Shown here: one piece after another, positions 1 through 64,000 of the stretch
Position numbering within the stretch: position 1 is the stretch's first letter
Layout of the letters: the number at the start of each line of letters is the position of its first letter
Assembly (NCBI RefSeq): GCF_900659865.1
Contig: NZ_LR213766.1
Coordinates: 1 to 64,000 of the forward strand
Direction of reading: 5' to 3'
From: Hyella patelloides LEGE 07179
Lineage (GTDB): Bacteria > Cyanobacteriota > Cyanobacteriia > Cyanobacteriales > Xenococcaceae
DNA length: 64,000 bases
Made by a program: the position numbers and the translations under genes
The notes under the pieces: model-generated
Database searches by the model: none
Told to the model about the DNA's origin: nothing
What the model saw: only the letters and a program-made list of their open reading frames with translations

Positions 1-169
1 TTCTTTTGGGTTTTGATACTTCTAGTCCTAGAGCAATAGCTAAATCAGATTCTAGGTAATATCGATGCCCTGATGGGGTTCTCTTCGCTGGTAATTTTCC
101 CGTTTCATCCCATCTATGAAGAGTTTTTACGCTAACTCCTACTCTTTTAGCAAATTCTCCTGGTCGCAT
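1..169 (-). CDS. tnpA: IS607-family serine recombinase TnpA, N-terminal part (cut by window edge)
   Basis: Reading leftward from an ATG at 167-169, the frame stays open to the window edge for about 56 codons. It begins MRPGEFAKRVGVSVKTLHRW and continues with a TPSGHRYY motif. This is the MerR-like winged-helix DNA-binding head typical of IS607-family TnpA, which precedes a serine-recombinase domain in full-length members. The catalytic domain and any partner tnpB would lie outside the window to the left, so completeness cannot be judged. A stand-alone MerR-type regulator is possible, but the TLHRWDETGKLPA/TPSGHRYY pattern favours the transposon protein. Confidence 0.75.
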   Translation of the reverse strand, partial: MRPGEFAKRVGVSVKTLHRWDETGKLPAKRTPSGHRYYLESDLAIALGLEVSKPKR

Positions 170-180
170 TAACTTTTCCT

Positions 181-232
181 AGACATAATGTCTAAGATTG
201 TACAGCTTTGTCTAGCAAAATTGCTACTAGAC
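181..232. repeat. Clustered short palindromes beside the IS607-type gene
   Basis: Two inverted repeats sit just upstream of the tnpA start. AGACAT-a-ATGTCT is at 181-193. A longer hairpin at 210-232 has outer arms GTCTAG and CTAGAC around inner arms TAGCAA and TTGCTA. They may belong to the left end of the element (recombinase binding sites) or to the tnpA promoter. The transposon boundary cannot be fixed from this window. Confidence 0.5.
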
Positions 233-276
233 TAAAGCTCTCTTTAATTGTCTCAATCGATAGGCAAAACAACCTG

Positions 277-1875
277 TTATCTAGCCTGGGGTAACAGAGC
301 CATAGGATTAGTCGCTGTTGAGCCATTGGGGCGAATTTCAAAATGGAGGTGAGGACCAGTGCTACGACCAGTAGTACCCATTTCAGCAATTAATTGTCCT
401 TGTGTAACTCTTTGACCACTGTTCACTAAAATACGATTGTTATGAGCATAAAAAGTAACGCTACCATCAGAATGTCTTAGTTTAACTAGGTTGCCATAAC
501 CACCAGAATTCCAACCAGCAAAAATCACCTCTCCTGGGGCTGCTGCCATGATAGGAGTGCCAATAGGTGCAGCAATATCAATTCCCTTGTGCATTCTTCC
601 CCAACGCCAGCCCCAACCAGAGGTGAGAGTGCCTTGAGCGGGCCACATATAACCATCAAAAACAGGGTTATCTGGGAAATGTTCTTCTGGAGAATCCAAA
701 GGAGGTAAATCGGGTGCAATACTATTGTTTCCCGAAGGGCTGATAACTGTATTAAAGTTTTCTGCTGGAGTAGGTGCAGAAGCTAAAGACGGATTTCGTG
801 GTTGGGCATCGTTGCTTACTTGCTCATTCTCTTCTGAAACATTTGTCAGTACTGAGGCGTTTGTTTCGGAAGATACTTTAGAGCCAGCTCGTTCATTAGA
901 CTCAGTGGGTTGTACCACTGCTGTCGTTTTATTACTGCCGTTTTGATCTTGATATCTCGTCCGTAGTTGAATAATATCTTGTCTCAGCCTGCTGATGTAA
1001 GGATCTGAGTCTTGAGATATATTACCATCAGATGTTTGTTCGGCTTTTTCTACAGGGTTTGTGGCTATAGACTCTAAATTTTGCTTTTTACTACCAGATT
1101 CTGCTTTTTTCTCTACTAGAGAAGATAGAGAGGCTGGCTTTTTAGAGCTTGAATTGGCAAAGTTGTTACTCAAAGAAAACCTGCGATCTTGGCGGAGCCG
1201 AGGCACTTCGTGGTCAGCTTCGCTGGCTCGCTTTGCGAGATCGCCAGATACTTCAATTCTTTGATAATTATGTTCTTGTGCTAACTCCAGACTGGGAATT
1301 ACCAACTGATAATTTATGTTCAGAAAGTTGGGGTTAGTTAATTGATTAGCTTCAATAATTTGATTGCTGGAGATGCCATACTGACGAGCAATTTCTGTAA
1401 TAGTATCCCCTGCTCTAACAGTATGAATTTTTTGAAATGTTTCTTGCGTCTCAATTTTGGCTAGTTTCAAAGAAGGTAATTGGGGTATCCCTTCAGTAGT
1501 AGTTTCTCGAACTAGGTCGGATTTAATTAAGATTGTCGGTGTAGCTTCTTCTTGATTAGCATTAGCACCACCAATTGAACCCGATTTTTGATTGCTCTGC
1601 ATACTCTGTATTGCGCGAGTATCGAGAGAAGGTAATTCTGCAATCAAAGCCCGACCTTTGTGGTCAAAGATAGTCGCTTTTGCTTGTGCTGGCTGATGAA
1701 AAAATACCGTTGCTCCCAAAGATGAGATTGAAGCAATTAAACCCAATCCCCATGTCTTCAAGAAGTTTCGTTTTTTGTGGTTACTGGTAGATATAGCTTG
1801 CTCCTTTTTATCAGCTAAAAGGAGTGGGTTTGGTAATTGGGAGCTTACAGGTGATTTTTGTTCTTGCATAGCCAT
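277..1875 (-). CDS. Membrane-anchored LysM and M23 peptidase (murein hydrolase-like)
   Basis: Likely a peptidoglycan endopeptidase or murein hydrolase activator acting at the envelope. A basic N-terminus leads into one hydrophobic segment (about residues 37-59). A LysM domain follows at about 150-195 (HTVRAGDTITEIARQYGIS), then a long low-complexity Ser/Asn/Glu linker and a C-terminal M23 domain (about 410-525). The M23 zinc motifs are present: HKGID (HxxxD type), YAHN, and HLHFE (HxH). I chose the ATG at 1873-1875, which has an AAAAAGAGA stretch just upstream; a GTG 11 codons earlier is possible. The linker carries an 18-codon insertion from a dispersed repeat (1183-1244). The gene is monocistronic; a strong inverted repeat lies upstream at 2033-2050. 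Confidence 0.88.
   Translation of the reverse strand: MAMQEQKSPVSSQLPNPLLLADKKEQAISTSNHKKRNFLKTWGLGLIASISSLGATVFFHQPAQAKATIFDHKGRALIAELPSLDTRAIQSMQSNQKSGSIGGANANQEEATPTILIKSDLVRETTTEGIPQLPSLKLAKIETQETFQKIHTVRAGDTITEIARQYGISSNQIIEANQLTNPNFLNINYQLVIPSLELAQEHNYQRIEVSGDLAKRASEADHEVPRLRQDRRFSLSNNFANSSSKKPASLSSLVEKKAESGSKKQNLESIATNPVEKAEQTSDGNISQDSDPYISRLRQDIIQLRTRYQDQNGSNKTTAVVQPTESNERAGSKVSSETNASVLTNVSEENEQVSNDAQPRNPSLASAPTPAENFNTVISPSGNNSIAPDLPPLDSPEEHFPDNPVFDGYMWPAQGTLTSGWGWRWGRMHKGIDIAAPIGTPIMAAAPGEVIFAGWNSGGYGNLVKLRHSDGSVTFYAHNNRILVNSGQRVTQGQLIAEMGTTGRSTGPHLHFEIRPNGSTATNPMALLPQAR
1183..1244. repeat. 62-bp GCGATC...GATCGC element inserted in frame in the M23 peptidase gene
   Basis: A GC-rich, partly palindromic segment in an AT-rich gene. 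It starts with GCGATC and ends with GATCGC, as if a HIP1 octamer had been split and its GATC duplicated. Read on the coding strand it gives SGDLAKRASEAD and following residues. The same 62-bp length, the same frame and nearly the same first half recur at 40483-40544. The net addition over one HIP1 site is 54 bp, or 18 codons. Confidence 0.8.
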
Positions 1876-2032
1876 GGATCTCTTTTTTAATAGTCTTTGG
1901 GTAACCACCTAGATATCTAGTTAGTTGTCATAACGAAAGCATTTTAGTGTTTTAAATTTGTTTCTTTAAACCCAATTTAAGAAGAAGCACAATATTTAAC
2001 TTGCGTTAAGTCTTGAAACTTCCTTTATAAAG

Positions 2033-2050
2033 TTTCGTATTTGTACGAAA
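2033..2050. promoter_or_regulatory. Inverted repeat TTTCGTA-N4-TACGAAA upstream of the M23 peptidase gene
   Basis: A perfect 7-bp inverted repeat with a 4-bp spacer, about 160 bp upstream of the chosen peptidase start, in the gap between that gene and trmL. The size and symmetry suit a dimeric repressor site, but no regulator can be named. A second perfect palindrome, CTAGATATCTAG (1909-1920), lies closer to the start. Confidence 0.35.
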
Positions 2051-2176
2051 GGTTAACCTGAAATTTGTATTTAGACAAGTAGTTTCAAATACTTTTTACT
2101 TTTTTTTGATTTAAGACTTAAAAATATGTATATTGTGTGTCTATCTAGTTAGTTTTTAGTAAATATTATGCGATCG

Positions 2177-2650
2177 CTAACTATTAATCCTTGATGTTAT
2201 TTTTGCTTGCCTAATGGCTTCAAATAAAGCAATAGAAACACTCACCGAAAGATTAAGACTGCGTACTTGAGGTTGAGCGATTTCAATATAGGCTCGATAG
2301 TGACAAGCATCTAAAACTTCTGGGGGTAAACCTTTGGTTTCACAGCCAAACAATAACCAATCATTAGCTTGATATTGGTAGTCAAGATAGTCACCGCTAC
2401 CCCGCACTGTAAAGCCGATTAAATTGCCGTCTCGCTCGCGATAATGTTGCCAAAAGTATTCCAGGTCTTGATGATAATGTAAGTCTACGTAGGGCCAATA
2501 ATCTAAACCTGCTCTTTTCAAATAGCGATCGCTGATTTCAAAACCTAATGGTGCTACTAAGTGTAATTCTGTTTTGGTAGCAGCGCAGGTACGAGCAATA
2601 TTTCCCGTATTGGGAGGAATTTCGGGATGAACTAAGACGACACGGGGCAT
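2177..2650 (-). CDS. trmL: tRNA (cytidine/uridine-34 2'-O)-methyltransferase TrmL
   Basis: SPOUT-class methyltransferase that 2'-O-methylates the wobble base of certain leucine tRNAs in the cytoplasm, using SAM. At 157 residues it has the usual single-domain TrmL/YibK length. Visible motifs are HPEIPPNTGNIARTCAAT at the N-terminus (motif 1), LLFGCETKGLPPEVLD in the middle (motif 2), and RSLNLSVSVSIALFEAIRQ at the C-terminus (the knot segment forming the SAM site). It lies about 70 bp upstream of nothing on its own strand but just downstream of gshA on the same strand. The gap to gshA contains heptamer-type repeats (CAGTTAT-like), so co-transcription is uncertain. Confidence 0.93.
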   Translation of the reverse strand: MPRVVLVHPEIPPNTGNIARTCAATKTELHLVAPLGFEISDRYLKRAGLDYWPYVDLHYHQDLEYFWQHYRERDGNLIGFTVRGSGDYLDYQYQANDWLLFGCETKGLPPEVLDACHYRAYIEIAQPQVRSLNLSVSVSIALFEAIRQAKITSRINS

Positions 2651-2718
2651 TTTTTCAGTAATCAGTTATCAGTGACCAGTTATCATTTTTTGACTAACCA
2701 TTTGCCATTAGTCCTTAA

Positions 2719-3864
2719 TTAGGCGACTAAAATTGGCTGACAAAGATTATATTCTAAGTCTTTTTCTTGTTGAGCCATTTCTTGAATTGCTTGTTCGATG
2801 ATAGCGGGAATAGCTGTACCTTGTTGATATTGTTGTAGCCACTGTTGAGCCATGTTACCCGATCGCAGAATTTTTTTCACTGGGGAGAGGAAACAACTAT
2901 ACCCTTTTGGCTTAACTGTCGGGTAAATCTGTTCGTAAATCTCACCAATCCAATCTTTAGCTGTAATGGTGCGTCCATCTTGCCAATGTTGCAGTTGGGC
3001 ATCTAAGCTATTGTGGGCTACCGCAGTTTCATTGTTATCTGCCATAGTTACTAATTCCTCTGGAGTAAATTTACTCTGCTGTAGTGGATCGAGATTTGGG
3101 TATTGCAACATCTGGTTAATTCTACCTTCGAGTAAAGCAGTAATTGCCAGTAATGCAATCGGATCGACTACCAAATCACAAATACGCAATTCTAAACGGT
3201 TGAGATTATAAGGTCTGCGATCGCCATTAGGTCTGACAGATGACCACAAATGACGAACATTTTCCATAGTGCCAATAGCTAATTGTTCTTCTGTCCAATC
3301 TATAAAATGTTTGTGAGAGCTAAACAAAGGTACATTACGGGGAGTTTTCGGAAACATCTGCCAGCGAGTAGAATGATAGCCTGTAGCCTTGCCATCTAAA
3401 AAGGGAGAAGAGGCACTTAAAGCTAAATAAAGAGGTGCTTCTAAGCGAATTAAACGACAGGCTTGGATTAATTTTTCTGGATCGCTAATACCTACATTAA
3501 TATGAATGCTGGCAGTTACAACATCTGTACCATAGGTTTGCTCAATATACTCATGATAAGGATTTTGGGGATCGGAACGAAAGAAACGGCTGCTATCTCC
3601 CAGGGATAAAGTACTACCAGGAAGAATAGTATAATTGCCCAAGCTGCGGATATAGGTTCTTAATTTTTGTCGTGGTTTAAGTAGAGCGCACAACAGGCGG
3701 GCATAGCTGGTATAGGGCGCAGTGGTATATTCTACATTTCTACTGTCTGGTTCGCGGACAAAACAACCATCTAATTGCTTGACAATTTTATCTGATAGTC
3801 CGATGACATCACCTTGAGGCGTGCCAGTATACATTTCTACTTCAAATCCCTTGGAAAGTAACAC
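2719..3864 (-). CDS. gshA: Glutamate-cysteine ligase, cyanobacterial/plant-like type
   Basis: Catalyses ATP-dependent formation of gamma-glutamylcysteine, the first step of glutathione synthesis, in the cytoplasm. The protein is 381 residues. Its N-terminus (MLLSKGFEVEMYTGTPQGD) and the block VREPDSRNVEYTTAPYTSY match the cyanobacterial GshA family rather than the enterobacterial one. Further family blocks are YHEYIEQTYGTDVVTASIHINVG and RLELRICDLVVDP, which build the glutamate and metal sites. gshB is not nearby. The start is the first ATG and fits the known family start. Confidence 0.92.
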   Translation of the reverse strand: MLLSKGFEVEMYTGTPQGDVIGLSDKIVKQLDGCFVREPDSRNVEYTTAPYTSYARLLCALLKPRQKLRTYIRSLGNYTILPGSTLSLGDSSRFFRSDPQNPYHEYIEQTYGTDVVTASIHINVGISDPEKLIQACRLIRLEAPLYLALSASSPFLDGKATGYHSTRWQMFPKTPRNVPLFSSHKHFIDWTEEQLAIGTMENVRHLWSSVRPNGDRRPYNLNRLELRICDLVVDPIALLAITALLEGRINQMLQYPNLDPLQQSKFTPEELVTMADNNETAVAHNSLDAQLQHWQDGRTITAKDWIGEIYEQIYPTVKPKGYSCFLSPVKKILRSGNMAQQWLQQYQQGTAIPAIIEQAIQEMAQQEKDLEYNLCQPILVA

Positions 3865-3978
3865 TATAATGCCTCGCTAACAGTAATCAGTAATTAGTAA
3901 TCAGTCAAAAATTATGAATTATGAAGGAAAAAATAATTCAATATCTTAGAGAATAGCAGTTTTAAACCGCGTCTTGTC

Positions 3979-4260
3979 TTAATAATGGTTGATAACAATC
4001 ACAACTGGAAATTGCGATCGCAAATACATTATAAGACAAAGGATAATTCTAAAAACTCTTTGAGCCATTCCAATATTACTGTTTCCGTATTCTTCAATCT
4101 CAACCCAACTATCTGCACCACAGATTACGGCACAAATTGTCCTACCGACGATATCTAGTAAACGATGTTCAATTAGATACTCGGTTCTCGGATCTTCTAA
4201 GCTTTCAAAATGTATTAGAAGTGATGCTGATTGTTTGTTAGAAGAATTCATGGCTGACAA
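3979..4260 (-). pseudogene. ISAs1-family transposase remnant (truncated and frameshifted)
   Basis: The N-terminal 55 or so residues (SLEDPRTEYLIEHRLLDIVG, then ICAVICGADSWVEIEEYGNSN) match the DDE_Tnp_1-associated N-terminal domain of ISAs1 transposases. After GNSNI the expected continuation EWLKEFLEL appears in a different frame and ends at a TAA (4029-4031), so there is a one-base frameshift at about 4069. The catalytic DDE domain is absent. Full-length members are around 370 residues. This is a dead fragment, left between gshA and the FkbM pair. Confidence 0.85.
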
Positions 4261-4676
4261 TTAGTTTAGAATCTATTTGTCAGTATCTCTCAATTTTTGA
4301 GTATGCGTTTGCCCTGGCGTCGATCGAGCCAAATTTGATTTCTTTAGTGAGTAAGGTAGACTCAGCTTCTTTGTTGCTTACTTTGTAAGCATTTAAAAAG
4401 GTTAATTGACTTACGACCAGGATTAATGTCAAATACAGTCTCAAACTTTACTTGTTTAGGTTTAAAATCTAAGTTGCTTAGAATTAATGTGAGGATACCT
4501 GGGCTACCAAATCAAAGGCATCTCAGGCGTAATTCAAAGTCTGTTATCTATATTAGGTTGGCACTCTGCGTAGAAGCGGTTAGATCGGAGGATTTCGAGA
4601 TAAAAATATCAATTCAAATATAGTACAAGTTAGTGCTGAATTCAAGTAACCATAACATCTCCAGAGAAATTAAACC
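4261..4676. other. Intergenic region between ISAs1 remnant and FkbM genes
   Basis: About 400 bp with no convincing gene. A 65-codon open frame at 4426-4623 has no recognisable domain and no clear ribosome site. A small inverted pair (CTTACtttGTAAG) lies near 4378-4390. The promoter for the FkbM pair should be here; an AGAGAA stretch precedes the ATG at 4677. Confidence 0.4.
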
Positions 4677-5504
4677 ATGCATGTTGAAACCTGTTGTCAA
4701 GCTTTGCTCGATCAAATTCTGCTAGCGATAGATAAAGAGAAAACAGGAATTTGTATAGACGTTGGTGTAGGGACTTTTGCTTTCTATTGCGAGCGATTTG
4801 CTCGTCTCGGATTTCAGACCATTGCCGTAGAGCCTCTCCCTTCCCAGAAATTACGTAAGGTTTGCCAAAGTCATCAAATCCACTTAATTGAATGTTGCCT
4901 TTCCGATACTAATGATATCCAAAAATTACATATTGGCACATTCGCTGGCTTTTCAAACCGTAACTTTAGCTCCTTAGACCCTAACTGGTTTGGGGCTTCA
5001 AATAATACTAAACCAGTCCAATCAATGACATTACCTAATTTGTTAGATAGACTTGCAGCCCCAAAAATCACCTGCCTTAAACTAGACATTGAAGGCTGGG
5101 AATCTGTAGTTATTAAGCAGTTACCAGAATTACCAGATTCCTTGCTGCCAAAGGTCATCATGTTTGAGTATGGAGGCGGAGCTAATAGGCAGAGTCGTAA
5201 GGCAGGATGGTCATCCCAATTTGTTAGTGCAACAAAGGAATGTCTCTCTGTCTTAAAGGATTGGGGTTATGGCTTTAGTGTGATAATTGACTTTGCCCCC
5301 GATGCTAAGGAGCTAATCTTTGACTTACAAGCATCCGATCTCAACCTGAACACGATTTTTCAGGCAAATTCCATTTATGGGAATATTATTTGCTGTCGCC
5401 ATTTTCGATATGAAGAAGCTGAAATTAGTAAAATATGTGCTTCCTACTACGATGGCTTGCTTAGCCGATTGGTGAAAGCACTTTTGTCAAATGTTTCTAA
5501 CTAG
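4677..5504 (+). CDS. FkbM-family SAM-dependent methyltransferase (first of a pair)
   Basis: The FkbM fold transfers a methyl group from SAM, usually to sugar hydroxyls of glycans or natural products. The SAM-binding start reads GICIDVGVGTFAFYCERFA, with the acidic end of strand 2 at AVEPLP. The FkbM signature follows as TCLKLDIEGWESVVIKQLP (about residues 130-150), and EYGGG lies near the C-terminal half. The glycine-rich loop DVGVGTF departs slightly from the usual DVGANxG. The next gene, another FkbM protein, starts at the base after this stop, so the two are surely co-transcribed. The substrate is unknown; no glycosyltransferase is adjacent. Confidence 0.82.
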   Translation: MHVETCCQALLDQILLAIDKEKTGICIDVGVGTFAFYCERFARLGFQTIAVEPLPSQKLRKVCQSHQIHLIECCLSDTNDIQKLHIGTFAGFSNRNFSSLDPNWFGASNNTKPVQSMTLPNLLDRLAAPKITCLKLDIEGWESVVIKQLPELPDSLLPKVIMFEYGGGANRQSRKAGWSSQFVSATKECLSVLKDWGYGFSVIIDFAPDAKELIFDLQASDLNLNTIFQANSIYGNIICCRHFRYEEAEISKICASYYDGLLSRLVKALLSNVSN

Positions 5505-6302
5505 ATGGCGGTCAAAATAATCATGATAGAGAAAAGAATTAGTAAAGATCGCTCAGAAGAGATGGCTAGGTTATTATTATTCCCACTCCTGTTTTGCTTC
5601 ACTCTTTTGAAGATTGTCAATAGGCAGGTTCGCTCCTGGATAGGACTACAAACAAAAGACAATCTGATGCTCGATCTTGAAGCTCTTTGTAAAAAACACT
5701 CTTTGAAACCACGTGGTGTCATTCATATTGGTGCTCATGAAGGTCGAGAAATTAGCTTATATCGAAAGATGGGGTTTCAAAACATTTTGTTTATTGAAGC
5801 TAATCCAGTTGTATTTGAGAGATTGAAAGAAACTATCAGAGGTATTTCTAATGTTAAAGCAGTAAATTGCGCCATCAACAACTTAGATGGAGAAACAACT
5901 TTACATGTGACTTCATACGATCAGAGTAGTTCTGTATTGCCGTTGAAAGAAGTCAAACGAATTTACCCATTTATTGCAGAGTCCCATCAAGTAAAAGTTC
6001 AGTCGAGGACACTGGATAGGCTACTACAAGAACAGCAACTAGATCCATCGGATTTTAATATTATAAATATTGACATTCAAGGTGCTGAACTTATGGCTTT
6101 TCAGGGAGCAATAAATACTTTAAAGCATATTGAAGCAATCAATACGGAAGTCAATTATCAAGAACTGTATGAGGGATGTGCAATAATTGACCAGATTGAC
6201 GAATTTTTGACAAGTAAAGGCTTTAAGCGTGTGGCAACAACAACACCATTTCATCCATCGTGGGGAGATGCTTTTTATGTGAAGAAAAGGACTAGTGCCT
6301 AG
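5505..6302 (+). CDS. FkbM-family SAM-dependent methyltransferase (second of a pair)
   Basis: A second FkbM methyltransferase, abutting the first with no gap. An N-terminal hydrophobic stretch (MARLLLFPLLFCFTLLKIV) suggests membrane association; starts at 5505, 5523 or 5562 are all possible and translation is probably coupled. The SAM motif is GVIHIGAHEGREISLYRKMG, then FIEANP, and the FkbM signature is NIINIDIQGAELMAFQGA. The C-terminus contains EVNYQELYEGC, typical of the subfamily found in glycan gene clusters. The two paralogues are quite different in sequence, so this is not a recent tandem duplication. The pair may have arrived with the neighbouring insertion sequence; that is inference. 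Confidence 0.82.
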   Translation: MAVKIIMIEKRISKDRSEEMARLLLFPLLFCFTLLKIVNRQVRSWIGLQTKDNLMLDLEALCKKHSLKPRGVIHIGAHEGREISLYRKMGFQNILFIEANPVVFERLKETIRGISNVKAVNCAINNLDGETTLHVTSYDQSSSVLPLKEVKRIYPFIAESHQVKVQSRTLDRLLQEQQLDPSDFNIINIDIQGAELMAFQGAINTLKHIEAINTEVNYQELYEGCAIIDQIDEFLTSKGFKRVATTTPFHPSWGDAFYVKKRTSA

Positions 6303-6518
6303 TCCATAGAATTGTCGGGAAATAAAAAAGTACTTATTACTCAATACTTAATGACGAGTTACTTCAGCCCCGTTGGGCTTGGTAAGAAAAGAAGGAGAAA
6401 AATTATCAAACAGGTTCAATTCCAAGAGCCAAGAAATTCCCATAAAGCAAAAATTGCTGTTTTAAGTTAGAAAAAAACGAAGTTTCTACCTAACTTACCC
6501 AACCTTTCCTACTCATAA

Positions 6519-7760
6519 TTAAAGAGCTATCTCAGGAGTTTTACCTTTCAAGCCAGTCATTAGTCGTAAAGCAAACATTTTCAAAGGTTTAATATGTGCC
6601 ATAAGCCATAAACCCAAACGGCGAACAGCAACAATTGGTAGCCAATTATTAGAGAAGAAACGATCTAAGAAATCAGTAAAGCCCAAAATAGCTAAGTTTT
6701 CTTGTTTACGCCATTTTTCATAACGCTGAAGTACAGATAACGAGCCAATATCCTCCTTGCGTTTTAAAGCTTCTGTTAAAATCTGTGCCAAAGTAGCAGC
6801 ATCTCTAATACCTAAATTTAAACCTTGACCACCTACAGGATGACAACAGTGGGCTGCATCTCCAATTAATGCTAACCTAGATTGGGTATAGCGATCGCAT
6901 TGCATTAATTGTACGGGAAAAATAAGGCGATCGCTGACTAATTCTAAATCACCCAATAAACCGCCTGTATAGTGTTCTAATTCCTGTAAAAATTCTGCTT
7001 CAGTTAAATTCTGTAAGTCTTTAGCTCTTTTGTGGGGATTTGTCCAAACAATCTGACAACGATTCCCTGGTAAAGGCAAAATACCCATAGGACCTGTAGC
7101 CCAGAATCTTTCAAAAGCCGTATCATTTTGCGGTGCTGTATGTTTAATGGTAAAAGCAACACAAGATTGCCAATACTTCCAGCCACGGGTGGTAATGTTC
7201 GCCAAATTACGAATTTGCGATCTAGCTCCATCAGCCCCAATCACTAATTTGGCACTAATACTGCGATCGCCATCTGCGGTTTTTACAGTTACGGTACTAA
7301 AGTTACTATGGTTGGTAACGTTGGTTACTTCTGCGGGACATACCCAATTTATATTAGAGCAGTTTGTTATGTGTTGCTGTAGAGCAGTTAAAACCACATT
7401 ATGTTGTGCCACATAACCAAGATAGTCGGTGTTTAAATCTTGTTCCTCAAAGGTAACTACTTGAGGAAACTCAGCATCAGAAAGACGAATATTTTTAAAT
7501 TTGCCGATGTGGGGTAATATCTGTTGCCAAACCCCAATACCTTCATAAATACGACTCGAAAGAATCGAGAAAGCATAAGCTTGCCTTCTAGCTGCTGCCA
7601 CCTCCAACGGTTTTGCTTCAACTATGGTGATTTTTAGTCCAGAATCTTTTAAAGCAGATGCGAGAGTCGTACCAACAATGCCCCCGCCGACAATTACGAT
7701 ATCACAATCTACGCTGTTTTTAGTAGTTTCGACAATACGGTTTTGTTGTTCTAACGCCAT
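6519..7760 (-). CDS. FAD-dependent hydroxylase, UbiH/UbiF/VisC/COQ6 family
   Basis: Flavoprotein aromatic-ring monooxygenase, 413 residues, of the UbiH family. The N-terminal dinucleotide fold reads DIVIVGGGIVGTTLASAL; the mid-protein DG motif is LVIGADGARSQIR; the GD motif is LALIGDAAHCCHPVGGQGLN, all as expected for this class. In proteobacteria such enzymes hydroxylate ubiquinone precursors. Cyanobacteria make plastoquinone, so the substrate here is less certain, perhaps a prenylquinone. The gene stands alone, 93 bp upstream of the prfC stop and on the same strand. Confidence 0.85.
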   Translation of the reverse strand: MALEQQNRIVETTKNSVDCDIVIVGGGIVGTTLASALKDSGLKITIVEAKPLEVAAARRQAYAFSILSSRIYEGIGVWQQILPHIGKFKNIRLSDAEFPQVVTFEEQDLNTDYLGYVAQHNVVLTALQQHITNCSNINWVCPAEVTNVTNHSNFSTVTVKTADGDRSISAKLVIGADGARSQIRNLANITTRGWKYWQSCVAFTIKHTAPQNDTAFERFWATGPMGILPLPGNRCQIVWTNPHKRAKDLQNLTEAEFLQELEHYTGGLLGDLELVSDRLIFPVQLMQCDRYTQSRLALIGDAAHCCHPVGGQGLNLGIRDAATLAQILTEALKRKEDIGSLSVLQRYEKWRKQENLAILGFTDFLDRFFSNNWLPIVAVRRLGLWLMAHIKPLKMFALRLMTGLKGKTPEIAL

Positions 7761-7853
7761 TTTTGAAAATTTGTTTCTCTTTATATATATTGTGACGCGA
7801 TCGGCAAAAACAGTAAAGTTGTTTTATTTGTGGTTGGTTGGATGAACGATGAT

Positions 7854-9476
7854 TTAATCGGGCTGAATTCCTGAACCCACAGGTGCAGTGGATTTTAAAT
7901 TAAGATCGGGATAATCGCCGACAATTTGTGCTACGTTCCATTGATTTTTAATCAGTAGTACTGGTCTATTCCAGCTATCTTTAACTGTCATCGTGTTAAA
8001 AATTCGTCCTGCTTTTTCGAGAGCTTCCCAACCACCGCCTATCCAACGAGCAACGCTATAGGGCAAAGGCTCTAAGTTGGTTTCTACGTTATATTCATTT
8101 TTCAAACGAAACTGCACTACTTCAAACTGGAGTTGTCCCACTGCTGCTAAGATAGGCTCGCGTTTAAACTCATCAGCAGAGTACATAATTTGTACTGCAC
8201 CTTCTTCTTGTAATTCGGTGATACCTTTTTGGAATTGTTTGAATTTAGAAGGGTTGGGATTTTTCAGATAGGAAAAAATTTCAGGAGAAAAGCAAGGTAT
8301 CCCTTCATACTCAATCTTTTTGCCATTGTAAATAGTATCGCCGATCGCAAACACCCCAGGATTATTTAAACCTATAACATCCCCTGGATATGCTACATCT
8401 AAAGATTCTCTACCTTGAGCAAATAGTTTCTGAGGGCGAGACAACCTGACAGTTTTTCCTGTACGGGCGTGTTTGACAGTCATGTCTTTTTCAAACTTAC
8501 CAGTACACACCCTGACAAATGCTACTCTGTCTCTATGTTTGGGATCCATGTTTGCCTGTAACTTAAAGACAAACCCTGTAAATTCAGGATAAGTAGGCTC
8601 GATTTCTCCTTCTGATGAGTTACGCCCTTCTGGTTTGAGAGCATAGTCTAAAAAGGACTTTAAGAACAACTCTACCCCAAAGTTAGTCATGGCACTACCA
8701 AAGAATACAGGAGTCATTTTTCCTGCATGAATTTGTTCGAGATCGAAATCTTCGGCTATCTCGTCTAAAATCTCTAATTCTTCTTTTAGCTGATAATAAA
8801 GCTCCTGGTCGAGAAATTCTTCAATTCTGGAGTCGCCTAAATCAATTACTGTGTCTTGGGCTGTTTTACTTCCGTGAGCGCGTCTTTCAAACAAATGTAT
8901 CTGTTTTTTAACTCGGTCGAATACCCCTTGAAAGCGATCGCCCATACCAACAGGCCAATTTACCGCATAGGTTTTCATCCCTAGCTCTTGCTCGATCTCG
9001 TCCAATAACTCTAAAGCTTCTCTTCCAGGACGATCTAATTTATTAATAAATGTAAAGATGGGCAGCGATCGCATCTGACAAACTTCAAACAATTTACGCG
9101 TTTGAGGCTCTAAACCTTTTGCTGCATCGATTAACATGACAGCATTATCGGCTGCTGCTAAAGTGCGATAAGTATCTTCACTAAAGTCTTGGTGTCCAGG
9201 GGTATCTAACAGGTTAATCTGGAAATCATCGTAACTGAACTGCAATACTGTAGAGGTGATCGAAATACCCCTTTGCTGCTCCATTTCCATCCAATCTGAA
9301 GTAGCTTTACGTTGCGCTCTTCTCGCCTTTACTGAACCCGCTTCATGAATTGCACCCCCATATAGCAATAGCTTTTCTGTCAGGGTTGTTTTACCCGCGT
9401 CAGGGTGAGAAATGATAGCAAAGTTACGGCGACTTTCAACAGCGTTTTCTAATTCAATCAGGATTTCTGCGCTCAT
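7854..9476 (-). CDS. prfC: Peptide chain release factor 3
   Basis: GTPase that recycles release factors RF1/RF2 from the ribosome after termination. The length of 540 residues is normal for RF3. The G domain shows G1 [13 protein letters not shown]2 RGISITST, G3 DTPGHQDF and G4 NKLDRPGR. The domain II and III blocks [15 protein letters not shown] and [13 protein letters not shown] are RF3-specific, and separate it from EF-G, which has extra domains. The start is the ATG at 9474-9476. A heptamer repeat array occupies the sequence upstream. Confidence 0.95.
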
Positions 9477-9537
9477 GCAAGGGTACTAAGGAGTAGTGTC
9501 TGCCTTATTATATCGAACATATAAGGATAAAAGATGA

Positions 9538-9655
9538 GGGATGAAGGATGAAGGATGAAGGATGAAGGATGAAGGATGCCTATCACGGATACCGCTTCGC
9601 ATAAAGGATGAAGGATAAAAGATGAGGGATGAAGGATGAAGGATGAGGGATGAGG
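9538..9655. repeat. GGATGAA heptamer array interrupted by a GC-rich insert
   Basis: Tandem heptamers of the GGATGAA/GGATGAG type fill 9538-9578 and 9605-9655, between prfC and the TPR gene. They are separated by a short GC-rich stretch (about 9579-9602) containing ATACCGCTTCGCAT. Such short tandemly repeated repetitive (STRR) sequences are common in cyanobacteria. Open frames crossing it are artefacts of the repeat. Confidence 0.85.
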
Positions 9656-9807
9656 AGGTAATAGATGAGAATTAGCCACCAATAACTAATTGCCAGCAAC
9701 CAGCAACAACGAGCCACTAACTACCAGCACACGAACCCAGTAAATCAAAACCCATCTCAGTTCATCAAAACGCTCGACAAACAGCTACTAACAAACAATC
9801 AAATATT

Positions 9808-9859
9808 GTAAGGGCGATTCACGACGCGAAGCTAGTCCTTTAGGGCGAATTGCCCTTAC
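9808..9859. repeat. Palindromic element with a second repeat inside it
   Basis: Outer arms GTAAGGGC (9808-9815) and GCCCTTAC (9852-9859) are perfect inverted repeats separated by 36 bp. The interior holds GACGCGAAGCTAG and AGTCCTTTAGGGC, the latter shared with the repeats at 25596-25620 and 27432-27456. This looks like one small repeat inserted into another. It may also act as a hairpin terminator; the right end overlaps the last codons of the TPR gene. Confidence 0.6.
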
Positions 9860-10713
9860 CCACTAACCCTGTACTGTTGTTTCTTTTTAGTAATTAATGC
9901 TTGGAAGCCTGGTTTTTGTTGATATTCCTGCCAAACTTGCTCTTGAGTAGCTAAAGCTAAATACTTTGAGGGATAATGATTAATGGCTTTTTCTAAATAA
10001 GTAATTGCCCAATTAGGCTTATTAAGTTGAGCATAACAACAGCCCAAACGATACAGCAAAACTTCTTGTTCCGAGTCAATTTCTAAAGCAATTTGATAAC
10101 AATCAATAGCTGTTTGGTAGTTAGCTAATTGTTCTAAAATCAATCCTTTTTGATAGTAAGTCCAAAAATCTTGAGGACGTAATTCTATAGCTTTATCGTA
10201 GCTATCTAGGGCTAAATTCCATTTTTCCCAGTTTTGTAAGGTTTCTGCTTTACGGTAATAAGCCCAAAAATCATCGGGACGTAATTCGATAGCTTGTTCG
10301 TAATAATTAATAGCTAACTCGTATTCTCTATGATAACGATAAGCCTCTCCGAGACGGTATGTCACCCAGTAATCATTAGGTTCTTTAGCCAAAGCCTGAG
10401 TAAAACAAGCGATCGCATTTTCATACTGTGCTAATTCATCTAGGTAAATACAGCCCTGCTCGTACCATGCCCAATAATTTTCGGGTTTCATAGTTGCAGC
10501 TTGCTGATAATGGTCTACTGCTTCCCTATAACGTCCTAAAATTTCTAGAACCCCTGCTTTGCGATACCATGCCCAATAGTCACGAGGATGATACTCTATA
10601 GCTTTGTTATAGCTTGCGAGAGCTTCTTCGTAGCGATGTTCTTTTCGGAAACTATTTCCTTGCTCATACCATCCTTGATAGCTGTCGGGTCTGCATTCTA
10701 AAGTGTTATACAT
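9856..10713 (-). CDS. Tetratricopeptide-repeat protein
   Basis: A 285-residue protein made almost wholly of TPR units, about seven in a row with a 34-residue period (for example AIEYHPRDYWAWYRKAGVLE and AIELRPDDFWAYYRKAETLQ). The position of the helix-A tryptophan/tyrosine pair (WAWY, WAYY, WTYY) is strikingly regular. There is no signal peptide or membrane segment, so it is probably a cytoplasmic scaffold for protein contacts. No partner is evident: neighbours are unrelated. The stop overlaps a palindromic repeat. TPR repeats alone do not define a pathway. Confidence 0.85.
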   Translation of the reverse strand: MYNTLECRPDSYQGWYEQGNSFRKEHRYEEALASYNKAIEYHPRDYWAWYRKAGVLEILGRYREAVDHYQQAATMKPENYWAWYEQGCIYLDELAQYENAIACFTQALAKEPNDYWVTYRLGEAYRYHREYELAINYYEQAIELRPDDFWAYYRKAETLQNWEKWNLALDSYDKAIELRPQDFWTYYQKGLILEQLANYQTAIDCYQIALEIDSEQEVLLYRLGCCYAQLNKPNWAITYLEKAINHYPSKYLALATQEQVWQEYQQKPGFQALITKKKQQYRVSG

Positions 10714-10962
10714 CAGGGTTTCCTGTTATTCCTGTTGTTTCTATCTTTTATTATCCCGCAAGTTAATTAAAAATTTATTATCAGTATAGAGTTTTTTCTT
10801 TAAATCCTGACAAAAGATTTTTAGAATTGGAAAAAGTCTCAACAGATATTAGTCGCAGAGTTGAATTATTTAAGTTAATTAAGATGTTAAGTTACAAAGA
10901 TAACCACTAGATAATTACTCAAATTATTGGTTTTACTAATGTTAAAAGAATATTGAGATGAT

Positions 10963-11988
10963 ATGGGTCGTCGCGCAAGTTTTGTTATTCGGGAAAATGG
11001 CAAAGATCGGTTTTTAGTCGATCGCTATGCAGGTGGAGATGTAGTATCTTCTTTGCTACATGGTTTAGATAGTGCCATGAATATGATTGATTGGGGAAGT
11101 GATGTCATTAGCATCATGGATGAAGTTTGGGGAGAAGCAGGAGTAATTTTAGATTATGATGCCCAAGTTCTCCTGTTTTGGGGTTCTGATTATTTAATGT
11201 CTGAGACTCCTCTAATCCCCTATTTACTAGATTTAATGAAAACTACTCGATGGGTTGGTTGGGATGTGCGCTGGGCTAAATGGGGAATGTTAAGTATGGC
11301 GGAATATCTTGGCAAACCAAGATCGTCTGTCTGTAAACCTTTTCAACTTTCCACTGAAGAACTAAGTAGTGAAGAAAGAAGAAAAAACAGGCTCGATCGG
11401 TGGTTAAAAGGTGAAAATTATTATAATGAACTTGGTACAATTATTACCCATAGAAACTTAAAGGGAGAGTTTTTAGATTACACTACTGTAAACTTTATTG
11501 ATGACACTTTAAGACTAGGAAAAGATATCTTTTTAATTCTTCAAAATAAAGAAACTTCTCCATTACCTCGTGAAATATATTTTGACGATAGTACTCATGT
11601 TAATAATTATGTTTATATCAATAAATGTCTTTATATCGATGAAATAGATAGAACTATTCATGTATTTTGGGGATATCCTTTATCTAATAACTGTCTATTT
11701 TATGAACTTCATCGCTATTGGTTGGATTGGCAAATAAAATGGCAATATAAAGGCTATGCAGGACATTTAAAATTAACAAAAAGGGAAAACAATGATTTAT
11801 TAGTATCAAGAGAAGAAGCTATTAACAATTTGCTAAAAATATTTAGCGATCCGCTAATAAGAGGAATTAATAGTAAACACGATCAAAATGATTCTGTAAA
11901 TGTAGAACATATTAGAGAATGGGAAAAAGATTTAGAGTCTCTTGAGAAAATAAAACAAGAATATTTGATGAAAAATAAAATGTCATAG
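10963..11988 (+). CDS. Protein of unknown function, tryptophan-rich (341 residues)
   Basis: I do not recognise a named domain. The N-terminus MGRRASFVIRENGKDRFLVD looks like a beta-rich start seen in some uncharacterised bacterial proteins. Tryptophan is frequent (DWGSD, DEVWGEAG, RWVGWDVRWAKWG, FWGYPL, HRYWLDWQIKW). The C-terminal 60 residues are charged and helical. No signal peptide or membrane segment is visible, so it is likely cytoplasmic. It lies 224 bp upstream of the DUF790 nuclease gene on the same strand. The long even reading frame and normal codon use make it a real gene. Confidence 0.7.
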   Translation: MGRRASFVIRENGKDRFLVDRYAGGDVVSSLLHGLDSAMNMIDWGSDVISIMDEVWGEAGVILDYDAQVLLFWGSDYLMSETPLIPYLLDLMKTTRWVGWDVRWAKWGMLSMAEYLGKPRSSVCKPFQLSTEELSSEERRKNRLDRWLKGENYYNELGTIITHRNLKGEFLDYTTVNFIDDTLRLGKDIFLILQNKETSPLPREIYFDDSTHVNNYVYINKCLYIDEIDRTIHVFWGYPLSNNCLFYELHRYWLDWQIKWQYKGYAGHLKLTKRENNDLLVSREEAINNLLKIFSDPLIRGINSKHDQNDSVNVEHIREWEKDLESLEKIKQEYLMKNKMS

Positions 11989-12212
11989 TTATAGAGAGTT
12001 TTCTGTAAGTAACATAAAATTTGCCTTAGTAAACCAAAATAAAATATTTATAATTAAATGTAAGCTAACTTTTCATGAATTGAAATGCATCAAAAAAATT
12101 AAGACAAAGTTAGATAAAATGAGAATTATTATTTATCAATATAATTATGACAAACCTTAAGGCGATCGCTTTTGTCTTGTTAACCGATCGCTAATAACTA
12201 ATAACTGAAAAA

Positions 12213-13430
12213 ATGCTTCCTTCTGACCTTTTAATTTATCGCCAAAATGGGGAAACTGTTGTTCCCAAGAAATTAGCCATTGATGATAGAATTATCGGCA
12301 TAGCAAGCGATCGCGTTGAATGTTTTCAGGAATATAAGGGTAAAACTCAGGGAGAGTTAGACCAAAAGTTACTAGAAATGGAGGGAGATAGCCCTGATTA
12401 TCGGGTTAAGCGAGGTTTTGCTCATATTTTAAAAAGTAGTTTTTCTACCTTTGAAATTGTTAGCCCCCTTGAACCACAAATTTTAAGACAAAAAGTATTT
12501 GCAGAAGCAGCTAAAACTAAAACTATTCCTGATTGTCGTAGTGATACTTTAGAAGCCGTTTCTCAAAGTTTGGGTGCAGAATTAAAGCGTACTGTATCCC
12601 TTGAAGAAATCGAAAAAGGTTTGTATGCAGACTTACAAGAAAATCGTATTTTAATAGAATTTGATGCGCCAATTCCTGATAGTTTGATTCATCGTTATAA
12701 TCTGTCGCAAGTACAGGGTATTTTCTATCGTGCTAGCAGCATAATTATTAATGCTCATCGCAACGATCCAGGGGAATATAAATTACTGTTTCGCTATCTT
12801 AAATTATTTCAATTAATGGCATATATTGAAGGAGATTCCGATACAGGTTTTACTATTACTATAGATGGTCCTACCAGCTTGTTTAAAGCTAGTACTCGTT
12901 ACGGCTTATCTTTAGCCAAAATGATACCTGCGTTGCTTCATGTAACCAAGTGGAGTTTGCAAGCCAAATTACAACAAAAAGACCCTTATACAGGTAGTGT
13001 TAAATCAGGAAGATTTACTCTAGAAAGCGATCGCTGTAATTTAGTAAGCCACTATCCCCCAGGAAAGCCTTACGACAGTATGTTAGAACAATCTTTTGCC
13101 AAGAGTTGGGCAAGAGCTAAAACAGAATGGCGATTAGAAAGAGAAGTGGATTTAGTACCTCTTCCTGGTAGTGTCATGATTCCCGATTTTCGTTTAGTAC
13201 ATCCTGATGGACGAGATTTTCTACTCGAAATTGTCGGTTATTGGCGACCAGAATACTTAAAGAAAAAGTTTTATCAAGTCCGCAATTCAGACTCTACTAA
13301 TTTGATTTTGGCTGTTTCAGAAAGACTTAATTTAGAAAAGGCTGGAGTTAATTTTACTGAGCTACCTAATAGAGTAATTTGGTTTAAAAATAAGCTGCAA
13401 GCGAAAGCTGTTTTAGAAATTTTAGATTAG
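12213..13430 (+). CDS. DUF790 / Bax1-like nuclease
   Basis: DUF790 proteins include archaeal Bax1, a nuclease that works with the XPB helicase in DNA repair. The N-terminus MLPSDLLIYRQNGETVVPKK and internal blocks (QVQGIFYRASSI, FRYLKLFQLMAYIEG, DGPTSLFKASTRYGLSLAK) fit the family. The C-terminal nuclease-like core shows MIPDFRLVHPDG and FLLEIVGYWRPEYLKKK, with the D, E and K pattern of a PD-(D/E)XK site. The length of 405 residues is normal. In many genomes an XPB-type helicase gene lies next to it; here none does. The AraC gene follows 18 bp downstream, suggesting co-transcription. Confidence 0.85.
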   Translation: MLPSDLLIYRQNGETVVPKKLAIDDRIIGIASDRVECFQEYKGKTQGELDQKLLEMEGDSPDYRVKRGFAHILKSSFSTFEIVSPLEPQILRQKVFAEAAKTKTIPDCRSDTLEAVSQSLGAELKRTVSLEEIEKGLYADLQENRILIEFDAPIPDSLIHRYNLSQVQGIFYRASSIIINAHRNDPGEYKLLFRYLKLFQLMAYIEGDSDTGFTITIDGPTSLFKASTRYGLSLAKMIPALLHVTKWSLQAKLQQKDPYTGSVKSGRFTLESDRCNLVSHYPPGKPYDSMLEQSFAKSWARAKTEWRLEREVDLVPLPGSVMIPDFRLVHPDGRDFLLEIVGYWRPEYLKKKFYQVRNSDSTNLILAVSERLNLEKAGVNFTELPNRVIWFKNKLQAKAVLEILD

Positions 13431-13448
13431 ACAAAGATTAGTAGTTGT

Positions 13449-14180
13449 ATGAATAATATCAAAAATATTTTAGGAGAGCGCAGAACCTATAGCAATCTCG
13501 CTAATACCCACGATCATTCCTTTGCTCAACTTATTTTGCCCCTTCAAGGCTCGCTCTTTATTAAAACCGCATCTTATCAGCTTGAACTAGGAGAAACTCG
13601 GCTTTTTTTCCTTCCTCCTCAATGTCAACATACTTTTTATGCCAATTCTCAGAACGAGTTCCTAGTACTTGATATTCCTAATTTTATGTTGGTAAAAGAA
13701 ACCGAAAAACTTTGCGGAGGCTTAAGCATTGTATTTGATGAACGATGGCAAGCAATTCGTTTATTAATGTTGTCAGAGATCGGCTATGTTTCAGCAGATA
13801 GTCACAACTTAACTAATCTGTTTCGTTACGCCTACAGTATTTTACAAAAAAATTATACTCCCCAATCTATTCAGTACATTAACGCTAATTTTCAGGAATC
13901 AATTTCTCTGCAAAAGTTAGCCAATTTGGAAGGATACAACCCAACTTATTATTGCCAATGGTTTAAAAAAAACACTGGAATGACACCTAAAGCTTATATT
14001 CAATCTCTTCGCTTGCAAAGGGCAAAAGAATTATTGGCTCACACAGACTTTTCAATTCTCCGAATAGCTCAACAAGTTGGTTACGAACACCATGCTTCAT
14101 TAACTCGTCTGTTTCAACAACATGAAAAAGTAACACCACGTATTTATCGTCAGCAAAGCCGAAATTTGGCAAAGAAATAG
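13449..14180 (+). CDS. AraC-family transcriptional regulator
   Basis: A 243-residue regulator. The N-terminal half is a small cupin sensor (HDHSFAQLILPLQGSLFIKT, then a double-stranded beta-helix pattern). The C-terminal 100 residues hold the two helix-turn-helix motifs of AraC/XylS: ISLQKLANLEGYNPTYYCQW and ILRIAQQVGYEHHASLTRLF, with TPKAYIQSLRLQRAKELL between them. It lies immediately upstream of a YddG-like exporter gene on the same strand, a common pairing in which the regulator controls the transporter; the ligand is therefore probably the exported metabolite (inference). Confidence 0.88.
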   Translation: MNNIKNILGERRTYSNLANTHDHSFAQLILPLQGSLFIKTASYQLELGETRLFFLPPQCQHTFYANSQNEFLVLDIPNFMLVKETEKLCGGLSIVFDERWQAIRLLMLSEIGYVSADSHNLTNLFRYAYSILQKNYTPQSIQYINANFQESISLQKLANLEGYNPTYYCQWFKKNTGMTPKAYIQSLRLQRAKELLAHTDFSILRIAQQVGYEHHASLTRLFQQHEKVTPRIYRQQSRNLAKK

Positions 14181-14315
14181 CAACAATTTCGTTAAGCACA
14201 ATCCTTGAGCCTCACTTTAGAATCTTGATATCTCAAAGATAAATAGAGATGAAATATTTCCATAATTTTGATGTTCATCCTCATTAAAGTTCTTAAAGGC
14301 GATAAAGGTGAAAAT

Positions 14316-15230
14316 GTGAGTTACAAAACTAGATTTAGAGCAACACTAATCGGTTTTACCGCCGTCTTGATGTGGGCAACTTTAGCACTGCTAACAAAAT
14401 TAAGCGGTTCTGTTCCCCCTTTTCAACTTATGGCAATGTCTTTTACCGTTGCTTCTTCGATTGGGTTAGCACTATGGATTAAAAAAGGTAATAATTTTCT
14501 TTGTGCCTTAAAGCTACCCAAAAAAGTATGGGGTTTAGGGATTTTTGGTCTTTTTGGCTATCACTGCTTTTACTTTATTGCCCTTAAAAATGCTCCTGCG
14601 GTTGAAGCCAGCCTAATTGCCTATTTATGGCCCTTATTTATCGTGCTATTTTCAGCTTTATTACCCAATGAAAAACTGCGATGGTTTCATATTGTCGGTG
14701 CAATTTCTGGATTTTTAGGGGCTGGATTGTTAGTAACGGCAGGAAGTTCTGTAACATTTGAGGCTCAGTATAGCTTAGGATATTTAACCGCACTAATTTG
14801 TGCCTTAACCTGGTCTAGTTACTCGGTTTTGTCTAGATGTTTTGGTTTTGTATCTACAGATGCGGTTGCTGGATTTTGCGTTGTTACGGCAATTTTAGCC
14901 TGGCTTTGTCATTGGCTGTTTGAACCGACTGTTATTCCTGTAGGAAAAGAGTGGCTTGCTATCGTTTGCCTGGGACTAGCACCAGTGGGATTGGCGTTTT
15001 TTACCTGGGATTATGGGGTTAAAAATGGCAATATTAAAGCTTTGGGTTCTCTTTCCTATGCAGCACCCCTGTTATCTACTCTATTGCTAATTGCCTTTGG
15101 ATTTTCTGAAGCTAGTTGGAAGCTGGGAGTCGCCTGTTTGCTGATCGTTGGCGGTGCTATTCTCGCAGCAGGAGATTTCTTGAAAAAAGGTACAGAGAGC
15201 AATATTCTCGATCGCCCTCGCAAAAAATAA
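14316..15230 (+). CDS. EamA/DMT-family exporter, YddG-like
   Basis: Ten-helix drug/metabolite transporter with two EamA repeats. The N-terminus RFRATLIGFTAVLMWATLAL and the loop ALKNAPAVEASLIAYLWPLF resemble the aromatic amino acid exporter YddG. I chose the GTG at 14316, which has AAAGGTG in front of it and gives the usual YddG-type N-terminus; an ATG at 14268 would add 16 residues with no ribosome site. It acts in the plasma membrane and probably exports amino acids or related metabolites. It lies about 135 bp downstream of the AraC gene. Confidence 0.85.
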   Translation: MSYKTRFRATLIGFTAVLMWATLALLTKLSGSVPPFQLMAMSFTVASSIGLALWIKKGNNFLCALKLPKKVWGLGIFGLFGYHCFYFIALKNAPAVEASLIAYLWPLFIVLFSALLPNEKLRWFHIVGAISGFLGAGLLVTAGSSVTFEAQYSLGYLTALICALTWSSYSVLSRCFGFVSTDAVAGFCVVTAILAWLCHWLFEPTVIPVGKEWLAIVCLGLAPVGLAFFTWDYGVKNGNIKALGSLSYAAPLLSTLLLIAFGFSEASWKLGVACLLIVGGAILAAGDFLKKGTESNILDRPRKK

Positions 15231-15241
15231 ATCCGAAACAA

Positions 15242-15277
15242 GCGATCTCGCCGTTGGCGAGGCGCGTGCGCGATCGC
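15242..15277. repeat. 36-bp GCGATC...GATCGC palindromic element (intergenic copy)
   Basis: Starts with GCGATC, ends with GATCGC, and contains TCGCCGTTGGCGAGGCGCG. It is nearly identical to the 35-bp copy inside the RTX gene (29589-29623), read in the opposite direction, but one base longer. It lies between the convergent exporter and Ycf39 genes, where frame does not matter. Confidence 0.8.
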
Positions 15278-15310
15278 ATTATCGGAGATAATACAAATTA
15301 AAGTATAAGA

Positions 15311-15330
15311 TGAGCATCTCTTGATGCTCA
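15311..15330. terminator. Hairpin between convergent exporter and ycf39 genes
   Basis: Perfect 8-bp arms TGAGCATC and GATGCTCA with a TCTT loop. It is placed 80 bp after the exporter stop and 13 bp beyond the ycf39 stop, so it could terminate both. There is no clear T-run, so it may instead be a dispersed repeat. Confidence 0.5.
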
Positions 15331-15342
15331 CCCTAAAATTAA

Positions 15343-16326
15343 CTAAAACTGATTCTTGTAAGGAACAGTGGGTTTTTTCTTCTTCTTATTTTTATTTTTC
15401 TGGTAATCAATTTCTTTGAGCTTCTTCATGATGCGGGTGAAATACTCATCCATATATTCTTCCATAGTAGTAATCTCTTGGCGATCGATACCAAAAGTTT
15501 CATACGTTTCGTCCATATTGGCATCCAGAGGCTTACCACTAGCTAGAACTTCAGCAAAAGTTAAACGATCTGCGGTATTTTGTCCCCAAGCAAAAAAGCG
15601 AGTTACTCGACGCATCAAACGCAATACAGCTAAAGAAACCGTGGAAATTTTGGCATCCTTACCAGATAATCGCTCGCAAAGGTTGATAATCTCATAAGCC
15701 CCCCAAGCTCTTGTACCAACTACAGGGAAGGTTTGTTTTTCTGTTTCAGGTACTTCCAAAGCACGTATAGCAAACTTAGCAATATCCTGGGTATTTATGT
15801 AAGCAATGGGAGTGTTTTCCCCACTCACCCAAACTACATCATTATCCAAGATGGGAACAGCATACTGAGCGATTAAACCCTGCATGAAGCCAGCAAGCTG
15901 TAAAATTGTGTAATTTAAGCCAGATTCTTTTAAGAAAAGCTCTGTGCAGTGTTTGATTTCCATTAAAGGAACATCAGGGTATTTTTCTGCATTCAGAATA
16001 GAGAAAAAAATGTATCTGTCAACATCAGAATTTTGTACTGCTTGAATTAGATTAACTTTTCCTGACCAATCTACAGTTTTAATGCTCAAAGTATCAGTAA
16101 TTCTTGTAGTTGCTGCATCAATCACTGCATCCACTCCATCTAGCGCAGGTGCAATAGTTTCTTGATTGCAGATATCACCCTTAACAACTTCTGCGCCCCA
16201 TTCACTTAAAAAAGATGCTCTACTGAGACTGCGTGTTAAGCAGCGTACTTCATAGCCTTTATCTAAAGCATGGCGGACTACTTGTCTCCCCAAAGTACCA
16301 GTCGCACCAACTACTAATAGTTTCAT
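15343..16326 (-). CDS. ycf39: Ycf39-like atypical short-chain dehydrogenase
   Basis: NAD(P)-binding NmrA/Ycf39-type protein, 327 residues. The Rossmann motif is LLVVGATGTLGRQVVRHAL; family blocks include KGDICNQETIAPALDGVDAV and NYTILQLAGFMQG. In Synechocystis, Ycf39 binds high-light-inducible proteins and helps supply chlorophyll to newly made D1 during photosystem II assembly; that role is assumed from family. The C-terminus ends in a lysine-rich tail (KNKNKKKKKPTV) not needed for the fold. It lies convergent to the exporter gene and has a long upstream gap. Other NmrA-like proteins are possible, but the length and motifs fit Ycf39. Confidence 0.8.
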   Translation of the reverse strand: MKLLVVGATGTLGRQVVRHALDKGYEVRCLTRSLSRASFLSEWGAEVVKGDICNQETIAPALDGVDAVIDAATTRITDTLSIKTVDWSGKVNLIQAVQNSDVDRYIFFSILNAEKYPDVPLMEIKHCTELFLKESGLNYTILQLAGFMQGLIAQYAVPILDNDVVWVSGENTPIAYINTQDIAKFAIRALEVPETEKQTFPVVGTRAWGAYEIINLCERLSGKDAKISTVSLAVLRLMRRVTRFFAWGQNTADRLTFAEVLASGKPLDANMDETYETFGIDRQEITTMEEYMDEYFTRIMKKLKEIDYQKNKNKKKKKPTVPYKNQF

Positions 16327-17310
16327 ATAGCAATTTTAGTTAATATTTTGTAACGTTCTTTTAAGATTCTATCAAAAACTGGTGTTTCGTTAAGGCGGAT
16401 TTATCAGTAAGTTTACTTATCTAGATAATATTATTGAAAATTGTTACTTCCGAAGTATGCAAGAAACAGAAATTGAAATTGAATAATGACCAACGGTCAC
16501 ATGCCGTCTCCGTCGTGTCTTGACGAGCATTCGGTTCGGGGCTGATTCCGTCGAAGAGAGGCGGAGCGGGGTCTCGTCGCTTTTAAGGCGGAGTAACGGT
16601 GACTGCTACGGAACAGCTAAAAATACTTCGCTTAGCAGGATTAAGTCACTGGCTCTGGAAACCAATAAAGGTACTAATCAAAACTACTATCAATTTTTCC
16701 GTATTTTCTAGGATAAATTGCTGAGCAAAATTACTTAATTTCAGAAAATGTCAGATTTATTGTTTGAAGCTAGTATTGCTTTGAGTATTAGTAATCAAGC
16801 CATATTTTGAGATCGAACAGTCAATTATTGAAAGTTAGTGGTTTTACTTAAGATTAATTATGAGTAAAAAATATAAGATAAAATCTTGGTAATTAACGAT
16901 TGTCAAAGAAATATCTTAAGTTAAAATCTTTATTATGCTTTATCAACGAGGAGGAAAATTTACAGAGTTTGATTTGTGTTTTTAATTAAGGACAAGTCAT
17001 TTTATAATCGAGATAATTATGTTAGTGCCATATCATAATCAAACAATGTCTAACAAAAAAGTATCTTCGTGATTTTTGAAAATTATTATTTATTATCTAT
17101 ATTTATTGATAAATTTAGCTAAATTGCTAAATTAATAAAATTCTTTAATTGCGATATTTGAAATCAACAATGTCTGAATCATTGGGAAATCAACCCCTCG
17201 AAATTAATTATTCAGACCAGCTTCTTAGTCAAATTGTCTCTGACAAACTGCCAGTAAGAAAATAATGAAACAAAATGTTACAAATAGCTAAGATAGAGGA
17301 AAGTTAAAGA
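16327..17310. other. Long intergenic region with GC-rich repeat and small open frame
   Basis: About 980 bp, mostly AT-rich, between divergent ycf39 and the PP2C gene. A GC-rich composite repeat fills roughly 16487-16615. A 31-codon open frame at 17170-17265 starts MSESLGNQPLEINYSDQLL and ends about 45 bp before the PP2C start; it has no recognisable domain and could be a leader peptide or a chance frame. Promoters for both flanking genes should lie here. Confidence 0.4.
16487..16615. repeat. GC-rich composite dispersed repeat
   Basis: The segment begins with the palindrome TGACCAACGGTCA (16487-16499), followed by stretches rich in CGGAG and CGTCG, against an AT-rich background. A 13-mer related by symmetry (TGACCGTTGGTCA) occurs at 62347-62359, again next to CGGAG-type sequence. 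It is noncoding in all likelihood; an open frame across it is an artefact of composition. Confidence 0.6.
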
Positions 17311-19320
17311 ATGTTAATCTGTCCTGAATGTCAGTCAGAAAACCCTGATAGTAATAGATTTTGTCAACATTGTGGGAATTCTTTAGTTCATACTAATTGT
17401 CAACATTGTGGGGCAGAAATTTTTCTGATTGCTGAAATATGCGATCGCTGTGGTACTCCTAATGCCAAACAACTTCAGGCTTTTATTGTTTCAGAAGGTC
17501 AAGCTACCAAACAGCTGGAATTAGCAAGTAATCTGGTAACTCCTAGTAAGAGCGAGCGCAAAAATCGAGAAACGGTTCATAATAGCGAATCCTCTTGGGA
17601 GATTAACCAACAATATCTTGATTCTCAACAAAGATATTACTTCTCTTCTGAGTCCGACCGCAAATTAGCCTCAAAATTTCCGTTCGCCTCTCAAGCATCG
17701 GTAGTCCAAACCCATGTGAGAGATAAGTTTCCTCTGAAAAAAACCTATCTAGATATTCTCAAAAAACAACAGGAAGAATTATTTACAGAATTAGAACAAA
17801 GATTAAGTAACCCTGATTTATCCCTGGCTCAGTACCCAAACAAGATTAAAGCTCCAACCATTGCCTTACCCTACTTGATGCTGGAAAATTATGCTCCAGT
17901 AATTCCTCAAATATACGACACATGGCAGGATAGCAATCTAGGTGTATTATTAATTTCAGATCGTTCTGATTGGCAGTTATTAACTACTCTTTGGTCGGAT
18001 CGAGATGTACCTTGGGAGCAAATTTTGTGGTCTTTGAATGAGATGCTCAAATTTTGGATACCCCTAGTACATACAGGTTGTATAACTACTTTGCTGATAG
18101 AAGATAATCTACGCATTGATGAAGACGAGTCTTTTGGTTTTCAGCAACTATATCTCGATCCCAAAGATAATCCTCCTAGTTTGCTAGATTTAGCTGCAAA
18201 ATGGCATGAATGGCTCAGTCGCTGCCCAGAAAAATACCCTTTAACATTAGAGAAAATTATTCAAAAAGCGATCGCTGAAAAAATCACCAATATTCAAGAA
18301 TTGCGCCAAGAACTCTATACTTTAGCCACATCAGAGCGAGATTTAATAGATTACGAGGACTTGGAAGAAGAGATATCAGATTGGCTAGATGATAGCGATG
18401 AAAAAGAGGATTTATTTGCATTAGAGCAAAATGAAAATGAAATAGATAGCCTGTTTGATACCAGTAAAGACGAAGATCAACCCACTGCTGCTCTAAGAAT
18501 GGAAATAGCTAGTGTTACAGAAGCTAGTTGCACGGATATTGGTTCTCAAAGAGATCATAATGAAGACTTCTTCGGTACTAAAACCATCATGACCCAAGAA
18601 GAAAACCCCAGTCATAAAACTATGAGTGTTCGAGGGCTATATATAGTTTGTGATGGTATGGGGGGACACTCTGCGGGGGAAGTAGCCAGCGCAATGGCGG
18701 TAGATACTCTGACAAATTATTTTTACGCTTACTGGCAAAATGAATTACCTGAAGAAGAAACCATTAACGAAGGAATCTTACTAACAAACCGTACTATTTA
18801 TCAGACAAACATTGATAATCAAAGTTCTGGTCATGGCATGATGGGAACAACCCTGGTTATGGCTTTATTACAAGACACCCAATTAGCGATCGCTCATGTC
18901 GGAGATAGTCGCATTTATCGTGTAACCCGCACCCAAGGTTTAGAACAACTCACCCAAGATCACGAAGTAGGTCAAAGAGAAATTAATCGTGGCGTAGAGC
19001 CAGAAATTGCCTATGGTCGTCCTGATGCTTATCAATTGACTCAAGCTTTAGGTCCTAGAGAAAACAAATACATTAAACCTTCTATCGAGTTGTTTGATAT
19101 TGAAGAAGATTGTTTAATCTTGCTGTGTTCTGATGGTTTATGTGACAACAATCTTTTGGAAAAACATTGGAAAACTTACCTTAAGCCTTTAATTAGCTCC
19201 AGTGCAGATATACAATCAGGATTATTTAAACTAATAGACTTCGCCGATCGCTATAATGGTCACGATAACATAACTGGCATTCTGCTTAGAATTAAGTTAC
19301 AACCTAATTTTGAAACCTAA
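17311..19320 (+). CDS. PP2C-family protein phosphatase with N-terminal zinc ribbons
   Basis: Metal-dependent Ser/Thr phosphatase (PPM). The first 50 residues hold two zinc-ribbon CxxC pairs (CPECQSENPDSNRFCQHC and CQHCGAEIFLIAEICDRC). A middle region of about 300 residues contains helical and very acidic parts. The PP2C domain (about 400-665) has all metal motifs: DHNEDF, VCDGMGGHSAGE, HVGDSRIYR, CSDGL and GHDNIT. It sits 62 bp upstream of an FHA-kinase gene on the same strand, so a kinase/phosphatase pair acting on the same targets is likely. No membrane segment is seen; cytoplasmic. Confidence 0.92.
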   Translation: MLICPECQSENPDSNRFCQHCGNSLVHTNCQHCGAEIFLIAEICDRCGTPNAKQLQAFIVSEGQATKQLELASNLVTPSKSERKNRETVHNSESSWEINQQYLDSQQRYYFSSESDRKLASKFPFASQASVVQTHVRDKFPLKKTYLDILKKQQEELFTELEQRLSNPDLSLAQYPNKIKAPTIALPYLMLENYAPVIPQIYDTWQDSNLGVLLISDRSDWQLLTTLWSDRDVPWEQILWSLNEMLKFWIPLVHTGCITTLLIEDNLRIDEDESFGFQQLYLDPKDNPPSLLDLAAKWHEWLSRCPEKYPLTLEKIIQKAIAEKITNIQELRQELYTLATSERDLIDYEDLEEEISDWLDDSDEKEDLFALEQNENEIDSLFDTSKDEDQPTAALRMEIASVTEASCTDIGSQRDHNEDFFGTKTIMTQEENPSHKTMSVRGLYIVCDGMGGHSAGEVASAMAVDTLTNYFYAYWQNELPEEETINEGILLTNRTIYQTNIDNQSSGHGMMGTTLVMALLQDTQLAIAHVGDSRIYRVTRTQGLEQLTQDHEVGQREINRGVEPEIAYGRPDAYQLTQALGPRENKYIKPSIELFDIEEDCLILLCSDGLCDNNLLEKHWKTYLKPLISSSADIQSGLFKLIDFADRYNGHDNITGILLRIKLQPNFET

Positions 19321-19382
19321 GATTGATTGCTTTAATTTTGTTATGTTCTTGGTTGCGCCATTGGTTCTAACTAAATCTTCTT

Positions 19383-20609
19383 ATGGTCATTCTTACTCTT
19401 TTAGAATCGCAAACGAATCAACCCTTAAACAGTTGGCATTTTCCCGAACAATCTACTATTCGTATTGGTCGCGCTCAAGATAACGATATTGTTTTGAAAG
19501 GATATTTTCAAGTATCTCGCCAACATCTAGAACTTAGCGTGAAAAATCATCAATGGCATTTATCTAGTAGTGGTACTAACGGAACATTTGTAAATAATGC
19601 CTTTGTCAAACGAGTAACTCTTCAAGATCAAGATTTGATTCAATTGGCAGAAAACGGTCCTTTGTTTCGCTTTGAGTTACAAGAGGCAGAAACTGAAATT
19701 AGCCAAGCAGCAGTAAATTCTCCTGTAACTGTGTCAGTAATTCAATCTTGTACCCACGAAAATAATCCTCCTGAGAGTATTTTTTGTATCCATTGTGGTC
19801 AACCGTTAGTCGATGAAGAACGCTTTATTGGTCCTTATCAAATTCTGCGCATTTTAGGTAAGGGAGGAATGGGAACTACCTACCTAGTATGGAATAAAAA
19901 TAAAACAATCAAAGGCGCGCCTTTTTTACTGGTACTAAAAGAAATGAATGCTAATATGGCGCGTATTCCTAAAGCAAGAGAACTGTTTGAAAGGGAAGCG
20001 AGAGTTTTAAAATCCCTCACTCATCCAAATATTCCTAAGTATTACGATTTTTTTGTGGAAGACAATCATAAGTATCTGGTTATGGAATTAATCCACGGTC
20101 CTAATCTTGAGCAGTTTACCAATTCTAGAGGATCGATCGATCAAAAAAGAGCAGTGGAATGGATGCTCCAGGTATGTCAGACTTTATCTTATCTCCATAG
20201 CTTAAAACCTTCTCTAGTACATCGGGATATTAAGCCAGCTAACTTGATTTTGCGCAATTTAGACAGTCGTATCATGTTGCTCGATTTTGGAGCAGTCAAA
20301 GAGTTAGGAACTTCTCTGAGTACTCGCATTGGAGTAGAAGGCTATAGCGCACCAGAACAGTATCGAGGAAAACCCTGTACCCAATCTGATATTTATGGTG
20401 TCGGAACAACTTTGATTTTTCTGGTAACAGGAAAAACCCCAATGCAATACTATGCCTATGACAGTAATCGCTATGAATTTGATATTGCCAAAATTCCCGA
20501 TCTCTCCTCTAGATTGAGAAAAGTACTCAAAAAAACCTGTCAACCAGAACCTAGAGATCGCTATCAAACAGCAGAGGAATTATTAATTGCTTTAGAAGGT
20601 TGTATCTAG
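19383..20609 (+). CDS. FHA-domain serine/threonine protein kinase with zinc ribbon
   Basis: The N-terminal FHA domain (about residues 1-100) shows IRIGRAQDNDIVL, SRQHLEL and GTNGTFVNN, the phosphothreonine-binding motifs. A zinc ribbon follows at about 122-140 (CTHENNPPESIFCIHC). The kinase domain (about 150-405) is complete: glycine loop GKGGMGTTYLVW, lysine VLKEMN, catalytic loop HRDIKPANL, DFGAVKE and APEQYRGK. The FHA domain could dock the kinase on its own phosphorylated sites or on partners of the upstream PP2C. No membrane helix or sensor domain is present, unlike PknB, so the input signal is unknown. It is probably co-transcribed with the phosphatase gene. Confidence 0.92.
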   Translation: MVILTLLESQTNQPLNSWHFPEQSTIRIGRAQDNDIVLKGYFQVSRQHLELSVKNHQWHLSSSGTNGTFVNNAFVKRVTLQDQDLIQLAENGPLFRFELQEAETEISQAAVNSPVTVSVIQSCTHENNPPESIFCIHCGQPLVDEERFIGPYQILRILGKGGMGTTYLVWNKNKTIKGAPFLLVLKEMNANMARIPKARELFEREARVLKSLTHPNIPKYYDFFVEDNHKYLVMELIHGPNLEQFTNSRGSIDQKRAVEWMLQVCQTLSYLHSLKPSLVHRDIKPANLILRNLDSRIMLLDFGAVKELGTSLSTRIGVEGYSAPEQYRGKPCTQSDIYGVGTTLIFLVTGKTPMQYYAYDSNRYEFDIAKIPDLSSRLRKVLKKTCQPEPRDRYQTAEELLIALEGCI

Positions 20610-20654
20610 TGGTTAGTGGTTAATAGTTTGTTTTTAACAACTTTCGCTAACTCC

Positions 20655-22373
20655 CTACTTACTCTGCTTCAACTGGGGTGCATCTTCAATTGACCAATTA
20701 TCCTTATCTAAGAAACGTAATATTCGATGATGGTATTGGGCTAGGGTAGGACGATGACCCACACTGACAAAAGTAGCTTCTACTTGCTTGAGATGACTAT
20801 ATAAACCTGCTTCGTTGGCAAGATCTAAAGCACTGGTGGCTTCATCTAAAATTACATAGCGGGGTTTATTAATCAGAATGCGAGCGAAAGCTAGTCTTTG
20901 TTGCTCTCCGAGGGACAAAACATCTGCCCAGTCTTTTTCGGCATCTAAACCGCCAAAACGCTCTGCTAAATCAGGAAGATTAACTTTTTTTAAGACTTTC
21001 TCTAATTCTGGATCGCTAATTTCTGAACTGTCGTGGGGATAGGTTAATTGATTACGCAGTGTACCCAATATCATGTAGGGTTTCTGGGGTAAAAATAACA
21101 TCTCTTCCAATTCTGGACGAGTAATTGATCCTGTACCTGAATTCCATAAACCAGCGATCGCTCTTAAAAAAGAACTTTTACCACAGCCACTAGGTCCCAT
21201 GATGAGTAACCCTGTATGGGGTTCTACATTAAGGGATAGGTTTTTTATCAGGGTTTGTTGATAATTGGGAGTTTGTAAAGTAAGATGCTTAACCCCAAGG
21301 CGATCGCTATTAGAAGTGTCAATGGTAGGACGTTCTAGATCGCCATTAGCAGAAACTTTATCTATAGATTCTAAATATTCCGCGAAAGTGTCTAAGCGAT
21401 CGATACTAGCTACAAAGGCAGTAAGAGATTCAAAACTACTCACGATAATATTGAGGGAGAAAAAGACTCGTGCAAAAGCACTTTGAGCTTCGGTCACTTT
21501 TCCCACTTCAAAATCTCCTGCTAATACTGCTGGTGCGACAATAATTGCAGGGATAACATAGGGTAAAAATTCATAGGCATTAGTAAATAATCCAAAGTAC
21601 AATTCTTGCCATAAAATTAAAAGATTAAAATTGCGAAATACTGTATCGAAAATTTGTCTGAGTTTTCCTGATTCTTGTGCTTCACCTTGATAAAAAGCAA
21701 TAGATTCAGAATTTTCTCGAACTCTAATTAGACCGAAACGGAAATTAGCTTCTTTTTTAAGCTGATCGAATCTGATACCAACTAACTTTTTGCCGAAAAA
21801 TATTACAGCTACTACAGTTCCTAAGAGAGAATAACCAACCAAGAGAAATACTAGATTAGGGGATATACTCCAAAGAACAAAACTAAAAGCCACTACCTGA
21901 AATATTGATTGAATAATAATCAGGATAAACCGTAAAGAATCCTGGGTAAAACCTTTAATATCTTCAGCAATCCTTTGGTCTGGATTATCAATATCGGTAT
22001 TAAAGTTACCTAATTCGTAAAAACCTCTGTTTTGAAAATAACGTCCCAAAAAATTATGAGTGAGCCACCTGCGCCAGTACATCCCCAGTCTGCTTTGAAC
22101 ATAGCTAAAACCAGCGAATAGAGGCACATAAACCACTAAGACACCTAAAAATATCTGAATAGTGCGCCAAAATCGAGCGGCATCTTTAGCTGATAAAGAA
22201 GAAATAATTGCCCCTTGTTGTTGAGTTAAAACGACACTAAGCTGTGTATAGGCAATTAATAAAACAAACAATAAACCTAAAAGTGCGAAAGCTCCTTTTT
22301 TTTCGTCTCCCCACCAATAAAGTTTAGCGATCGCCCAAAATCTTGTAAACACTTTTAAATTAAATCGATTCAT
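20655..22373 (-). CDS. ABC transporter, fused permease/ATPase, SbmA/BacA-ABCD type
   Basis: A half-transporter of 572 residues. The membrane domain (about 1-330) starts with RFWAIAKLYWWGDEKKGAF and carries the SbmA/BacA-like block (RWRRWLTHNFLGRYFQNRGFY-type sequence) with DNPDQRIAEDI, as in YddA and peroxisomal ABCD proteins. The ATPase domain has Walker A GPSGCGKSS, signature LSLGEQQRLAFAR and Walker B YVILDEATSAL. Relatives move vitamin B12, peptides or long-chain acyl compounds; the substrate here is unknown. It likely works as a homodimer in the plasma membrane. It is convergent with the kinase gene and about 50 bp downstream of the LMW phosphatase gene. Confidence 0.9.
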   Translation of the reverse strand: MNRFNLKVFTRFWAIAKLYWWGDEKKGAFALLGLLFVLLIAYTQLSVVLTQQQGAIISSLSAKDAARFWRTIQIFLGVLVVYVPLFAGFSYVQSRLGMYWRRWLTHNFLGRYFQNRGFYELGNFNTDIDNPDQRIAEDIKGFTQDSLRFILIIIQSIFQVVAFSFVLWSISPNLVFLLVGYSLLGTVVAVIFFGKKLVGIRFDQLKKEANFRFGLIRVRENSESIAFYQGEAQESGKLRQIFDTVFRNFNLLILWQELYFGLFTNAYEFLPYVIPAIIVAPAVLAGDFEVGKVTEAQSAFARVFFSLNIIVSSFESLTAFVASIDRLDTFAEYLESIDKVSANGDLERPTIDTSNSDRLGVKHLTLQTPNYQQTLIKNLSLNVEPHTGLLIMGPSGCGKSSFLRAIAGLWNSGTGSITRPELEEMLFLPQKPYMILGTLRNQLTYPHDSSEISDPELEKVLKKVNLPDLAERFGGLDAEKDWADVLSLGEQQRLAFARILINKPRYVILDEATSALDLANEAGLYSHLKQVEATFVSVGHRPTLAQYHHRILRFLDKDNWSIEDAPQLKQSK

Positions 22374-22424
22374 AATTTATTTATCATGCAACATTATGCT
22401 GTTAAAAAACTCATAATTAAACCG

Positions 22425-22901
22425 TCATAACTCATCTTTGACAATATAGTCTAGTAAACCAGCACAAGAATCTAATAGTAAATCAATAACATCTTTGAAA
22501 CCATCTTCCCCCCCATAGTAGGGATCGGGCACTTCTGTATCATTATGATTAGTTGCAAAACTACACATCATTTTGACCTTATCCTGATATTTGCCTTCTC
22601 CATCGCAATAAATAATATCCTGATAGTTTGAGCGATCCATGGCTAAAATAAGATCGAAACGTTCAAAATCAATAGGTTGAAATTTTCTAGCACGCCCAAC
22701 AAGTTCAATTCCTCTTTCCCTTGCTGCTACATTCATACGTCTATCTGGAGCCGAACCAATATGATAAGCTGATGTTCCCGCAGAATCACAGGTAATTTTA
22801 TCTGATAAGCCAGCTTCCTCAATCAGATGATTCATAATATTTTCAGCAGAAGGGGAGCGACAAATATTTCCCAAACAGACGAATAGTAGTTTATAACCCA
22901 T
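22425..22901 (-). CDS. Low-molecular-weight protein-tyrosine phosphatase
   Basis: A 158-residue LMW-PTP that hydrolyses phosphotyrosine by a cysteinyl-phosphate intermediate. The P-loop is CLGNICRSPSAE near the N-terminus (C-x5-R-S), and the general acid lies in the C-terminal motif VPDPYYGGEDGF. Start ATG follows the normal family start. In cyanobacteria such enzymes have been linked to tyrosine kinases of exopolysaccharide export and to photosynthesis proteins, but no partner gene is adjacent. It may be co-transcribed with the ABC transporter gene downstream. Confidence 0.93.
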   Translation of the reverse strand: MGYKLLFVCLGNICRSPSAENIMNHLIEEAGLSDKITCDSAGTSAYHIGSAPDRRMNVAARERGIELVGRARKFQPIDFERFDLILAMDRSNYQDIIYCDGEGKYQDKVKMMCSFATNHNDTEVPDPYYGGEDGFKDVIDLLLDSCAGLLDYIVKDEL

Positions 22902-23143
22902 AGATAATTAAATAAATAATGTTGACGATTTATTATTTCTTCTACTCTAGGTAGTCAGAGTAAATTTATCACAGAGTCGTGAAGAACGAGGAGAAATGAT
23001 TTCCTTTTGCTCTTGATTCTGTGTTTGAGTCTACACTTTGTTTTTATAGTTAAAAGTTTCGTTGTTTATAAATTCACAAATCCTAAAGTTGAGCGAGAAA
23101 ATGTCTAGTAAAACTGAATACAAGCCTTTTTCCTTGATTGAGG

Positions 23144-23187
23144 TTGACAATACTAGTTGACAATACTAGCAGTGCTTAATTATTAAA
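23144..23187 (+). promoter_or_regulatory. Promoter with tandemly duplicated TTGACA box for the SGNH gene
   Basis: The 13-mer TTGACAATACTAG occurs twice back to back (23144-23156 and 23157-23169). The second TTGACA, with an 18-bp spacer, faces TATTAA at 23181-23186, a fair sigma-70 type -10 box. The predicted start would be about 10-15 bp before the ATG at 23205, leaving a very short leader. Confidence 0.5.
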
Positions 23188-23204
23188 GTAGAGAAAATAT
23201 AGAT

Positions 23205-24653
23205 ATGTTTAAATCGAAATCCAAAGAACGCTATCTTTTTAAGACTCGCCGAAAAAAACGTCGTCAGAGACAGTTTTTCTGGTTGTGGCTGCTAGTCTCT
23301 GGAGTATTGTCGTTGCTTGTTTTAGAGTTGATTACTCGTATTTTTATTGATATTACAGGAAAACGAGGAGAATTTGCCCAAACTACAGAAGAACAGACCA
23401 TTGACGATGCTTATCAACTCAAGTTTTTAAATGAAGCAGGAGAAAGCTATCCAGGCTCATCAGAAAAGGGTAGCTTAGTCGCTCAACGTAGTTTATCTGT
23501 GGGTTATAAGCTAGTCAACAATCAAAATAGTCCCTACTGGAAAATTAACGAAAGAGGTTTTCGCGACACTGAACCACTTCCTGTAGCTAAGCCCGAAGGA
23601 GAAGTGAGAATCTTTTTGCTTGGTAGCTCCACTGCTTTTGGTTATGGTAGCTCTAGTAATCAAACTGCGATCGCTGAAATGCTGGAACTCCGTTTGCAAG
23701 AGCGTCTCCAACAGCAACAGAATGCCCCTCAAATCTACAAACCCGATGTTTTACCCCTAGATGCTACAGCAAAAGTAGAAGCCCTTAAAAAGCCTTCTAA
23801 ACTTAAATCAGGAACTTATCGGGTAATTAATGCAGCCGTTCCTGGTTATACTTCAGGCAATCAGTTAGCTCAACTAGCATTACAGATTATCAACTACAAA
23901 CCCGATTTAATCTTGATGCTCAATGGTTATGAAGATTTGATGCTTGCTGGAGATGAAACAGCCACCCAAATTCCTCAATTAGAAGAATATCTTGATGATG
24001 CTCCTAGTTACTTATTAGCTTCGGCAAATCAATTTTTAAAGCCGATTGAAGATAAAAGCTATCTAGTCAAAATACTACAGGATTCGGTTTTAAAACCCCA
24101 AGATATTACTAAAGATACCCTGGTTTTCCGCCACAAGACTGGTCAAGAGTTAGCTACAATTGCCCCTCAAGATCAAACAGAGTTGCAGCGTCGTATAGAT
24201 CGCTATTTCCAAAATCATAAACAAATTGTTACCCTCGCTACTGGTGCTAATGCCAGCGTAATTGTTGCCACACAACCCGAAATTACAGGTCGCAATCCGA
24301 GCAAATTGACTCCTACAGAAGGGGAGATTGTTACTCAATTGGGTAGAACTTATATCAAAACAATTAAAGCTAATTATCCTCGTTTTGTGGGCGCAAATCA
24401 GTATTTAGCGAAAGTGTTCCCCAAAAATGTCAAAGCTATAAACCTATATAACCTTAGCGATCGATATCCCTCCCCCAGCTTTATTGATGCCATTCATCTT
24501 ACTGAGGCTGCTAATGCAATGGTAGCAGAACAATTCTACTATGCGATCGCTGCTTTGACCAAAATGCAAGTTATTCCTAAAGAGGCACCAAAACCAAAAC
24601 CAAAACCAAAACCAAAAGTGACACCAATTAAATCATCAAGTAGTAATGAGTAA
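23205..24653 (+). CDS. Membrane-anchored SGNH/GDSL-like hydrolase
   Basis: A 482-residue protein with a very basic N-terminus (RRKKRRQRQ), a single membrane helix (about 26-46), then an extracytoplasmic SGNH-type domain. The nucleophile motif appears as FLLGSSTAFGYGSS (about 138-150), the asparagine block as LILMLNGYEDL, and the C-terminal catalytic pair as IDAIHLTEAAN. Family members act as esterases or acetyltransferases on glycans or lipids. The C-terminus is a proline/lysine run (KPKPKPKPK), perhaps wall-binding. It is monocistronic, with a strong promoter candidate just upstream. Confidence 0.8.
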   Translation: MFKSKSKERYLFKTRRKKRRQRQFFWLWLLVSGVLSLLVLELITRIFIDITGKRGEFAQTTEEQTIDDAYQLKFLNEAGESYPGSSEKGSLVAQRSLSVGYKLVNNQNSPYWKINERGFRDTEPLPVAKPEGEVRIFLLGSSTAFGYGSSSNQTAIAEMLELRLQERLQQQQNAPQIYKPDVLPLDATAKVEALKKPSKLKSGTYRVINAAVPGYTSGNQLAQLALQIINYKPDLILMLNGYEDLMLAGDETATQIPQLEEYLDDAPSYLLASANQFLKPIEDKSYLVKILQDSVLKPQDITKDTLVFRHKTGQELATIAPQDQTELQRRIDRYFQNHKQIVTLATGANASVIVATQPEITGRNPSKLTPTEGEIVTQLGRTYIKTIKANYPRFVGANQYLAKVFPKNVKAINLYNLSDRYPSPSFIDAIHLTEAANAMVAEQFYYAIAALTKMQVIPKEAPKPKPKPKPKVTPIKSSSSNE

Positions 24654-24671
24654 TTAGACCTCTTACGAAAA

Positions 24672-24708
24672 TTGCGATCGCTCGTTGCGCCAGCGAAGCT
24701 GTTCGCAA
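24672..24708. repeat. GC-rich palindromic element downstream of the SGNH gene
   Basis: TTGCG and CGCAA arms enclose a HIP1 octamer and the 13-mer GCCAGCGAAGCTG, which is also inside the 62-bp element of the M23 gene (1183-1244, complementary strand). This is an intergenic partial member of the same repeat family. Confidence 0.6.
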
Positions 24709-24805
24709 ACTAATTTGAACTTCAATTACAGTTTTTCTTGATAAATTGTTACTGAATTTATTGAGAAAATAATTGAGTAGTGTGTATTGATTGAAATTAT
24801 AATTT

Positions 24806-25369
24806 TTAAGGTTTAAGCAAATTGATAGATAATGGGTATTTATATAATTGACCATTTTTAATTTTACGCATTGCTTGTATCATGAAGAACCAATGTAATG
24901 GATATAGTAATATACAAAATAACCCAGATAATGATACAAAAGATATTTCAATCAGAAAAATAATATCCAATTTTAAAATATCAGAAAAGGTTTCTAAAGA
25001 GTTTAAAGCATCATCAATAAAATCAGAACTATATTTTAAATTAATGAAATAAGAAATTATTCAAAATAAAGACCTATATCCTAATAAAAATAGTTGAAAG
25101 TTAATAACTGATTTTCCCTGTTGATTAACAAAGTCAGATAAGCTTTTTTTGTGTTTCCAGATAATTATAGGTAGCAGCAAGTTAATAAGATTAGTTGTTA
25201 TACTATGCCAAAAACTAAATGCAAATTTAAAATTAAAGATATGAGTAAAGGATAGATTAGCCACAATAATATATCCAGCTATACTAGAAATATGACAAAC
25301 ATTAGCCCACCAATAATCATTGGTTTCATTATTTAGTTGATTGTTCTCAGAATTTGTCATAAGTATCAA
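24806..25369 (-). pseudogene. DUF4870-type membrane protein interrupted by an in-frame TGA
   Basis: The first 102 codons (start 25369) encode a short membrane protein with WANVCHISSIAGYII and the DUF4870 block FVNQQGKSVINFQL. A TGA at 25061-25063 stops it. The same frame stays open for 84 more codons and encodes the rest of the family: two hydrophobic stretches, HWFFMIQAMRKIKNG, and the typical C-terminal GQLYKYPLSI, ending at TAA 24806-24808. Total 186 residues with one internal stop. It is therefore a fresh nonsense mutant (TGG to TGA or TGT/TGC to TGA) or a sequencing error. The family is of unknown function. Confidence 0.8.
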
Positions 25370-25595
25370 CTTTTTTAGTTAACGTCTAATGTGAATTGAA
25401 ATTACTTTTGATAGAGCCTAAATCATCGTAAAAGAAAGCTTTTCTAGTGACGAGAAGAGCGAGAATAATACCTATAGACTTTTTAAAGGTGAATTTATCT
25501 TTAGCTTATAGCAAGAAAGCTTATAGCTACGAACTAATAAGTCTAAAGCGAAGGGTTAGGGTTTGCATTCCCTTGCGCAACTCGCTCTGCATCGC

Positions 25596-25620
25596 GCGAC
25601 CATCGGTGAGTCCTTTAGGG
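25596..25620 (+). repeat. 25-bp repeat, inverted partner of 27432-27456
   Basis: GCGACCATCGGTGAGTCC plus TTTAGGG, an exact reverse complement of 27432-27456. The pair flanks the radical SAM gene. It sits inside a longer GC-rich stretch (about 25570-25660) that opens a spurious 72-codon frame on the + strand. Confidence 0.8.
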
Positions 25621-25672
25621 CATAACGCGGGATCTCACAGCGTTATGAGCATCAGGCGTATTTAATTTTGAA

Positions 25673-27277
25673 TTAAAAATACCCTTTAGCCTCTTCTAAA
25701 TGCTTCACTAAAGTTTTTTCAGGTAGCGCACCGTGGAGATGTTGCCAAGGTAAAACTTGCTCATTATTCCAAGTATCATGAACGTAATAATCCAAAGTAG
25801 GGATATCTCCTTTTAATTGTTTAAAGGCTCTTTTATAACTACCTACAGAATCTCCATACTCTCTTGTTAAGAGTAACAGATTGGATAATCTGCGATCGCC
25901 TCTAGAAATTAAAGCCTGTATTACCGACCAATTGTAACTTTCAGGACGGAAATCAATACCGCGCTTTCTGAGTTGTTTTTCGAGATTTTTTAAACGTTTT
26001 TTAGCATCTTTATTGACACCAAACCATTGAAAAGGTGTATGGGATTTGGGAACAAAGGTGCTGCAACCGAGAGTAAGGCGTAAACCAGGAGCAGCTTTTT
26101 TAACCGCTTCCATCATGGTTACAGTTTCTTCTATATCTTCTATCTCTTCTCCAGGGATACCTACCATACCGTAAAATTTAAGTGCTTTTAAACCGCCAGC
26201 TTTAGCGTTAATCGCAGCTTGGACTATTTCTTCGTTGGTTAGTTTTTTATTAACAATTTGTCTAACTTTTGAAGAACCACTTTCCACCGCAATAGTTAAA
26301 GAGCGAGTATCTCTTTGCGCTAAAGTAGTAGCTAATTTTTCGGTTACGGTATTAGTACGCACTGAAGCAATACTAAGACGCACATCATCGTATTTAGGTT
26401 GGCAAATATAATCGAGTAAAGTATTAAATTCGGGATGTTGGGTAACAGAAGCACCCAATAAACCCAAACGGTTAGTTACCTGTAATCCTTTCTCGATAGC
26501 AGGTATCAAAGAATCAGTAATAGATGCAGTGCGAAAAGGTAAAGTAAGATAACTAGCCAAACAGAAACGACACATTTCAGGACAACTTCTCACGACTTCT
26601 ACCATAAAGATATTTTCCCAAGCAGCCTTTTCTGTCACTACTGTTGAAGCAGATAAAGTATTCCCGCGATAGGTCTGTTTTTGTACTGTTGGGGGTATCT
26701 CTGCATCAATGGGTGTAATAGCAGCAATTTCGCCATCGCGACTGTGGTAAGTTACCTGATACAGACTGGGAATATAAATGCCAGGAACTTGAGCTAAACG
26801 CCGTAATTTAGTAGTGCGGTTACTATGGCGCACTTCTTGATAAGCATCAATAAAACTATCTAACAAGTTTTCCCCATCTCCTAAGAGAATCACATCAAAA
26901 AAATCTGCAAAAGGTTCGGGGTTAGCAGTCAAAACAGGCCCGCCACCAAATACTAAAGGATGGTTATCGTCTCTTTCTTTGCTATGAAGGGGAATATTTA
27001 AAGACTCTAGTAAATTAAATATATTAATATAATCAAGCTCCCAAGAAACAGAAAAACCCAACAATTCGGGATTTTTGGGTAAAGGCTCTTGAATATCGGT
27101 AAACAAACGACTAACCTGCACATCAGAACGCATTGCAAAAGTCGCCCACACAATTTGATAGCCTAAGCTGGTAATGCCAATAGTGTATTCGTTGGGAAAG
27201 CCAAAGATCAAAGGAATAGCGTTATTATCTGCTGTAGCGGGAGTGAATAAAAGGCGTTCTCGGTCAAATACGGTCAT
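25673..27277 (-). CDS. B12-binding-type radical SAM protein of unknown substrate
   Basis: A 534-residue radical SAM enzyme. The N-terminal 200 residues resemble the cobalamin-binding-type domain of this family (FGFPNEYTIGITSLGYQ, FGGGPVLTANPEPFADFFD, LLGDGENL). The iron-sulfur motif is CPEMCRFC (CxxxCxxC), followed by AVESGSSKVRQIVNKKLT and FYGMVGIPGEEIEDIEET. It belongs to the uncharacterised family that in other cyanobacteria may be fused to a C-terminal DUF2344 domain; here it stops after the rSAM part. The reaction is unknown. Inverted 25-bp repeats flank the gene. Confidence 0.85.
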   Translation of the reverse strand: MTVFDRERLLFTPATADNNAIPLIFGFPNEYTIGITSLGYQIVWATFAMRSDVQVSRLFTDIQEPLPKNPELLGFSVSWELDYINIFNLLESLNIPLHSKERDDNHPLVFGGGPVLTANPEPFADFFDVILLGDGENLLDSFIDAYQEVRHSNRTTKLRRLAQVPGIYIPSLYQVTYHSRDGEIAAITPIDAEIPPTVQKQTYRGNTLSASTVVTEKAAWENIFMVEVVRSCPEMCRFCLASYLTLPFRTASITDSLIPAIEKGLQVTNRLGLLGASVTQHPEFNTLLDYICQPKYDDVRLSIASVRTNTVTEKLATTLAQRDTRSLTIAVESGSSKVRQIVNKKLTNEEIVQAAINAKAGGLKALKFYGMVGIPGEEIEDIEETVTMMEAVKKAAPGLRLTLGCSTFVPKSHTPFQWFGVNKDAKKRLKNLEKQLRKRGIDFRPESYNWSVIQALISRGDRRLSNLLLLTREYGDSVGSYKRAFKQLKGDIPTLDYYVHDTWNNEQVLPWQHLHGALPEKTLVKHLEEAKGYF

Positions 27278-27431
27278 GTTTTAATTGAGAAGATATTGAG
27301 TAATATTCTTATTTCATTGTGACCAATTTTTACCTTGTAAGTGATTAATGTTAGTAATGTGTCCACACCCTTGACGCAGATGAATGCAGATCATATAGAT
27401 TATGGATCGATTTTGAGATAAAGGCGCACCA

Positions 27432-27456
27432 CCCTAAAGGACTCACCGATGGTCGC
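27432..27456 (-). repeat. 25-bp repeat, inverted partner of 25596-25620
   Basis: Exact reverse complement of the copy on the other side of the radical SAM gene. It is part of a longer GC-rich element ending in GAGATCGC at about 27472-27479, the right-end signature of the GCGATC...GATCGC repeat family. Confidence 0.8.
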
Positions 27457-27531
27457 AAAGCGGATTTCTTCGAGATCGCTTTTTGTAATTAGTTCTATAA
27501 TTAGTGCGATTGTGAAAATAGAGCGGGAACT

Positions 27532-28080
27532 ATGGGTCAAGTATTTACTGAAATAGATCGGAGTATTCAATCTTGGATTAGTAAGCAGAAAATGTTTTTT
27601 GTGGGGACTGCGCCTCTAGCTGCTGATGGTCATATTAATTGTTCTCCTAAAGGTGCTGATTCTTTTCGTATAATTGATTCTCACACAGTAGCTTACCAAG
27701 ATCTAACAGGAAGTGGTATTGAAACTATTGCCCACTTGCAAGAAAATGGCAGAATTGTCATTATGTTTTGTGCTTTTGAAGGCGCACCGCAAATTATTCG
27801 TTTATATGGCAAAGGTAGCCCTATTTTTCAAGATTCTGCTGATTACGGTCAATTAGCAGAATTATTTCGACCCCATCCAGGGGAAAGAGCTATTATCAAA
27901 ATTGATGTCCATAGAGTTGCTACTTCTTGTGGTTATTCTGTTCCTTTATATGATTATGTCGATCAGCGCGATGTTTTAGATAAATGGACAGAGACGAAAA
28001 CCCCCGAAGAATTGGTTGCTTATCGGCAAAAGAAAAATCAGTTGAGTATTGATGGTTTACCAGGATTGAGCTACAGATAA
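27532..28080 (+). CDS. Pyridoxamine 5'-phosphate oxidase-family protein
   Basis: A 182-residue flavin-binding split-barrel protein. The family pattern is clear: FFVGTAPLAADGHINCSPKG near the N-terminus, VAYQDLTGSG, and GRIVIMFCAFEGAPQIIRLYGKG in the core. Members bind FMN or F420 and reduce or oxidise small molecules; true PdxH has extra C-terminal residues not seen here, so a role in vitamin B6 synthesis is unlikely. The start ATG at 27532 has GAGCGGGA upstream. Stand-alone gene. Confidence 0.85.
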   Translation: MGQVFTEIDRSIQSWISKQKMFFVGTAPLAADGHINCSPKGADSFRIIDSHTVAYQDLTGSGIETIAHLQENGRIVIMFCAFEGAPQIIRLYGKGSPIFQDSADYGQLAELFRPHPGERAIIKIDVHRVATSCGYSVPLYDYVDQRDVLDKWTETKTPEELVAYRQKKNQLSIDGLPGLSYR

Positions 28081-28679
28081 TTAGGCTTTGCTGAATTGAA
28101 ATACGGATTTGAGTGTGAGACAGGGTTTATCGGGCAAAGTTTTACATTTTGGATACAGAATCTTTATCTAACTTATATAGCAAAATCTGGCTTGTGTTAT
28201 ACGATCAATAGAAATCGGAACTGGAGATTAGAAAGTAGTGTATAAGCTTTCCATGATTGGTAAAGACTAAACACTACAAACGAAACGACTCAAGCGAAGC
28301 AATCTACATTCGTTGTTCCAAAGTATCCTTAATCACAAAGTAAAGTGTAAGAAATGACGAAAAGAACTCGCCATCTCTTATCACACTATGAAGACTGAAT
28401 AGGGGAGAACAATTTAAACAAATTATGGGCGTAAGCTACTGAGATCGTTACCACTGCTATCCACTTATTGATGAGTAGATAGGGGAGCATTGCTATTGGG
28501 AGATTGAGTAAGACCAGAAAACTCAACTTCTGTTTGGTAAATGTATCAGTTTAATAAAAGCGAAAATTCAATCCTCTAGATTGGAAATTTCGTATAATTT
28601 GTCTTTGCCATAGTAGATTAGGTGAGTTAATCTACTTGCTTTTTAAATAAAGAGATCGCCTATACTTCTCTCATACTTT
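28081..28679. other. Intergenic region, no gene seen
   Basis: About 600 bp between the PNPOx-like gene and the RTX gene (convergent). Both strands show frequent stops. The only clear structure is a hairpin at 28612-28636. The base composition is less AT-rich than other gaps, so a decayed gene or IS fragment is possible, but I could not match any. Confidence 0.4.
28612..28636. terminator. Hairpin between convergent PNPOx-like and RTX genes
   Basis: Perfect 9-bp arms AGTAGATTA and TAATCTACT with a 7-base loop, followed on the + strand by TGCTTTTTAAA. This fits an intrinsic terminator for + strand transcripts, though it is more than 500 bp after the last + gene; it lies 44 bp beyond the RTX stop. 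Confidence 0.5.
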
Positions 28680-29651
28680 CTAAATATTAGATACAACTAA
28701 AATTTCAGAATTAGTTAGATTTGGTTTATTGGTAAATTGAGCAATCTTGACTTGTCCAGCAGAACCAGTACCATCAGGATCGAAGAATAAATCACCATTG
28801 CTGCGGTTATAGATAAAGCGATCTTCTCCATCCTGCGCGCTACTACCAAGGACGAATTGATCGCCCGTGGGAAAGCGATTATTAGTTAAATTAGTATCAC
28901 CAAGAACATTACGATTAACTAAAATTTGATCTTGCTCCACATTGTAATCTGTAACTCGATCTACCCCATTGCCTAAACTATCTGTTTCAGCAACTAGGAG
29001 AAAACGCTCCGAGCCTGCACCACCCGTTAAAACATCGTTTCCTGCACCACCAGTAAGAAAGTCATTACCACTACCCCCAATTAAGGTATCGTTACCAACA
29101 CCGCCTTCGAGATAGTCATCACCATTTTGACCCTCATGATAGTCATTACCATCGCTACCAAAGAGACTATCTTCACCCTCTCCACCATAGGCAAGATCGT
29201 CTCCTTCTTCACCCCAAAAAAGATCGTTACCTCCTTCTCCAAAAAGTAAGTCATCCCCCGTACCACCTAAGAGACTATCGCGATCGCCACCACCATAAAT
29301 AGTATCATCACACCAATAACCATAAATCAAATCTTGTCCAGTATCACCATAAATAGTGTCTTCACCCATTTGATTAGAAAAGGGAGATTCTCCGTCGATG
29401 GTATCGTTCCCTGCACCACCAGTCAGAAAATCATTTCCATTACCACCGTTCAAAGAATCATTCCCCGCACGACCAATTAAGCGATCGTTTCCATCTTCAG
29501 CAATAATTGTTCCTCCTTGATTACTGTTAGTCAAAATGTCATCACCATCGCTACCAAAGATGATATCGTTGATGTTACGACCGAATAAGCGATCGCAACG
29601 CGCCTCGCCAACGGCGAGATCGCTGCCGTCTGTTCCTAAAATATTTGCCAC
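28680..29651 (-). CDS. RTX-type calcium-binding repeat protein
   Basis: A 323-residue protein whose centre is a run of glycine/aspartate nonapeptides of the RTX type (GGAGNDTIDGE, GGSGNDFLTGG, and others; about 18 units at residues 25-215). They fold into a calcium-bound parallel beta-roll. The C-terminal 100 residues (VTDYNVEQDQILVNRNVLG, then FDPDGTGSAGQVKIAQF) match the usual end of cyanobacterial RTX proteins, which leave by type I secretion without a signal peptide. The start is GTG at 29649-29651 with AGAGG upstream. Nine codons near the N-terminus (residues about 12-20) come from an inserted repeat. No exporter gene is adjacent. Confidence 0.88.
   Translation of the reverse strand: MANILGTDGSDLAVGEARCDRLFGRNINDIIFGSDGDDILTNSNQGGTIIAEDGNDRLIGRAGNDSLNGGNGNDFLTGGAGNDTIDGESPFSNQMGEDTIYGDTGQDLIYGYWCDDTIYGGGDRDSLLGGTGDDLLFGEGGNDLFWGEEGDDLAYGGEGEDSLFGSDGNDYHEGQNGDDYLEGGVGNDTLIGGSGNDFLTGGAGNDVLTGGAGSERFLLVAETDSLGNGVDRVTDYNVEQDQILVNRNVLGDTNLTNNRFPTGDQFVLGSSAQDGEDRFIYNRSNGDLFFDPDGTGSAGQVKIAQFTNKPNLTNSEILVVSNI
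29589..29623. repeat. 35-bp GCGATC...GATCGC element in frame in the RTX gene
   Basis: On the coding strand it reads from GCGATC through the palindrome-like core to GATCGC and encodes DLAVGEARCDR. Removing it down to a single HIP1 octamer takes out 27 bp, nine codons, and gives ILGTDGSDRLFG, a normal RTX start. A 36-bp copy with almost the same sequence lies in noncoding DNA at 15242-15277. Confidence 0.8.
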
Positions 29652-29854
29652 TATGCAATACCTCTTCAGTGTATTTGGTTCAAATTGATGAAGTTCTAGG
29701 AAAACTCGTTGTATTACGACGAAAAAGCTAGAACCAGGGCAAATATATTAAATAAAAAGAAAATTTTCGGAAACACAAAATTTATGAGTATTTTTCGTGA
29801 CGAAGCTACGATAGGATGGAATTTAGCTTTTTTTGACTGTGTGGGAGCAACTTA

Positions 29855-31423
29855 ATGACCCTGGAATCGAGTATTACAGAAGTTTCAATTAAGGGAAATT
29901 TAGAACAATTTTTGATTGTTTTATCTGTGTCTTTATCTGTTGCTACAGTTTCCCGTATTTTTAGCTGGTTTCGGCAAATTCCTTACACCTTGCTCTTAGT
30001 AATTGTGGGTTTGGGATTGGCTTTTGTTGACATTCGACTAGTCAATCTTTCCCCTGAATTGATTTTAGAAATTTTTCTACCACCCCTTTTGTTTGAAGCT
30101 GCTTGGAATATTAGGTGGCGTAGCCTGAAAGATAGTTTAGTGCCAGTTACTCTATTTGCCGTGGTGGGAGTAATTATTTCTGTATTGGGAATGGCTTGGG
30201 CATTAAGCACTTTTACCAGTCTTTCTTTAGCGACTGCTTTACTGGTGGGAGCAAGTTTATCCGCCACCGATCCTGTTTCTGTAGTGGCATTGTTTCGGGA
30301 ATTGGGTGCTAGTAAACGGTTAACTATCCTGATGGAAGGAGAGAGTTTATTTAATGACGGTGTAGCAGTAGTTGCTTTTGTGCTGTTGGTAGGAATTCCT
30401 TTGGGTATTGAAGCGTTTTCTTTACCCACCACCATCGTGAAATTCGTAACTTTTGTCGGTATTGGGTTGGGTATTGGTAGTGTAATTGGTTTTGGTATTT
30501 CTTATCTTACTCAACGTTTCGATCTTCCTTTGGTAGAACAATCTTTAACCTTGGTATCGGCTTACGGTACTTATTTAGCAACAGAAGAGTTAGGAGGCTC
30601 AGGAGTTATCGGGGTGGTCACTGTTGGGGTGATCTTGGGCAATTTTGGCTCGCGTATTGGTATGAATCCCCGTACTAGGCTGCTGGTTTCGGAATTTTGG
30701 GAATTTTTAGCCTTTTTTGTCAATTCTATTGTCTTTTTGCTCATTGGAGATCAGATCAATTTTGCCAGTTTAAATAATAACCTAGATCTTATTCTAGTTG
30801 CGATCGCAGCAGTTTTAATCACCAGAGCGATCGTTATTTTTGGCTTGGGCAATATTAGTAACCTCATTAGTGGAGTAAAAACTAATTGGCGAGAACAAAC
30901 TGTATTATGGTGGGGAGGGCTGCGGGGTTCGGTATCTATTGCCTTGGCTTTGAGTGTTCCCGCTTTTTTAACTGGCAGACAAGAGATTATCGATACAGTA
31001 TTTGGAGTAGTCTTATTTACTCTTTTAGTGCAGGGTTTAAGCACTAAATGGCTGTTAGAATCCTTGAATCTGATTGGAGATCAAGCCTTAAAACAAGAAT
31101 ACTCAGAATTATTAGCCCGTAGGACAGCCTTGAAACGAGTCCTAGAATATCTTGATATTACAGATAATGTTTATGATATCGATCCTGAATTTTTGCGCTA
31201 TCAAAAGGGTTTAGTTAAAGGGGAGTTACAATCAATTGAAGATAGAATCTCCAAAATGAAACGGGAACACGATAATCTGCGATCGCTCAGTAGAGAACAA
31301 TTAAAAGAGCAATTATTAGATATTGAAGCAGATACCTATGCAGAATTAATTCGCGCAGGTCAATTAAATGAAAATCTTTCCCCAGTGCTGCAAGAAATTA
31401 TGGTAGAAGCCGATCTTACTTGA
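29855..31423 (+). CDS. Na+/H+ antiporter, CPA1 (NhaP) family
   Basis: Exchanges Na+ (or K+) for protons across the membrane for pH and salt control. The protein is 522 residues. About twelve hydrophobic segments fill residues 20-410, with the CPA1 signatures SATDPVSVVALFRELG (the ND/DD-type ion site) and EGESLFNDGVAVV, and WGGLRGSVSIALALS in a late helix. The C-terminal 110 residues are charged and cytoplasmic (regulatory). Start ATG at 29855 follows GGGAGCAACTTA. It is a single gene, convergent with clpB. Confidence 0.92.
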   Translation: MTLESSITEVSIKGNLEQFLIVLSVSLSVATVSRIFSWFRQIPYTLLLVIVGLGLAFVDIRLVNLSPELILEIFLPPLLFEAAWNIRWRSLKDSLVPVTLFAVVGVIISVLGMAWALSTFTSLSLATALLVGASLSATDPVSVVALFRELGASKRLTILMEGESLFNDGVAVVAFVLLVGIPLGIEAFSLPTTIVKFVTFVGIGLGIGSVIGFGISYLTQRFDLPLVEQSLTLVSAYGTYLATEELGGSGVIGVVTVGVILGNFGSRIGMNPRTRLLVSEFWEFLAFFVNSIVFLLIGDQINFASLNNNLDLILVAIAAVLITRAIVIFGLGNISNLISGVKTNWREQTVLWWGGLRGSVSIALALSVPAFLTGRQEIIDTVFGVVLFTLLVQGLSTKWLLESLNLIGDQALKQEYSELLARRTALKRVLEYLDITDNVYDIDPEFLRYQKGLVKGELQSIEDRISKMKREHDNLRSLSREQLKEQLLDIEADTYAELIRAGQLNENLSPVLQEIMVEADLT

Positions 31424-31489
31424 TTTTTTGTATTAGTTGAATCTCATAGACATTAGACTACTGTGTGTTAAACAGAATAAAATAACTAT

Positions 31490-31519
31490 TGTAGTGACGT
31501 TCCATGGAACGTCACTACA
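31490..31519. repeat. Perfect 30-bp palindrome between convergent genes
   Basis: Each half is TGTAGTGACGTTCCA, so the whole is fully self-complementary around CCATGG. It lies 66 bp after the antiporter stop and 80 bp beyond the clpB stop. It can form a long hairpin and could terminate both genes, but perfect symmetry without a loop or T-run points to a dispersed palindromic repeat. Confidence 0.75.
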
Positions 31520-31598
31520 GAGTTTAAAGGTGTTCTTAATAAATACTCGGTGAATATACCCTTTCTGTAGTTGCATACACTAAAAGTAATAACGAATA

Positions 31599-34475
31599 TT
31601 AAGACATACTATAAGGAGGAATTACGGTAACTTCTTTAACTTCAATAAAATCATCATCTTCGTCATATTCATCATCTTTTGTAACTTCTATTTGTGGTTC
31701 TTCAATCATAGGTTGCACTAATTCTGGATCGGAAGATGGTGATTGTGCTTTGACTTCAATTTGTATTGGTTGTTTCTCTACAGATATTGATTCTCGTTTC
31801 TTTGCTTCCAGATTTATTGGTTGCTTTGCTGCAAATACTTGTTTTTGTTTAGTAGAAAAAGTTAATCGATCGTCCACACAATCAACAAAAATTGTATTCC
31901 CTTCAGCAAAAGCATTTTCGAGAATTTTAGTAGCAATTGGGTTTTCTAATTCTCTTTGAATAGCTCTGTTTAAAGGACGCGCACCAAAAGCAGGATCGTA
32001 ACCAACTTCTACAATACGATCGATAGCTGCTTCTGATAGTTGAATAGAGATTTTTTGTTCTGCTAAAAGCTTTTCTACTCTCTTAATTTGAATCTTCACA
32101 ATGTCTCGTAATTGTTCGCGTTTTAGGGAATGGAAAATAATTTGTTCATCAATACGATTGATAAATTCGGGGCGAAAATGTTTCATGAGAGCTTGTTCAA
32201 CTCTTTTCTTTACTTCTTCGTAATTAGTATCATCATCTCCTGATATATTCAGAATATGTTCGCTACCTACGTTGCTAGTCATGACAATAATAGTGTTGCG
32301 AAAATCTACTACTCGCCCTTGAGAATCAGTAATCCGTCCATCATCTAATACTTGCAGTAGGATATTAAAGACATCTTTGTGGGCTTTTTCTACTTCATCC
32401 AATAACACAACAGAGTAAGGACGACGGCGTACTGCTTCGGATAGTTGTCCCCCTTCTTCGTAACCAATATACCCAGGAGGCGCACCCACCAAACGAGATA
32501 CGGCGTGTTTTTCCATGTACTCAGACATATCGATGCGTACCATAGCATCTTCACTATCAAATAAAAAGGCTGCTAAAGCCCTTGCAAGTTCTGTTTTACC
32601 CACACCAGTAGAACCCATAAACATAAATGAACCAATGGGTTTTCCTGGGTTTTTTAGACCAGCCCTAGCACGACGAATAGCAGCAGCAACTACCGCCACA
32701 GCTTCTTCTTGTCCAATAATTCTTTGGTGGAGGTGTCCTTCTAATTGAAGTAGTTTTTGTTTTTCGGATTCTAAAAGACGACTTACGGGTACTCCTGTCC
32801 AGTTAGCAACGATTTCTGCAATATCAGATTCGGTTACTTGTTCTCGAAGTAAAGCAGTCTCTTGAGCTTGAACTTCTAATAACTTAGCTTCTTTAGCTTC
32901 TAAATCTCTTTGTAGAGCTTCTAATTTACCATATTTCAACTGGGCTGCTTTATTGAGATCGTAAGCTCTTTCTGCTTGTTCTACCTGGAGGCGTAATTTT
33001 TCATCTTCTTCTTTCAGGGCGTTAATTTCGTCAAGTAATTCTTTTTCCGATGTCCATTGAGAAGATAGCTCTTTTTGTTTGCCTTCTAATTTTTGGATTT
33101 CTGTTTTAATGCGTTCTAATCTTTCGCGGGATGCAGGGTCTAAAACCACAATACCAGGACGTTGACTTTGGTTTTCCCCTTCAAGAGAGAGCTTTTCCAT
33201 TTGTAGCTGCATTACTCTGCGATCAATCGCTTCTAATTCGACAGGTTTAGAAGTAATCTCCATTTTTAGTTTAGCTGCTGCTTCATCCACAAGATCGATC
33301 GCTTTATCAGGAAGAAATCTATCGGTAATATAACGATGGGATAAATTAGCTGCTGCGACTAAAGCTGAATCGGTAATCTTTACCCCATGATGGACTTCAT
33401 AACGTTCTTTGAGTCCTCGTAAGATAGATACAGTATCTTCTACACTGGGCTGTTTAACGTATACTTGCTGAAAACGTCTTTCTAAAGCGGGGTCTTTTTC
33501 GATATGCTTGCGATATTCATCGAGAGTAGTTGCACCAATACAACGCAATTCACCACGAGCTAACATCGGCTTAAGCAGATTACCCGCATCCATCGCGCCA
33601 CCGCCTTCTCTTGCACCAGCACCTACTATAGTATGAACTTCATCGATAAAGAGTACAATCTGTCCTTCCGATTCGGTAATTTCTTTTAAAACATTTCGCA
33701 TTCTATCTTCAAATTCGCCCCTGTATTTCGCCCCTGCAATCAGACTTCCCATATCAAGAGAAATTAACTGACGGTTTTTCAGAGATTCAGGAACATCGCT
33801 ATTAACAATGCGTTGGGCTAATCCTTCGGCTATAGCGGTCTTTCCTACTCCAGGTTCACCAATTAAGACAGGATTATTTTTAGAACGGCGAGAAAGTACT
33901 TGAATTACTCTTCTTATCTCTTCATCTCTGCCGATTACGGGGTCTAGCTTTCCTGCTTTAGCTTCTTCTGTTAAATCTCTACCGTATTTTTCTAAAGCTT
34001 GGTATTGTTCTTCTTGGTTTTGCTCGGTAACTTTTTGCGAACCCCGAATAGATTTTATAGCTTCTTCTAAGCTCTGAGGGTTAACATTAAAGCCTCTTAA
34101 AGTACGCTTACCAATACGTCCATCTTCAGCAAAAGCTACTAAAATGTGTCCGACAGAAATATATTTATCATCCCAATTACTACGATAAACTTCTGCCCTA
34201 TCTAACATCCTATCTAATGCTTGACCGAGATATAGCTGTGAACCACCCAACTTGGGTTGACGATTGGTAAAACCTTCAATTTGTTGTTTTAAACGGGAAA
34301 TATCCACATTAGCCTTATTCAGTATGGTTTGTGCTAAACCTTCTTCTTCTAGTAAAGCAATAATGACGTGTTCTACTTCTAAATCTTTGTTTTGAAATTG
34401 CTTAGCTATCTCCTGTGACTTAACAATTCCGTCCCAGGCTTGTTCGGTAAATTTACTAGAATCTGTAGGCTGCAT
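31599..34475 (-). CDS. clpB: ATP-dependent disaggregase ClpB with unusual acidic C-terminal extension
   Basis: Hexameric AAA+ chaperone that pulls proteins out of aggregates with DnaK. The N domain (about 1-150) is followed by NBD1 (Walker [25 protein letters not shown]), a coiled-coil middle domain (about 410-530), and NBD2 ([11 protein letters not shown], then [20 protein letters not shown]). A normal ClpB ends near DDRLTF; here 85 more residues follow, with repeats of KQPI-x-EV type and an acidic stretch DDEYDEDDD. That makes 958 residues against the usual 860-880. Several clpB copies are common in cyanobacteria. No CIRCE operator was found upstream. Confidence 0.95.
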
Positions 34476-35587
34476 ACTAAAAGTTATGATAAATTCCTTC
34501 TTATAGAATTATTGTAGTGCCAAGTATAGCAAGGTTACGAATCATTGAACATTTAAGTAGCCAGTTCAAATAGGCAACAGGCAAAATATTAAACAATTTT
34601 TTCAAATCAATTTGCGATCTTTTATCTGTTATATTCTATTGCTTGAGGTTATGGGCAAATATAAGTTCGGGTAGGGCGCAGTCGCTTTTTGTTACGAATC
34701 CATAAATAACTCAATTGAGTATTCAAGCGCGATGGTAAAAAGGCGAAGTACTGTTCACTATTGCATAATCTGGCGAGAGAAATCGTATACAAGATCGATC
34801 TTACACAAAAATAAATTTCAAATCTGAATCAACCAAATTTGTCTTTATTTATACTCATTCACCATAGTGATTTTCAATCACTTGGTTGACATCGCTTTTT
34901 CCCTTCTTGTTTGCTCGACTATATTTTATCGAACTTATACAAGAAGTCTTATATTCATAGACATTTTCTTGATTCGCACAGGCAGTTTAGCCTTCAAAAG
35001 AAGGTTTAAAATTAGGAGTTCAGGTAATAAAGCTGAAATTCGCTATGAGTGTTGACTTTTAATACTAGCGGTTGACTTCCAAATGAAAATATTAGTAATA
35101 TCAACTAAGTAATATTAACTAAGTAATATCAACTAAATGTAGATGTTTTCATGGTAACTTATTAAAGTTTTGATGAAGTTTAAGTATAATCAGTTACAAT
35201 ATAATATTGTAATATATCATGAATATACAAGCTATAAGAATCAACAACTTATATTAGAAATAACTAAGTAATAGTCAATAATCGAAAAGTGATAAATAAG
35301 TTAATAGCTAATACTTTACTCACTTGAGAAGTTCGACAAAAATCAAAATATCAAAAAATACTTAGTTATTATCACTAATTCTTTTTTATAAAACCTAACT
35401 CTTTAAAATCTCTCTAATAGAAAACTAAGTAATACAAAAGCAATAGACTTTTTTTGTCTGTTGATTGTGTCTAGTGTTTTGTTAAACTCGCTCTCTCTGA
35501 TGTCGCGATTAAAAATCACGCCTAGTCACTAGCCAACATGGATCATAGTAAGGGTTCAACAGGATTTAAAAATGATTGGATAAGAAA
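34476..35587. other. 1.1-kb AT-rich intergenic region upstream of the aminosugar locus
   Basis: Noncoding by all signs. The right part (35089-35434) carries multiple AACTAAGTAATA motifs. A 62-codon frame at 34867-35055 has no domain match and no ribosome site. The clpB promoter should lie at the left end, and the promoter of the ten-gene locus at the right end. A TTGACT box occurs twice, near 35052 and 35072. Confidence 0.45.
35089..35434. repeat. Iteron-like AACTAAGTAATA motifs upstream of the aminosugar locus
   Basis: Two full copies with 14-bp spacing (35103-35115 and 35117-35129) are flanked by partial copies on both sides (about 35089 and 35131). Further copies are at 35262-35273 and 35423-35434, and an inverted core (TACTTAGTT) at 35359-35367. 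The 14-bp tandem period is not a helical turn multiple. It could be a regulator-binding array or simply a low-complexity repeat. Confidence 0.6.
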
Positions 35588-36814
35588 ATGAATTTAAACC
35601 CCAAAATAGATCGCATTCCCTTTAATCTTCCCTTTACTACTGGGAAAGAAATGGAATATATTAAGCAAGCGATCGCCACAGAAAAACTGTCAGGTAACGG
35701 TAAATTTACTAAGAAGTGTCAAGCCTGGTTAGAATCTCGGATTGGTTGTCAAAAAGCATTATTAACTCATTCTTGTACGGCTGCTTTGGAAATGACAGCC
35801 CTACTTGCTGATATTCAGCCAGGAGATGAGGTGATTATGCCCTCTTATACTTTTGTGTCTACCGCCAATGCTTTTGTGTTGCGTGGTGGCGTTCCTGTTT
35901 TTGTCGATATTCGCCCCGATACCCTAAATCTGGATGAAACAAAAATAGAACAAGCAATTACAGAGAGAACTAGGGCGATTGTTCCCGTTCACTATGCAGG
36001 TGTCAGTTGTGAGATGGACACCATAATGGAAATAGCTCGCAAGCATAACTTATTAGTAATTGAAGATGCTGCTCAAGGCATGGTTTCTCGGTATAAAGGC
36101 AAACCACTAGGTAGTATTGGACACCTCGCAGCAGTCAGTTTTCACGACACTAAGAACATCATCTCAGGAGAAGGTGGCGCACTTTTAATTAACGATCCTG
36201 AGCTAATAGAGCGAGCCGAGATTATTTGGGAAAAGGGAACTAACCGCAGTCAGTTTTTCCGTGGAGAAGTGGATAAATATAGTTGGGTTGATGTGGGTTC
36301 GTCTTACTTACCCAGTGAGATTAATGCTGCTTTTTTGTGGGCGCAGTTAGAACTTGCCGAAGGAATTACCCGTAAAAGGTTAAGTACTTGGCGTTATTAC
36401 CATCAGGTATTTAAAAAATTAGAATACGAAGAAATCTTGCATTGCCCGATTATTCCTGACGATTGTCAACATAACGGTCATATGTATTATCTGTTACTGG
36501 AAGATTTAGCAACTCGCACTGCTTTGATCGAACAACTCAAACGAGAAGGAATTAGTGCCGTCTTTCATTATGTGCCTCTCCATGACTCTGTAGCAGGTCA
36601 AAAATTTGGACGAGTCGTTGGTGAGATGAAAGTTACCAATGATATTGCAGATCGCTTACTAAGATTACCGATGTTTGCCGACATCAGAGAAAGTCAAATG
36701 TATGGTGTTAGCAACATTATTGAAGAGTTTTTTGCAGCCTACTCTCATACTTCTAGCGATCGCAATATTTTTAACAGCAACAATCTAAATAATCTAAATG
36801 TAGATGTTGCATAA
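35588..36814 (+). CDS. wecE: WecE-type dTDP-4-amino-4,6-dideoxyhexose transaminase
   Basis: PLP-dependent DegT/DnrJ/EryC1/StrS aminotransferase of about 408 residues. It is close to E. coli WecE (RffA), which converts dTDP-4-keto-6-deoxyglucose to dTDP-4-amino-4,6-dideoxygalactose: matching blocks are DIQPGDEVIMPSYTFVSTAN, AIVPVHYAGVSCEMDTIM, EDAAQGM, and KGTNRSQFFRGEVDKYSW. The PLP lysine is in HDTKNIISGEGGA. I chose the ATG at 35588; a TTG four codons upstream is possible. The donor genes rmlA and rmlB are not in the window. It leads a same-strand set of ten genes, so it should supply an aminosugar to them. Confidence 0.9.
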   Translation: MNLNPKIDRIPFNLPFTTGKEMEYIKQAIATEKLSGNGKFTKKCQAWLESRIGCQKALLTHSCTAALEMTALLADIQPGDEVIMPSYTFVSTANAFVLRGGVPVFVDIRPDTLNLDETKIEQAITERTRAIVPVHYAGVSCEMDTIMEIARKHNLLVIEDAAQGMVSRYKGKPLGSIGHLAAVSFHDTKNIISGEGGALLINDPELIERAEIIWEKGTNRSQFFRGEVDKYSWVDVGSSYLPSEINAAFLWAQLELAEGITRKRLSTWRYYHQVFKKLEYEEILHCPIIPDDCQHNGHMYYLLLEDLATRTALIEQLKREGISAVFHYVPLHDSVAGQKFGRVVGEMKVTNDIADRLLRLPMFADIRESQMYGVSNIIEEFFAAYSHTSSDRNIFNSNNLNNLNVDVA

Positions 36815-36877
36815 GCATGATTGAGATGAATCAACGTAATAAAAGAGTAGGCATTTTAGTAAGTAACATTTTGAGCA

Positions 36878-37840
36878 ATGGATTTGTCAATCGTCACGAC
36901 GCTTTACTATTCAAAGCCTTATTTGACGGAATTTTATAGTCGTATTAGTGCTGAAGCCGAGAAAATAACCAGTAACTACGAAATTATTTTTGTCAATGAT
37001 GGCTCACCAGATGATTCTTTGGATTTGGTGTTATCTTTTCATCGTCAAGCTCCCAAAGTCAAGGTAATCGACTTATCACGTAACTTTGGTCATCATAAAG
37101 CAATGATGACTGGTTTAGCCCATGCTAAAGGAAAGTTAGTACTACTTATAGACTGTGATTTAGAAGAAGAACCAGAATTATTAGGCAAATTTCATCAAAT
37201 TTTCCAAGAATCTACCGCAGATGTCGTTTACGGAGTTCAGATTGCTCGTAAAGGTGAGTTATTTGAACGTCTTAGTGGCGCAATCTTCTGGAAATTGTTT
37301 AATGCTTTATCTAGTCACTATGTTCCTGGTAATCAATTAGTCACTAGATTAATGAGTCAAAGGTATGTTCGCAGTTTGGTGGCTCATAAAGATCGAGAAG
37401 TGTTTATTCCTGGTTTGTGGACAATTACGGGCTTTGAACAGATTCCAGTTAAGGTGAAAAAACATAGTAAGGGTAGTTCAACCTATACTTTAAAGAAAAA
37501 AATTGCTCAATTTGTTGATGCAATTACTACTTTTAGTGCGACTCCTCTGGTTTTTAATTTTTACTTGGGGGGAATAATTGTCCTTTTTGCTACTATTGCG
37601 GGTTTAACATTAATTGTCCGTAAACTTATTTGGAATAAGGCTCTTGTGGGCTGGTCATCTTTGATTGTTTCTATTTGGTTTTTAGGCGGATTGACTATTT
37701 TTTGTTTGGGATTAATCGGGATTTACTTGTCTAAAGTTTTTGCTGAAACTAAACAACGTCCTTTTACTGTTGTTCGGGAAATACACGAATACCAAGAGAC
37801 AAATATTGAGCAAGATTACTGTATTAATACAAACAACTAA
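36878..37840 (+). CDS. Polyprenyl-phosphate glycosyltransferase, GT2 ArnC/GtrB/DPM1 type
   Basis: A 320-residue membrane GT2 enzyme that loads a sugar from a nucleotide donor onto undecaprenyl phosphate. The GT-A domain has FVNDGSPDDS, the acceptor-side block RNFGHHKAMMTGLAHAKG, and the metal motif DCDLEEEPE. Two C-terminal membrane helices (about 225-250 and 262-285) match ArnC, GtrB and YkcC. The WecE gene lies 63 bp upstream on the same strand, so the natural donor is a dTDP-aminosugar or its acylated form (inference). ArnC in enterobacteria does the same step for 4-formamido-arabinose. Confidence 0.88.
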   Translation: MDLSIVTTLYYSKPYLTEFYSRISAEAEKITSNYEIIFVNDGSPDDSLDLVLSFHRQAPKVKVIDLSRNFGHHKAMMTGLAHAKGKLVLLIDCDLEEEPELLGKFHQIFQESTADVVYGVQIARKGELFERLSGAIFWKLFNALSSHYVPGNQLVTRLMSQRYVRSLVAHKDREVFIPGLWTITGFEQIPVKVKKHSKGSSTYTLKKKIAQFVDAITTFSATPLVFNFYLGGIIVLFATIAGLTLIVRKLIWNKALVGWSSLIVSIWFLGGLTIFCLGLIGIYLSKVFAETKQRPFTVVREIHEYQETNIEQDYCINTNN

Positions 37841-38573
37841 AAATCAATAAGTAAAACACAAAAACAGTAATATCTTTTGAAGTTTACTATACAAGATTTA
37901 TCTTATTTTATATTACGTTAAGAAGCAATTACAAAATTATCAGGCTTCTTGCATAAATGATTAAGCTCAACATTATCCGCAGATGGATATAGATAACCTA
38001 AGATAAGTTTTAATTGTAAATTGACTTTTGTAAGATTTTTATTGTTTTGATAATTTTAAACACAGTAAACTGAATTATTAGTTTTTGTTGGATGATTTAT
38101 CTTGTTTTTTGAAGTTTGTAATAAATCATATTTTCTTTTTTAATTAATATTTTTTAAGCATAGTACTGCTTAAGCTTACTTAATTAATTTCTTCAAGTAT
38201 TTCCAAAGAGAAAAACTTTATAGCAATCAATAATCTTATAGTCCATCAAAATTTGCTCTTTATGATTATCAAAATAAACTCAATATTTTTATTATTAGTA
38301 AGACAAACTGCTCAAAAGCAAATTAGGTGAGATAAAAGTAATTTAAATAATCGCGATCGCCTTAAAAATAAATAATAGTAAAGCCAATTTACTAATCGTA
38401 ATTAAAACAATAAAATCATGACTTTAGCAACCAAAGCTGAAGCTAAAACTTTAGATAATTTAACCTTAAAATGTATTTAAATATTATATAAAAAAATGAT
38501 AATTTAACGCCAGATGTCGAGATTTAATAACTGATTTATTGAGTTTAAAAAGTTGTTAATTAATTATTGAAAA
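37841..38573. other. AT-rich intergenic region inside the aminosugar locus
   Basis: About 730 bp with many stops on both strands. A 20-codon frame at 38418-38480 begins MTLATKAEAKTLDNL after a HIP1-containing stretch; it might be the stub of a lost gene. Composition is very AT-rich. A promoter for the downstream eight genes is likely here, so the locus may be two transcription units. Confidence 0.4.
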
Positions 38574-39677
38574 ATGAAAAAAATCAGTTCGATAAGTCAA
38601 ATAATCTACTTATTAATTTTATTTGTTGCTACCTTAATTATTCTGATTCGGTTTTATCCCAGTCAGACATCTAACAGTAATGTTATGTTATCTACTACTA
38701 ATTTTCCCCAACAAGAATGGCAATATTTGATACCAGCAGAAGCTGGCATTGATTCTATTCGTTGGAAATGGTGGAATAAAACTCAAAAACCCCAAGGCTC
38801 TAGTAAATTTGGCGAACAACATAATGAGAATCAATGGGGAGTAGTTTTAGCGAAAAATGGCTACATAATTCAAACTTGGGGCAATCCAGACTACTTATAT
38901 CAAAGTGCTTCTGTGGGCAAAGCATTTACTAAAATTGCTCTTCAGTTAGCTGTAGATGAAGGTTTGATCGGTAGTGAAAACGATCTGGTAAGGGATTATT
39001 GGACGGGAGAGACGCAACTTACCGCTAGCCATCAGTATCTCAACCAAGGTCATCATCGCTCCCTTACTTTTAAGCATCTTTGGGAACATCGAGGAGGTTT
39101 TCCGATCAGCAATGGTTATTACTGGCTCAACAAGCAAGACATCCCCCAATGGGCAAACTATACAGGCGATCCAATTCAAGATAACTACGCTCATATCGAA
39201 CCTGGAACAGAATACTCCTACGCTAGTGGCGGTTATTGGCGTTTAACCCAAGCTTTGACTGCTATTTGGGGTCGAAGTCTCAAAGATGTCTTGGATGAAA
39301 AACTGTTTAGCAAAATGGACATTTCTGGGGACAGATGGGATTGGCTATCAGGAAAAGAAGTTCACGACAACGTTAATTTTTATCCCGAAATGCCCAATTA
39401 CGGTGCTTTTATCGATCCTCCCTACGAAATTGCTGCTAATCCCTGTGTCGGTGGAGGCGGTTGGGTGGTCATGAGTCCCAAAGATTTAGCCCGTGTCGGA
39501 CTGTTAATTAGTACTGGGGGTATGTGGCGCGGAGAAAGATTGATTAGCGATACAGAACTTTTAGCAGGACATAGAGGAGGTAATAACAGCAATTTATTGG
39601 TCAAAAATGATTTTGTTTGGGCGCAAGTTACTACTCAAGGTATCGAGATACCTAACTTTTTGTGGGGAAACAAATAA
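38574..39677 (+). CDS. Serine hydrolase with class C beta-lactamase fold
   Basis: A 367-residue protein with an N-terminal signal anchor (about 6-26). The active-site Ser-x-x-Lys is SVGK in YLYQSASVGKAFTKIALQ, followed by LRD-type and HRGGFPISNG blocks; the Tyr motif is YSYASGGY, and a glycine-rich region GGGGWVVMSPKDLARVG precedes the C-terminus. Such proteins are D-amino acid amidases, esterases or peptidases, not true beta-lactamases in most genomes. The stop is directly followed by the ATP-grasp start with no gap, so translation is coupled and a shared pathway is likely. It probably acts outside the plasma membrane. Confidence 0.82.
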   Translation: MKKISSISQIIYLLILFVATLIILIRFYPSQTSNSNVMLSTTNFPQQEWQYLIPAEAGIDSIRWKWWNKTQKPQGSSKFGEQHNENQWGVVLAKNGYIIQTWGNPDYLYQSASVGKAFTKIALQLAVDEGLIGSENDLVRDYWTGETQLTASHQYLNQGHHRSLTFKHLWEHRGGFPISNGYYWLNKQDIPQWANYTGDPIQDNYAHIEPGTEYSYASGGYWRLTQALTAIWGRSLKDVLDEKLFSKMDISGDRWDWLSGKEVHDNVNFYPEMPNYGAFIDPPYEIAANPCVGGGGWVVMSPKDLARVGLLISTGGMWRGERLISDTELLAGHRGGNNSNLLVKNDFVWAQVTTQGIEIPNFLWGNK

Positions 39678-41024
39678 ATGCAACAACATCACCAACAAAA
39701 GCTACTGATATTGGGTGCAAGACAGATGCAATTGCCAGCTTTTCAAGCTGCTAGAGAATTAGGTTTGTTTGTAATTGCTATTGACCCTTCACCTCATGCT
39801 GTGGGTTTAACTTTAGCAGATTGTTCTTATAACTACGATCTAGCAGATGAAGCAGCCATTTTGACTGTGGCAAAGCAGCATTCTATCGATGGCATCTTAA
39901 CTTTAGCTGCGGACTATCCAGTACCAATGGTAGCGAAAGTATCTCAGCAACTTAACATCCCAGGATTAAGTAAAACGGCTGCGATGGTTTCTACGAATAA
40001 AGCCCAAATGCGAAAGGTTTTACAAACAAAAGGAATCACAATTCCCCAATGGCGAGAAACCAGAACACTTAACCAAGCTCTAGAAGCAGTAAGAAATTTC
40101 CAAGGTGGGGTCATTGTCAAACCCGCAGATAGTTCGGGAGGGAGGGGTGTGACTTTGATTGAGAGTGATACTACAGATGAAACTATATCTAAAGCCTTTT
40201 ACAAAGCCCTGAATTTTAGTCAACAGGGTAAAGTGATGGTCGAAGAATTTATTGCAGGAAAAGAAATTTCGGTAGAAGCCATTACTATCAAGGGTAAAAC
40301 AGAAATTGTACGTATCACCGATAAACTAACCACTGAAGCTCCTTTCTTTGTGGAAATCGGTCACAGTCAACCCAGCCAACTATCAGCAAAGGAAAAAGAA
40401 CAGGTTACACAATTAACCCTCGCAGGAATTGCAGCTTTAGAAATCGATAACACTGCTAGTCACACAGAAATTCGCTTTTCAGGCGATCTCGCAAAGCGAG
40501 CCAGCAAAGCTGACCGCTTAGCACCTCAGCGAAGCCGAGATCGCCCTTACATAATTGAAATCGGTGCGCGGTTAGGGGGTGGTTACATTACTTCCCATCT
40601 TGTACCCCTTTCCTGTGGAGTGGATTTGGTCAAAGCTACATTACAACTAGCCATCGGTGAAACTCCTAATCTGCAACCAACTAAAGATTGTGGCTCGGCA
40701 ATTCGTTTTTTGCGCCCCGATCCTGGTCAAGTAATTGATATTCAAGGAGTTGCAGCAGCCCAAAAAGTTGCAGAAATCACAGAAGTTGTTGTAGAAGTCA
40801 CCCCAGGAAAGCTCATCAAACCCTTACGAGATGCTACCGCCAGAGTGGGTTATGTAATTAGTAAAGGAAAAAATGCGATCGCAGCTATTCAAAACGCCGA
40901 AACTGCCAAAAATTTGATTCAAATCAATACTTGGAAAAATCAAGAAGTCAGGAAGATGAAGAATGTAATAAATAGGGAAAAATCAACAACAAGCAATCAA
41001 CCACTAACCACTAACCAATTATGA
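39678..41024 (+). CDS. ATP-grasp ligase with an in-frame repeat insertion
   Basis: A carboxylate-amine or carboxylate-thiol ligase that forms an acyl-phosphate with ATP. The N-terminal pre-ATP fold starts KLLILGARQMQLPAFQAARE; the ATP-grasp core has VIVKPADSSGGRGVTLIES and MVEEFIAGKEISVEAI; the metal-binding end is IIEIGARLGGGYIT. An 18-codon repeat insertion (40483-40544) sits between HTEIRF and PYIIEIGARLGG, a loop just before the catalytic strand. The last residues (TTSNQPLTTNQL) are coded by heptamer-type repeat DNA. It abuts the serine hydrolase gene and overlaps the amidohydrolase gene by 4 bp. A role in acylating the aminosugar is inferred. Confidence 0.85.
   Translation: MQQHHQQKLLILGARQMQLPAFQAARELGLFVIAIDPSPHAVGLTLADCSYNYDLADEAAILTVAKQHSIDGILTLAADYPVPMVAKVSQQLNIPGLSKTAAMVSTNKAQMRKVLQTKGITIPQWRETRTLNQALEAVRNFQGGVIVKPADSSGGRGVTLIESDTTDETISKAFYKALNFSQQGKVMVEEFIAGKEISVEAITIKGKTEIVRITDKLTTEAPFFVEIGHSQPSQLSAKEKEQVTQLTLAGIAALEIDNTASHTEIRFSGDLAKRASKADRLAPQRSRDRPYIIEIGARLGGGYITSHLVPLSCGVDLVKATLQLAIGETPNLQPTKDCGSAIRFLRPDPGQVIDIQGVAAAQKVAEITEVVVEVTPGKLIKPLRDATARVGYVISKGKNAIAAIQNAETAKNLIQINTWKNQEVRKMKNVINREKSTTSNQPLTTNQL
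40483..40544. repeat. 62-bp GCGATC...GATCGC element in frame in the ATP-grasp gene
   Basis: Exactly as long as the copy at 1183-1244, with the same bounding hexamers and nearly the same first half, read in the same frame (SGDLAKRASKAD against SGDLAKRASEAD). The net addition is 54 bp, 18 codons. It lies within the catalytic domain rather than in a linker. Confidence 0.8.
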
Positions 41025-41812
41025 AATTTTTTGATTCTCTAACCCATGCTACCGCCGATGGCACTTGGCTAGGCGGAACAAGATACGATGCCAGTTTAGA
41101 CCGTTTATTAAGAGAAATGGAGCAGCAAGCCTATCGCGCTTGTTTAGTTAATATAGCTGGTTATCAAGATAACGAAACCTTGGCAGAATTTGCCAGTAAA
41201 TATCCCGATCTTTTTGTGCCAATTGCGGGCTTTGACCCTTCAGAATACAAAGATTTAGCTCAAATAGAGTCAGAAATCAAGACATTTAGCGATCGCGGTT
41301 TTGCAGGAATTAAGCTCCATCCCCGTCTGAACTCTTACGATCCGTTGGATGAAAGGTGTATTGCCACTATATCGATGGCGGGGAAGCACAACTTAGTAAT
41401 TTTCCTCGATACCCTATTTCGCCAAAAACAAGTAATTACCCGTCACCCTGCGGATGTTATAGATGCGATCTCTATTAAATGTCCTCAAACCAAAATTGTC
41501 TTATTACACGGTGGAGGCGGTCATCTTTTGGATATCTACGAAATTGTCAGAATGCGTGAAAAACTACTGCTAGATGTTTCTTTTACGATGATGCGTTATG
41601 CAGGTAGCTCTATCGATTTAGATATCAGCTTTTTGTGTCGCACCCTCGATTTACGTTTAACAGTAGGTTCTGATTTTCCCGAATACACGCCATTGCAAGC
41701 AAAACAGCAATTACTCAAGCTAACCCCCGACTTACCTTCAAAAAAACTAGAAAATATTTGTTTTCGCAATTTAGAAAAACTATTTCAAGATTGGCAAGGG
41801 TTTAGACAGTAA
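41021..41812 (+). CDS. Amidohydrolase-family (TIM-barrel) hydrolase
   Basis: A 263-residue metal-dependent hydrolase of the amidohydrolase_2/TatD type. Visible pieces are GFAGIKLHPRLNSYDP (metal/lysine strand), KIVLLHGGGGHLLDIYE (histidine strand) and LTVGSDFPEY (terminal aspartate strand). The usual N-terminal HxH is replaced by FFDSLTHATADGT, so metal binding may differ. It overlaps the ATP-grasp gene by 4 bp (ATGA), a strong sign of coupled translation. It could deacylate or open a lactone in the same pathway; this is inference. Confidence 0.78.
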   Translation: MKFFDSLTHATADGTWLGGTRYDASLDRLLREMEQQAYRACLVNIAGYQDNETLAEFASKYPDLFVPIAGFDPSEYKDLAQIESEIKTFSDRGFAGIKLHPRLNSYDPLDERCIATISMAGKHNLVIFLDTLFRQKQVITRHPADVIDAISIKCPQTKIVLLHGGGGHLLDIYEIVRMREKLLLDVSFTMMRYAGSSIDLDISFLCRTLDLRLTVGSDFPEYTPLQAKQQLLKLTPDLPSKKLENICFRNLEKLFQDWQGFRQ

Positions 41813-41863
41813 ACAGTTATCAGTTATCAGAAGCTAGTAACTTTTTTTGGAAAATACTTAATT

Positions 41864-42646
41864 ATGAAAAAAATTGATTGGCAAAAACATTTTGATGAAT
41901 TAGATCGCGACGGTTTTACCATTGTTCCCGATATCGTCGAACGTACGACAGAAATAGCAGAACTTAAATCCCAAGTTTTAGATGCAATTAAAGTTGATGC
42001 AGAAGAATACATGGGTTTACCAGGGAAAGAAGAGTTTATTGTTTTGGACTTGGTAACTAGAGGCTCGGCTTTTTTGCGCCTGTTAGAAAATGAAAAGATG
42101 CATCACTTTTTCTCTCACTTTTTAGGAGATAGCTGTATTCTTTATTCCTTTACTTCTACGGTGTTAATACCCAATCAGCATCACTACACCTCTAATATTC
42201 ATACTGATATGCCTCGGTTAATCCCTGGATACCATCTAGGATTGTTAATGACTTTGGCTCTGGATGACTTTACCGAAGAAAACGGCGCAACTTACTATTT
42301 ACCAGGTTCACATCGCTCTATAGAACGACCTACCGATGAAGAATTTTATGGCAATTCAGTTCGCGTAAAGCGCAAAGCAGGAGATGCAGCTTTCTTTCAT
42401 CCTAGAGTATGGCACGCAGGAGGTACTAATAAAACTGAGGATATTCGTTCGGGTTGCACTGTGTATGCTTGTCGCTCTTGGATGCGTCAAAGATTCGACT
42501 TTCCTCGCATGGTAAATGAAGATATTTTGTCTCAACTAGGAGAAAGAGGTAAAGCTTTCCTTGGCTATAACGTCCGCGTCCCTACGAATTTAAAAGAATT
42601 CTACTTACCTCCTGAAAAGAGATTGTATAAAGCAGGACAGGGATGA
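41864..42646 (+). CDS. Phytanoyl-CoA dioxygenase-family Fe(II)/2OG oxygenase
   Basis: A 260-residue non-haem oxygenase. The metal triad can be seen as H-x-D in NIHTDMPRLIPG (about residues 106-108) and the distal histidine in FFHPRVWHAGGTNKTED; the 2OG arginine would be in the following IRSGCTVYACRS. The fold pattern GATYYLPGSHRS is typical of the PhyH family. Such enzymes hydroxylate lipids, amino acids or natural products. It lies 51 bp after the amidohydrolase gene. With the next gene it gives two oxygenases in a row. Confidence 0.85.
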   Translation: MKKIDWQKHFDELDRDGFTIVPDIVERTTEIAELKSQVLDAIKVDAEEYMGLPGKEEFIVLDLVTRGSAFLRLLENEKMHHFFSHFLGDSCILYSFTSTVLIPNQHHYTSNIHTDMPRLIPGYHLGLLMTLALDDFTEENGATYYLPGSHRSIERPTDEEFYGNSVRVKRKAGDAAFFHPRVWHAGGTNKTEDIRSGCTVYACRSWMRQRFDFPRMVNEDILSQLGERGKAFLGYNVRVPTNLKEFYLPPEKRLYKAGQG

Positions 42647-42796
42647 AGGATGAGGAAGGAGGATTTTTGTAAGTAATGAGTAAATACAAAGTAGCGAATA
42701 GCAAGTAACAAGTAGCAAGTAATAACTTAAAGCTTAGAGCTTATAGCTTACAGCTAAAAAACAACGAGCCATCAGCAACCAACAATTAACAAAAAA

Positions 42797-43582
42797 ATGA
42801 TATTCGCTAGAGATATTTATACCCTTGATAACCATGAGATGGTGTTAAACGATCCAGATAAAATAGACAAAATCAGAGCAGATATTAAAGCAGGGGATAC
42901 TTATATTTTTAAACAGGTCATTCCCCAAGAAACTCTGAGCAAAATTAGAAACTATTTAACGCAAATAGGTAGTAATTCTCTACCAAACTATCGAGCAATA
43001 GAGCGCAATTGCCCTAATTTTCATCGCCTTAACCGTTGGGATTCCCGCGCCTATGTTAAGGGATGTTTTCATCAGTTTGTATTCTTTCCTTGGAATGAAG
43101 ATGTATTTGATTTGTTTAATCTCTGTCGTCCCGTTTATCAAATGAAAAATTTACTTAGTGGTTTATCTGCTAATAAATTTTTGGGTAAAACTCCAGAAGA
43201 TGATTGTACTGCAAGACTAGCTTTTCAATTTTATCCTGCGGGGTTAGGAGGACTGAATAAACACACCGATCCTGTGGATAGCCATCAGCTTACTGTTCCC
43301 ACAATGATGCTGTCGCAAAAAGGAGTGGATTTTCACCAAGGAGGAGCTTATGTAGAACCAGAAAATGGCGATCGCATTTTTCTAGACGATTTCTGTGGTT
43401 GGGGTGATGTGGTTTATTTTAATGCTCAAATTCTTCATGGTGTAGAAAGAATCGATCCTGATGTTCAACCTGATTGGCTATCTTTTCAAGGTCGCTGGAT
43501 GCTACTGTTTGCAGTTAACAAGCTCAGTAGTAATAAGACTATTTCTGATTCGGTGGATTTAGAAATCAAGGAAAAATCTTAA
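42797..43582 (+). CDS. Putative 2OG-Fe(II) oxygenase
   Basis: A 261-residue protein with a cupin-type oxygenase pattern: H-x-D in NKHTDPVDSHQL, and the distal histidine and arginine in ILHGVERIDP and QGRWMLLFAVN. LAFQFYPAGLGG and GDVVYFNAQ complete the double-stranded beta-helix. It is only distantly like the phytanoyl-CoA dioxygenase upstream, so not a duplicate. The 150-bp gap before it contains heptamer-type repeats. A second hydroxylation of the same acyl group or sugar is plausible. Confidence 0.72.
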   Translation: MIFARDIYTLDNHEMVLNDPDKIDKIRADIKAGDTYIFKQVIPQETLSKIRNYLTQIGSNSLPNYRAIERNCPNFHRLNRWDSRAYVKGCFHQFVFFPWNEDVFDLFNLCRPVYQMKNLLSGLSANKFLGKTPEDDCTARLAFQFYPAGLGGLNKHTDPVDSHQLTVPTMMLSQKGVDFHQGGAYVEPENGDRIFLDDFCGWGDVVYFNAQILHGVERIDPDVQPDWLSFQGRWMLLFAVNKLSSNKTISDSVDLEIKEKS

Positions 43583-43584
43583 TT

Positions 43585-44505
43585 ATGAAAGGAGTAAACA
43601 ACAATTGGGAAAAGCTAGGACGAATTTTAGCCCCAAACTCCAAAATTGAGTGGATGAGTACCTTTACAGGGGCTTCTTATGCTGTTGCTACAGAGCAAGA
43701 ATATCTATTTGATGTTTATGTTACTGGTAGAGATAGTTCTAATCGCTCTTTAATTGGTAGAGTGCAATTGGATTTGCAAGATGATCCGAAAGTAATTAAT
43801 ATCGATCCTCAACCTGTTCTATCTTGTGGTACTTTGGGAGCTTTTGATGAAAATGGTGTTTCCTATCCTTGTTTAGTCAAACATCAAGATAAACTTCGTC
43901 TTTATTACACGGGATGGATGCCTACAGTCTTAACTCCATTTCAAAATCATTTGGGAATGGCAGTACAGCAAGGTGATATTTTTCAACGATTTTCTCGCGC
44001 CCCAATTTTGCAGCGTACTAATGAAGATTTCCTCTCTATTGGTTCAGTTTGTGTTCAGTTTGATGAGGGTATTTGGAAGCTTTGGTATACCAGTTTTATT
44101 AATTGGGGAAATGAGCCAGATGCAGCAAAACATCGTTACATTATCAAGTATGCTACTTCAGAAGATGGTATTAATTGGATAAGAGATAATCAAGTATGTA
44201 TTGATATCCAAAATAAAGAGGAACATTCTATCTGTCGTCCTACTATTTTTAAGTATCAAAATCTTTATCATATGTGGTATTGCTACCGAGGTGATTATTA
44301 TAAGTTAGGCTATGCTTTTTCCGAAGATGGCATTAATTGGACTCGTAGCGATCGCGATATAAGAATTACTTTATCTGATACAGGATGGGATTCTCAATCT
44401 CAATGTTACCCTAATGTTTTTCGTTGTGGAGAATATCTCTATTTACTTTATTGTGGTAATGAATATGGTCGCGAGGGACTGGGGCTTGCCAGATTAAAAA
44501 TATAA
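43585..44505 (+). CDS. Five-bladed beta-propeller glycosidase-like protein
   Basis: A 306-residue protein with the repeating pattern of GH32/GH43/GH130-like propellers: LRLYYTGWMP, WKLWYTSFINWG, YHMWYCYRGDYYKLGYAFSEDG and YLYLLYCGNEYGREGLG. Each blade has the aromatic-W/L-YT strand. There is no signal peptide, so it may be cytoplasmic. It starts 2 bp after the oxygenase gene stop, which suggests co-translation. In polysaccharide loci such proteins can be phosphorylases or inactive sugar binders; a hydrolase role is not proven because the catalytic acids cannot be assigned with confidence. Confidence 0.75.
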   Translation: MKGVNNNWEKLGRILAPNSKIEWMSTFTGASYAVATEQEYLFDVYVTGRDSSNRSLIGRVQLDLQDDPKVINIDPQPVLSCGTLGAFDENGVSYPCLVKHQDKLRLYYTGWMPTVLTPFQNHLGMAVQQGDIFQRFSRAPILQRTNEDFLSIGSVCVQFDEGIWKLWYTSFINWGNEPDAAKHRYIIKYATSEDGINWIRDNQVCIDIQNKEEHSICRPTIFKYQNLYHMWYCYRGDYYKLGYAFSEDGINWTRSDRDIRITLSDTGWDSQSQCYPNVFRCGEYLYLLYCGNEYGREGLGLARLKI

Positions 44506-44544
44506 TTTTTTGAACTAATTTAATAACAAATTTCATAACAAACT

Positions 44545-44907
44545 ATGTATCACATTTATATTTTTCTAACCGTTATTCTCGTCGTTTATAGCCAACTTGT
44601 TATGAAATGGCAGGTGGGAATGGCTGGAGAATTACCAGTAGGAATTATTGATAAAATTACTTTTTTAATTCAGATTTTATTCCGACCTTGGGTAATCAGT
44701 GGTTTAACTGCTACTTTTTTATCTGGATTAACTTGGATGGCAGCAATGACTAAGTTTCCGATCAATTATGCTTATCCCTTTACTAGCCTTTCATTTATTT
44801 TAATTTTGATTGGTAGTTCCTTATTTTTTCACGAAGTTATTACTATTCCCAAAGCAATTGGAACTGGTTTTATTGTTGCAGGGGTAATTATTGCTAGTCA
44901 GGGATGA
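44545..44907 (+). CDS. Small four-helix EamA/SMR-type protein, ArnE/ArnF-like
   Basis: A 120-residue protein with four hydrophobic segments, the size of one subunit of the ArnE/ArnF flippase that moves undecaprenyl-phosphate-aminoarabinose across the membrane. The block MAAMTKFPINYAYPFTSLSF with a central membrane proline-tyrosine, and the final helix AIGTGFIVAGVIIASQG, fit this group and SMR exporters. Only one gene is present, so it would need to be a homodimer or find a partner elsewhere. Its place between the GT2 enzyme and the GT39-like enzyme favours a lipid-linked sugar flippase. Confidence 0.8.
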   Translation: MYHIYIFLTVILVVYSQLVMKWQVGMAGELPVGIIDKITFLIQILFRPWVISGLTATFLSGLTWMAAMTKFPINYAYPFTSLSFILILIGSSLFFHEVITIPKAIGTGFIVAGVIIASQG

Positions 44908-44989
44908 TGAGTAATGAGTAATGAGTAATGAGTGATGAGTAACTCGTCATTGAGTAATGAGTAATGGGTAGTAGGTAATAGGTAGTAGT
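44905..44989. repeat. GTAATGA-type heptamer array
   Basis: Degenerate tandem heptamers (GTAATGA, GTGATGA, GTAGTAG) directly after the flippase-like gene stop. An array of the same style as at 9538-9655 but with another unit. Confidence 0.8.
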
Positions 44990-45104
44990 TACCTAAATAT
45001 CTAATATTTTAAGATAACTGTTACTTATTATCTAGTTATTTTTTTAATACTTGAGATGAAACGACGAATTTTATTTTCAGTTTAATTATGTTGGTTTATT
45101 TAAA

Positions 45105-46952
45105 ATGTATAAGTCTGCTCAAAGTCTGGAAAAAATAACATACATAGTGTTATTAATCACCGTAATTTTAGTTGCTAGTGTTAAAATTTGGGTATTAGAT
45201 AAAGGATTTAATATTACCGATGAAGCTTATGCTGTTTTGGGCTATGAACCATTACAAGAAAGGTTAGAAGTTGTTAGTGCTTTTCATAGAATTGTTTATA
45301 AATTATTTGGTTGGTTAGAGCCTAGTTTAATGGCTTATAGAGCGATCGCTTTAGTTTCAACTACTTTGGCTGCTTCTTTTTTTGCTATTAGCTTTTACTA
45401 CTGGCTAAACAAAATCTATCAACCGAAAAATCAACCTTTTAAACTTAGCTTCATTATTCTATTTTTGATTTTAGGTGGTTTTGTTTTAGATTATGACCGT
45501 CATAATATTCTCAATTATGATGTCATTAATAATGCTTTAAACATAACCCAAGCAAGTTTAGTATTGATATTAATTGCTCAAGAAGATAGTAAAATTCTTA
45601 AGTCTTGGAAATTTAAACTAGGTTGGCTAGCTGTTGGGTTTTTAGCAACATTTCAATTTTTAAATAAAGCTCCATCCGCAGTCATGTTTACAGTTTTCTT
45701 AGGAGTTTTACTAATATTGGACACAAAAAATGTCAATTGGCAATATTATCTGCGAATTGTAATTTATTTTGTATCTGGCGGACTTTTAGGCTTGCTAACA
45801 TACTTTGTTTTATTTCAAAATTTTTGGCAGTATCAAGAACTACTATCAAGACAGTTATCCTTAATGGTCGGGGATGCATCTGATACTAGCTACAGCGTCG
45901 AAAATATTTATAGCAAAGATCGGGATTCTTCTAAAATAATCAGATGGGAAATAATCATCACGATTATCGGAGTTTATTTAACTACTTTTGGCTTAACCAA
46001 GGTTTATTTTTCTTCTAGCTATTTGAAGCATTATCGAAAGACTCGTTTGCTTAGTATCTTACTTTGGCTATTTGCTACATTTGTCATTTTGGCTTTGATT
46101 CAACCCTTACAATGGCATCTAATTAAAGCAATAAATATTACAGTATACTATCCACTAATTTTTATTTTTTTATTGGTTATACTTGCTGCTTCCAATAATT
46201 ACTTTTTAAAGTTCAAAAATTATATTTCTTTCAGAAAAATAATCGGAGTTAGTTCTTTTTTATTATTGCTTCCTTTTGGTGCAGCTTTCGGTACTAACAC
46301 ATCCATTAGAGCATTAGCAGCGAGAAATATTATTCCTTGGTTAGCAGTAATTTTGATTTTGCTAACTTTACTTTATCAAAACCACAAAACTAAAAACTTT
46401 ATCTATCTTTTTACTTTAACTATAATAGTATGGCTGGGCATTAAAATTAGTTATAGTCAAATTTACCACCCTTATAAGCTATTAGAAAATCGTCTGCAAC
46501 AGACTGAGTTACTAGAATTTGTTCAACCCCATGCAAGAGGATTAAAAGTCGATCCTTTAACAGCAAATTTTATCGAACAGCTTCATAATATTGTCCATCA
46601 ATCTGGCTTTCAAGTAGGTGACCCGATTATTGCGTTACATGATATGCCTGGATTGGTGTACCTTTTGGGGGGATTTTCTCCTGGTGCGCCTTGGTATTTT
46701 AGCGTTTTTCCAGAGTCACCAGTGCGAACTTGTAATAATATTCTGCATTCTAGTTTTAATCCTAAAAAAGCTGTTTTTTTAATTAATAATGATATTGACC
46801 CTTTAGTATTAGGTTGTTTGAAAAAGGTAGGAATTAATTTTCCTCAAGATTATCATAAAGTAGGAGAAGTAGAGAATCCTTTTTATGCAATACGTCCTTT
46901 GAGTAAAAAAACTGTTACTGTGTGGTCTTCTAAAGAAAACAGTATTGATTAA
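45105..46952 (+). CDS. GT39/ArnT-like multi-spanning membrane glycosyltransferase
   Basis: A 615-residue integral membrane protein with about 11-12 helices and a C-terminal globular part. The first extracytoplasmic loop carries an acidic pair in GFNITDEAYAVLGYEP, as in ArnT and protein O-mannosyltransferases, where it is catalytic. ArnT takes 4-aminoarabinose from undecaprenyl phosphate and moves it to lipid A; here the acceptor is unknown. The C-terminus (AVFLINNDIDPLVLG, VGINFPQDYHKVGEV) is likely periplasmic. It is the last gene of the locus and lies 197 bp after the flippase-like gene. Confidence 0.75.
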   Translation: MYKSAQSLEKITYIVLLITVILVASVKIWVLDKGFNITDEAYAVLGYEPLQERLEVVSAFHRIVYKLFGWLEPSLMAYRAIALVSTTLAASFFAISFYYWLNKIYQPKNQPFKLSFIILFLILGGFVLDYDRHNILNYDVINNALNITQASLVLILIAQEDSKILKSWKFKLGWLAVGFLATFQFLNKAPSAVMFTVFLGVLLILDTKNVNWQYYLRIVIYFVSGGLLGLLTYFVLFQNFWQYQELLSRQLSLMVGDASDTSYSVENIYSKDRDSSKIIRWEIIITIIGVYLTTFGLTKVYFSSSYLKHYRKTRLLSILLWLFATFVILALIQPLQWHLIKAINITVYYPLIFIFLLVILAASNNYFLKFKNYISFRKIIGVSSFLLLLPFGAAFGTNTSIRALAARNIIPWLAVILILLTLLYQNHKTKNFIYLFTLTIIVWLGIKISYSQIYHPYKLLENRLQQTELLEFVQPHARGLKVDPLTANFIEQLHNIVHQSGFQVGDPIIALHDMPGLVYLLGGFSPGAPWYFSVFPESPVRTCNNILHSSFNPKKAVFLINNDIDPLVLGCLKKVGINFPQDYHKVGEVENPFYAIRPLSKKTVTVWSSKENSID

Positions 46953-47287
46953 CTTTATCGAATTTATAGGCAAATTTAGACAATTAAAGACAAAATATCG
47001 TTTGAAATACTAGGTTTTTAGATGTTATATTACCTTTAATGAAACCTATTGTGTACGTAACCTCTGTTATTCAAGTAGTACCTCTCCAATAGTTAACGTC
47101 ATTAAAAAAGTAGTTGATAATTCCAGTGTTGAAACACATCACGGACAGTCAATATCGAGGCACGTAGTTTGTCCATTCCAGATTTTTCTGATAAATGCTT
47201 AAGGCATATTTGTCTATAAAAGCAGTAACTATCTTGAACAAGATAAGAAATAAACATAGGTAGGGTGGGCAATGCCCACCTTACAGC
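46953..47287. other. Convergent intergenic region after the aminosugar locus
   Basis: About 335 bp between the GT39-like gene and tolC-like gene, which converge. It holds the hairpin at 47264-47280 at its right end; nothing else is recognised. Confidence 0.45.
47264..47280. terminator. GGTGGGCA-a-TGCCCACC hairpin after the TolC-like gene
   Basis: Perfect 8-bp arms around a single base, 8 bp beyond the stop of the minus-strand TolC gene. GC-rich and strongly folding, so it can terminate that operon. The same arms, but 91 bp apart, occur at 62273-62379, so this is also a dispersed repeat. Confidence 0.65.
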
Positions 47288-49018
47288 TTAATTTTGACCA
47301 TTTGGTGTATTTGTTTGACCATTTGGTGTATTTATTTGATCGTCTATGACGCCAGATATAGCTCGCTGTAGTTCGTTGAAAGATTGATTATATTGAATAA
47401 TTGCTGCCAGAAAATTTCCTCTAGAGGTGGTTAAACTAGATTGAGCTTGAATAACATCCGTTTGTGTTCCGACACCTGCTTGGAAACGCAATCTAGCCAG
47501 ACGTAAACTTTCCTCTGCTAACTCTACTGCTTTTTCTGTAGTATTAATATTGTCTTCATTGGCTTGAAGATTAAAAAAAGCTTGTTCAACTTCTAAGCGA
47601 ACTTGATTTCGTTGATTGGCAAAGCCATTATCTGTCAGAGAAACATCAACATCTGATTGTCTAGCTCTAGCTTTAGCTGCACCACCATCAAAAAGTGTCC
47701 ATTGTAATTGTGCGCCTACTGTATAACCAGACTGGATATCTATATCATCATCTGATACTTCTAAAAAATCTAATGTCCCAAAAATACCCAGTTGAGGGCG
47801 AATATCAGCTAAGGCAATTTTTCTTTGTTCTTGGTTAATTTCTCTTTGAAGTAAAAATTGCTCTAGTTCTACACGATTGTCATAAGCATTAACAATACTA
47901 TCTTCAAGAGCTAATTCCCAAATTCCGACTTTGGCAATGTCATCCGCAGTTTGTACATCTACTTGTTCTCCTAAATTAAGAGTTTCCCTCAACACTCTAC
48001 GAGCGACATCTTGAGCTGCTCTAGCACTGGTTAATCTTTGTTGTGCATCAGCTAATTCTACTTCTGCGCTTAACACATCGAACCTTGTCCCCAAACCTGC
48101 TTCTTCTAGTAGTTGAGCATCGTTAAGGGTTTGACTAGCATCTTCTACGGCTCCTTGTTCAATCTCTACTTGAGAGTCGGCATTTTGCAAACTGTAATAG
48201 TCTCTTTTTGCTTCAAAAGTAGTTTGCTCGGTAGCTGTTTCTACACCTAGCTCGCTAAATTCGAATTGCCTTTTTGCACGACGAATATCTGCTCCTCGCC
48301 TTCCTCCTGTATAAATATTGTAGTTAAGAGTCAAATCACCGTCAAAAGTAGTTGTATCCTCTCCTAATTGAGAATCTAGAGTTTGAGTTTCACCAGCTTG
48401 CTCAGCCGATCTATTATTACTGGCATTGTCACTGTTACTAAAATTACTTTGCACAGCTAAACTAGGATAAAGAGCTGCTCTGGCTTCTTGTAGTTCTCTG
48501 CGGGAACGGTCTAAGTTTAATTGGGCTTCTCGTAAATCCGTGTTGTTGGTTAAAGCCAATTCCACAGCTTCTTCTAGAGTTATGGGCTGATTAATATCAA
48601 TGTTGACTTCTTCAGGAGTTGTCGGAATTTCTAATTGATCGGGGTCGGGATTTAGCAGATCTAGTTCGGATGCTTCTGGCGTGGTAGTTTCTGATTCTGT
48701 TGTTTCAGGGGTATTCTGAGAGATTAAGATTTTTGATGAACTGGGGGACTGTTTGAGCAAGTTGACTGGTAATTCATTAGTACTTGCTATCTCGTACGCG
48801 CTAGCTTCGCTGTACCCATTGCGCTTCACTTGTTTGGCAAAATTGTCCGAGTTCAAACTCGCTCTTAATAAAGTGTTGGGCTGAAAAACCAGTTCATTAG
48901 TACCAGTTTGTTGCGGTGGTTGCTCCGATGGATTACTGGCAATAGCAGATGTCAGAGAACCAGATAAAATTACCGTAGTAATGCTAGCTATTTGAAAAAT
49001 AGAATTAATCTTACTCAC
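47288..49018 (-). CDS. TolC-family outer-membrane efflux protein
   Basis: A 576-residue outer-membrane channel. A signal peptide (about residues 1-28, ending TSAIASN) leads to a low-complexity N-terminal region of about 110 residues, then two repeats of the TolC helical hairpin: ITLEEAVELALTNNTDLREA, then LQNADSQVEIEQGAVEDASQ, and in the second half RLARLRFQAGVGTQTDVIQA. Trimeric channels of this sort serve type I secretion and drug export. The N-terminal region contains a GC-rich repeat-like segment (48791-48828), and the C-terminus a 21-bp tandem duplication (NTPNGQT/NTPNGQN). It is the last gene of the acetylation cluster; it could export RTX proteins (inference). Confidence 0.9.
   Translation of the reverse strand: MSKINSIFQIASITTVILSGSLTSAIASNPSEQPPQQTGTNELVFQPNTLLRASLNSDNFAKQVKRNGYSEASAYEIASTNELPVNLLKQSPSSSKILISQNTPETTESETTTPEASELDLLNPDPDQLEIPTTPEEVNIDINQPITLEEAVELALTNNTDLREAQLNLDRSRRELQEARAALYPSLAVQSNFSNSDNASNNRSAEQAGETQTLDSQLGEDTTTFDGDLTLNYNIYTGGRRGADIRRAKRQFEFSELGVETATEQTTFEAKRDYYSLQNADSQVEIEQGAVEDASQTLNDAQLLEEAGLGTRFDVLSAEVELADAQQRLTSARAAQDVARRVLRETLNLGEQVDVQTADDIAKVGIWELALEDSIVNAYDNRVELEQFLLQREINQEQRKIALADIRPQLGIFGTLDFLEVSDDDIDIQSGYTVGAQLQWTLFDGGAAKARARQSDVDVSLTDNGFANQRNQVRLEVEQAFFNLQANEDNINTTEKAVELAEESLRLARLRFQAGVGTQTDVIQAQSSLTTSRGNFLAAIIQYNQSFNELQRAISGVIDDQINTPNGQTNTPNGQN
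47293..47334. repeat. 21-bp tandem duplication at the 3' end of the TolC gene
   Basis: Two back-to-back 21-bp units (47293-47313, 47314-47334) differing by one base give a repeated TNTPNGQ heptapeptide at the C-terminus, in frame. A slippage product in a non-essential tail. Confidence 0.85.
48791..48828. repeat. GC-rich repeat-like segment inside the TolC gene
   Basis: A 38-bp GC-rich stretch (GTAC arms around GCGCTAGCTTCGCT, then CCCATTGCGCTTC) within an AT-rich, low-conservation region. GCGAAGCTAG is shared with the element near 9826. It encodes KRNGYSEASAYE. Probably another in-frame repeat insertion, but the borders are unclear. Confidence 0.45.
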
Positions 49019-49060
49019 TCCTCACTCCTCAACTGTATAGGAAATCACAATAACTGTGCG

Positions 49061-49849
49061 TTATTGATTTGTCTCATAATCAATATATCCTTTGATATTC
49101 GATTTTGCGTGTATTTTCGTAAGTATTTTGTTTAACTCTTGATTAAGTAGCTCGTAACCCTGACGGTTAATGTGTAATAGATCTCTGTAGTATTTTGTCT
49201 TACCTGGATCTTCGCTATTTAACAAGGCATAAGCATCAAAAAGTATTACCTGGTTTTGAAAAGAGTTGAGATATTGGTTTACTTCACTGATGCTTTGTTC
49301 CATTTCACTAAGGCTAGCCCAGAATGGTCGATATTTTAGGGGAATATTTCCCGAACCCAAAGGAAAGACTGTAGTTAAGATCACAGTAGCGTTAATTCTT
49401 TGAGAGAGTTCAATAATCTGAGCTATATTCTGTTGGCAATTATTAACGATATCAGATCTAGTTTTAGAATTTGAGGGTAACATTCTCAGATCGTTAATTC
49501 CTAATTGAATAACAATTATTTGCGGTTTTAAAGGTGCAATATGCTCCTCGAAACGTAAAAGAGTTTGAGCAGAAGTTTGTCCACTGATACCTCGATTGAT
49601 AAATTGAAAATTTTCATTTTGCGGAAATCTCCAACCATTGGCTCTAGAATCACCAAAAAATACCACTTTAGGAACTTGATTATTAGGAAGCTCTTGATTT
49701 TTGTATTTATTAATTCCTAAAGGATTGAGACTGGTTTGATAAAGGTTAATAAAGGTATTTTTAAGCTCTTGATATAGTATTAAATTCGCGCTTAAAGAAG
49801 CCAGCAATAAGAGCAATAAAGTAACACAAAATATCTGGAGTTTATTCAT
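49061..49849 (-). CDS. SGNH/GDSL-type esterase
   Basis: A 262-residue lipase/acylhydrolase-like protein with an N-terminal membrane anchor (about 5-27). All four SGNH blocks are present: FFGDSRANG (Ser), GISGQTSAQT (Gly), IVIQLGINDLR (Asn), and DLLHINRQGYELL (Asp/His). It lies in an O-acetylation cluster and overlaps the upstream AlgJ-like gene by 8 bp, so the two are co-translated. A role as an acetyl-transfer or esterase partner on the exopolysaccharide is likely. Confidence 0.87.
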   Translation of the reverse strand: MNKLQIFCVTLLLLLLASLSANLILYQELKNTFINLYQTSLNPLGINKYKNQELPNNQVPKVVFFGDSRANGWRFPQNENFQFINRGISGQTSAQTLLRFEEHIAPLKPQIIVIQLGINDLRMLPSNSKTRSDIVNNCQQNIAQIIELSQRINATVILTTVFPLGSGNIPLKYRPFWASLSEMEQSISEVNQYLNSFQNQVILFDAYALLNSEDPGKTKYYRDLLHINRQGYELLNQELNKILTKIHAKSNIKGYIDYETNQ

Positions 49850-51065
49850 TTCGATCTTGATTTATTTCAGCGTAAAATTTACGTACTAAATCTACTTCTT
49901 CTGGATTATTTTTTAGCCATTTTTGGCGATCGCTTTTAATATTTGCTAAATGTTGTTCGATATTTTCCTGGTTTATTATAGTACCAAAATCTTGTGGTAT
50001 TTCATCTGTTTGTTTATCTAACATACGCTGCAAAATCAAGTTGCCAATCTCTGGAGTATAGTGAGAACTATCAACATAGTTGTCCATATATTTAGCAATA
50101 GGTTCTGTGGTAATGCTGTTGTACCCAGAGAAATCCCAAACAGGTATTATTTTGACTAATTCTCTTTTCCATTGTTCAAAAACATCCCATCTTTTTGTCG
50201 TGTAAATAGATTCCCACTGGGTAGCATGGGCTGGAGAAAGAAATACTTTTAGCTCAATATTATTTTCACGGCATAATTGAACTATCTGCTTAAAATCATT
50301 CCAATAAGATTCAGAAAATTGATAGTTCGAGTGAAGACTGAAATAAAGTTTAATTGATTGGTTAAACCGCCAAATAGTCTGTCCATTATTAAAATTGCGG
50401 TTAGGCATAAAGCCATCATCGCCATAGTCATCATCAACAGTATCAGGAGAATTTTGGCTTGCCTTGATAGTTTCTAAGCTATTATTGACAACATCAAGAG
50501 AAAACAAGTTTTTTACTGCATCATCAAAGATAAGATGGTTTTTTTCTAGCCTAGAACTATTAAAAGTAGGCTGATTCTCTAAGTCTTGATTAAACATAAA
50601 AAAATCAACCCCTAAAATAATTTCTTTGAGTTCTGGTTGATTGTGAATAGCGTGTTCGATATATCTTCTTGCTTCATAAAAATTAGGACCATTAATAGCT
50701 AAGTTATAAAAATTTTGCTCTTTTCCTAAAGCAGAAGATTCAGGATCTATTCCTTGCTTAGTACGGGATGAACCCATAATAATATTTTCAGGTTGTAGAC
50801 GGATAATATCAACAGCTTTAAACAAGCGATCGTTGTTATCTTTGTTGATTTTTTCGTGATTAATTTTCCAGTAATTGGGTGACTTGAAAATATCTTGAGG
50901 ATCGATTAACCAATTAAATAATCCCACTGAAAAAACAGGGATTGTCATGATACCTATTAAATAATAGTTATAAATAGCAAATTTATTTTTCTTGCGAGGG
51001 ATTGCTTTCTTTTTTTTTCTTTTAAAGAAAAAAGATTTTGCTGAATGATAGTTACTCATTATCAA
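49842..51065 (-). CDS. AlgJ/AlgX-like SGNH acetyltransferase-type protein
   Basis: A 407-residue protein with a basic, lysine-rich N-terminus, one membrane helix (about 30-52), and a periplasmic SGNH-type domain. Motifs are IIMGSSRTKQGID (nucleophile region), GPNFYEARRYIEHAI, and the C-terminal catalytic block NYVDSSHYTPEIGN. AlgJ and AlgX work with the MBOAT protein AlgI to acetylate exopolysaccharide. The AlgI-like gene is upstream on the same strand (51603-53084), separated by a degraded copy of this gene. The strong likeness to that fragment shows a past duplication. Confidence 0.82.
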   Translation of the reverse strand: MIMSNYHSAKSFFFKRKKKKAIPRKKNKFAIYNYYLIGIMTIPVFSVGLFNWLIDPQDIFKSPNYWKINHEKINKDNNDRLFKAVDIIRLQPENIIMGSSRTKQGIDPESSALGKEQNFYNLAINGPNFYEARRYIEHAIHNQPELKEIILGVDFFMFNQDLENQPTFNSSRLEKNHLIFDDAVKNLFSLDVVNNSLETIKASQNSPDTVDDDYGDDGFMPNRNFNNGQTIWRFNQSIKLYFSLHSNYQFSESYWNDFKQIVQLCRENNIELKVFLSPAHATQWESIYTTKRWDVFEQWKRELVKIIPVWDFSGYNSITTEPIAKYMDNYVDSSHYTPEIGNLILQRMLDKQTDEIPQDFGTIINQENIEQHLANIKSDRQKWLKNNPEEVDLVRKFYAEINQDRNE

Positions 51066-51123
51066 ATTGCTATTAATGTATTTTTTAGTAGAGAAAGCTC
51101 ACTGTAAAATAGTGTCCATTAAT

Positions 51124-51594
51124 CTATTTTGACTCTAGTTTTACTTTGACTTGTTCTACTAGCTTAACTTCTCGATCGCGATTATTGCGCCATTGCTCTT
51201 TTTTCAGTCGATTATTTATCAAGTGAGACTCTATATTCTCTGAAGTTATCAACACTCCAAAGTCTTGAGGTACTTTTTCTAATTCATAATTTAAAATGCG
51301 GTTTAAAACTAAATTTCCTGTATCCTGACTATAATGGGAACTATCAATATAGTGAATCATCTGTTCGTCAATAATTTCCATAGAAATACTGTTATGATAG
51401 GCAAAATCCCAAATCGGAGTAATTTTAACTACTTCTCTTTTCCATTCTTCAACAGTCGCTCATAATCCAGCGATTGCGATTGTTTCATATTGGGTAGTAT
51501 GGGAAGGAGAAATAAAAATCTTTAAATCTAATATTAAAGGAATTAAAGAAGCAAAAATTAAAAGAAAACTAAATCTTTGATCCTTTATTGGCAT
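51124..51594 (-). pseudogene. Decayed AlgJ-like SGNH gene copy (internal deletion and stop)
   Basis: In one frame from an ATG at 51592-51594 to the stop at 51124. It keeps the first membrane helix, then jumps into LKIFISPSHTTQYETIAIAG, which aligns with LKVFLSPAHATQWESIYTT of the intact neighbour, so the nucleophile half is deleted. An in-frame TGA at 51460-51462 follows. The rest (EEWKREVVKITPIWDFAYHN, then YIDSSHYSQDTGNLVLNRIL) is well preserved. The last 85 codons could still be read from an internal ATG but would lack the active serine. It lies 8 bp after the MBOAT stop. Confidence 0.85.
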
Positions 51595-51602
51595 ACTAAG
51601 TT

Positions 51603-53084
51603 TTAAAATTGAAAATAAAGAAATTCAGATACCCGATTTAAAGACAAAAGACAAACACTTGTCATTATTCCTACTGCTATCGCCCACCACCATGTAGGTT
51701 TCATTTTTGCCATTACTTCTTGGGTATTGGGTAATAATTTTACCCAAAAAATTAAACCAATTAAAGATAAGATTGCTAGCAATCTACTACCACCCAATAA
51801 TGGTAAATATTTTAAGTTTTGCCAGCGTTGTAATTGAATGCCAAAATTAGACAAAATAGCTAATTTTCCGCTAGGCTCTCCTGGTAAAGTAATACCGTTA
51901 AAACCTGTCATAGTAGCAATCATTGTTAAGCCATCTTGTAAAGTTGCTGCTCTAAAAAGAACCCAACTAAATATTACTGCTACAAAAGTGATTGCCCAAG
52001 CAAACCAACCAGGGAAAGGCGTTTTGAGTTTACGCCACCAATGATTAATTGAGAGATAAATACCGTGTAAGCCTCCCCATAAAACAAATGTCCATCCCGC
52101 ACCATGCCATAAACCACCTAACAACATAGTAGTAATTAGATTAGTATAACGACGTAATTCTCCACGACGACTTCCTCCAAGAGGAATATATAAGTAATCA
52201 CGTAAAAAGTTAGATAAGGTAATATGCCAACGTCGCCAAAAATCACTAATAGAGGTTGCTTTATAGGGAGAATCAAAATTAATCGGTAGCTTAATATTAA
52301 ACATTAAGCCTAAACCAATTGCCATATCAGAATAGCCAGAAAAATCAAAATAAAGCTGAAAAGTATAACTCAATGCTCCTACCCAGGCTTCTAGAAAAGT
52401 CAGATCGTTAATATTGCTAAAAGCTGTTCCTACCCAAGGAGAAACATTATCGGCAATCAAAACTTTTTTAGATAAGCCTAAACTAAAAAGTGTTACTCCA
52501 TAAGCAAAGTTTTTATGAGAAAATAAATAACTTTTCAACTTACCTAATTGAGGAATAAGTTCATCATGCCTTAAAATAGGCCCTGCAATTAATTGAGGAA
52601 AAAAGACAACAAACAAACTATAAGTAATCAAATCATACTTATTTTCTTGGGTTTCTCCTCGATAAGCATCTACTAGATAAGCAATTTGAGTAAAAGTATA
52701 AAAAGAAATAGCTAGGGGAAGAAAAATTTCATTGAGAGGCAGATTACTTTCAAAAAGTGTATTAACGGAAGAGAGGAAAAAATTAGTATATTTGTAATAA
52801 CAAATGCTAGCTAAATTGACTATTATACCAATCCATAATAGTAGTGTAGCCCTTTGACTCTTCAGTTGAACGGATGCGATCGCGTTTCCTGTTTGATGGT
52901 TAAAAACAATGGAAATTACCATCAATAAAAGATAAGGAGGATTCCAATAACCATAGAAGAATAAAGAGGTAATTAAAAGCCAAATTCTTGCAGCTTTAAC
53001 TAAATGAAACCTACCTAAAGTAAAATAACCAATCAGAGTAACTGGTAAAAATAAAAATATAAAAATATAAGAATTAAAAAGCAT
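51603..53084 (-). CDS. MBOAT-family O-acyltransferase, AlgI-like
   Basis: A 493-residue polytopic membrane protein that hands acetyl groups across the membrane to a periplasmic acetyltransferase. It has about 11-12 helices; the start FNSYIFIFLFLPVTLIGYF is typical AlgI. The MBOAT signatures are FDFSGYSDMAIGLGLMFNIK, FWRRWHITLSNFLRDYLYIP, and LLGGLWHGAGWTFVLWGGLHG with the catalytic histidine in GLWHG. It leads the minus-strand set MBOAT, AlgJ fragment, AlgJ-like, SGNH, TolC. Acetylation of an exopolysaccharide is the probable job. Confidence 0.93.
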   Translation of the reverse strand: MLFNSYIFIFLFLPVTLIGYFTLGRFHLVKAARIWLLITSLFFYGYWNPPYLLLMVISIVFNHQTGNAIASVQLKSQRATLLLWIGIIVNLASICYYKYTNFFLSSVNTLFESNLPLNEIFLPLAISFYTFTQIAYLVDAYRGETQENKYDLITYSLFVVFFPQLIAGPILRHDELIPQLGKLKSYLFSHKNFAYGVTLFSLGLSKKVLIADNVSPWVGTAFSNINDLTFLEAWVGALSYTFQLYFDFSGYSDMAIGLGLMFNIKLPINFDSPYKATSISDFWRRWHITLSNFLRDYLYIPLGGSRRGELRRYTNLITTMLLGGLWHGAGWTFVLWGGLHGIYLSINHWWRKLKTPFPGWFAWAITFVAVIFSWVLFRAATLQDGLTMIATMTGFNGITLPGEPSGKLAILSNFGIQLQRWQNLKYLPLLGGSRLLAILSLIGLIFWVKLLPNTQEVMAKMKPTWWWAIAVGIMTSVCLLSLNRVSEFLYFQF

Positions 53085-53380
53085 ATTATTAAAAAGAAAA
53101 CTACAGATGATAATTAAAACTAATAGATTATTTTGATGATTCTATTAATACAAATTAGTTTCTAGATTTTTCCAATTAGATAAAACGGCAAAATCTAATA
53201 ATTCTGACAATATAGTATCAATATCGTAATCGAATATCTTATTTACAGTTAATACTAAATCCTGTTTGCGTAGGTTACCTAAATTTTGAGCGAGGCAGGA
53301 GGCAGGAAGTAGAAGTGTTCTCGATCGACAATAATTAGAATTTAAAGATATCTTTATCATAGAAATTTAGCATTAACTAT

Positions 53381-53592
53381 CTGTGTCCTGATTATAGTGA
53401 TAACTATTAATGTAACCTACCATCGATTCAGAGATTATTTCAGTAATAATACTGTCATAGCCAGAAAAATCCTATACAGGAGTGATACTGAAAATTTCTT
53501 TTTTCTACTGTTCAAAAGTTGACCACAATCCCACTATGTATATGACTTCATAATAAGTTACATAGCCAAGGAAGATAAAAATAGCGTTGCTC
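53381..53592 (-). pseudogene. Second, more decayed AlgJ-like fragment
   Basis: On the minus strand the block DFSGYDSIITEIISESMVGY followed by INSYHYNQDT matches DFSGYNSITTEPIAKYMDNY-VDSSHYTPEIG of the intact gene, with stops and at least one frameshift before it (FLSS, WDCG, then TFEQ* and KKEIFSITPV*). The catalytic serine of DSSHY has become NSYHY. It lies upstream of the MBOAT gene, so copies once stood on both sides of it. Confidence 0.75.
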
Positions 53593-53822
53593 AATCTAAG
53601 TTTGGTTTTAGTTTGAGCCTGATGTGAGCAGGGGGAGCAAGGGAAGAAAGACAAATTTCTGTATTTACTACAATTTACGTTTCATATTTAAAATTAGCAA
53701 CGCTATAAAAACTTGATAATCGATAATATTTTTTGATTAGGGTTCTTGTTTATAACTTTCCACCCCCTTTTGCAATCATTTTCTGACTTTGCTAAGTGTT
53801 CATCATCTTTTTCGGCGAATTG

Positions 53823-55829
53823 TTAACCCGTAAAAGTAAATACCGAATCATCCAGACTCAACTCAGAAGAAACATCTTTCAAAACACCAATCACTTCTCC
53901 CTCTGTTTCCATTCCTGAATTGTAAATTAGCTCCGCATCAGTAGTCACTGCTCCATCATCGGCGAAATCGAGACTATATAAATCTGCCGAACCTGTTAAC
54001 TGAATTGTATCTTCACTGGTATTCAAATCTGTAATCATAGCAAAATCAGATTCTCCATCAGAGTAATAAACCCGATCCGAATCGCCTAAGACAAAAGTAT
54101 CTTCTCCCGCACCACCGCTAAGAGTGTCAAGTTCTGCCAACCCAAAGTTAGATTCACTACTGTTGGTTTCAATCCCGATTAAAGTATCATTGCCATCTGC
54201 GCCAGAAAGAGCATCGTTCCCATTTCCTCCTGTCACATAGTCATTTCCTACTCCAGCATTGAGAGTATCATTACCCCATTGTCCAAACAGGCGATCTCTA
54301 CCTGAACCTCCATTAATGCTATCATTACCCCATTGTCCAAAAATACGATCGCTACCTTCTCCACCAAAGAGCAAATCGTTACTGGAATTACCTTGAATAG
54401 TATCATTCCCTTCATTGCCATTGATGGTATCATCCCCCCATTGTCCTAGAAGTCGGTCATTACCTTCACCACCGTTGAGGGTATCTTTTCCATACTGACC
54501 AAAGAGAGTATCATTTCCTTCATCACCATTGAGGAGATCGTTATCGGAATTGCCTTGAAGAGTATCATTCCCCGCACCTCCTCGAAGAGTATCTTTCCCT
54601 TCTTGCCCTAGCAAGCGATCGCTACCTCGACCACCTCTGAGGGTGTCTTCTCCTGTACCTCCTTCTAAAGTATCATTGTCGGCATCCCCGTTGATAAAAT
54701 CGTTGCCACTTCGTCCTAGTAAAAGATCGTTACCTATGCCACCTTTGAGGGTGTCATTTCCTGCTAATCCATCAAGGGTGTCATTTCCTGCGAAGCCAGA
54801 AAAAGAGTCTGAAACAATAGTACCAGTAAGTGAATCATTGCCTGTTGTTCCACTTAATTCTGAGTCTATGGGGGCGGAGCCAAAAACAACATACTTACCA
54901 ATAAGAATATCGTCGAAACCATCACCATTAATATCTCCCGCACCGCTAACAGGGCTATCTAAACGGCTGTTAGTATTGCTTATAAGAAGACCATCATCTG
55001 GATCGAGATTATTTAAATCTACGTTAGCATCAAAACTATCACTACTGCTAAATATTAAATAAACTTGCCCAGTGTTGGCATTAGGTAAACTAACAAGAAT
55101 ATCGTCAAAACCATCACCATTAAAATCTCCTGCATTACTTACGGAGCTTCCTAATCGGTTATTGGGGTTGCCAGTTAATCTAAAGCCATTGCTACCATCA
55201 AGAGTGGTTAAATCTAATTTTGCATCAAAACCTTCAGTACGACCAAAAATAATATATGCTTCTCCTCGATTATTACTATAAGCTGAATACCCTTCATACC
55301 CAATTTCTCCTGCGCCAGGTGCGCCGACAATTAAGTCTTCAATACCATCTCCATTAATGTCTCCTGCACTGCTCACAGAGTTACCTAAATTATTGATTAC
55401 TGAAATCCCAGAAATAGTAAAACCATTATTACCATCTAGATCAGATGGGTCTAATTCAGCATCAAAACCCTCAGTGCTACCAAAAACAATGTAAGCTTCG
55501 CCTCGGCTATCGGAATAGCTATAGTATCTGCCATATCCAGAGAAAATCACTTCTTCTCCTGCGCCAGGTGCGCCGACAATTAAGTCTTCAATACCATCTC
55601 CATCAATGTCTCCTGCACTGCTCACAGAGCTACCAAAGAAATCAAAGCGACGGACACCACCGAGTTTGAAGCCATTATTACCGTCAAGAGTAGTAAGATC
55701 GAATTCTTTGTCAAAACCTTCACTACTACCAAAAATAATGTATGCTTCTCCCCTAGGATCGGAATAAGTGAACTCGTAGCCCTCGAAAGAAGAACTAACT
55801 TCTTCTCCAACTCTAGGTGCGCCAAACAA
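53823..55829 (-). CDS. FG-GAP and RTX repeat protein, main part downstream of a frameshift
   Basis: The C-terminal 668 residues of a large secreted or surface protein. The first half has FG-GAP propeller units (GDINGDGIEDLIVGAPGAGE, GEAYIIFGSTEGFDAELD and so on); the middle has about 14 pairs of RTX nonapeptides (GNDTLDGLAGNDTLKGG); the end (LTGSADLYSLDFADDGAV) matches other RTX C-termini for type I secretion. Its true N-terminus lies in 55813-56379, in another frame: at about 55826-55829 the sequence has CCAAAC where sister repeats have CCGAC, a one-base gain. The intact gene would run 53823-56379, about 850 residues. Whether it is expressed is unknown. Confidence 0.82.
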   Translation of the reverse strand: MFGAPRVGEEVSSSFEGYEFTYSDPRGEAYIIFGSSEGFDKEFDLTTLDGNNGFKLGGVRRFDFFGSSVSSAGDIDGDGIEDLIVGAPGAGEEVIFSGYGRYYSYSDSRGEAYIVFGSTEGFDAELDPSDLDGNNGFTISGISVINNLGNSVSSAGDINGDGIEDLIVGAPGAGEIGYEGYSAYSNNRGEAYIIFGRTEGFDAKLDLTTLDGSNGFRLTGNPNNRLGSSVSNAGDFNGDGFDDILVSLPNANTGQVYLIFSSSDSFDANVDLNNLDPDDGLLISNTNSRLDSPVSGAGDINGDGFDDILIGKYVVFGSAPIDSELSGTTGNDSLTGTIVSDSFSGFAGNDTLDGLAGNDTLKGGIGNDLLLGRSGNDFINGDADNDTLEGGTGEDTLRGGRGSDRLLGQEGKDTLRGGAGNDTLQGNSDNDLLNGDEGNDTLFGQYGKDTLNGGEGNDRLLGQWGDDTINGNEGNDTIQGNSSNDLLFGGEGSDRIFGQWGNDSINGGSGRDRLFGQWGNDTLNAGVGNDYVTGGNGNDALSGADGNDTLIGIETNSSESNFGLAELDTLSGGAGEDTFVLGDSDRVYYSDGESDFAMITDLNTSEDTIQLTGSADLYSLDFADDGAVTTDAELIYNSGMETEGEVIGVLKDVSSELSLDDSVFTFTG

Positions 55830-56379
55830 TTAAGTCTTCAATACCATCTCCATTGATGTCTCCTGCACTGCTGACAGAACTTCCCAAATCACCTTCGTCA
55901 TCAATACCAGGAATAGTAAAACCATTACTGCCATCAAGTGCGTTGACATTTAACTCAGAGTCAAAGCCATTACTACGACCGAAAATGACATAAGCTTCTC
56001 CTTGGTCATTACTAGAATCTTCAGAATCGGCTCTGGATGCACCAATAATTACATCATCTATTCCATCACCGTTAACATCTCCTGCATTGCTAACTGAGCT
56101 TCCTAATTGATCGCCAGAAGCCTCGATACCACTTAGCTTAAAGCCATTACTACCATCAAGATCGCTAACATTTAATTCTCTATCAAAATCTTCAGTACTA
56201 CCAAAAACAATATAAGCTTCTTCAGCCCCAGGTGCGCCAACAATTAAATCGTCAATACCATCACTGTTGATATCTCCTGCATTGCTAACGGTGATATTTC
56301 CTAATTCGCCTTCTTCACCAACAATAACGAAACCGCTATCACCATCCAATTCCGCCAGATTTAATCTATCAAGAGCCAT
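55813..56379 (-). CDS. FG-GAP repeat protein, N-terminal part upstream of a frameshift
   Basis: The first 188 codons of the same gene as 53823-55829. It starts MALDRLNLAELDGDSGFVIV and has the first two to three FG-GAP blades (GDINSDGIDDLIVGAPGAEE, GDVNGDGIDDVIIGASRADS). It ends in VWRT right where VGAPRVGEE is expected, so the stop comes from the frameshift. No signal peptide is seen, in line with type I secretion. The short protein alone could not form a full propeller. Confidence 0.8.
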   Translation of the reverse strand: MALDRLNLAELDGDSGFVIVGEEGELGNITVSNAGDINSDGIDDLIVGAPGAEEAYIVFGSTEDFDRELNVSDLDGSNGFKLSGIEASGDQLGSSVSNAGDVNGDGIDDVIIGASRADSEDSSNDQGEAYVIFGRSNGFDSELNVNALDGSNGFTIPGIDDEGDLGSSVSSAGDINGDGIEDLIVWRT

Positions 56380-56868
56380 TTTGCTTTACCTCAAATTAAT
56401 TTGATGTTAAGTTTGATGATTTATCTACCGATGCCAATTAAAAATAACTTCAGATGAAAAAACCTCGTATGTGTTTTTGTGATCGATTACTTTCTTCAAA
56501 GTAAGTATTTTTACAGAAGTTATTAGCACAATTCTTTAAAGTTTTATTCTCAACCTTACGCTTTCTCTAAAAAATTTGAGTAATATTGCTTAGGCTTTGA
56601 TGAAATCTTTATTGTAAATTAGATATTTCACCGCTCATTTGTAAAGTGATTGATAAAAACGGTTATTTTTGTAAGTTTCAAGACATCAAAGTTTTTGAGG
56701 TGTCAATAAATTTGTCAAATAATTAAGTACTATAAACAGAATTAAATGTGTAAACGTTTTACTACTTACTATCCTCAATATATTTCTGCTATCGGTCGGC
56801 TTCTCTCTTTGCGTCTCTAAATCTCTTCTAGTCAGCCTTTAGCAATTTCACTACTGAACATCTGCTTT
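56380..56868. other. Intergenic region upstream of the FG-GAP gene
   Basis: About 490 bp, AT-rich, between ftsI (ends 56869) and the FG-GAP gene start. No open frame of note. It should hold the FG-GAP promoter and the ftsI terminator, but neither is clear. Confidence 0.4.
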
Positions 56869-58806
56869 TTATCTTTTGCTCTCACTTTCTACAGGTTCAA
56901 TTCCTTTATGGGCAATAATTGCTTTAATTACTTCGCCGACTACTGGTGCAGCAACATTAGAACCAAAAGTATACCTTCCTTGAGGCTCATCTACCACAGC
57001 TAAAACGGCATAACGGGGCTTTTCAACGGGAAAAATACCAACAAAGCTGGTTATTTTGGCATTTTCTGCATAATATCCTGTAGTAAGATCGCTTTTTTGT
57101 GATGTTCCTGTTTTTCCTGCTATGCGATAATTAGCAATTTTTGCTGCTTTACCACTACCATCTTGCACTACTGTTTCCATCATCTCTAAAACAGTACGAG
57201 TGGTTTTCTCCGAAAAAATCTCTGTTTCTTGTTTGGGAAGAGAATAATGCAGATAACCGTCAAAGTCAGATAAACCTCTTACTACATGAGGTGTAACTAT
57301 TTTTCCGTTATTTGCGATCGCTGCATGAATCTGTAACAATTTCAGAGGAGTTAAAGAAAATCCTTGACCAAAAGAAGCAGTAGCGGGTTCTATCTCTCGT
57401 ACGGTAAATTCAATTTCATCTTTGAGTGTTCCCGCAGTAGAGCCAGGAATTTCTAATTCTAATTTATCCTCAATACCTAATTCTTTTAATCGTTGATAAT
57501 ATTTTTCGGGGGCGATACGTTCCATAATTTTAATCATTCCGACATTGCTAGATTGCTGTAATATCTCAGGAATCGTCATTTCTCCCCTTGCACCCTTGTC
57601 ATAATAGTCATGGTTACGAACGGTATCTGTACCGATTTTAATTTTTCCTGTATCTTCAATAGTCTCTTTTGGAGTAATTACCCCTTCATCTAGAGCGATC
57701 GCTATATTAATGGGTTTAAAGGTAGAACCAGGTTCGTAAAGATCGGTAACTGCCCAATTTTTAAATAAACTGTAATCTGTATATTGTTGATACTGATTGG
57801 GGTCGTAAGTCGGATCGCATACCATTGCCAAAATTGAACCATCAGAGACATCCATGACAATTACTGTGCCTCTTTTAGCTTGAAATTCATCCATAGTAGC
57901 TTTTAAAGCAGCCCTGGCAGATTGTTGGAGACGTAAATCAATAGTTAATTGGAGTCGTCGGTCGTCAAAAGCAAGAAAGGGTCGAGATCGTTCTAAATAT
58001 CCAGGGAAAAAGACTTTTTGTTTTTTACCATCCTGTTTGGAAAAACTGCGTTTTAACTTTAACCTGATTGGTTTGCGTATCAAAAGTTCATTTTGAGTAT
58101 ATTCTACTCCTGCTTGAGGTTGGCGATCGCTATCATCATTAATATAGCCAATCACTTCAGCAACCATTTCTTTGTGAGGATAAACCCTCGAATATTGCTT
58201 TCTCACATCCAAACCATCAATACTCAAAGCGCGAATTTTGGCTACCGCAGAATCGGAGATATTTTCAGGAAGAGGAATTCCTTTTTTATTTTTATCTTGG
58301 AAATAAGTTAAAAATTCGTCTGCTGTTTTAGTATCTAAAATATCCGCCAGTTGTTGAGCAATTTCTTGGGCTGAAATTTGTTGGCGATTACGAATAAAAA
58401 GATTGGGGTGAATATACAGCTTATAAGTTATAACATCCGTTGCTAAAATATTTTGCTGACTATCTACAATTTGACGGCGGGGTGTATAGGGCTCCAAAAT
58501 TGTGTTTTGCTGATTTTTGGCAATTTCTTTGTAAGTTTTTCCTGCTAGTTGACGCAGATGCGTATCTTCCTTGGCCATTTCTGAATCTTCAGCAATAGGA
58601 ATAGTCTCTGCAACCTGAAGTACATAAAGTCTTCCAGTTATAGCGATCGCAGCCAACAATAAAACTCCCCACACAAATATTAACCGCCCAACAACTTGTG
58701 GCGACAAATTTTCTGCCACCCTCTTTGTTGAGGGTTGACGAGCATTCATAGCACTATGGGGACTGATAATAGTTTTCTGCTGACGCGATCGCTTTTTGGT
58801 TGCCAT
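56869..58806 (-). CDS. ftsI: Peptidoglycan D,D-transpeptidase FtsI (penicillin-binding protein 3 type)
   Basis: Class B penicillin-binding protein of 645 residues that cross-links septal peptidoglycan. A single membrane helix (about 40-60) follows a basic N-terminus. The dimerisation domain contains LEPYTPRRQIVDSQ. The transpeptidase domain has the active serine in EPGSTFKPI (SxxK), QQSSNVG (SxN) and AGKTGTSQ (KTG). The gene for an FtsL-like protein lies 59 bp upstream on the same strand, the usual order of dcw clusters. Division-specific PBP is more likely than the elongation PBP2 because of the FtsL neighbour. Confidence 0.9.
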   Translation of the reverse strand: MATKKRSRQQKTIISPHSAMNARQPSTKRVAENLSPQVVGRLIFVWGVLLLAAIAITGRLYVLQVAETIPIAEDSEMAKEDTHLRQLAGKTYKEIAKNQQNTILEPYTPRRQIVDSQQNILATDVITYKLYIHPNLFIRNRQQISAQEIAQQLADILDTKTADEFLTYFQDKNKKGIPLPENISDSAVAKIRALSIDGLDVRKQYSRVYPHKEMVAEVIGYINDDSDRQPQAGVEYTQNELLIRKPIRLKLKRSFSKQDGKKQKVFFPGYLERSRPFLAFDDRRLQLTIDLRLQQSARAALKATMDEFQAKRGTVIVMDVSDGSILAMVCDPTYDPNQYQQYTDYSLFKNWAVTDLYEPGSTFKPINIAIALDEGVITPKETIEDTGKIKIGTDTVRNHDYYDKGARGEMTIPEILQQSSNVGMIKIMERIAPEKYYQRLKELGIEDKLELEIPGSTAGTLKDEIEFTVREIEPATASFGQGFSLTPLKLLQIHAAIANNGKIVTPHVVRGLSDFDGYLHYSLPKQETEIFSEKTTRTVLEMMETVVQDGSGKAAKIANYRIAGKTGTSQKSDLTTGYYAENAKITSFVGIFPVEKPRYAVLAVVDEPQGRYTFGSNVAAPVVGEVIKAIIAHKGIEPVESESKR

Positions 58807-58865
58807 AATATGTAGATAGGCGTAATTAAGTTAAAAATGCAGGGGTAGCAAAGCCGACTTACTGC

Positions 58866-59369
58866 TTAATATCCCAAGGGTATAGACTGCCAAAATGAGT
58901 TATTATCTGCGATCGCTGTTTCTTGTGGCTCGACATGGTTGGGTTGCAAAAACATTGTATTTTCAGGAGCGATCCCAGACATATCTAATTCTGGTTGTTC
59001 TGCTTGTTGAGCAATTTCATACTTCAAAGCCTCATCAATAGCTACTAAGTTGCGTTCTTGACGCTGTAAAGCTTCGAGAGTTTTGTACTCCTGACTCCAC
59101 AGTTGGGGAATCCGAACCGTTGCTAAGTATAAGCCAATGCTCGCTAACATCATGACCGCAGCTAAATAAGAAGAGCCTTGTTGCAACAATGTTAGTAATT
59201 GTAGAGCAGCAGAAGAATGTTTTTTGCGCGATAATTTAGTGGTCTTGCTTGATGTTTTCTTGCTTGAGGTGACAGAAAGATTAGAGATAATAGTTTTTTC
59301 TTGGTGAGTTTGTAACTTCCAAGAAGAATCAACAACATCTCTAAGATCGGGTTGAGGAAGAGCAGACAT
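58866..59369 (-). CDS. Small membrane protein upstream of ftsI, FtsL-like
   Basis: A 167-residue protein with a basic, Ser/Lys-rich cytoplasmic part, one membrane helix (about 72-93, GSSYLAAVMMLASIGLYLATV), and a short coiled-coil (QEYKTLEALQRQERNLVAID). Size, topology and place just before ftsI fit FtsL, though sequence is poorly conserved in that family. I use the ATG at 59367-59369 (MSALPQPDLRD); the frame is open for 92 more codons upstream but that would overlap the divergent lipA start. Confidence 0.7.
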   Translation of the reverse strand: MSALPQPDLRDVVDSSWKLQTHQEKTIISNLSVTSSKKTSSKTTKLSRKKHSSAALQLLTLLQQGSSYLAAVMMLASIGLYLATVRIPQLWSQEYKTLEALQRQERNLVAIDEALKYEIAQQAEQPELDMSGIAPENTMFLQPNHVEPQETAIADNNSFWQSIPLGY

Positions 59370-59597
59370 GGCAACGCAATGAAGTCTCGGTAATTTGTTT
59401 TCTGGCGCATTATAGCCTACCTGTTTACAAAATGCTAAGAATTGCAAGCTGTTGTAAGAAGTATTCGGATAATGTAACTTTATATTTACACTATTTTTGA
59501 GTATCCTATCCTCTGTTGATAGATCGGTGATGATTAAACTGTAACCAAGAACAAGATAGAAAAAAAATATTTTTGCAATTATGGGAGCGATTAAAGA

Positions 59598-60467
59598 GTG
59601 ATAGTAAAACCAGAATGGCTGAGAGTTAAAGCACCGCAATGGCAAAGAGTAGGCAGTGTTAAAGAAATACTCAGAGATTTAGAGTTAAATACTGTGTGCG
59701 AAGAAGCCTCTTGTCCTAATATTGGGGAATGTTTTAATGTCGGAACAGCTACTTTTTTAATTATGGGACCCGCTTGTACCCGTGCTTGTCCCTACTGTGA
59801 CATTGACTTTGAGAAAAAACCCCAAGCTCTCGATCCTAGTGAACCCATTAGATTGGGGGAAGCAGTACGTCGGTTAAGACTTAATCACGTGGTTATTACC
59901 TCTGTGAATCGAGACGACTTATCAGACGGCGGTGCTTCTCAGTTTGTACGCTGTATAGAAGAAGTACGAAAAGTTTCTCCTGATACCACTATTGAAGTAT
60001 TAATTCCCGATCTGTGTGGCGATTGGAAAGCATTAGAGATTATCTTACAAGCGCAGCCAGAAGTTTTAAATCACAATACAGAAACTATTCCCCGACTTTA
60101 TAAGCGAGTACGTCCTCAAGGTGATTATAAGCGATCGCTTAAGCTACTGCAAAAAACTCGCTCTATTGCTCCGCAGATCTATACCAAATCAGGGATTATG
60201 GCTGGTTTGGGAGAAACGGATGAAGAAGTTAAAGCCGTGATGCAAGATTTACGCAATGTCGATTGTGACATCATAACCATTGGTCAATATCTTCAGCCTT
60301 CACAAAAGCATTTAGGAGTGCAAGAATTTGTTACCCCCGAAAAATTTGACAATTGGCAAAAGTTTGGTGAGTCTATTGGTTTTCTTCAGGTAGTTTCCAC
60401 ACCTCTAACTCGTAGTTCTTACCACGCAGAGCAAGTTAGAGAACTCATGAAAACTCATCCACGATAA
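59598..60467 (+). CDS. lipA: Lipoyl synthase
   Basis: Radical SAM enzyme that inserts two sulfurs into octanoylated proteins to make lipoyl cofactor. The protein is 289 residues, usual length. The auxiliary cluster motif is [12 protein letters not shown] and the radical SAM motif CTRACPYC; the C-terminal RSSY is also present. The start is GTG at 59598, the first codon after an in-frame TAA, and gives the cyanobacterial N-terminus [24 protein letters not shown] lies 10 bp upstream. A six-codon frame from ATG 59581 ends in TGA overlapping this GTG. Many cyanobacteria carry two lipA copies. Confidence 0.95.
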
Positions 60468-60997
60468 ATAAGGAACGCTGACATAGATAGGTGCACACCA
60501 AAAGAATCAACAAGTAAAAATCAAGAATAAGCAGAAAGATCCCACAAAATGTAAAGAAGCCGACAAAAATGCGATTTATTTCTTATCTGTAATTTTACGG
60601 ATATTTCAAGCAATTTTTTTTAAGCTGAAAGAAAGTTCCAAGAATTTACTGATAGACATAGTTAACTATTTCTGTTTTTCTACTAGCAAACTTGTTAATT
60701 ATTTGTTGATTCTAAAAAAGTTATTACAAATAATTAAATAAAAGTAGTTTAGGAACAATTTTCGTTCATTATTAGTCGTCCCACCAAAGTACTCAATCAT
60801 TGGGGATATTTATATTTTTGTGCTTAAAGTTACAATCCTTTTCTAGATCATGACAATAACTAAGTCAAATTGCTGAAGTAGGAAAAAAACTTTCGATCGA
60901 TGTTCTTTTTTTTATCAAAGTTGGGCAATCTAATCCTAAGAGGAGTGATTACTAACTAATAATATTCACCCCGATTCGTCGTCATTGAGAAACCGTT
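60468..60997. other. Intergenic region upstream of the sigma factor gene
   Basis: About 530 bp, AT-rich, no gene seen. A long leader for the sigma factor gene is probable, as in other group 2 sigma genes. AAGAGGAGTG at about 60938 looks like a ribosome site but is 60 bp before the chosen start, so a short upstream frame is possible. Confidence 0.4.
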
Positions 60998-62251
60998 ATG
61001 TTAGCTAGTTCCCTGTACGTTGAAACCAAAGAAAACAACTCTTCATCTAACTACAGCTTAGATAATACAGAAGAAACAAAAGACAACTCTAGTAAGTTAA
61101 ACGATGATTTAGTAGAGTTGGATTTAGATAATATTGATACCGAGAATGCTGCAAGAAAAGGTAGTCGTACAACTACCGATTTAGTTAGGTTATATCTCCA
61201 AGAGATAGGTAGAGTTCCCCTATTAGAAAGAGATGAAGAAGTATCGGAAGCGCAGAAAGTACAACGCCACATTTCTATCCTCGAACAACGAGGTGAAGCT
61301 GCGGAAAAAGGAGACGAAATTATGGCAGAATTCGTCGAAATTATTAATGTCCACGATCGTTTAGTCACCCAATTAAGTCATCGTCCCTCTTTAAAAAGAT
61401 GGTCAAAAACTGTTGGTCGAGAAATCCCTGAACTGAAAGAAATTCTTGCTAGAGGAAAACAACGTTGGTCAGAACTTTCTGGTTATAGCATTAAAGAACT
61501 AGAAAAAATTCAGCGAGATGGTATTCGCGCTAAAGAACACATGATCAAAGCAAATTTGCGTCTCGTGGTTTCGGTAGCGAAAAAATATCAAAATCGTGGT
61601 TTAGAATTACTCGATCTAATTCAAGAAGGAACATTGGGGTTAGAAAGAGCCGTTGAAAAATTCGACCCCACTAAAGGTTATCGTTTTAGTACTTACGCTT
61701 ATTGGTGGATTCGTCAGGGCATTACCAGAGCTATCGCCACTCAAAGTCGTACTATTCGTCTTCCTGTCCACATTACAGAGAAGCTTAACAAAATTAAGAA
61801 AGCACAGCGCAAAATATCTCAAGAGAAAGGTCGAACTCCTCGCATTGAGGATATTGCTCAAGAGTTGGATATGTCGGCATCTCAAATTAGAGAAGTATTG
61901 TTGCGTGTACCCCGCTCTGTTTCTTTAGAAATTAAAGTAGGCAAAGAAAAAGACACCGAACTTGGAGATTTACTGGAAACTGAAAGTGCTTCTCCTGAAG
62001 AAACTTTAGTGCGTGAATCCTTACAAAAAGATTTGCAATATTTACTCTCCGAACTAACCAGCCGTGAAAGAGAAGTGATTCAGATGCGCTTTGGTTTTGG
62101 TGGCGAAAAGCCCTTTTCTTTAGCGGAAATTGGTCGCTGCTTAGAACTATCCAGAGAAAGAGTACGTCAAATTGAAGCCAAAGCTTTACAAAAATTACGT
62201 CAACCAAGACGCAGAAATCTCGTTCGAGATTATCTAGAATCTCTGAGCTAA
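60998..62251 (+). CDS. sigC: Group 2 RNA polymerase sigma factor, SigC-like
   Basis: A sigma-70 family protein of 417 residues. After a Ser/Asn/Asp-rich head (about 1-55), region 1.2 reads TTDLVRLYLQEIGRVPLL; region 2 has NLRLVVSVAKKYQNRGLELL, DLIQEGTLGLERAVEKFDP and YAYWWIRQGITRAI (-10 recognition); region 3 RKISQEKGRTPRIEDIAQ; and region 4 EREVIQMRFG and LSRERVRQIEAKALQKLR (-35 recognition). The length, the KVQRHISILEQ block and an insert between regions 1.2 and 2 fit SigC of cyanobacteria, which works at stationary phase or in carbon/nitrogen balance. Other group 2 types are less likely. Confidence 0.85.
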   Translation: MLASSLYVETKENNSSSNYSLDNTEETKDNSSKLNDDLVELDLDNIDTENAARKGSRTTTDLVRLYLQEIGRVPLLERDEEVSEAQKVQRHISILEQRGEAAEKGDEIMAEFVEIINVHDRLVTQLSHRPSLKRWSKTVGREIPELKEILARGKQRWSELSGYSIKELEKIQRDGIRAKEHMIKANLRLVVSVAKKYQNRGLELLDLIQEGTLGLERAVEKFDPTKGYRFSTYAYWWIRQGITRAIATQSRTIRLPVHITEKLNKIKKAQRKISQEKGRTPRIEDIAQELDMSASQIREVLLRVPRSVSLEIKVGKEKDTELGDLLETESASPEETLVRESLQKDLQYLLSELTSREREVIQMRFGFGGEKPFSLAEIGRCLELSRERVRQIEAKALQKLRQPRRRNLVRDYLESLS

Positions 62252-62272
62252 ATCATTAACCTAGTAATATGG

Positions 62273-62379
62273 GGTGGGCAGAAATAGCAATCACGATCGT
62301 AATTTAGTCAGAGATTACTCCGCGCCCTCAACGACGGAGCCTGCTCTGACCGTTGGTCAATTTGGTTGAAATGCCCACC
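62273..62379. repeat. GGTGGGCA...TGCCCACC repeat split by a GC-rich insert
   Basis: The arms GGTGGGCA (62273-62280) and TGCCCACC (62372-62379) are the same as in the compact hairpin at 47264-47280, but 91 bp apart. The insert holds CGACGGAGC and TGACCGTTGGTCA, shared with the composite repeat at 16487-16615. One repeat appears inserted in another. Confidence 0.6.
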
Positions 62380-62489
62380 AATTTCTTGCAGGGAAAGTCA
62401 TTACGAAAAGCTAAAAAGTTAAAAACTCTAACAAGATTAGAATCAAAAGAGCGCAGAACTATTACTCATATCAACGAAACTCAAGAACT

Positions 62490-62521
62490 AAAATCCCTAT
62501 TGATAAATCAACAGGGATTTT
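62490..62521. terminator. Hairpin between sigC and galE
   Basis: Arms AAAATCCCT and AGGGATTTT with a 14-base AT-rich loop. The 3' arm ends in TTTT, so it can end transcripts on either strand. It is 240 bp after the sigC stop. Confidence 0.55.
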
Positions 62522-62898
62522 CAAATATCTAATCACCCAATCCGAATCACTTTCCCAACACCTAAACAGACTCACGCCTGAGACGCACATCAAGACAGTA
62601 ATCAGATAGGCTATGCTACTGGTTACTGTTGCTTTTTTGTTGTCTATATCAATCTAATGCAAGAGTTCTAATGTCGTTATATGATGATTTATGGTTATCA
62701 ACGAGCGATATCAACATTGGCATTAAACAATCATCAATTGTTGATTATCAAAACGAAATATGTGCTAGTAGTCTCTTCCTGATTTTTTTACAAAAAGAAA
62801 ACATCTAAAAATAATAATTCCTGATTTTCAAGAGATTTTATGATTGTTAGAAGCAATCGCTCGTTAATAATCGATAATTAATGATTAAGTGGTGATTT

Positions 62899-63891
62899 AT
62901 GGGTGAAAAAATTTTAGTTACTGGTGGTGCGGGATATATTGGCTCTCATGTAGTAAAACAACTGAGTCAACTGGGCTACGATGTCGTAGTTTACGATAAT
63001 CTTTCCACAGGTTCTTCCACTGCTATTCTTGATGGGAAACTAGTAATTGGTGATTTAGCTAATATAGAGCAATTGTTTCAGGTTTTTGCTCAACATCAAT
63101 TTGGTGCAGTATTCCACTTTGCTGCTAGTATTTCAGTACCAGAATCTTTGCAACAACCCTTGGCTTACTATTCAAACAATACGGTAAACACCCTTAACTT
63201 ACTTAAGTGTTGTCAAAAATTTCAGGTTAATAAATTGATTTTTTCTAGTACGGCTGCGGTATATGGGGAAACCAATGATTCTCCTGTCATTGAGTCTGCT
63301 CCTACCAACCCAGTGAATCCTTACGGAAAGTCAAAATTAATGAGTGAAACGATGATCCGCGATTATAGTGATACTTCTGATTTAAAATATGTTATTTTGC
63401 GTTATTTTAATGTAGCTGGAGCGGATATTTCTGGTCGTATTGGTCAATCAGGAAAAAAAGCAGCCCATCTGATTAAAGTCGCTTGCGATGCTGCTTTAGG
63501 GATTCGCAATGCGGTAAATATTTTTGGCACAGATTATCCTACTGTTGATGGTACAGGTGTTCGGGATTATATCCATGTAGAAGATTTAGCTTCGGCTCAT
63601 ACTGATGCTTTGTCTTATCTAGAAAATGCTACAGAAAATCAAATTCTCAATTGTGGCTATGGTAAAGGTTACAGTGTACGAGAAGTTCTTTCTTCGGTAC
63701 AACAAGTGTCAGGTGTGAATTTTCCGATTATCGAAACTGGACGCAGAAAAGGCGATCCCGCTTGTGTTGTCGCTTGTGGCGATCGCATAAAACAGATTTT
63801 AGATTGGCAACCTCGGTATAATTGTTTAGAGACTATTGTGCGCTCTACTTTAGACTGGGAGAAAAAAAAGCTAAAGCATAATTTAGTCTGA
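62899..63891 (+). CDS. galE: UDP-glucose 4-epimerase
   Basis: NAD-dependent epimerase that interconverts UDP-glucose and UDP-galactose, feeding exopolysaccharide and galactolipid synthesis. The length of 330 residues is usual. The Rossmann motif is LVTGGAGYIGSHVVKQL; the catalytic pair is in FSSTAAVYGE and NPYGKSKLMSE (YxxxK); the substrate block is RYFNVAGAD and further GTGVRDYIHVEDLASAH. ATG at 62899 gives the normal N-terminus. Specificity for UDP-N-acetylglucosamine cannot be excluded from sequence alone. Confidence 0.92.
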   Translation: MGEKILVTGGAGYIGSHVVKQLSQLGYDVVVYDNLSTGSSTAILDGKLVIGDLANIEQLFQVFAQHQFGAVFHFAASISVPESLQQPLAYYSNNTVNTLNLLKCCQKFQVNKLIFSSTAAVYGETNDSPVIESAPTNPVNPYGKSKLMSETMIRDYSDTSDLKYVILRYFNVAGADISGRIGQSGKKAAHLIKVACDAALGIRNAVNIFGTDYPTVDGTGVRDYIHVEDLASAHTDALSYLENATENQILNCGYGKGYSVREVLSSVQQVSGVNFPIIETGRRKGDPACVVACGDRIKQILDWQPRYNCLETIVRSTLDWEKKKLKHNLV

Positions 63892-64000
63892 AATTATATT
63901 TTTTTTAGATAACGTTGCCGTTTTTCCAGAATGAGAAAGAACTTTCATTTATCTCTGCACCACGCTTTAATTATTTCTCTGACTTCGCAGGTTTTAATTG

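Follow-up and report, generated by a model that had tools for sequence, protein, structure and literature searches.

Very small hairpin elements, most likely inserted at HIP1 sites and found in frame within genes of the cyanobacterium Hyella patelloides

A 62-nt palindromic segment interrupts the linker of a peptidase gene near the start of contig NZ_LR213766.1 of Hyella patelloides LEGE 07179, and a twin lies elsewhere in the same 64,000-nucleotide stretch (positions 1 to 64,000, here called the window). Are such segments ordinary parts of proteins, or mobile DNA that inserted at HIP1 (GCGATCGC), which is among the most over-represented oligomers known in cyanobacteria? The original prediction took the second view, and its description of the segment was confirmed. 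The element starts with GCGATC, ends with GATCGC and is in frame in the peptidase linker of a 543-codon ORF (277-1908); the twin at 40483, in the unrelated ATP-grasp ORF, is 82% identical to it in a gap-free alignment (blastn E 3.8e-11) and has the same reading frame with respect to the element, the two peptides being GDLAKRASEADHEVPRLRQ and GDLAKRASKADRLAPQRSR. The copies in the window and the ORFs that host the two 62-mers are as follows.

1183..1244, plus strand: element A, 62-nt composite of two units in tandem, in frame in the LysM–peptidase M23 linker
1183..1211, plus strand: element A, unit 1, with half-HIP1 GCGATC, hairpin TTGGCGGAGCCGA, GGC and mini-hairpin CACTTCGTG, from comparison of the sequence with the unit consensus
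1212..1215, plus strand: element A, internal border GGTC between the units, presumably a decayed GATC
1216..1244, plus strand: element A, unit 2, with hairpin AGCTTCGCT, GGC, hairpin TCGCTTTGCGA and right border GATCGC
277..1908, minus strand: host ORF A, 543 codons, LysM and peptidase M23, with the 18-codon insert
40483..40544, minus strand: element B, 62-nt composite, in frame within the ATP-grasp ORF
40512..40515, minus strand: element B, internal border GGTC
39678..41024, plus strand: host ORF B, 448-aa ATP-grasp ligase (L-amino acid ligase C-terminal domain)
15242..15277, plus strand: single-unit copy, 36 nt, net +28, not frame-keeping, intergenic
29589..29623, minus strand: single-unit copy, 35 nt, net +27, in frame in an RTX repeat ORF

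Unit 2 of element A has the layout of single 31-nt copies (GCGATCAGCTTCGCTGGCACTGCGTGATCGC). The 36-nt copy sits between an ORF at 14268-15230 (plus strand) and one at 15343-16326 (minus strand); the RTX repeat ORF occupies 28683-29651 on the minus strand, and its 35-nt copy has eight further identical copies in the genome. A strict pattern search for the 62-mer across the window gave no match as written.

We counted spans running from GCGATC to GATCGC in 81 stretches of the same genome, 1.66 Mb in total with a GC content of 37%; stretches around the listed copies were used in addition for the other analyses. Spans of 30-39 nt were in excess, numbering 46 where the other full 10-nt bins held 9-22 each, and the GC-rich ones shared a common plan: GCGATC, then a hairpin with a stem of 3-5 bp and usually a 3-nt loop, GGC, a 3-bp mini-hairpin and GATCGC. 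A covariance model was built from 13 copies, all with intact borders. In the 8.06-Mb genome it found 95 copies at E<=0.01, a number that rises to 136 at E<=10. The E-value of the twin, the excess of 30-39 nt spans and the 95 copies found by the model exclude chance as an explanation. When the cores were searched for independently of the borders, both half-HIP1s were intact in 14 of 24 cores and at least one in 23 of 24.

Among 113 distinct copies, 48 were 35 nt long (net +27), 38 were 33 nt (net +25), six were 32 nt and ten were 55-62 nt, the long copies being doublets; single units add 23-28 nt over one HIP1, mostly 25 or 27. The predicted 62-nt sequence is thus genuine, but it is not the basic element: it is a composite of two short units, each of 25-27 nt. 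One 35-mer is present as nine identical copies in the genome, and units of 33 to 35 nt are identical at many unrelated loci, with subfamilies that share diagnostic hairpins. We also noticed three copies inside about 1.15 kb of one locus (L205 on contig C151, 2001-3151).

The unit folds into two adjacent hairpins closed by pairing of the half-HIP1s. In 72 distinct rows, 96% of the cells were paired and 104 were double-changed, compared with 39 from shuffles, although this alignment had been fitted to the model and the count on 13 rows, made before fitting, is therefore cleaner. None of 500 shuffles gave as many double-changed cells, and slid structures paired in 24-45%. Identical units at unrelated loci imply copying between loci, and together with the compensatory changes in the hairpins they indicate a mobile, structure-dependent element; the conserved fold suggests that it is recognised as RNA or single-stranded DNA. 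We consider it very likely that the copies belong to a family of very small non-autonomous mobile hairpins, which insert specifically at HIP1 and are filtered by reading frame within genes.

HIP1 was also the predicted target, and the empty sites agree. A copy on contig C49 (17966-17998) has a paralogue on contig C342, 84% identical over 184 nt, that lacks the 25 nt: the filled site reads gatgtGC[GATCTCGCGGAGCGAGGCACTGCGT]GATCGCtgat and the empty site gaagtGC-GATCGCtgat (the hyphen marks the junction). The fabH gene holds a 35-mer, that is a 27-nt insert, and in relatives fabH is typically 27 nt shorter; the insert was absent from all 28 orthologues read, and 14 of them have an intact GCGATCGC exactly at the insert site. 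The best-matching solved FabH chain has a gap of 10 residues at this place. In a GH3 enzyme with another type of 62-mer, exactly 18 residues are absent from all the relatives aligned. The DNA of GH3 and peptidase relatives has no HIP1 at the site, with one nearby in the GH3 relatives, and we read this as HIP1 turnover.

For element B, ATP-grasp homologues of Parabacteroides and Enterococcus lack 18 residues in the interval from SHTEI to the EIGARLGGG motif, as measured on plasmid-borne homologues, and the solved structure 3vot has a gap of 17 residues at the same place. The 62-mers have a net gain of 54 nt over one HIP1, which together with the gap in these distant homologues bears out the predicted 18 codons. 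A scan of genome contigs with the ATP-grasp protein as query gave distant relatives only, as did 30 relatives, and a DNA search of the plasmid collection gave no match. The same-genus peptidase orthologue lacks the segment of element A; element A alone is not decisive, because the peptidase linker varies in all relatives. We infer HIP1 as the empty site of the two window copies from frame arithmetic and from the rest of the family rather than from close relatives. The predicted duplication of GATC is seen as GATC on both sides of the element, although the cut can be placed only to within GCGATC.

To examine the coding copies, the element was replaced by one HIP1 and a spanning ORF of at least 150 codons was sought, so that genes here are long ORFs and not gene-finder calls. 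In the Hyella genome (G000), such an ORF was found for 31 of 58 copies with a net length divisible by three versus 11 of 55 others (p=4e-4), and among the top 30 copies of genome G002 for 13 of 19 frame-keeping copies versus 1 of 11 others. The predicted enrichment of frame-keeping lengths was thus positive in two genomes, with a pooled p of 2.5e-6 by a Fisher test that overstates independence, because the copies are related. Replacement by 8, 9 and 10 nt restored 31, 7 and 12 long ORFs in the frame-keeping group and 11, 4 and 3 in the others; that 8 nt restored them best means that the native site length is 8 modulo 3, like HIP1. As a reference, such ORFs contain 74% of the intact HIP1 sites. 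The retention in genes is best read as filtering, i.e. purifying selection against frameshifts.

Pfam families were obtained for most of the scanned proteins among the 31 hosts of frame-keeping copies. The hosts include FabH, NRPS modules, GH3, an integrase, GNAT enzymes, a CheW-domain protein, a histidine kinase and a competence-family membrane protein. The element DNA is thus shared by genes that have no relation to one another, is read in several frames, and is present in intergenic stretches too. Copies of 33 nt (net +25) at L196:2001-2033, L199:2001-2033, L103:2944-2976 and L201/L202/L203 break ORFs that are helicase-like, regulator-like and acetyltransferase-like by eye, as well as those of three paralogues, and these ORFs become continuous on computed replacement by HIP1. 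The mean number of open frames is 5.6 of 6 for 35-mers versus 4.5 for 33-mers. Use of the three reading frames was 10, 19 and 3 for the elements versus 50, 40 and 10% for HIP1, which is only suggestive of a preference of the elements for one reading frame of HIP1. Another in-frame copy lies in a protein with a telomere resolvase ResT/TelK catalytic domain (L222:359-2419, contig C305); the presence of this protein may hint at a linear replicon whose ends are hairpins.

Many 35-mers terminate in a whole GCGATCGC that could take up a second unit, and stacking of this kind would account for the doublets. The internal border of nearly all doublets is GGTC, GGAC or GAAC, not GATC, and borders of the GGTC type probably derive from GATC by decay. 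We also observed a module, CGAACAGCAGAGAGGGCTAAGAACGC, joined to family units at HIP1 borders (L127:19896-19955, L228:2001-2058 and L146:5047-5128).

At E<=0.01, the model found 20-88 copies in most of the sampled genera of the taxonomic family (for example 53, 61 and 88 in genomes G002, G009 and G012). Counts were low (0-4) in the other genome of the genus and in genera g5 and g8, and genomes beyond the family had 0-2 copies each. Under stricter filters, 3 of 194 genomes across the class matched at E<=0.001, including that of the window, and a 400-kb sample of G154, from another family of the order, held no such element.

One rival reading takes the inserts for conserved protein segments, no more than normal linkers or domains, with a likeness in DNA that is compositional. 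The peptidase linker, variable in all relatives, could be taken that way, but unrelated genes share the same DNA, read in several frames, it is found between genes as well, and homologues are short by exactly 9 or 18 residues. The same-genus peptidase, the fabH orthologues and the GH3 relatives are all without the inserts, as the original prediction would have it; the fabH and GH3 comparisons refute this reading, and we find it hardly credible. Expansion on the spot, by slippage or templated repair at hairpins flanked by HIP1 and without any mobility, would suit short palindromic units, and a link of HIP1 itself to mismatch repair and recombination has been described (PMC4390886). We regard local expansion as very improbable, since many unrelated loci hold identical units of 33 to 35 nt and the subfamilies have diagnostic hairpins in common, which requires copying from one locus to another.

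A further rival is that the copies are REP/REPIN-type palindromes mobilised by a RAYT (TnpA-REP, a Y1 HUH transposase), and the 62-mer would then be a REPIN doublet. Size, hairpins, doublets and dispersal are similar (PMC3116915, PMC3733652), cyanobacterial subclasses of TnpA-REP exist (PMC6006769), and the genome has eight Y1 transposase genes. No linkage of these genes to the copies was found, however: one of the eight loci has a copy, about 1 kb away, which is near chance density. In the 113 copies examined, the hairpin feet are GATC or its near variants GGTC, GGAC and GAAC, and the GTAG or CGTC tag is absent from them; the units of the 62-mers are direct tandems that share a border rather than inverted REPs, and the insertion target is HIP1. 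A REP/REPIN origin thus appears unlikely, and the small HIP1-specific hairpin family remains our preferred reading.

For this family, a copy-and-paste event would act on hairpins folded in RNA or single-stranded DNA, and insertion would proceed through a cut at GATC/HIP1 by machinery acting in trans; the unit is too short to encode a transposase. Where the right border re-creates HIP1, it would admit a second unit alongside the first and give doublets such as the 62-mers, which would then lose the internal GATC and afterwards spread as doublets. In-frame copies would persist because an insert of 9 or 18 residues is tolerated in a surface loop or linker. The 27-nt subfamily might even be adapted to life in genes, with its length divisible by three, its mostly open frames and its HIP1 re-created for stacking to 18 codons; we think this rather doubtful, and if it were true, the subfamily would keep supplying proteins with short inserts wherever HIP1 sites lie in genes.

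The window contains other repeats as well. A second dispersed repeat, around GTCCTTTAGGG/CCCTAAAGGAC, is found at 9834-9858, 25596-25620 and 27432-27456 and at 61 places in the 1.66 Mb, often beside GCGCGACCGAAGG or GCGATGCG modules and without HIP1 bounds. A tandem array of the heptamer GGATGAA and its variants (9513-9666) resembles cyanobacterial tandem heptamers.

These results support the interpretation given in the original prediction and would make HIP1 the landing site for one of the smallest mobile DNAs. As the 25-nt and 27-nt subfamilies have the same target and differ in frame, they offer, within one genome, a natural experiment on the filtering of genic mobile DNA by selection. They also suggest a route by which unrelated proteins, FabH included, gain the same insert of 9 or 18 residues, which matters for annotation and for the interpretation of indels. 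Among the open-licence papers searched, we found none on this family or on HIP1-targeted coding inserts.

Several known systems are comparable. Bacterial MITEs such as Nezha of cyanobacteria are likewise non-autonomous and dispersed, with inverted-repeat ends and some coding insertions, but they measure 70-300 bp with terminal repeats of 15-30 bp (PMC3733652); the units here are far smaller and their ends are half-HIP1s. REP/REPIN elements with RAYT are also short dispersed hairpins that form doublets, and some are already known inside genes (PMC3733652), whereas the present family has neither the GTAG/CGTC tag nor a linked RAYT and inserts specifically at HIP1. Rickettsia carries in-frame palindromic elements (RPEs) of about 150 bp (PMC10969869). 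The predicted likeness to them is one of function, as palindromic selfish DNA lies in frame in unrelated protein genes here too; RPEs have no HIP1 target, and the units here add only 23-28 nt, doublets at most 54. The nearest system is SDR5, which with other small dispersed repeats reportedly resides in Nostoc punctiforme and was reported by Elhai et al. in 2008 to be about 21-27 nt long, with compensated hairpin structure and nested copies. The net 23-28 nt of our units corresponds to that length. According to PMC4390886, SDR5 inserts in HIP1, so that, compared by description, the two agree in size, precise HIP1 insertion, compensated hairpins and nesting. They differ, as far as the description of SDR5 goes, in lineage, our model finding almost nothing outside the taxonomic family of the window, and in the many in-gene, frame-filtered copies and the doublets that spread in the Hyella family. 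The kind of element is thus already known from SDR5 and the RPEs, and what is new here is the family itself, its coding copies, the contrast between length and frame, and the composites.

Follow-up and report, generated by a model that had tools for sequence, protein, structure and literature searches.

A candidate three-component glycosylation locus with an exchangeable aminosugar-decoration module in the cyanobacterium Hyella patelloides

Which sugar do ten adjoining genes of Hyella patelloides LEGE 07179 build, and to which side of the membrane is it delivered? The window analysed here is a stretch of 64,000 nucleotides of contig NZ_LR213766.1, in which the genes span positions 35576-46952. 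A sequence-only reading had described ten same-strand genes, which it interpreted as the skeleton of the Arn (aminoarabinose) route combined with enzymes that acylate and hydroxylate a 4-aminosugar. The list of open reading frames and the intact active-site motifs confirm the ten genes, all of which are intact and lie on the (+) strand. We propose that they probably constitute a three-component system for extracytoplasmic glycosylation, which carries a decorated 4-amino-4,6-dideoxyhexose and includes an exchangeable N-acylation/hydroxylation module.

The ten genes probably form two transcription units, since an AT-rich, geneless gap of 733 bp (37841..38573) splits them into a pair, encoding WecE and GT2, and a block of eight. 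Reading of the gap revealed no ORF of note. Its sequence is approximately single copy genome-wide, and the further matches are short and weak. An insertion element was considered for this position and is without support, as the gap is no multi-copy repeat. Promoter and terminator scans of the locus gave signals at background level, GC content showed no clear step that would mark an island, and a PADLOC scan for defence systems returned zero matches. Synteny around ClpB was compared in eight genomes of the family, and the cassette is missing in all of those examined. The ClpB-side neighbours vary in each of the eight, so that the ends of a putative island are not fixable.

The first gene (35576..36814, +) starts at TTG 35576 or ATG 35588, either of which is possible, and encodes a WecE/RffA-type dTDP-4-keto-6-deoxyhexose 4-transaminase. 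With 629.1 bits against TIGR02379 (cut-off 434.85), the family assigned by the sequence-only reading stands. The PLP lysine K193 is present and conserved in an alignment of relatives taken from the 19 loci described below. Amination of dTDP-4-keto-6-deoxyglucose is an established activity of the WecE family. This substrate would be provided by RmlA and RmlB, whose genes adjoin each other on another contig of the same genome. WecE would then aminate it to dTDP-Fuc4N, or possibly dTDP-Qui4N, and the sugar carried by the system is probably the 4-amino-4,6-dideoxyhexose Fuc4N.

Next to WecE lies the gene for a GtrB/ArnC/PgfS-like GT2 protein (36878..37840, +; PF00535). Its best NCBIfam scores, 162 bits for PgfS and 122 bits for ArnC, are both far under the cut-offs (529 for ArnC). 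The protein has two C-terminal TM helices (at 219 and 255) and keeps the motif D92xD94 in the alignment of locus relatives. Family, TM pair and motif support the lipid-loader role proposed earlier, and a polyprenyl-phosphate sugar synthase whose C terminus bears TM helices, as predicted here, is characteristic of three-component systems. So is a flippase gene. The window holds an EamA/ArnF/EmrE-like half flippase (44545..44907, +), which reaches 54.9 bits against PRK02971 (ArnF), under the cut-off of 99, and is 51-53% identical to flippases that adjoin WecE in other cyanobacteria (L081, L083 and L086). The ArnF-like score and these WecE-adjoining homologues speak for the flippase role. Judged by family roles and gene company, GT2 would load the sugar onto polyprenyl phosphate and the ArnF-like protein would flip the lipid-linked sugar across the membrane.

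The last gene (45105..46952, +) encodes a protein of 615 aa with approximately 12 TM helices and the motif ITDE at 37-40, after TM1. Topology and TDE motif make it a candidate periplasmic transferase. Its previous assignment as an ArnT-like GT39 protein is not supported. Pfam and NCBIfam scans gave no family match, including PMT_2 and ArnT, and no sequence relative was found among 292 cyanobacteria, in the PDB or on plasmids. Pairwise hhalign comparison with other GT-C proteins of the genome and the loci returned nothing, and a single-sequence structure model reached a pLDDT of 43.5. A 613-aa protein of Rhizobium sp. N731, which adjoins WecE, GT2, flippase and WbqC, and a protein of Neorhizobium galegae, which adjoins RmlA, WecE, GT2 and WbqC, align with it over their length (hhalign 96.2%, 513 columns, 24% identity), albeit with thin profiles and hydrophobic sequences. 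Shared features are the TDE that follows TM1 and, towards the C terminus, the soluble block PGxLYLLG...G.PW. Since the profiles are thin and the sequences hydrophobic, the case for remote homology is good but not conclusive. The natural reading of the last protein is a GT-C transferase, which, from its predicted family role and gene company, would move the sugar onto a periplasmic acceptor, for example a surface polysaccharide or protein.

This equipment works like the Arn route of Enterobacteria and Pseudomonas, of which it is not a member. Both have a 4-amino sugar made by a DegT transaminase, a GT2 polyprenyl-phosphate loader, an EmrE-like flippase and a 12-TM periplasmic transferase (a candidate one in the window). 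In contrast to Arn, the window has a dTDP-hexose WecE in place of ArnA/ArnB and lacks the ArnD deformylase. One half-flippase stands where Arn has the ArnE + ArnF pair, the transferase has no ArnT/PMT (GT83/GT39) match, and an ATP-grasp protein, an amidohydrolase, two 2OG oxygenases and a propeller are added. Of the proposed Arn skeleton, the likeness of loader and flippase stood, as did the absence of ArnA, ArnB and ArnD: Pfam and NCBIfam scans of the ten proteins from 35576-46952 recovered none of the three, and WecE scores 198 bits against the ArnB model, where 631 are required. The ArnT-like GT39 assignment is not supported, and none of the Arn features tested (ArnB, ArnA + ArnD, ArnC loader, ArnE/ArnF pair, ArnT/PMT) was found.

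What, then, do the genes between loader and flippase contribute? The first after the gap (38574..39677, +) encodes a periplasmic class C serine hydrolase (PF00144, 4e-15), membrane-anchored or secreted, with SVGK at 113 and a TM helix close to the N terminus. It has a relative in none of the related loci, so that the pathway membership proposed for it earlier is not supported and it is probably a local, window-specific accessory. It is followed by an ATP-grasp carboxylate-amine ligase with a LAL_C2 domain (39678..41024, +; PF18603, PF13535), a putative N-acylating enzyme. In the PDB it comes closest to the L-amino acid ligase BL00235 (3vot), and K108, K148, E189, E294 and R298 are conserved in the alignment of its relatives, as would be predicted for an ATP-grasp ligase. 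The ATP-grasp proteins of related loci share just 22-38% identity with it. The end of this gene is overlapped by the start of the next (41021..41812, +; PF04909), which encodes an Amidohydro_2 TIM-barrel enzyme. H9, H100, H163 and D218 are invariant in its relatives, and Leu7 takes the place of the first His in the usual HxH motif.

Two 2OG-type oxygenases had been proposed, and both are borne out. One (41864..42646, +) is a PhyH-type Fe(II)/2OG oxygenase by Pfam (PF05721, 1.2e-21), with H113xD115...H184...R195 conserved among relatives. The other, here called OG2 (42797..43582, +), belongs to a family without a Pfam entry. The metal triad and the 2OG-binding Arg (H156xD158...H214...R233) are invariant, and a model built from 16 sequences (pLDDT 85.9) matches the Fe(II)/2OG dioxygenases SptF, AndA and OkaE with a probability of 1.00 and a query TM-score of about 0.41-0.51. 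Because of this fold match and the invariant residues, we regard OG2 as a second 2OG oxygenase. The remaining gene (43585..44505, +) encodes a GH130-like five-bladed-propeller protein resembling glycosidases and phosphorylases. It scores 28.6 bits against PF04041 (cut-off 26), covering part of the profile, and its PDB profile matches are GH130 phosphorylases and GH117/GH43-type glycosidases.

OG2 is the best bait for the cassette. A search of 84,980 species genomes returned 19 close loci (L017-L035; best-segment identity 41-62%) in about ten phyla: Melainabacteria/Caenarcanales, Verrucomicrobia, Bacteroidota, Chloroflexota, Omnitrophota, Nitrospirota, Acidobacteria, Myxococcota, Actinomycetota and Pseudomonadota (among them the isolate Halomonas denitrificans DSM 18045), as well as a Prochlorococcus. 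Within ~10 kb of OG2 lie the amidohydrolase (16/19), ATP-grasp (15/19), propeller (14/19), a DegT transaminase (13/19; WecE of at least 50% identity in 12/19), GT2 (12/19), a SAM methyltransferase (7/19) and PhyH (4/19), in a set of loci several of which end at contig ends and which come mostly from metagenome bins. The Halomonas isolate carries WecE, ATP-grasp, amidohydrolase, OG2 and propeller, whereas in the Prochlorococcus locus (L032) OG2 stands by itself. Three more distant homologues (29-30%; L036-L038), which served as control, are without the core genes. The co-occurrence check named by the sequence-only reading thus has an answer, as the middle genes travel with transaminase and GT2 in the OG2 loci. 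Restriction of the set to this cyanobacterium is contradicted by the spread of the core over about ten phyla.

Other searches agree on the company these genes keep. The amidohydrolase as bait gave three matches among 292 cyanobacterial genomes, namely its own genome and two of Melainabacteria type that both carry the cassette, and it is single-copy beside the cassette in all 11 genomes tested from the OG2 loci. OG2 itself is missing from the other 39 of the 40 closest relatives screened. WecE is found in just 21 of the 292 cyanobacterial genomes, which excludes a chance neighbourhood, and the joint occurrence of the set is far above chance. Since the core recurs together in about ten phyla, it has the look of a genuine, mobile sugar-decoration cassette that has so far received no name. 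Phage serotype conversion as its origin was considered and dropped, as phage and viral collections hold no relative of OG2.

A second type of locus separates the decoration genes from their scaffold. On rhizobial, Azospirillum and Bernardetia plasmids, relatives of the propeller adjoin DegT/WecE, WbqC, a SAM methyltransferase, a PglD-like acetyltransferase, an EamA half-flippase and often GT2. The cyanobacterial WecE loci L081, L083 and L086 show the same pattern; L083 has flippase, PhyH, RmlA and RmlB, and L096, another sister cassette, has RmlA. In this sister type, WecE, GT2, flippase and propeller are retained, and WbqC and the PglD-like acetyltransferase replace ATP-grasp and amidohydrolase. 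Two such cassettes encode the remote homologues of the window's GT-C-like protein described above. As plasmid and cyanobacterial WecE loci repeat them, WecE, loader, flippase and propeller form a recurring scaffold, with the propeller a constant partner in both cassette types. Type A (ATP-grasp/amidohydrolase/OG2) and type B (WbqC/acetyltransferase) are predicted to be alternative decoration sets. In phylogenetic trees the window's WecE clusters with cyanobacterial WecE (99/91) and its propeller with those of Acidimicrobiales and Halomonas (98/97). Because of these different affinities, the cassette appears to be mosaic, with an acquired decoration set joined to a scaffold of cyanobacterial type, and the decoration genes would constitute an exchangeable module set on this WecE scaffold.

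From the LAL-type enzyme class and the gene company we infer that ATP-grasp would activate a carboxylic acid and join it to the 4-amine of the sugar. PhyH and OG2 may add hydroxyl groups to the sugar or to its acyl substituent. As a guess, the product might be tailored or proofread by the Amidohydro_2 enzyme and the GH130-like propeller. Relatives of ATP-grasp and amidohydrolase (L105), and of the amidohydrolase (L106), are likewise encoded in clusters that contain NeuB/PseI and PseG homologues, where the target would likely again be a sugar amine. This company supports N-acylation indirectly, as does the ATP-grasp protein SfmE, which Shewanella needs for the full mass of its flagellin glycan (PMC3765264). 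These nonulosonic-acid clusters carry the same genes without a demonstrated polyprenyl-phosphate loader, an observation that runs against the scheme. A tentative wider reading, which we hold to be possible, is that ATP-grasp, amidohydrolase, OG2 and propeller form an unnamed, horizontally spreading aminosugar-decoration module that places novel N-acyl groups on bacterial 4-aminosugars. Its carriers would vary, being polyprenyl-phosphate WecE systems here and nonulosonic-acid systems elsewhere.

The presence of decoration genes in nonulosonic-acid clusters also fits a different destination, in which the decorated dTDP-aminosugar enters a Wzx/Wzy or ABC polysaccharide repeat unit or a protein glycan assembled in the cytoplasm, and GT2, flippase and GT-C protein serve another sugar. 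Many related loci contain several further glycosyltransferases and polysaccharide genes, and the small flippase is missing from most cassette loci, its homologue having been recognised only in L018 among those of the OG2 type. However, the GT2 that accompanies the core in 12 of the 19 loci is of the loader type, and relatives of flippase and GT-C protein accompany WecE in several cyanobacteria and rhizobia. We consider this destination unlikely. Less probable still is that the product of ATP-grasp, amidohydrolase, oxygenases and hydrolase is a free peptide-like small molecule, which WecE and the glycosyltransferases glycosylate or merely adjoin. ATP-grasp proteins with LAL_C2 and PhyH enzymes are frequent in natural-product clusters, and the 733-bp gap between the two gene blocks would suit such a division, but neither the ten genes nor their recurrent partners showed a carrier protein, synthetase or exporter of natural-product type, and WecE is a frequent scaffold partner in many phyla. 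That a WecE-GT2 pair merely abuts an unrelated eight-gene operon, as the non-coding gap and the differing affinities of WecE and propeller would allow, is very improbable and largely refuted, as most related loci join WecE and GT2 with the middle genes, in varying orders, and the combination recurs in distant phyla.

Extracytoplasmic glycosylation by loader, flippase and GT-C protein has its closest parallel in Gtr serotype conversion and in the GT136 pentofuranose systems, which set a precedent (PMC11127046) for this architecture. Unlike these, the window would carry a decorated 4-amino-4,6-dideoxyhexose with its own acylation/hydroxylation module, and its putative transferase has no GT family assignment. 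The enterobacterial common antigen pathway likewise uses WecE to make dTDP-Fuc4N, whereas the ten genes include neither the WecD acetyltransferase nor WecF, and acylation by ATP-grasp is proposed instead. In the modified-viosamine island of P. syringae, the acyl group is made on an acyl carrier protein and moved by VioB, and VioT transfers the sugar (PMC3927599). The island shares with the pathway predicted for the window a dTDP-4-amino-4,6-dideoxyhexose with a modified N-acyl group but has neither ATP-grasp nor 2OG oxygenase. An ATP-grasp protein within an aminosugar glycan cluster is shared with sfmABCDE, the flagellin modification genes of Shewanella, which differ in acting on a nonulosonic acid and in having no WecE and no loader or flippase. 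In Shewanella oneidensis, deletion of sfmE (ATP-grasp) lowers the mass of the flagellin glycan without abolishing it (PMC3765264). The window system is best classed not with Arn but as a three-component extracytoplasmic glycosylation variant whose aminosugar-decoration module is exchangeable. The gene set was not found described in the open-access literature searched.

Unusual N-acylated aminosugars on bacterial surfaces are targets of recognition by phages, hosts and predators, and to our knowledge biosynthetic enzymes have been established for only a minority of them. A phylum-crossing module accompanied by WecE and a polyprenyl-phosphate loader would provide a direct gene list for testing and predicts a lipid-linked sugar donor of a new class. 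OG2, whose 2OG oxygenase family is new, would serve as a marker by which such pathways can be found. If true, our proposal would add a cyanobacterial case to three-component glycosylation systems, which have so far been found mainly in enterobacteria, Gram-positives and mycobacteria. The partner genes of the module alternate between loci, with an HMGL-like aldolase in four and a 718-aa protein without known function in four, and this alternation suggests that different loci may build different acyl groups.

In the same genome, a second, full-scoring WecE (locus L076 on contig C71 of G000, 2632-3837) shares 68% identity with the WecE of the window and has an O-unit flippase-like protein as its neighbour. 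The decoration genes are absent beside this second copy.

Among the loci retrieved from other genomes with the second oxygenase as bait, L018 (7616-9748), L019 (11975-13980) and L022 (11961-13951) each carry, within the cassette, an HMGL-like aldolase (62-71% identity) partnered by an uncharacterised ~320-aa protein. This pair is perhaps the source of the acyl precursor. A ~718-aa protein is a repeated cassette member in Melainabacteria-type genomes and Nitrospira (L017, 13336-15492; L024, 12158-14311; L025, 8376-10532; L027, 4212-6551), for which we found no Pfam match and no convincing PDB match. Relatives of the cassette amidohydrolase also occur in pseudaminic/nonulosonic-acid clusters of one Prochlorococcus and one Bacteroidota genome (L106, 7300-12874; L105, 4798-10366).

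In the window, the cassette is adjoined by minus-strand genes (47288-53084) for a TolC-like outer-membrane efflux protein (OEP), a GDSL esterase, a DUF1574 protein and an MBOAT O-acyltransferase. This group resembles an alginate-acetylation set, and extracellular polysaccharide could be the target of the modification. The minus strand also carries a pair of ORFs (53823-56379) that share 17 bases; both encode FG-GAP and RTX calcium-binding repeats, and together they are possibly a single secreted protein gene broken by a frameshift.
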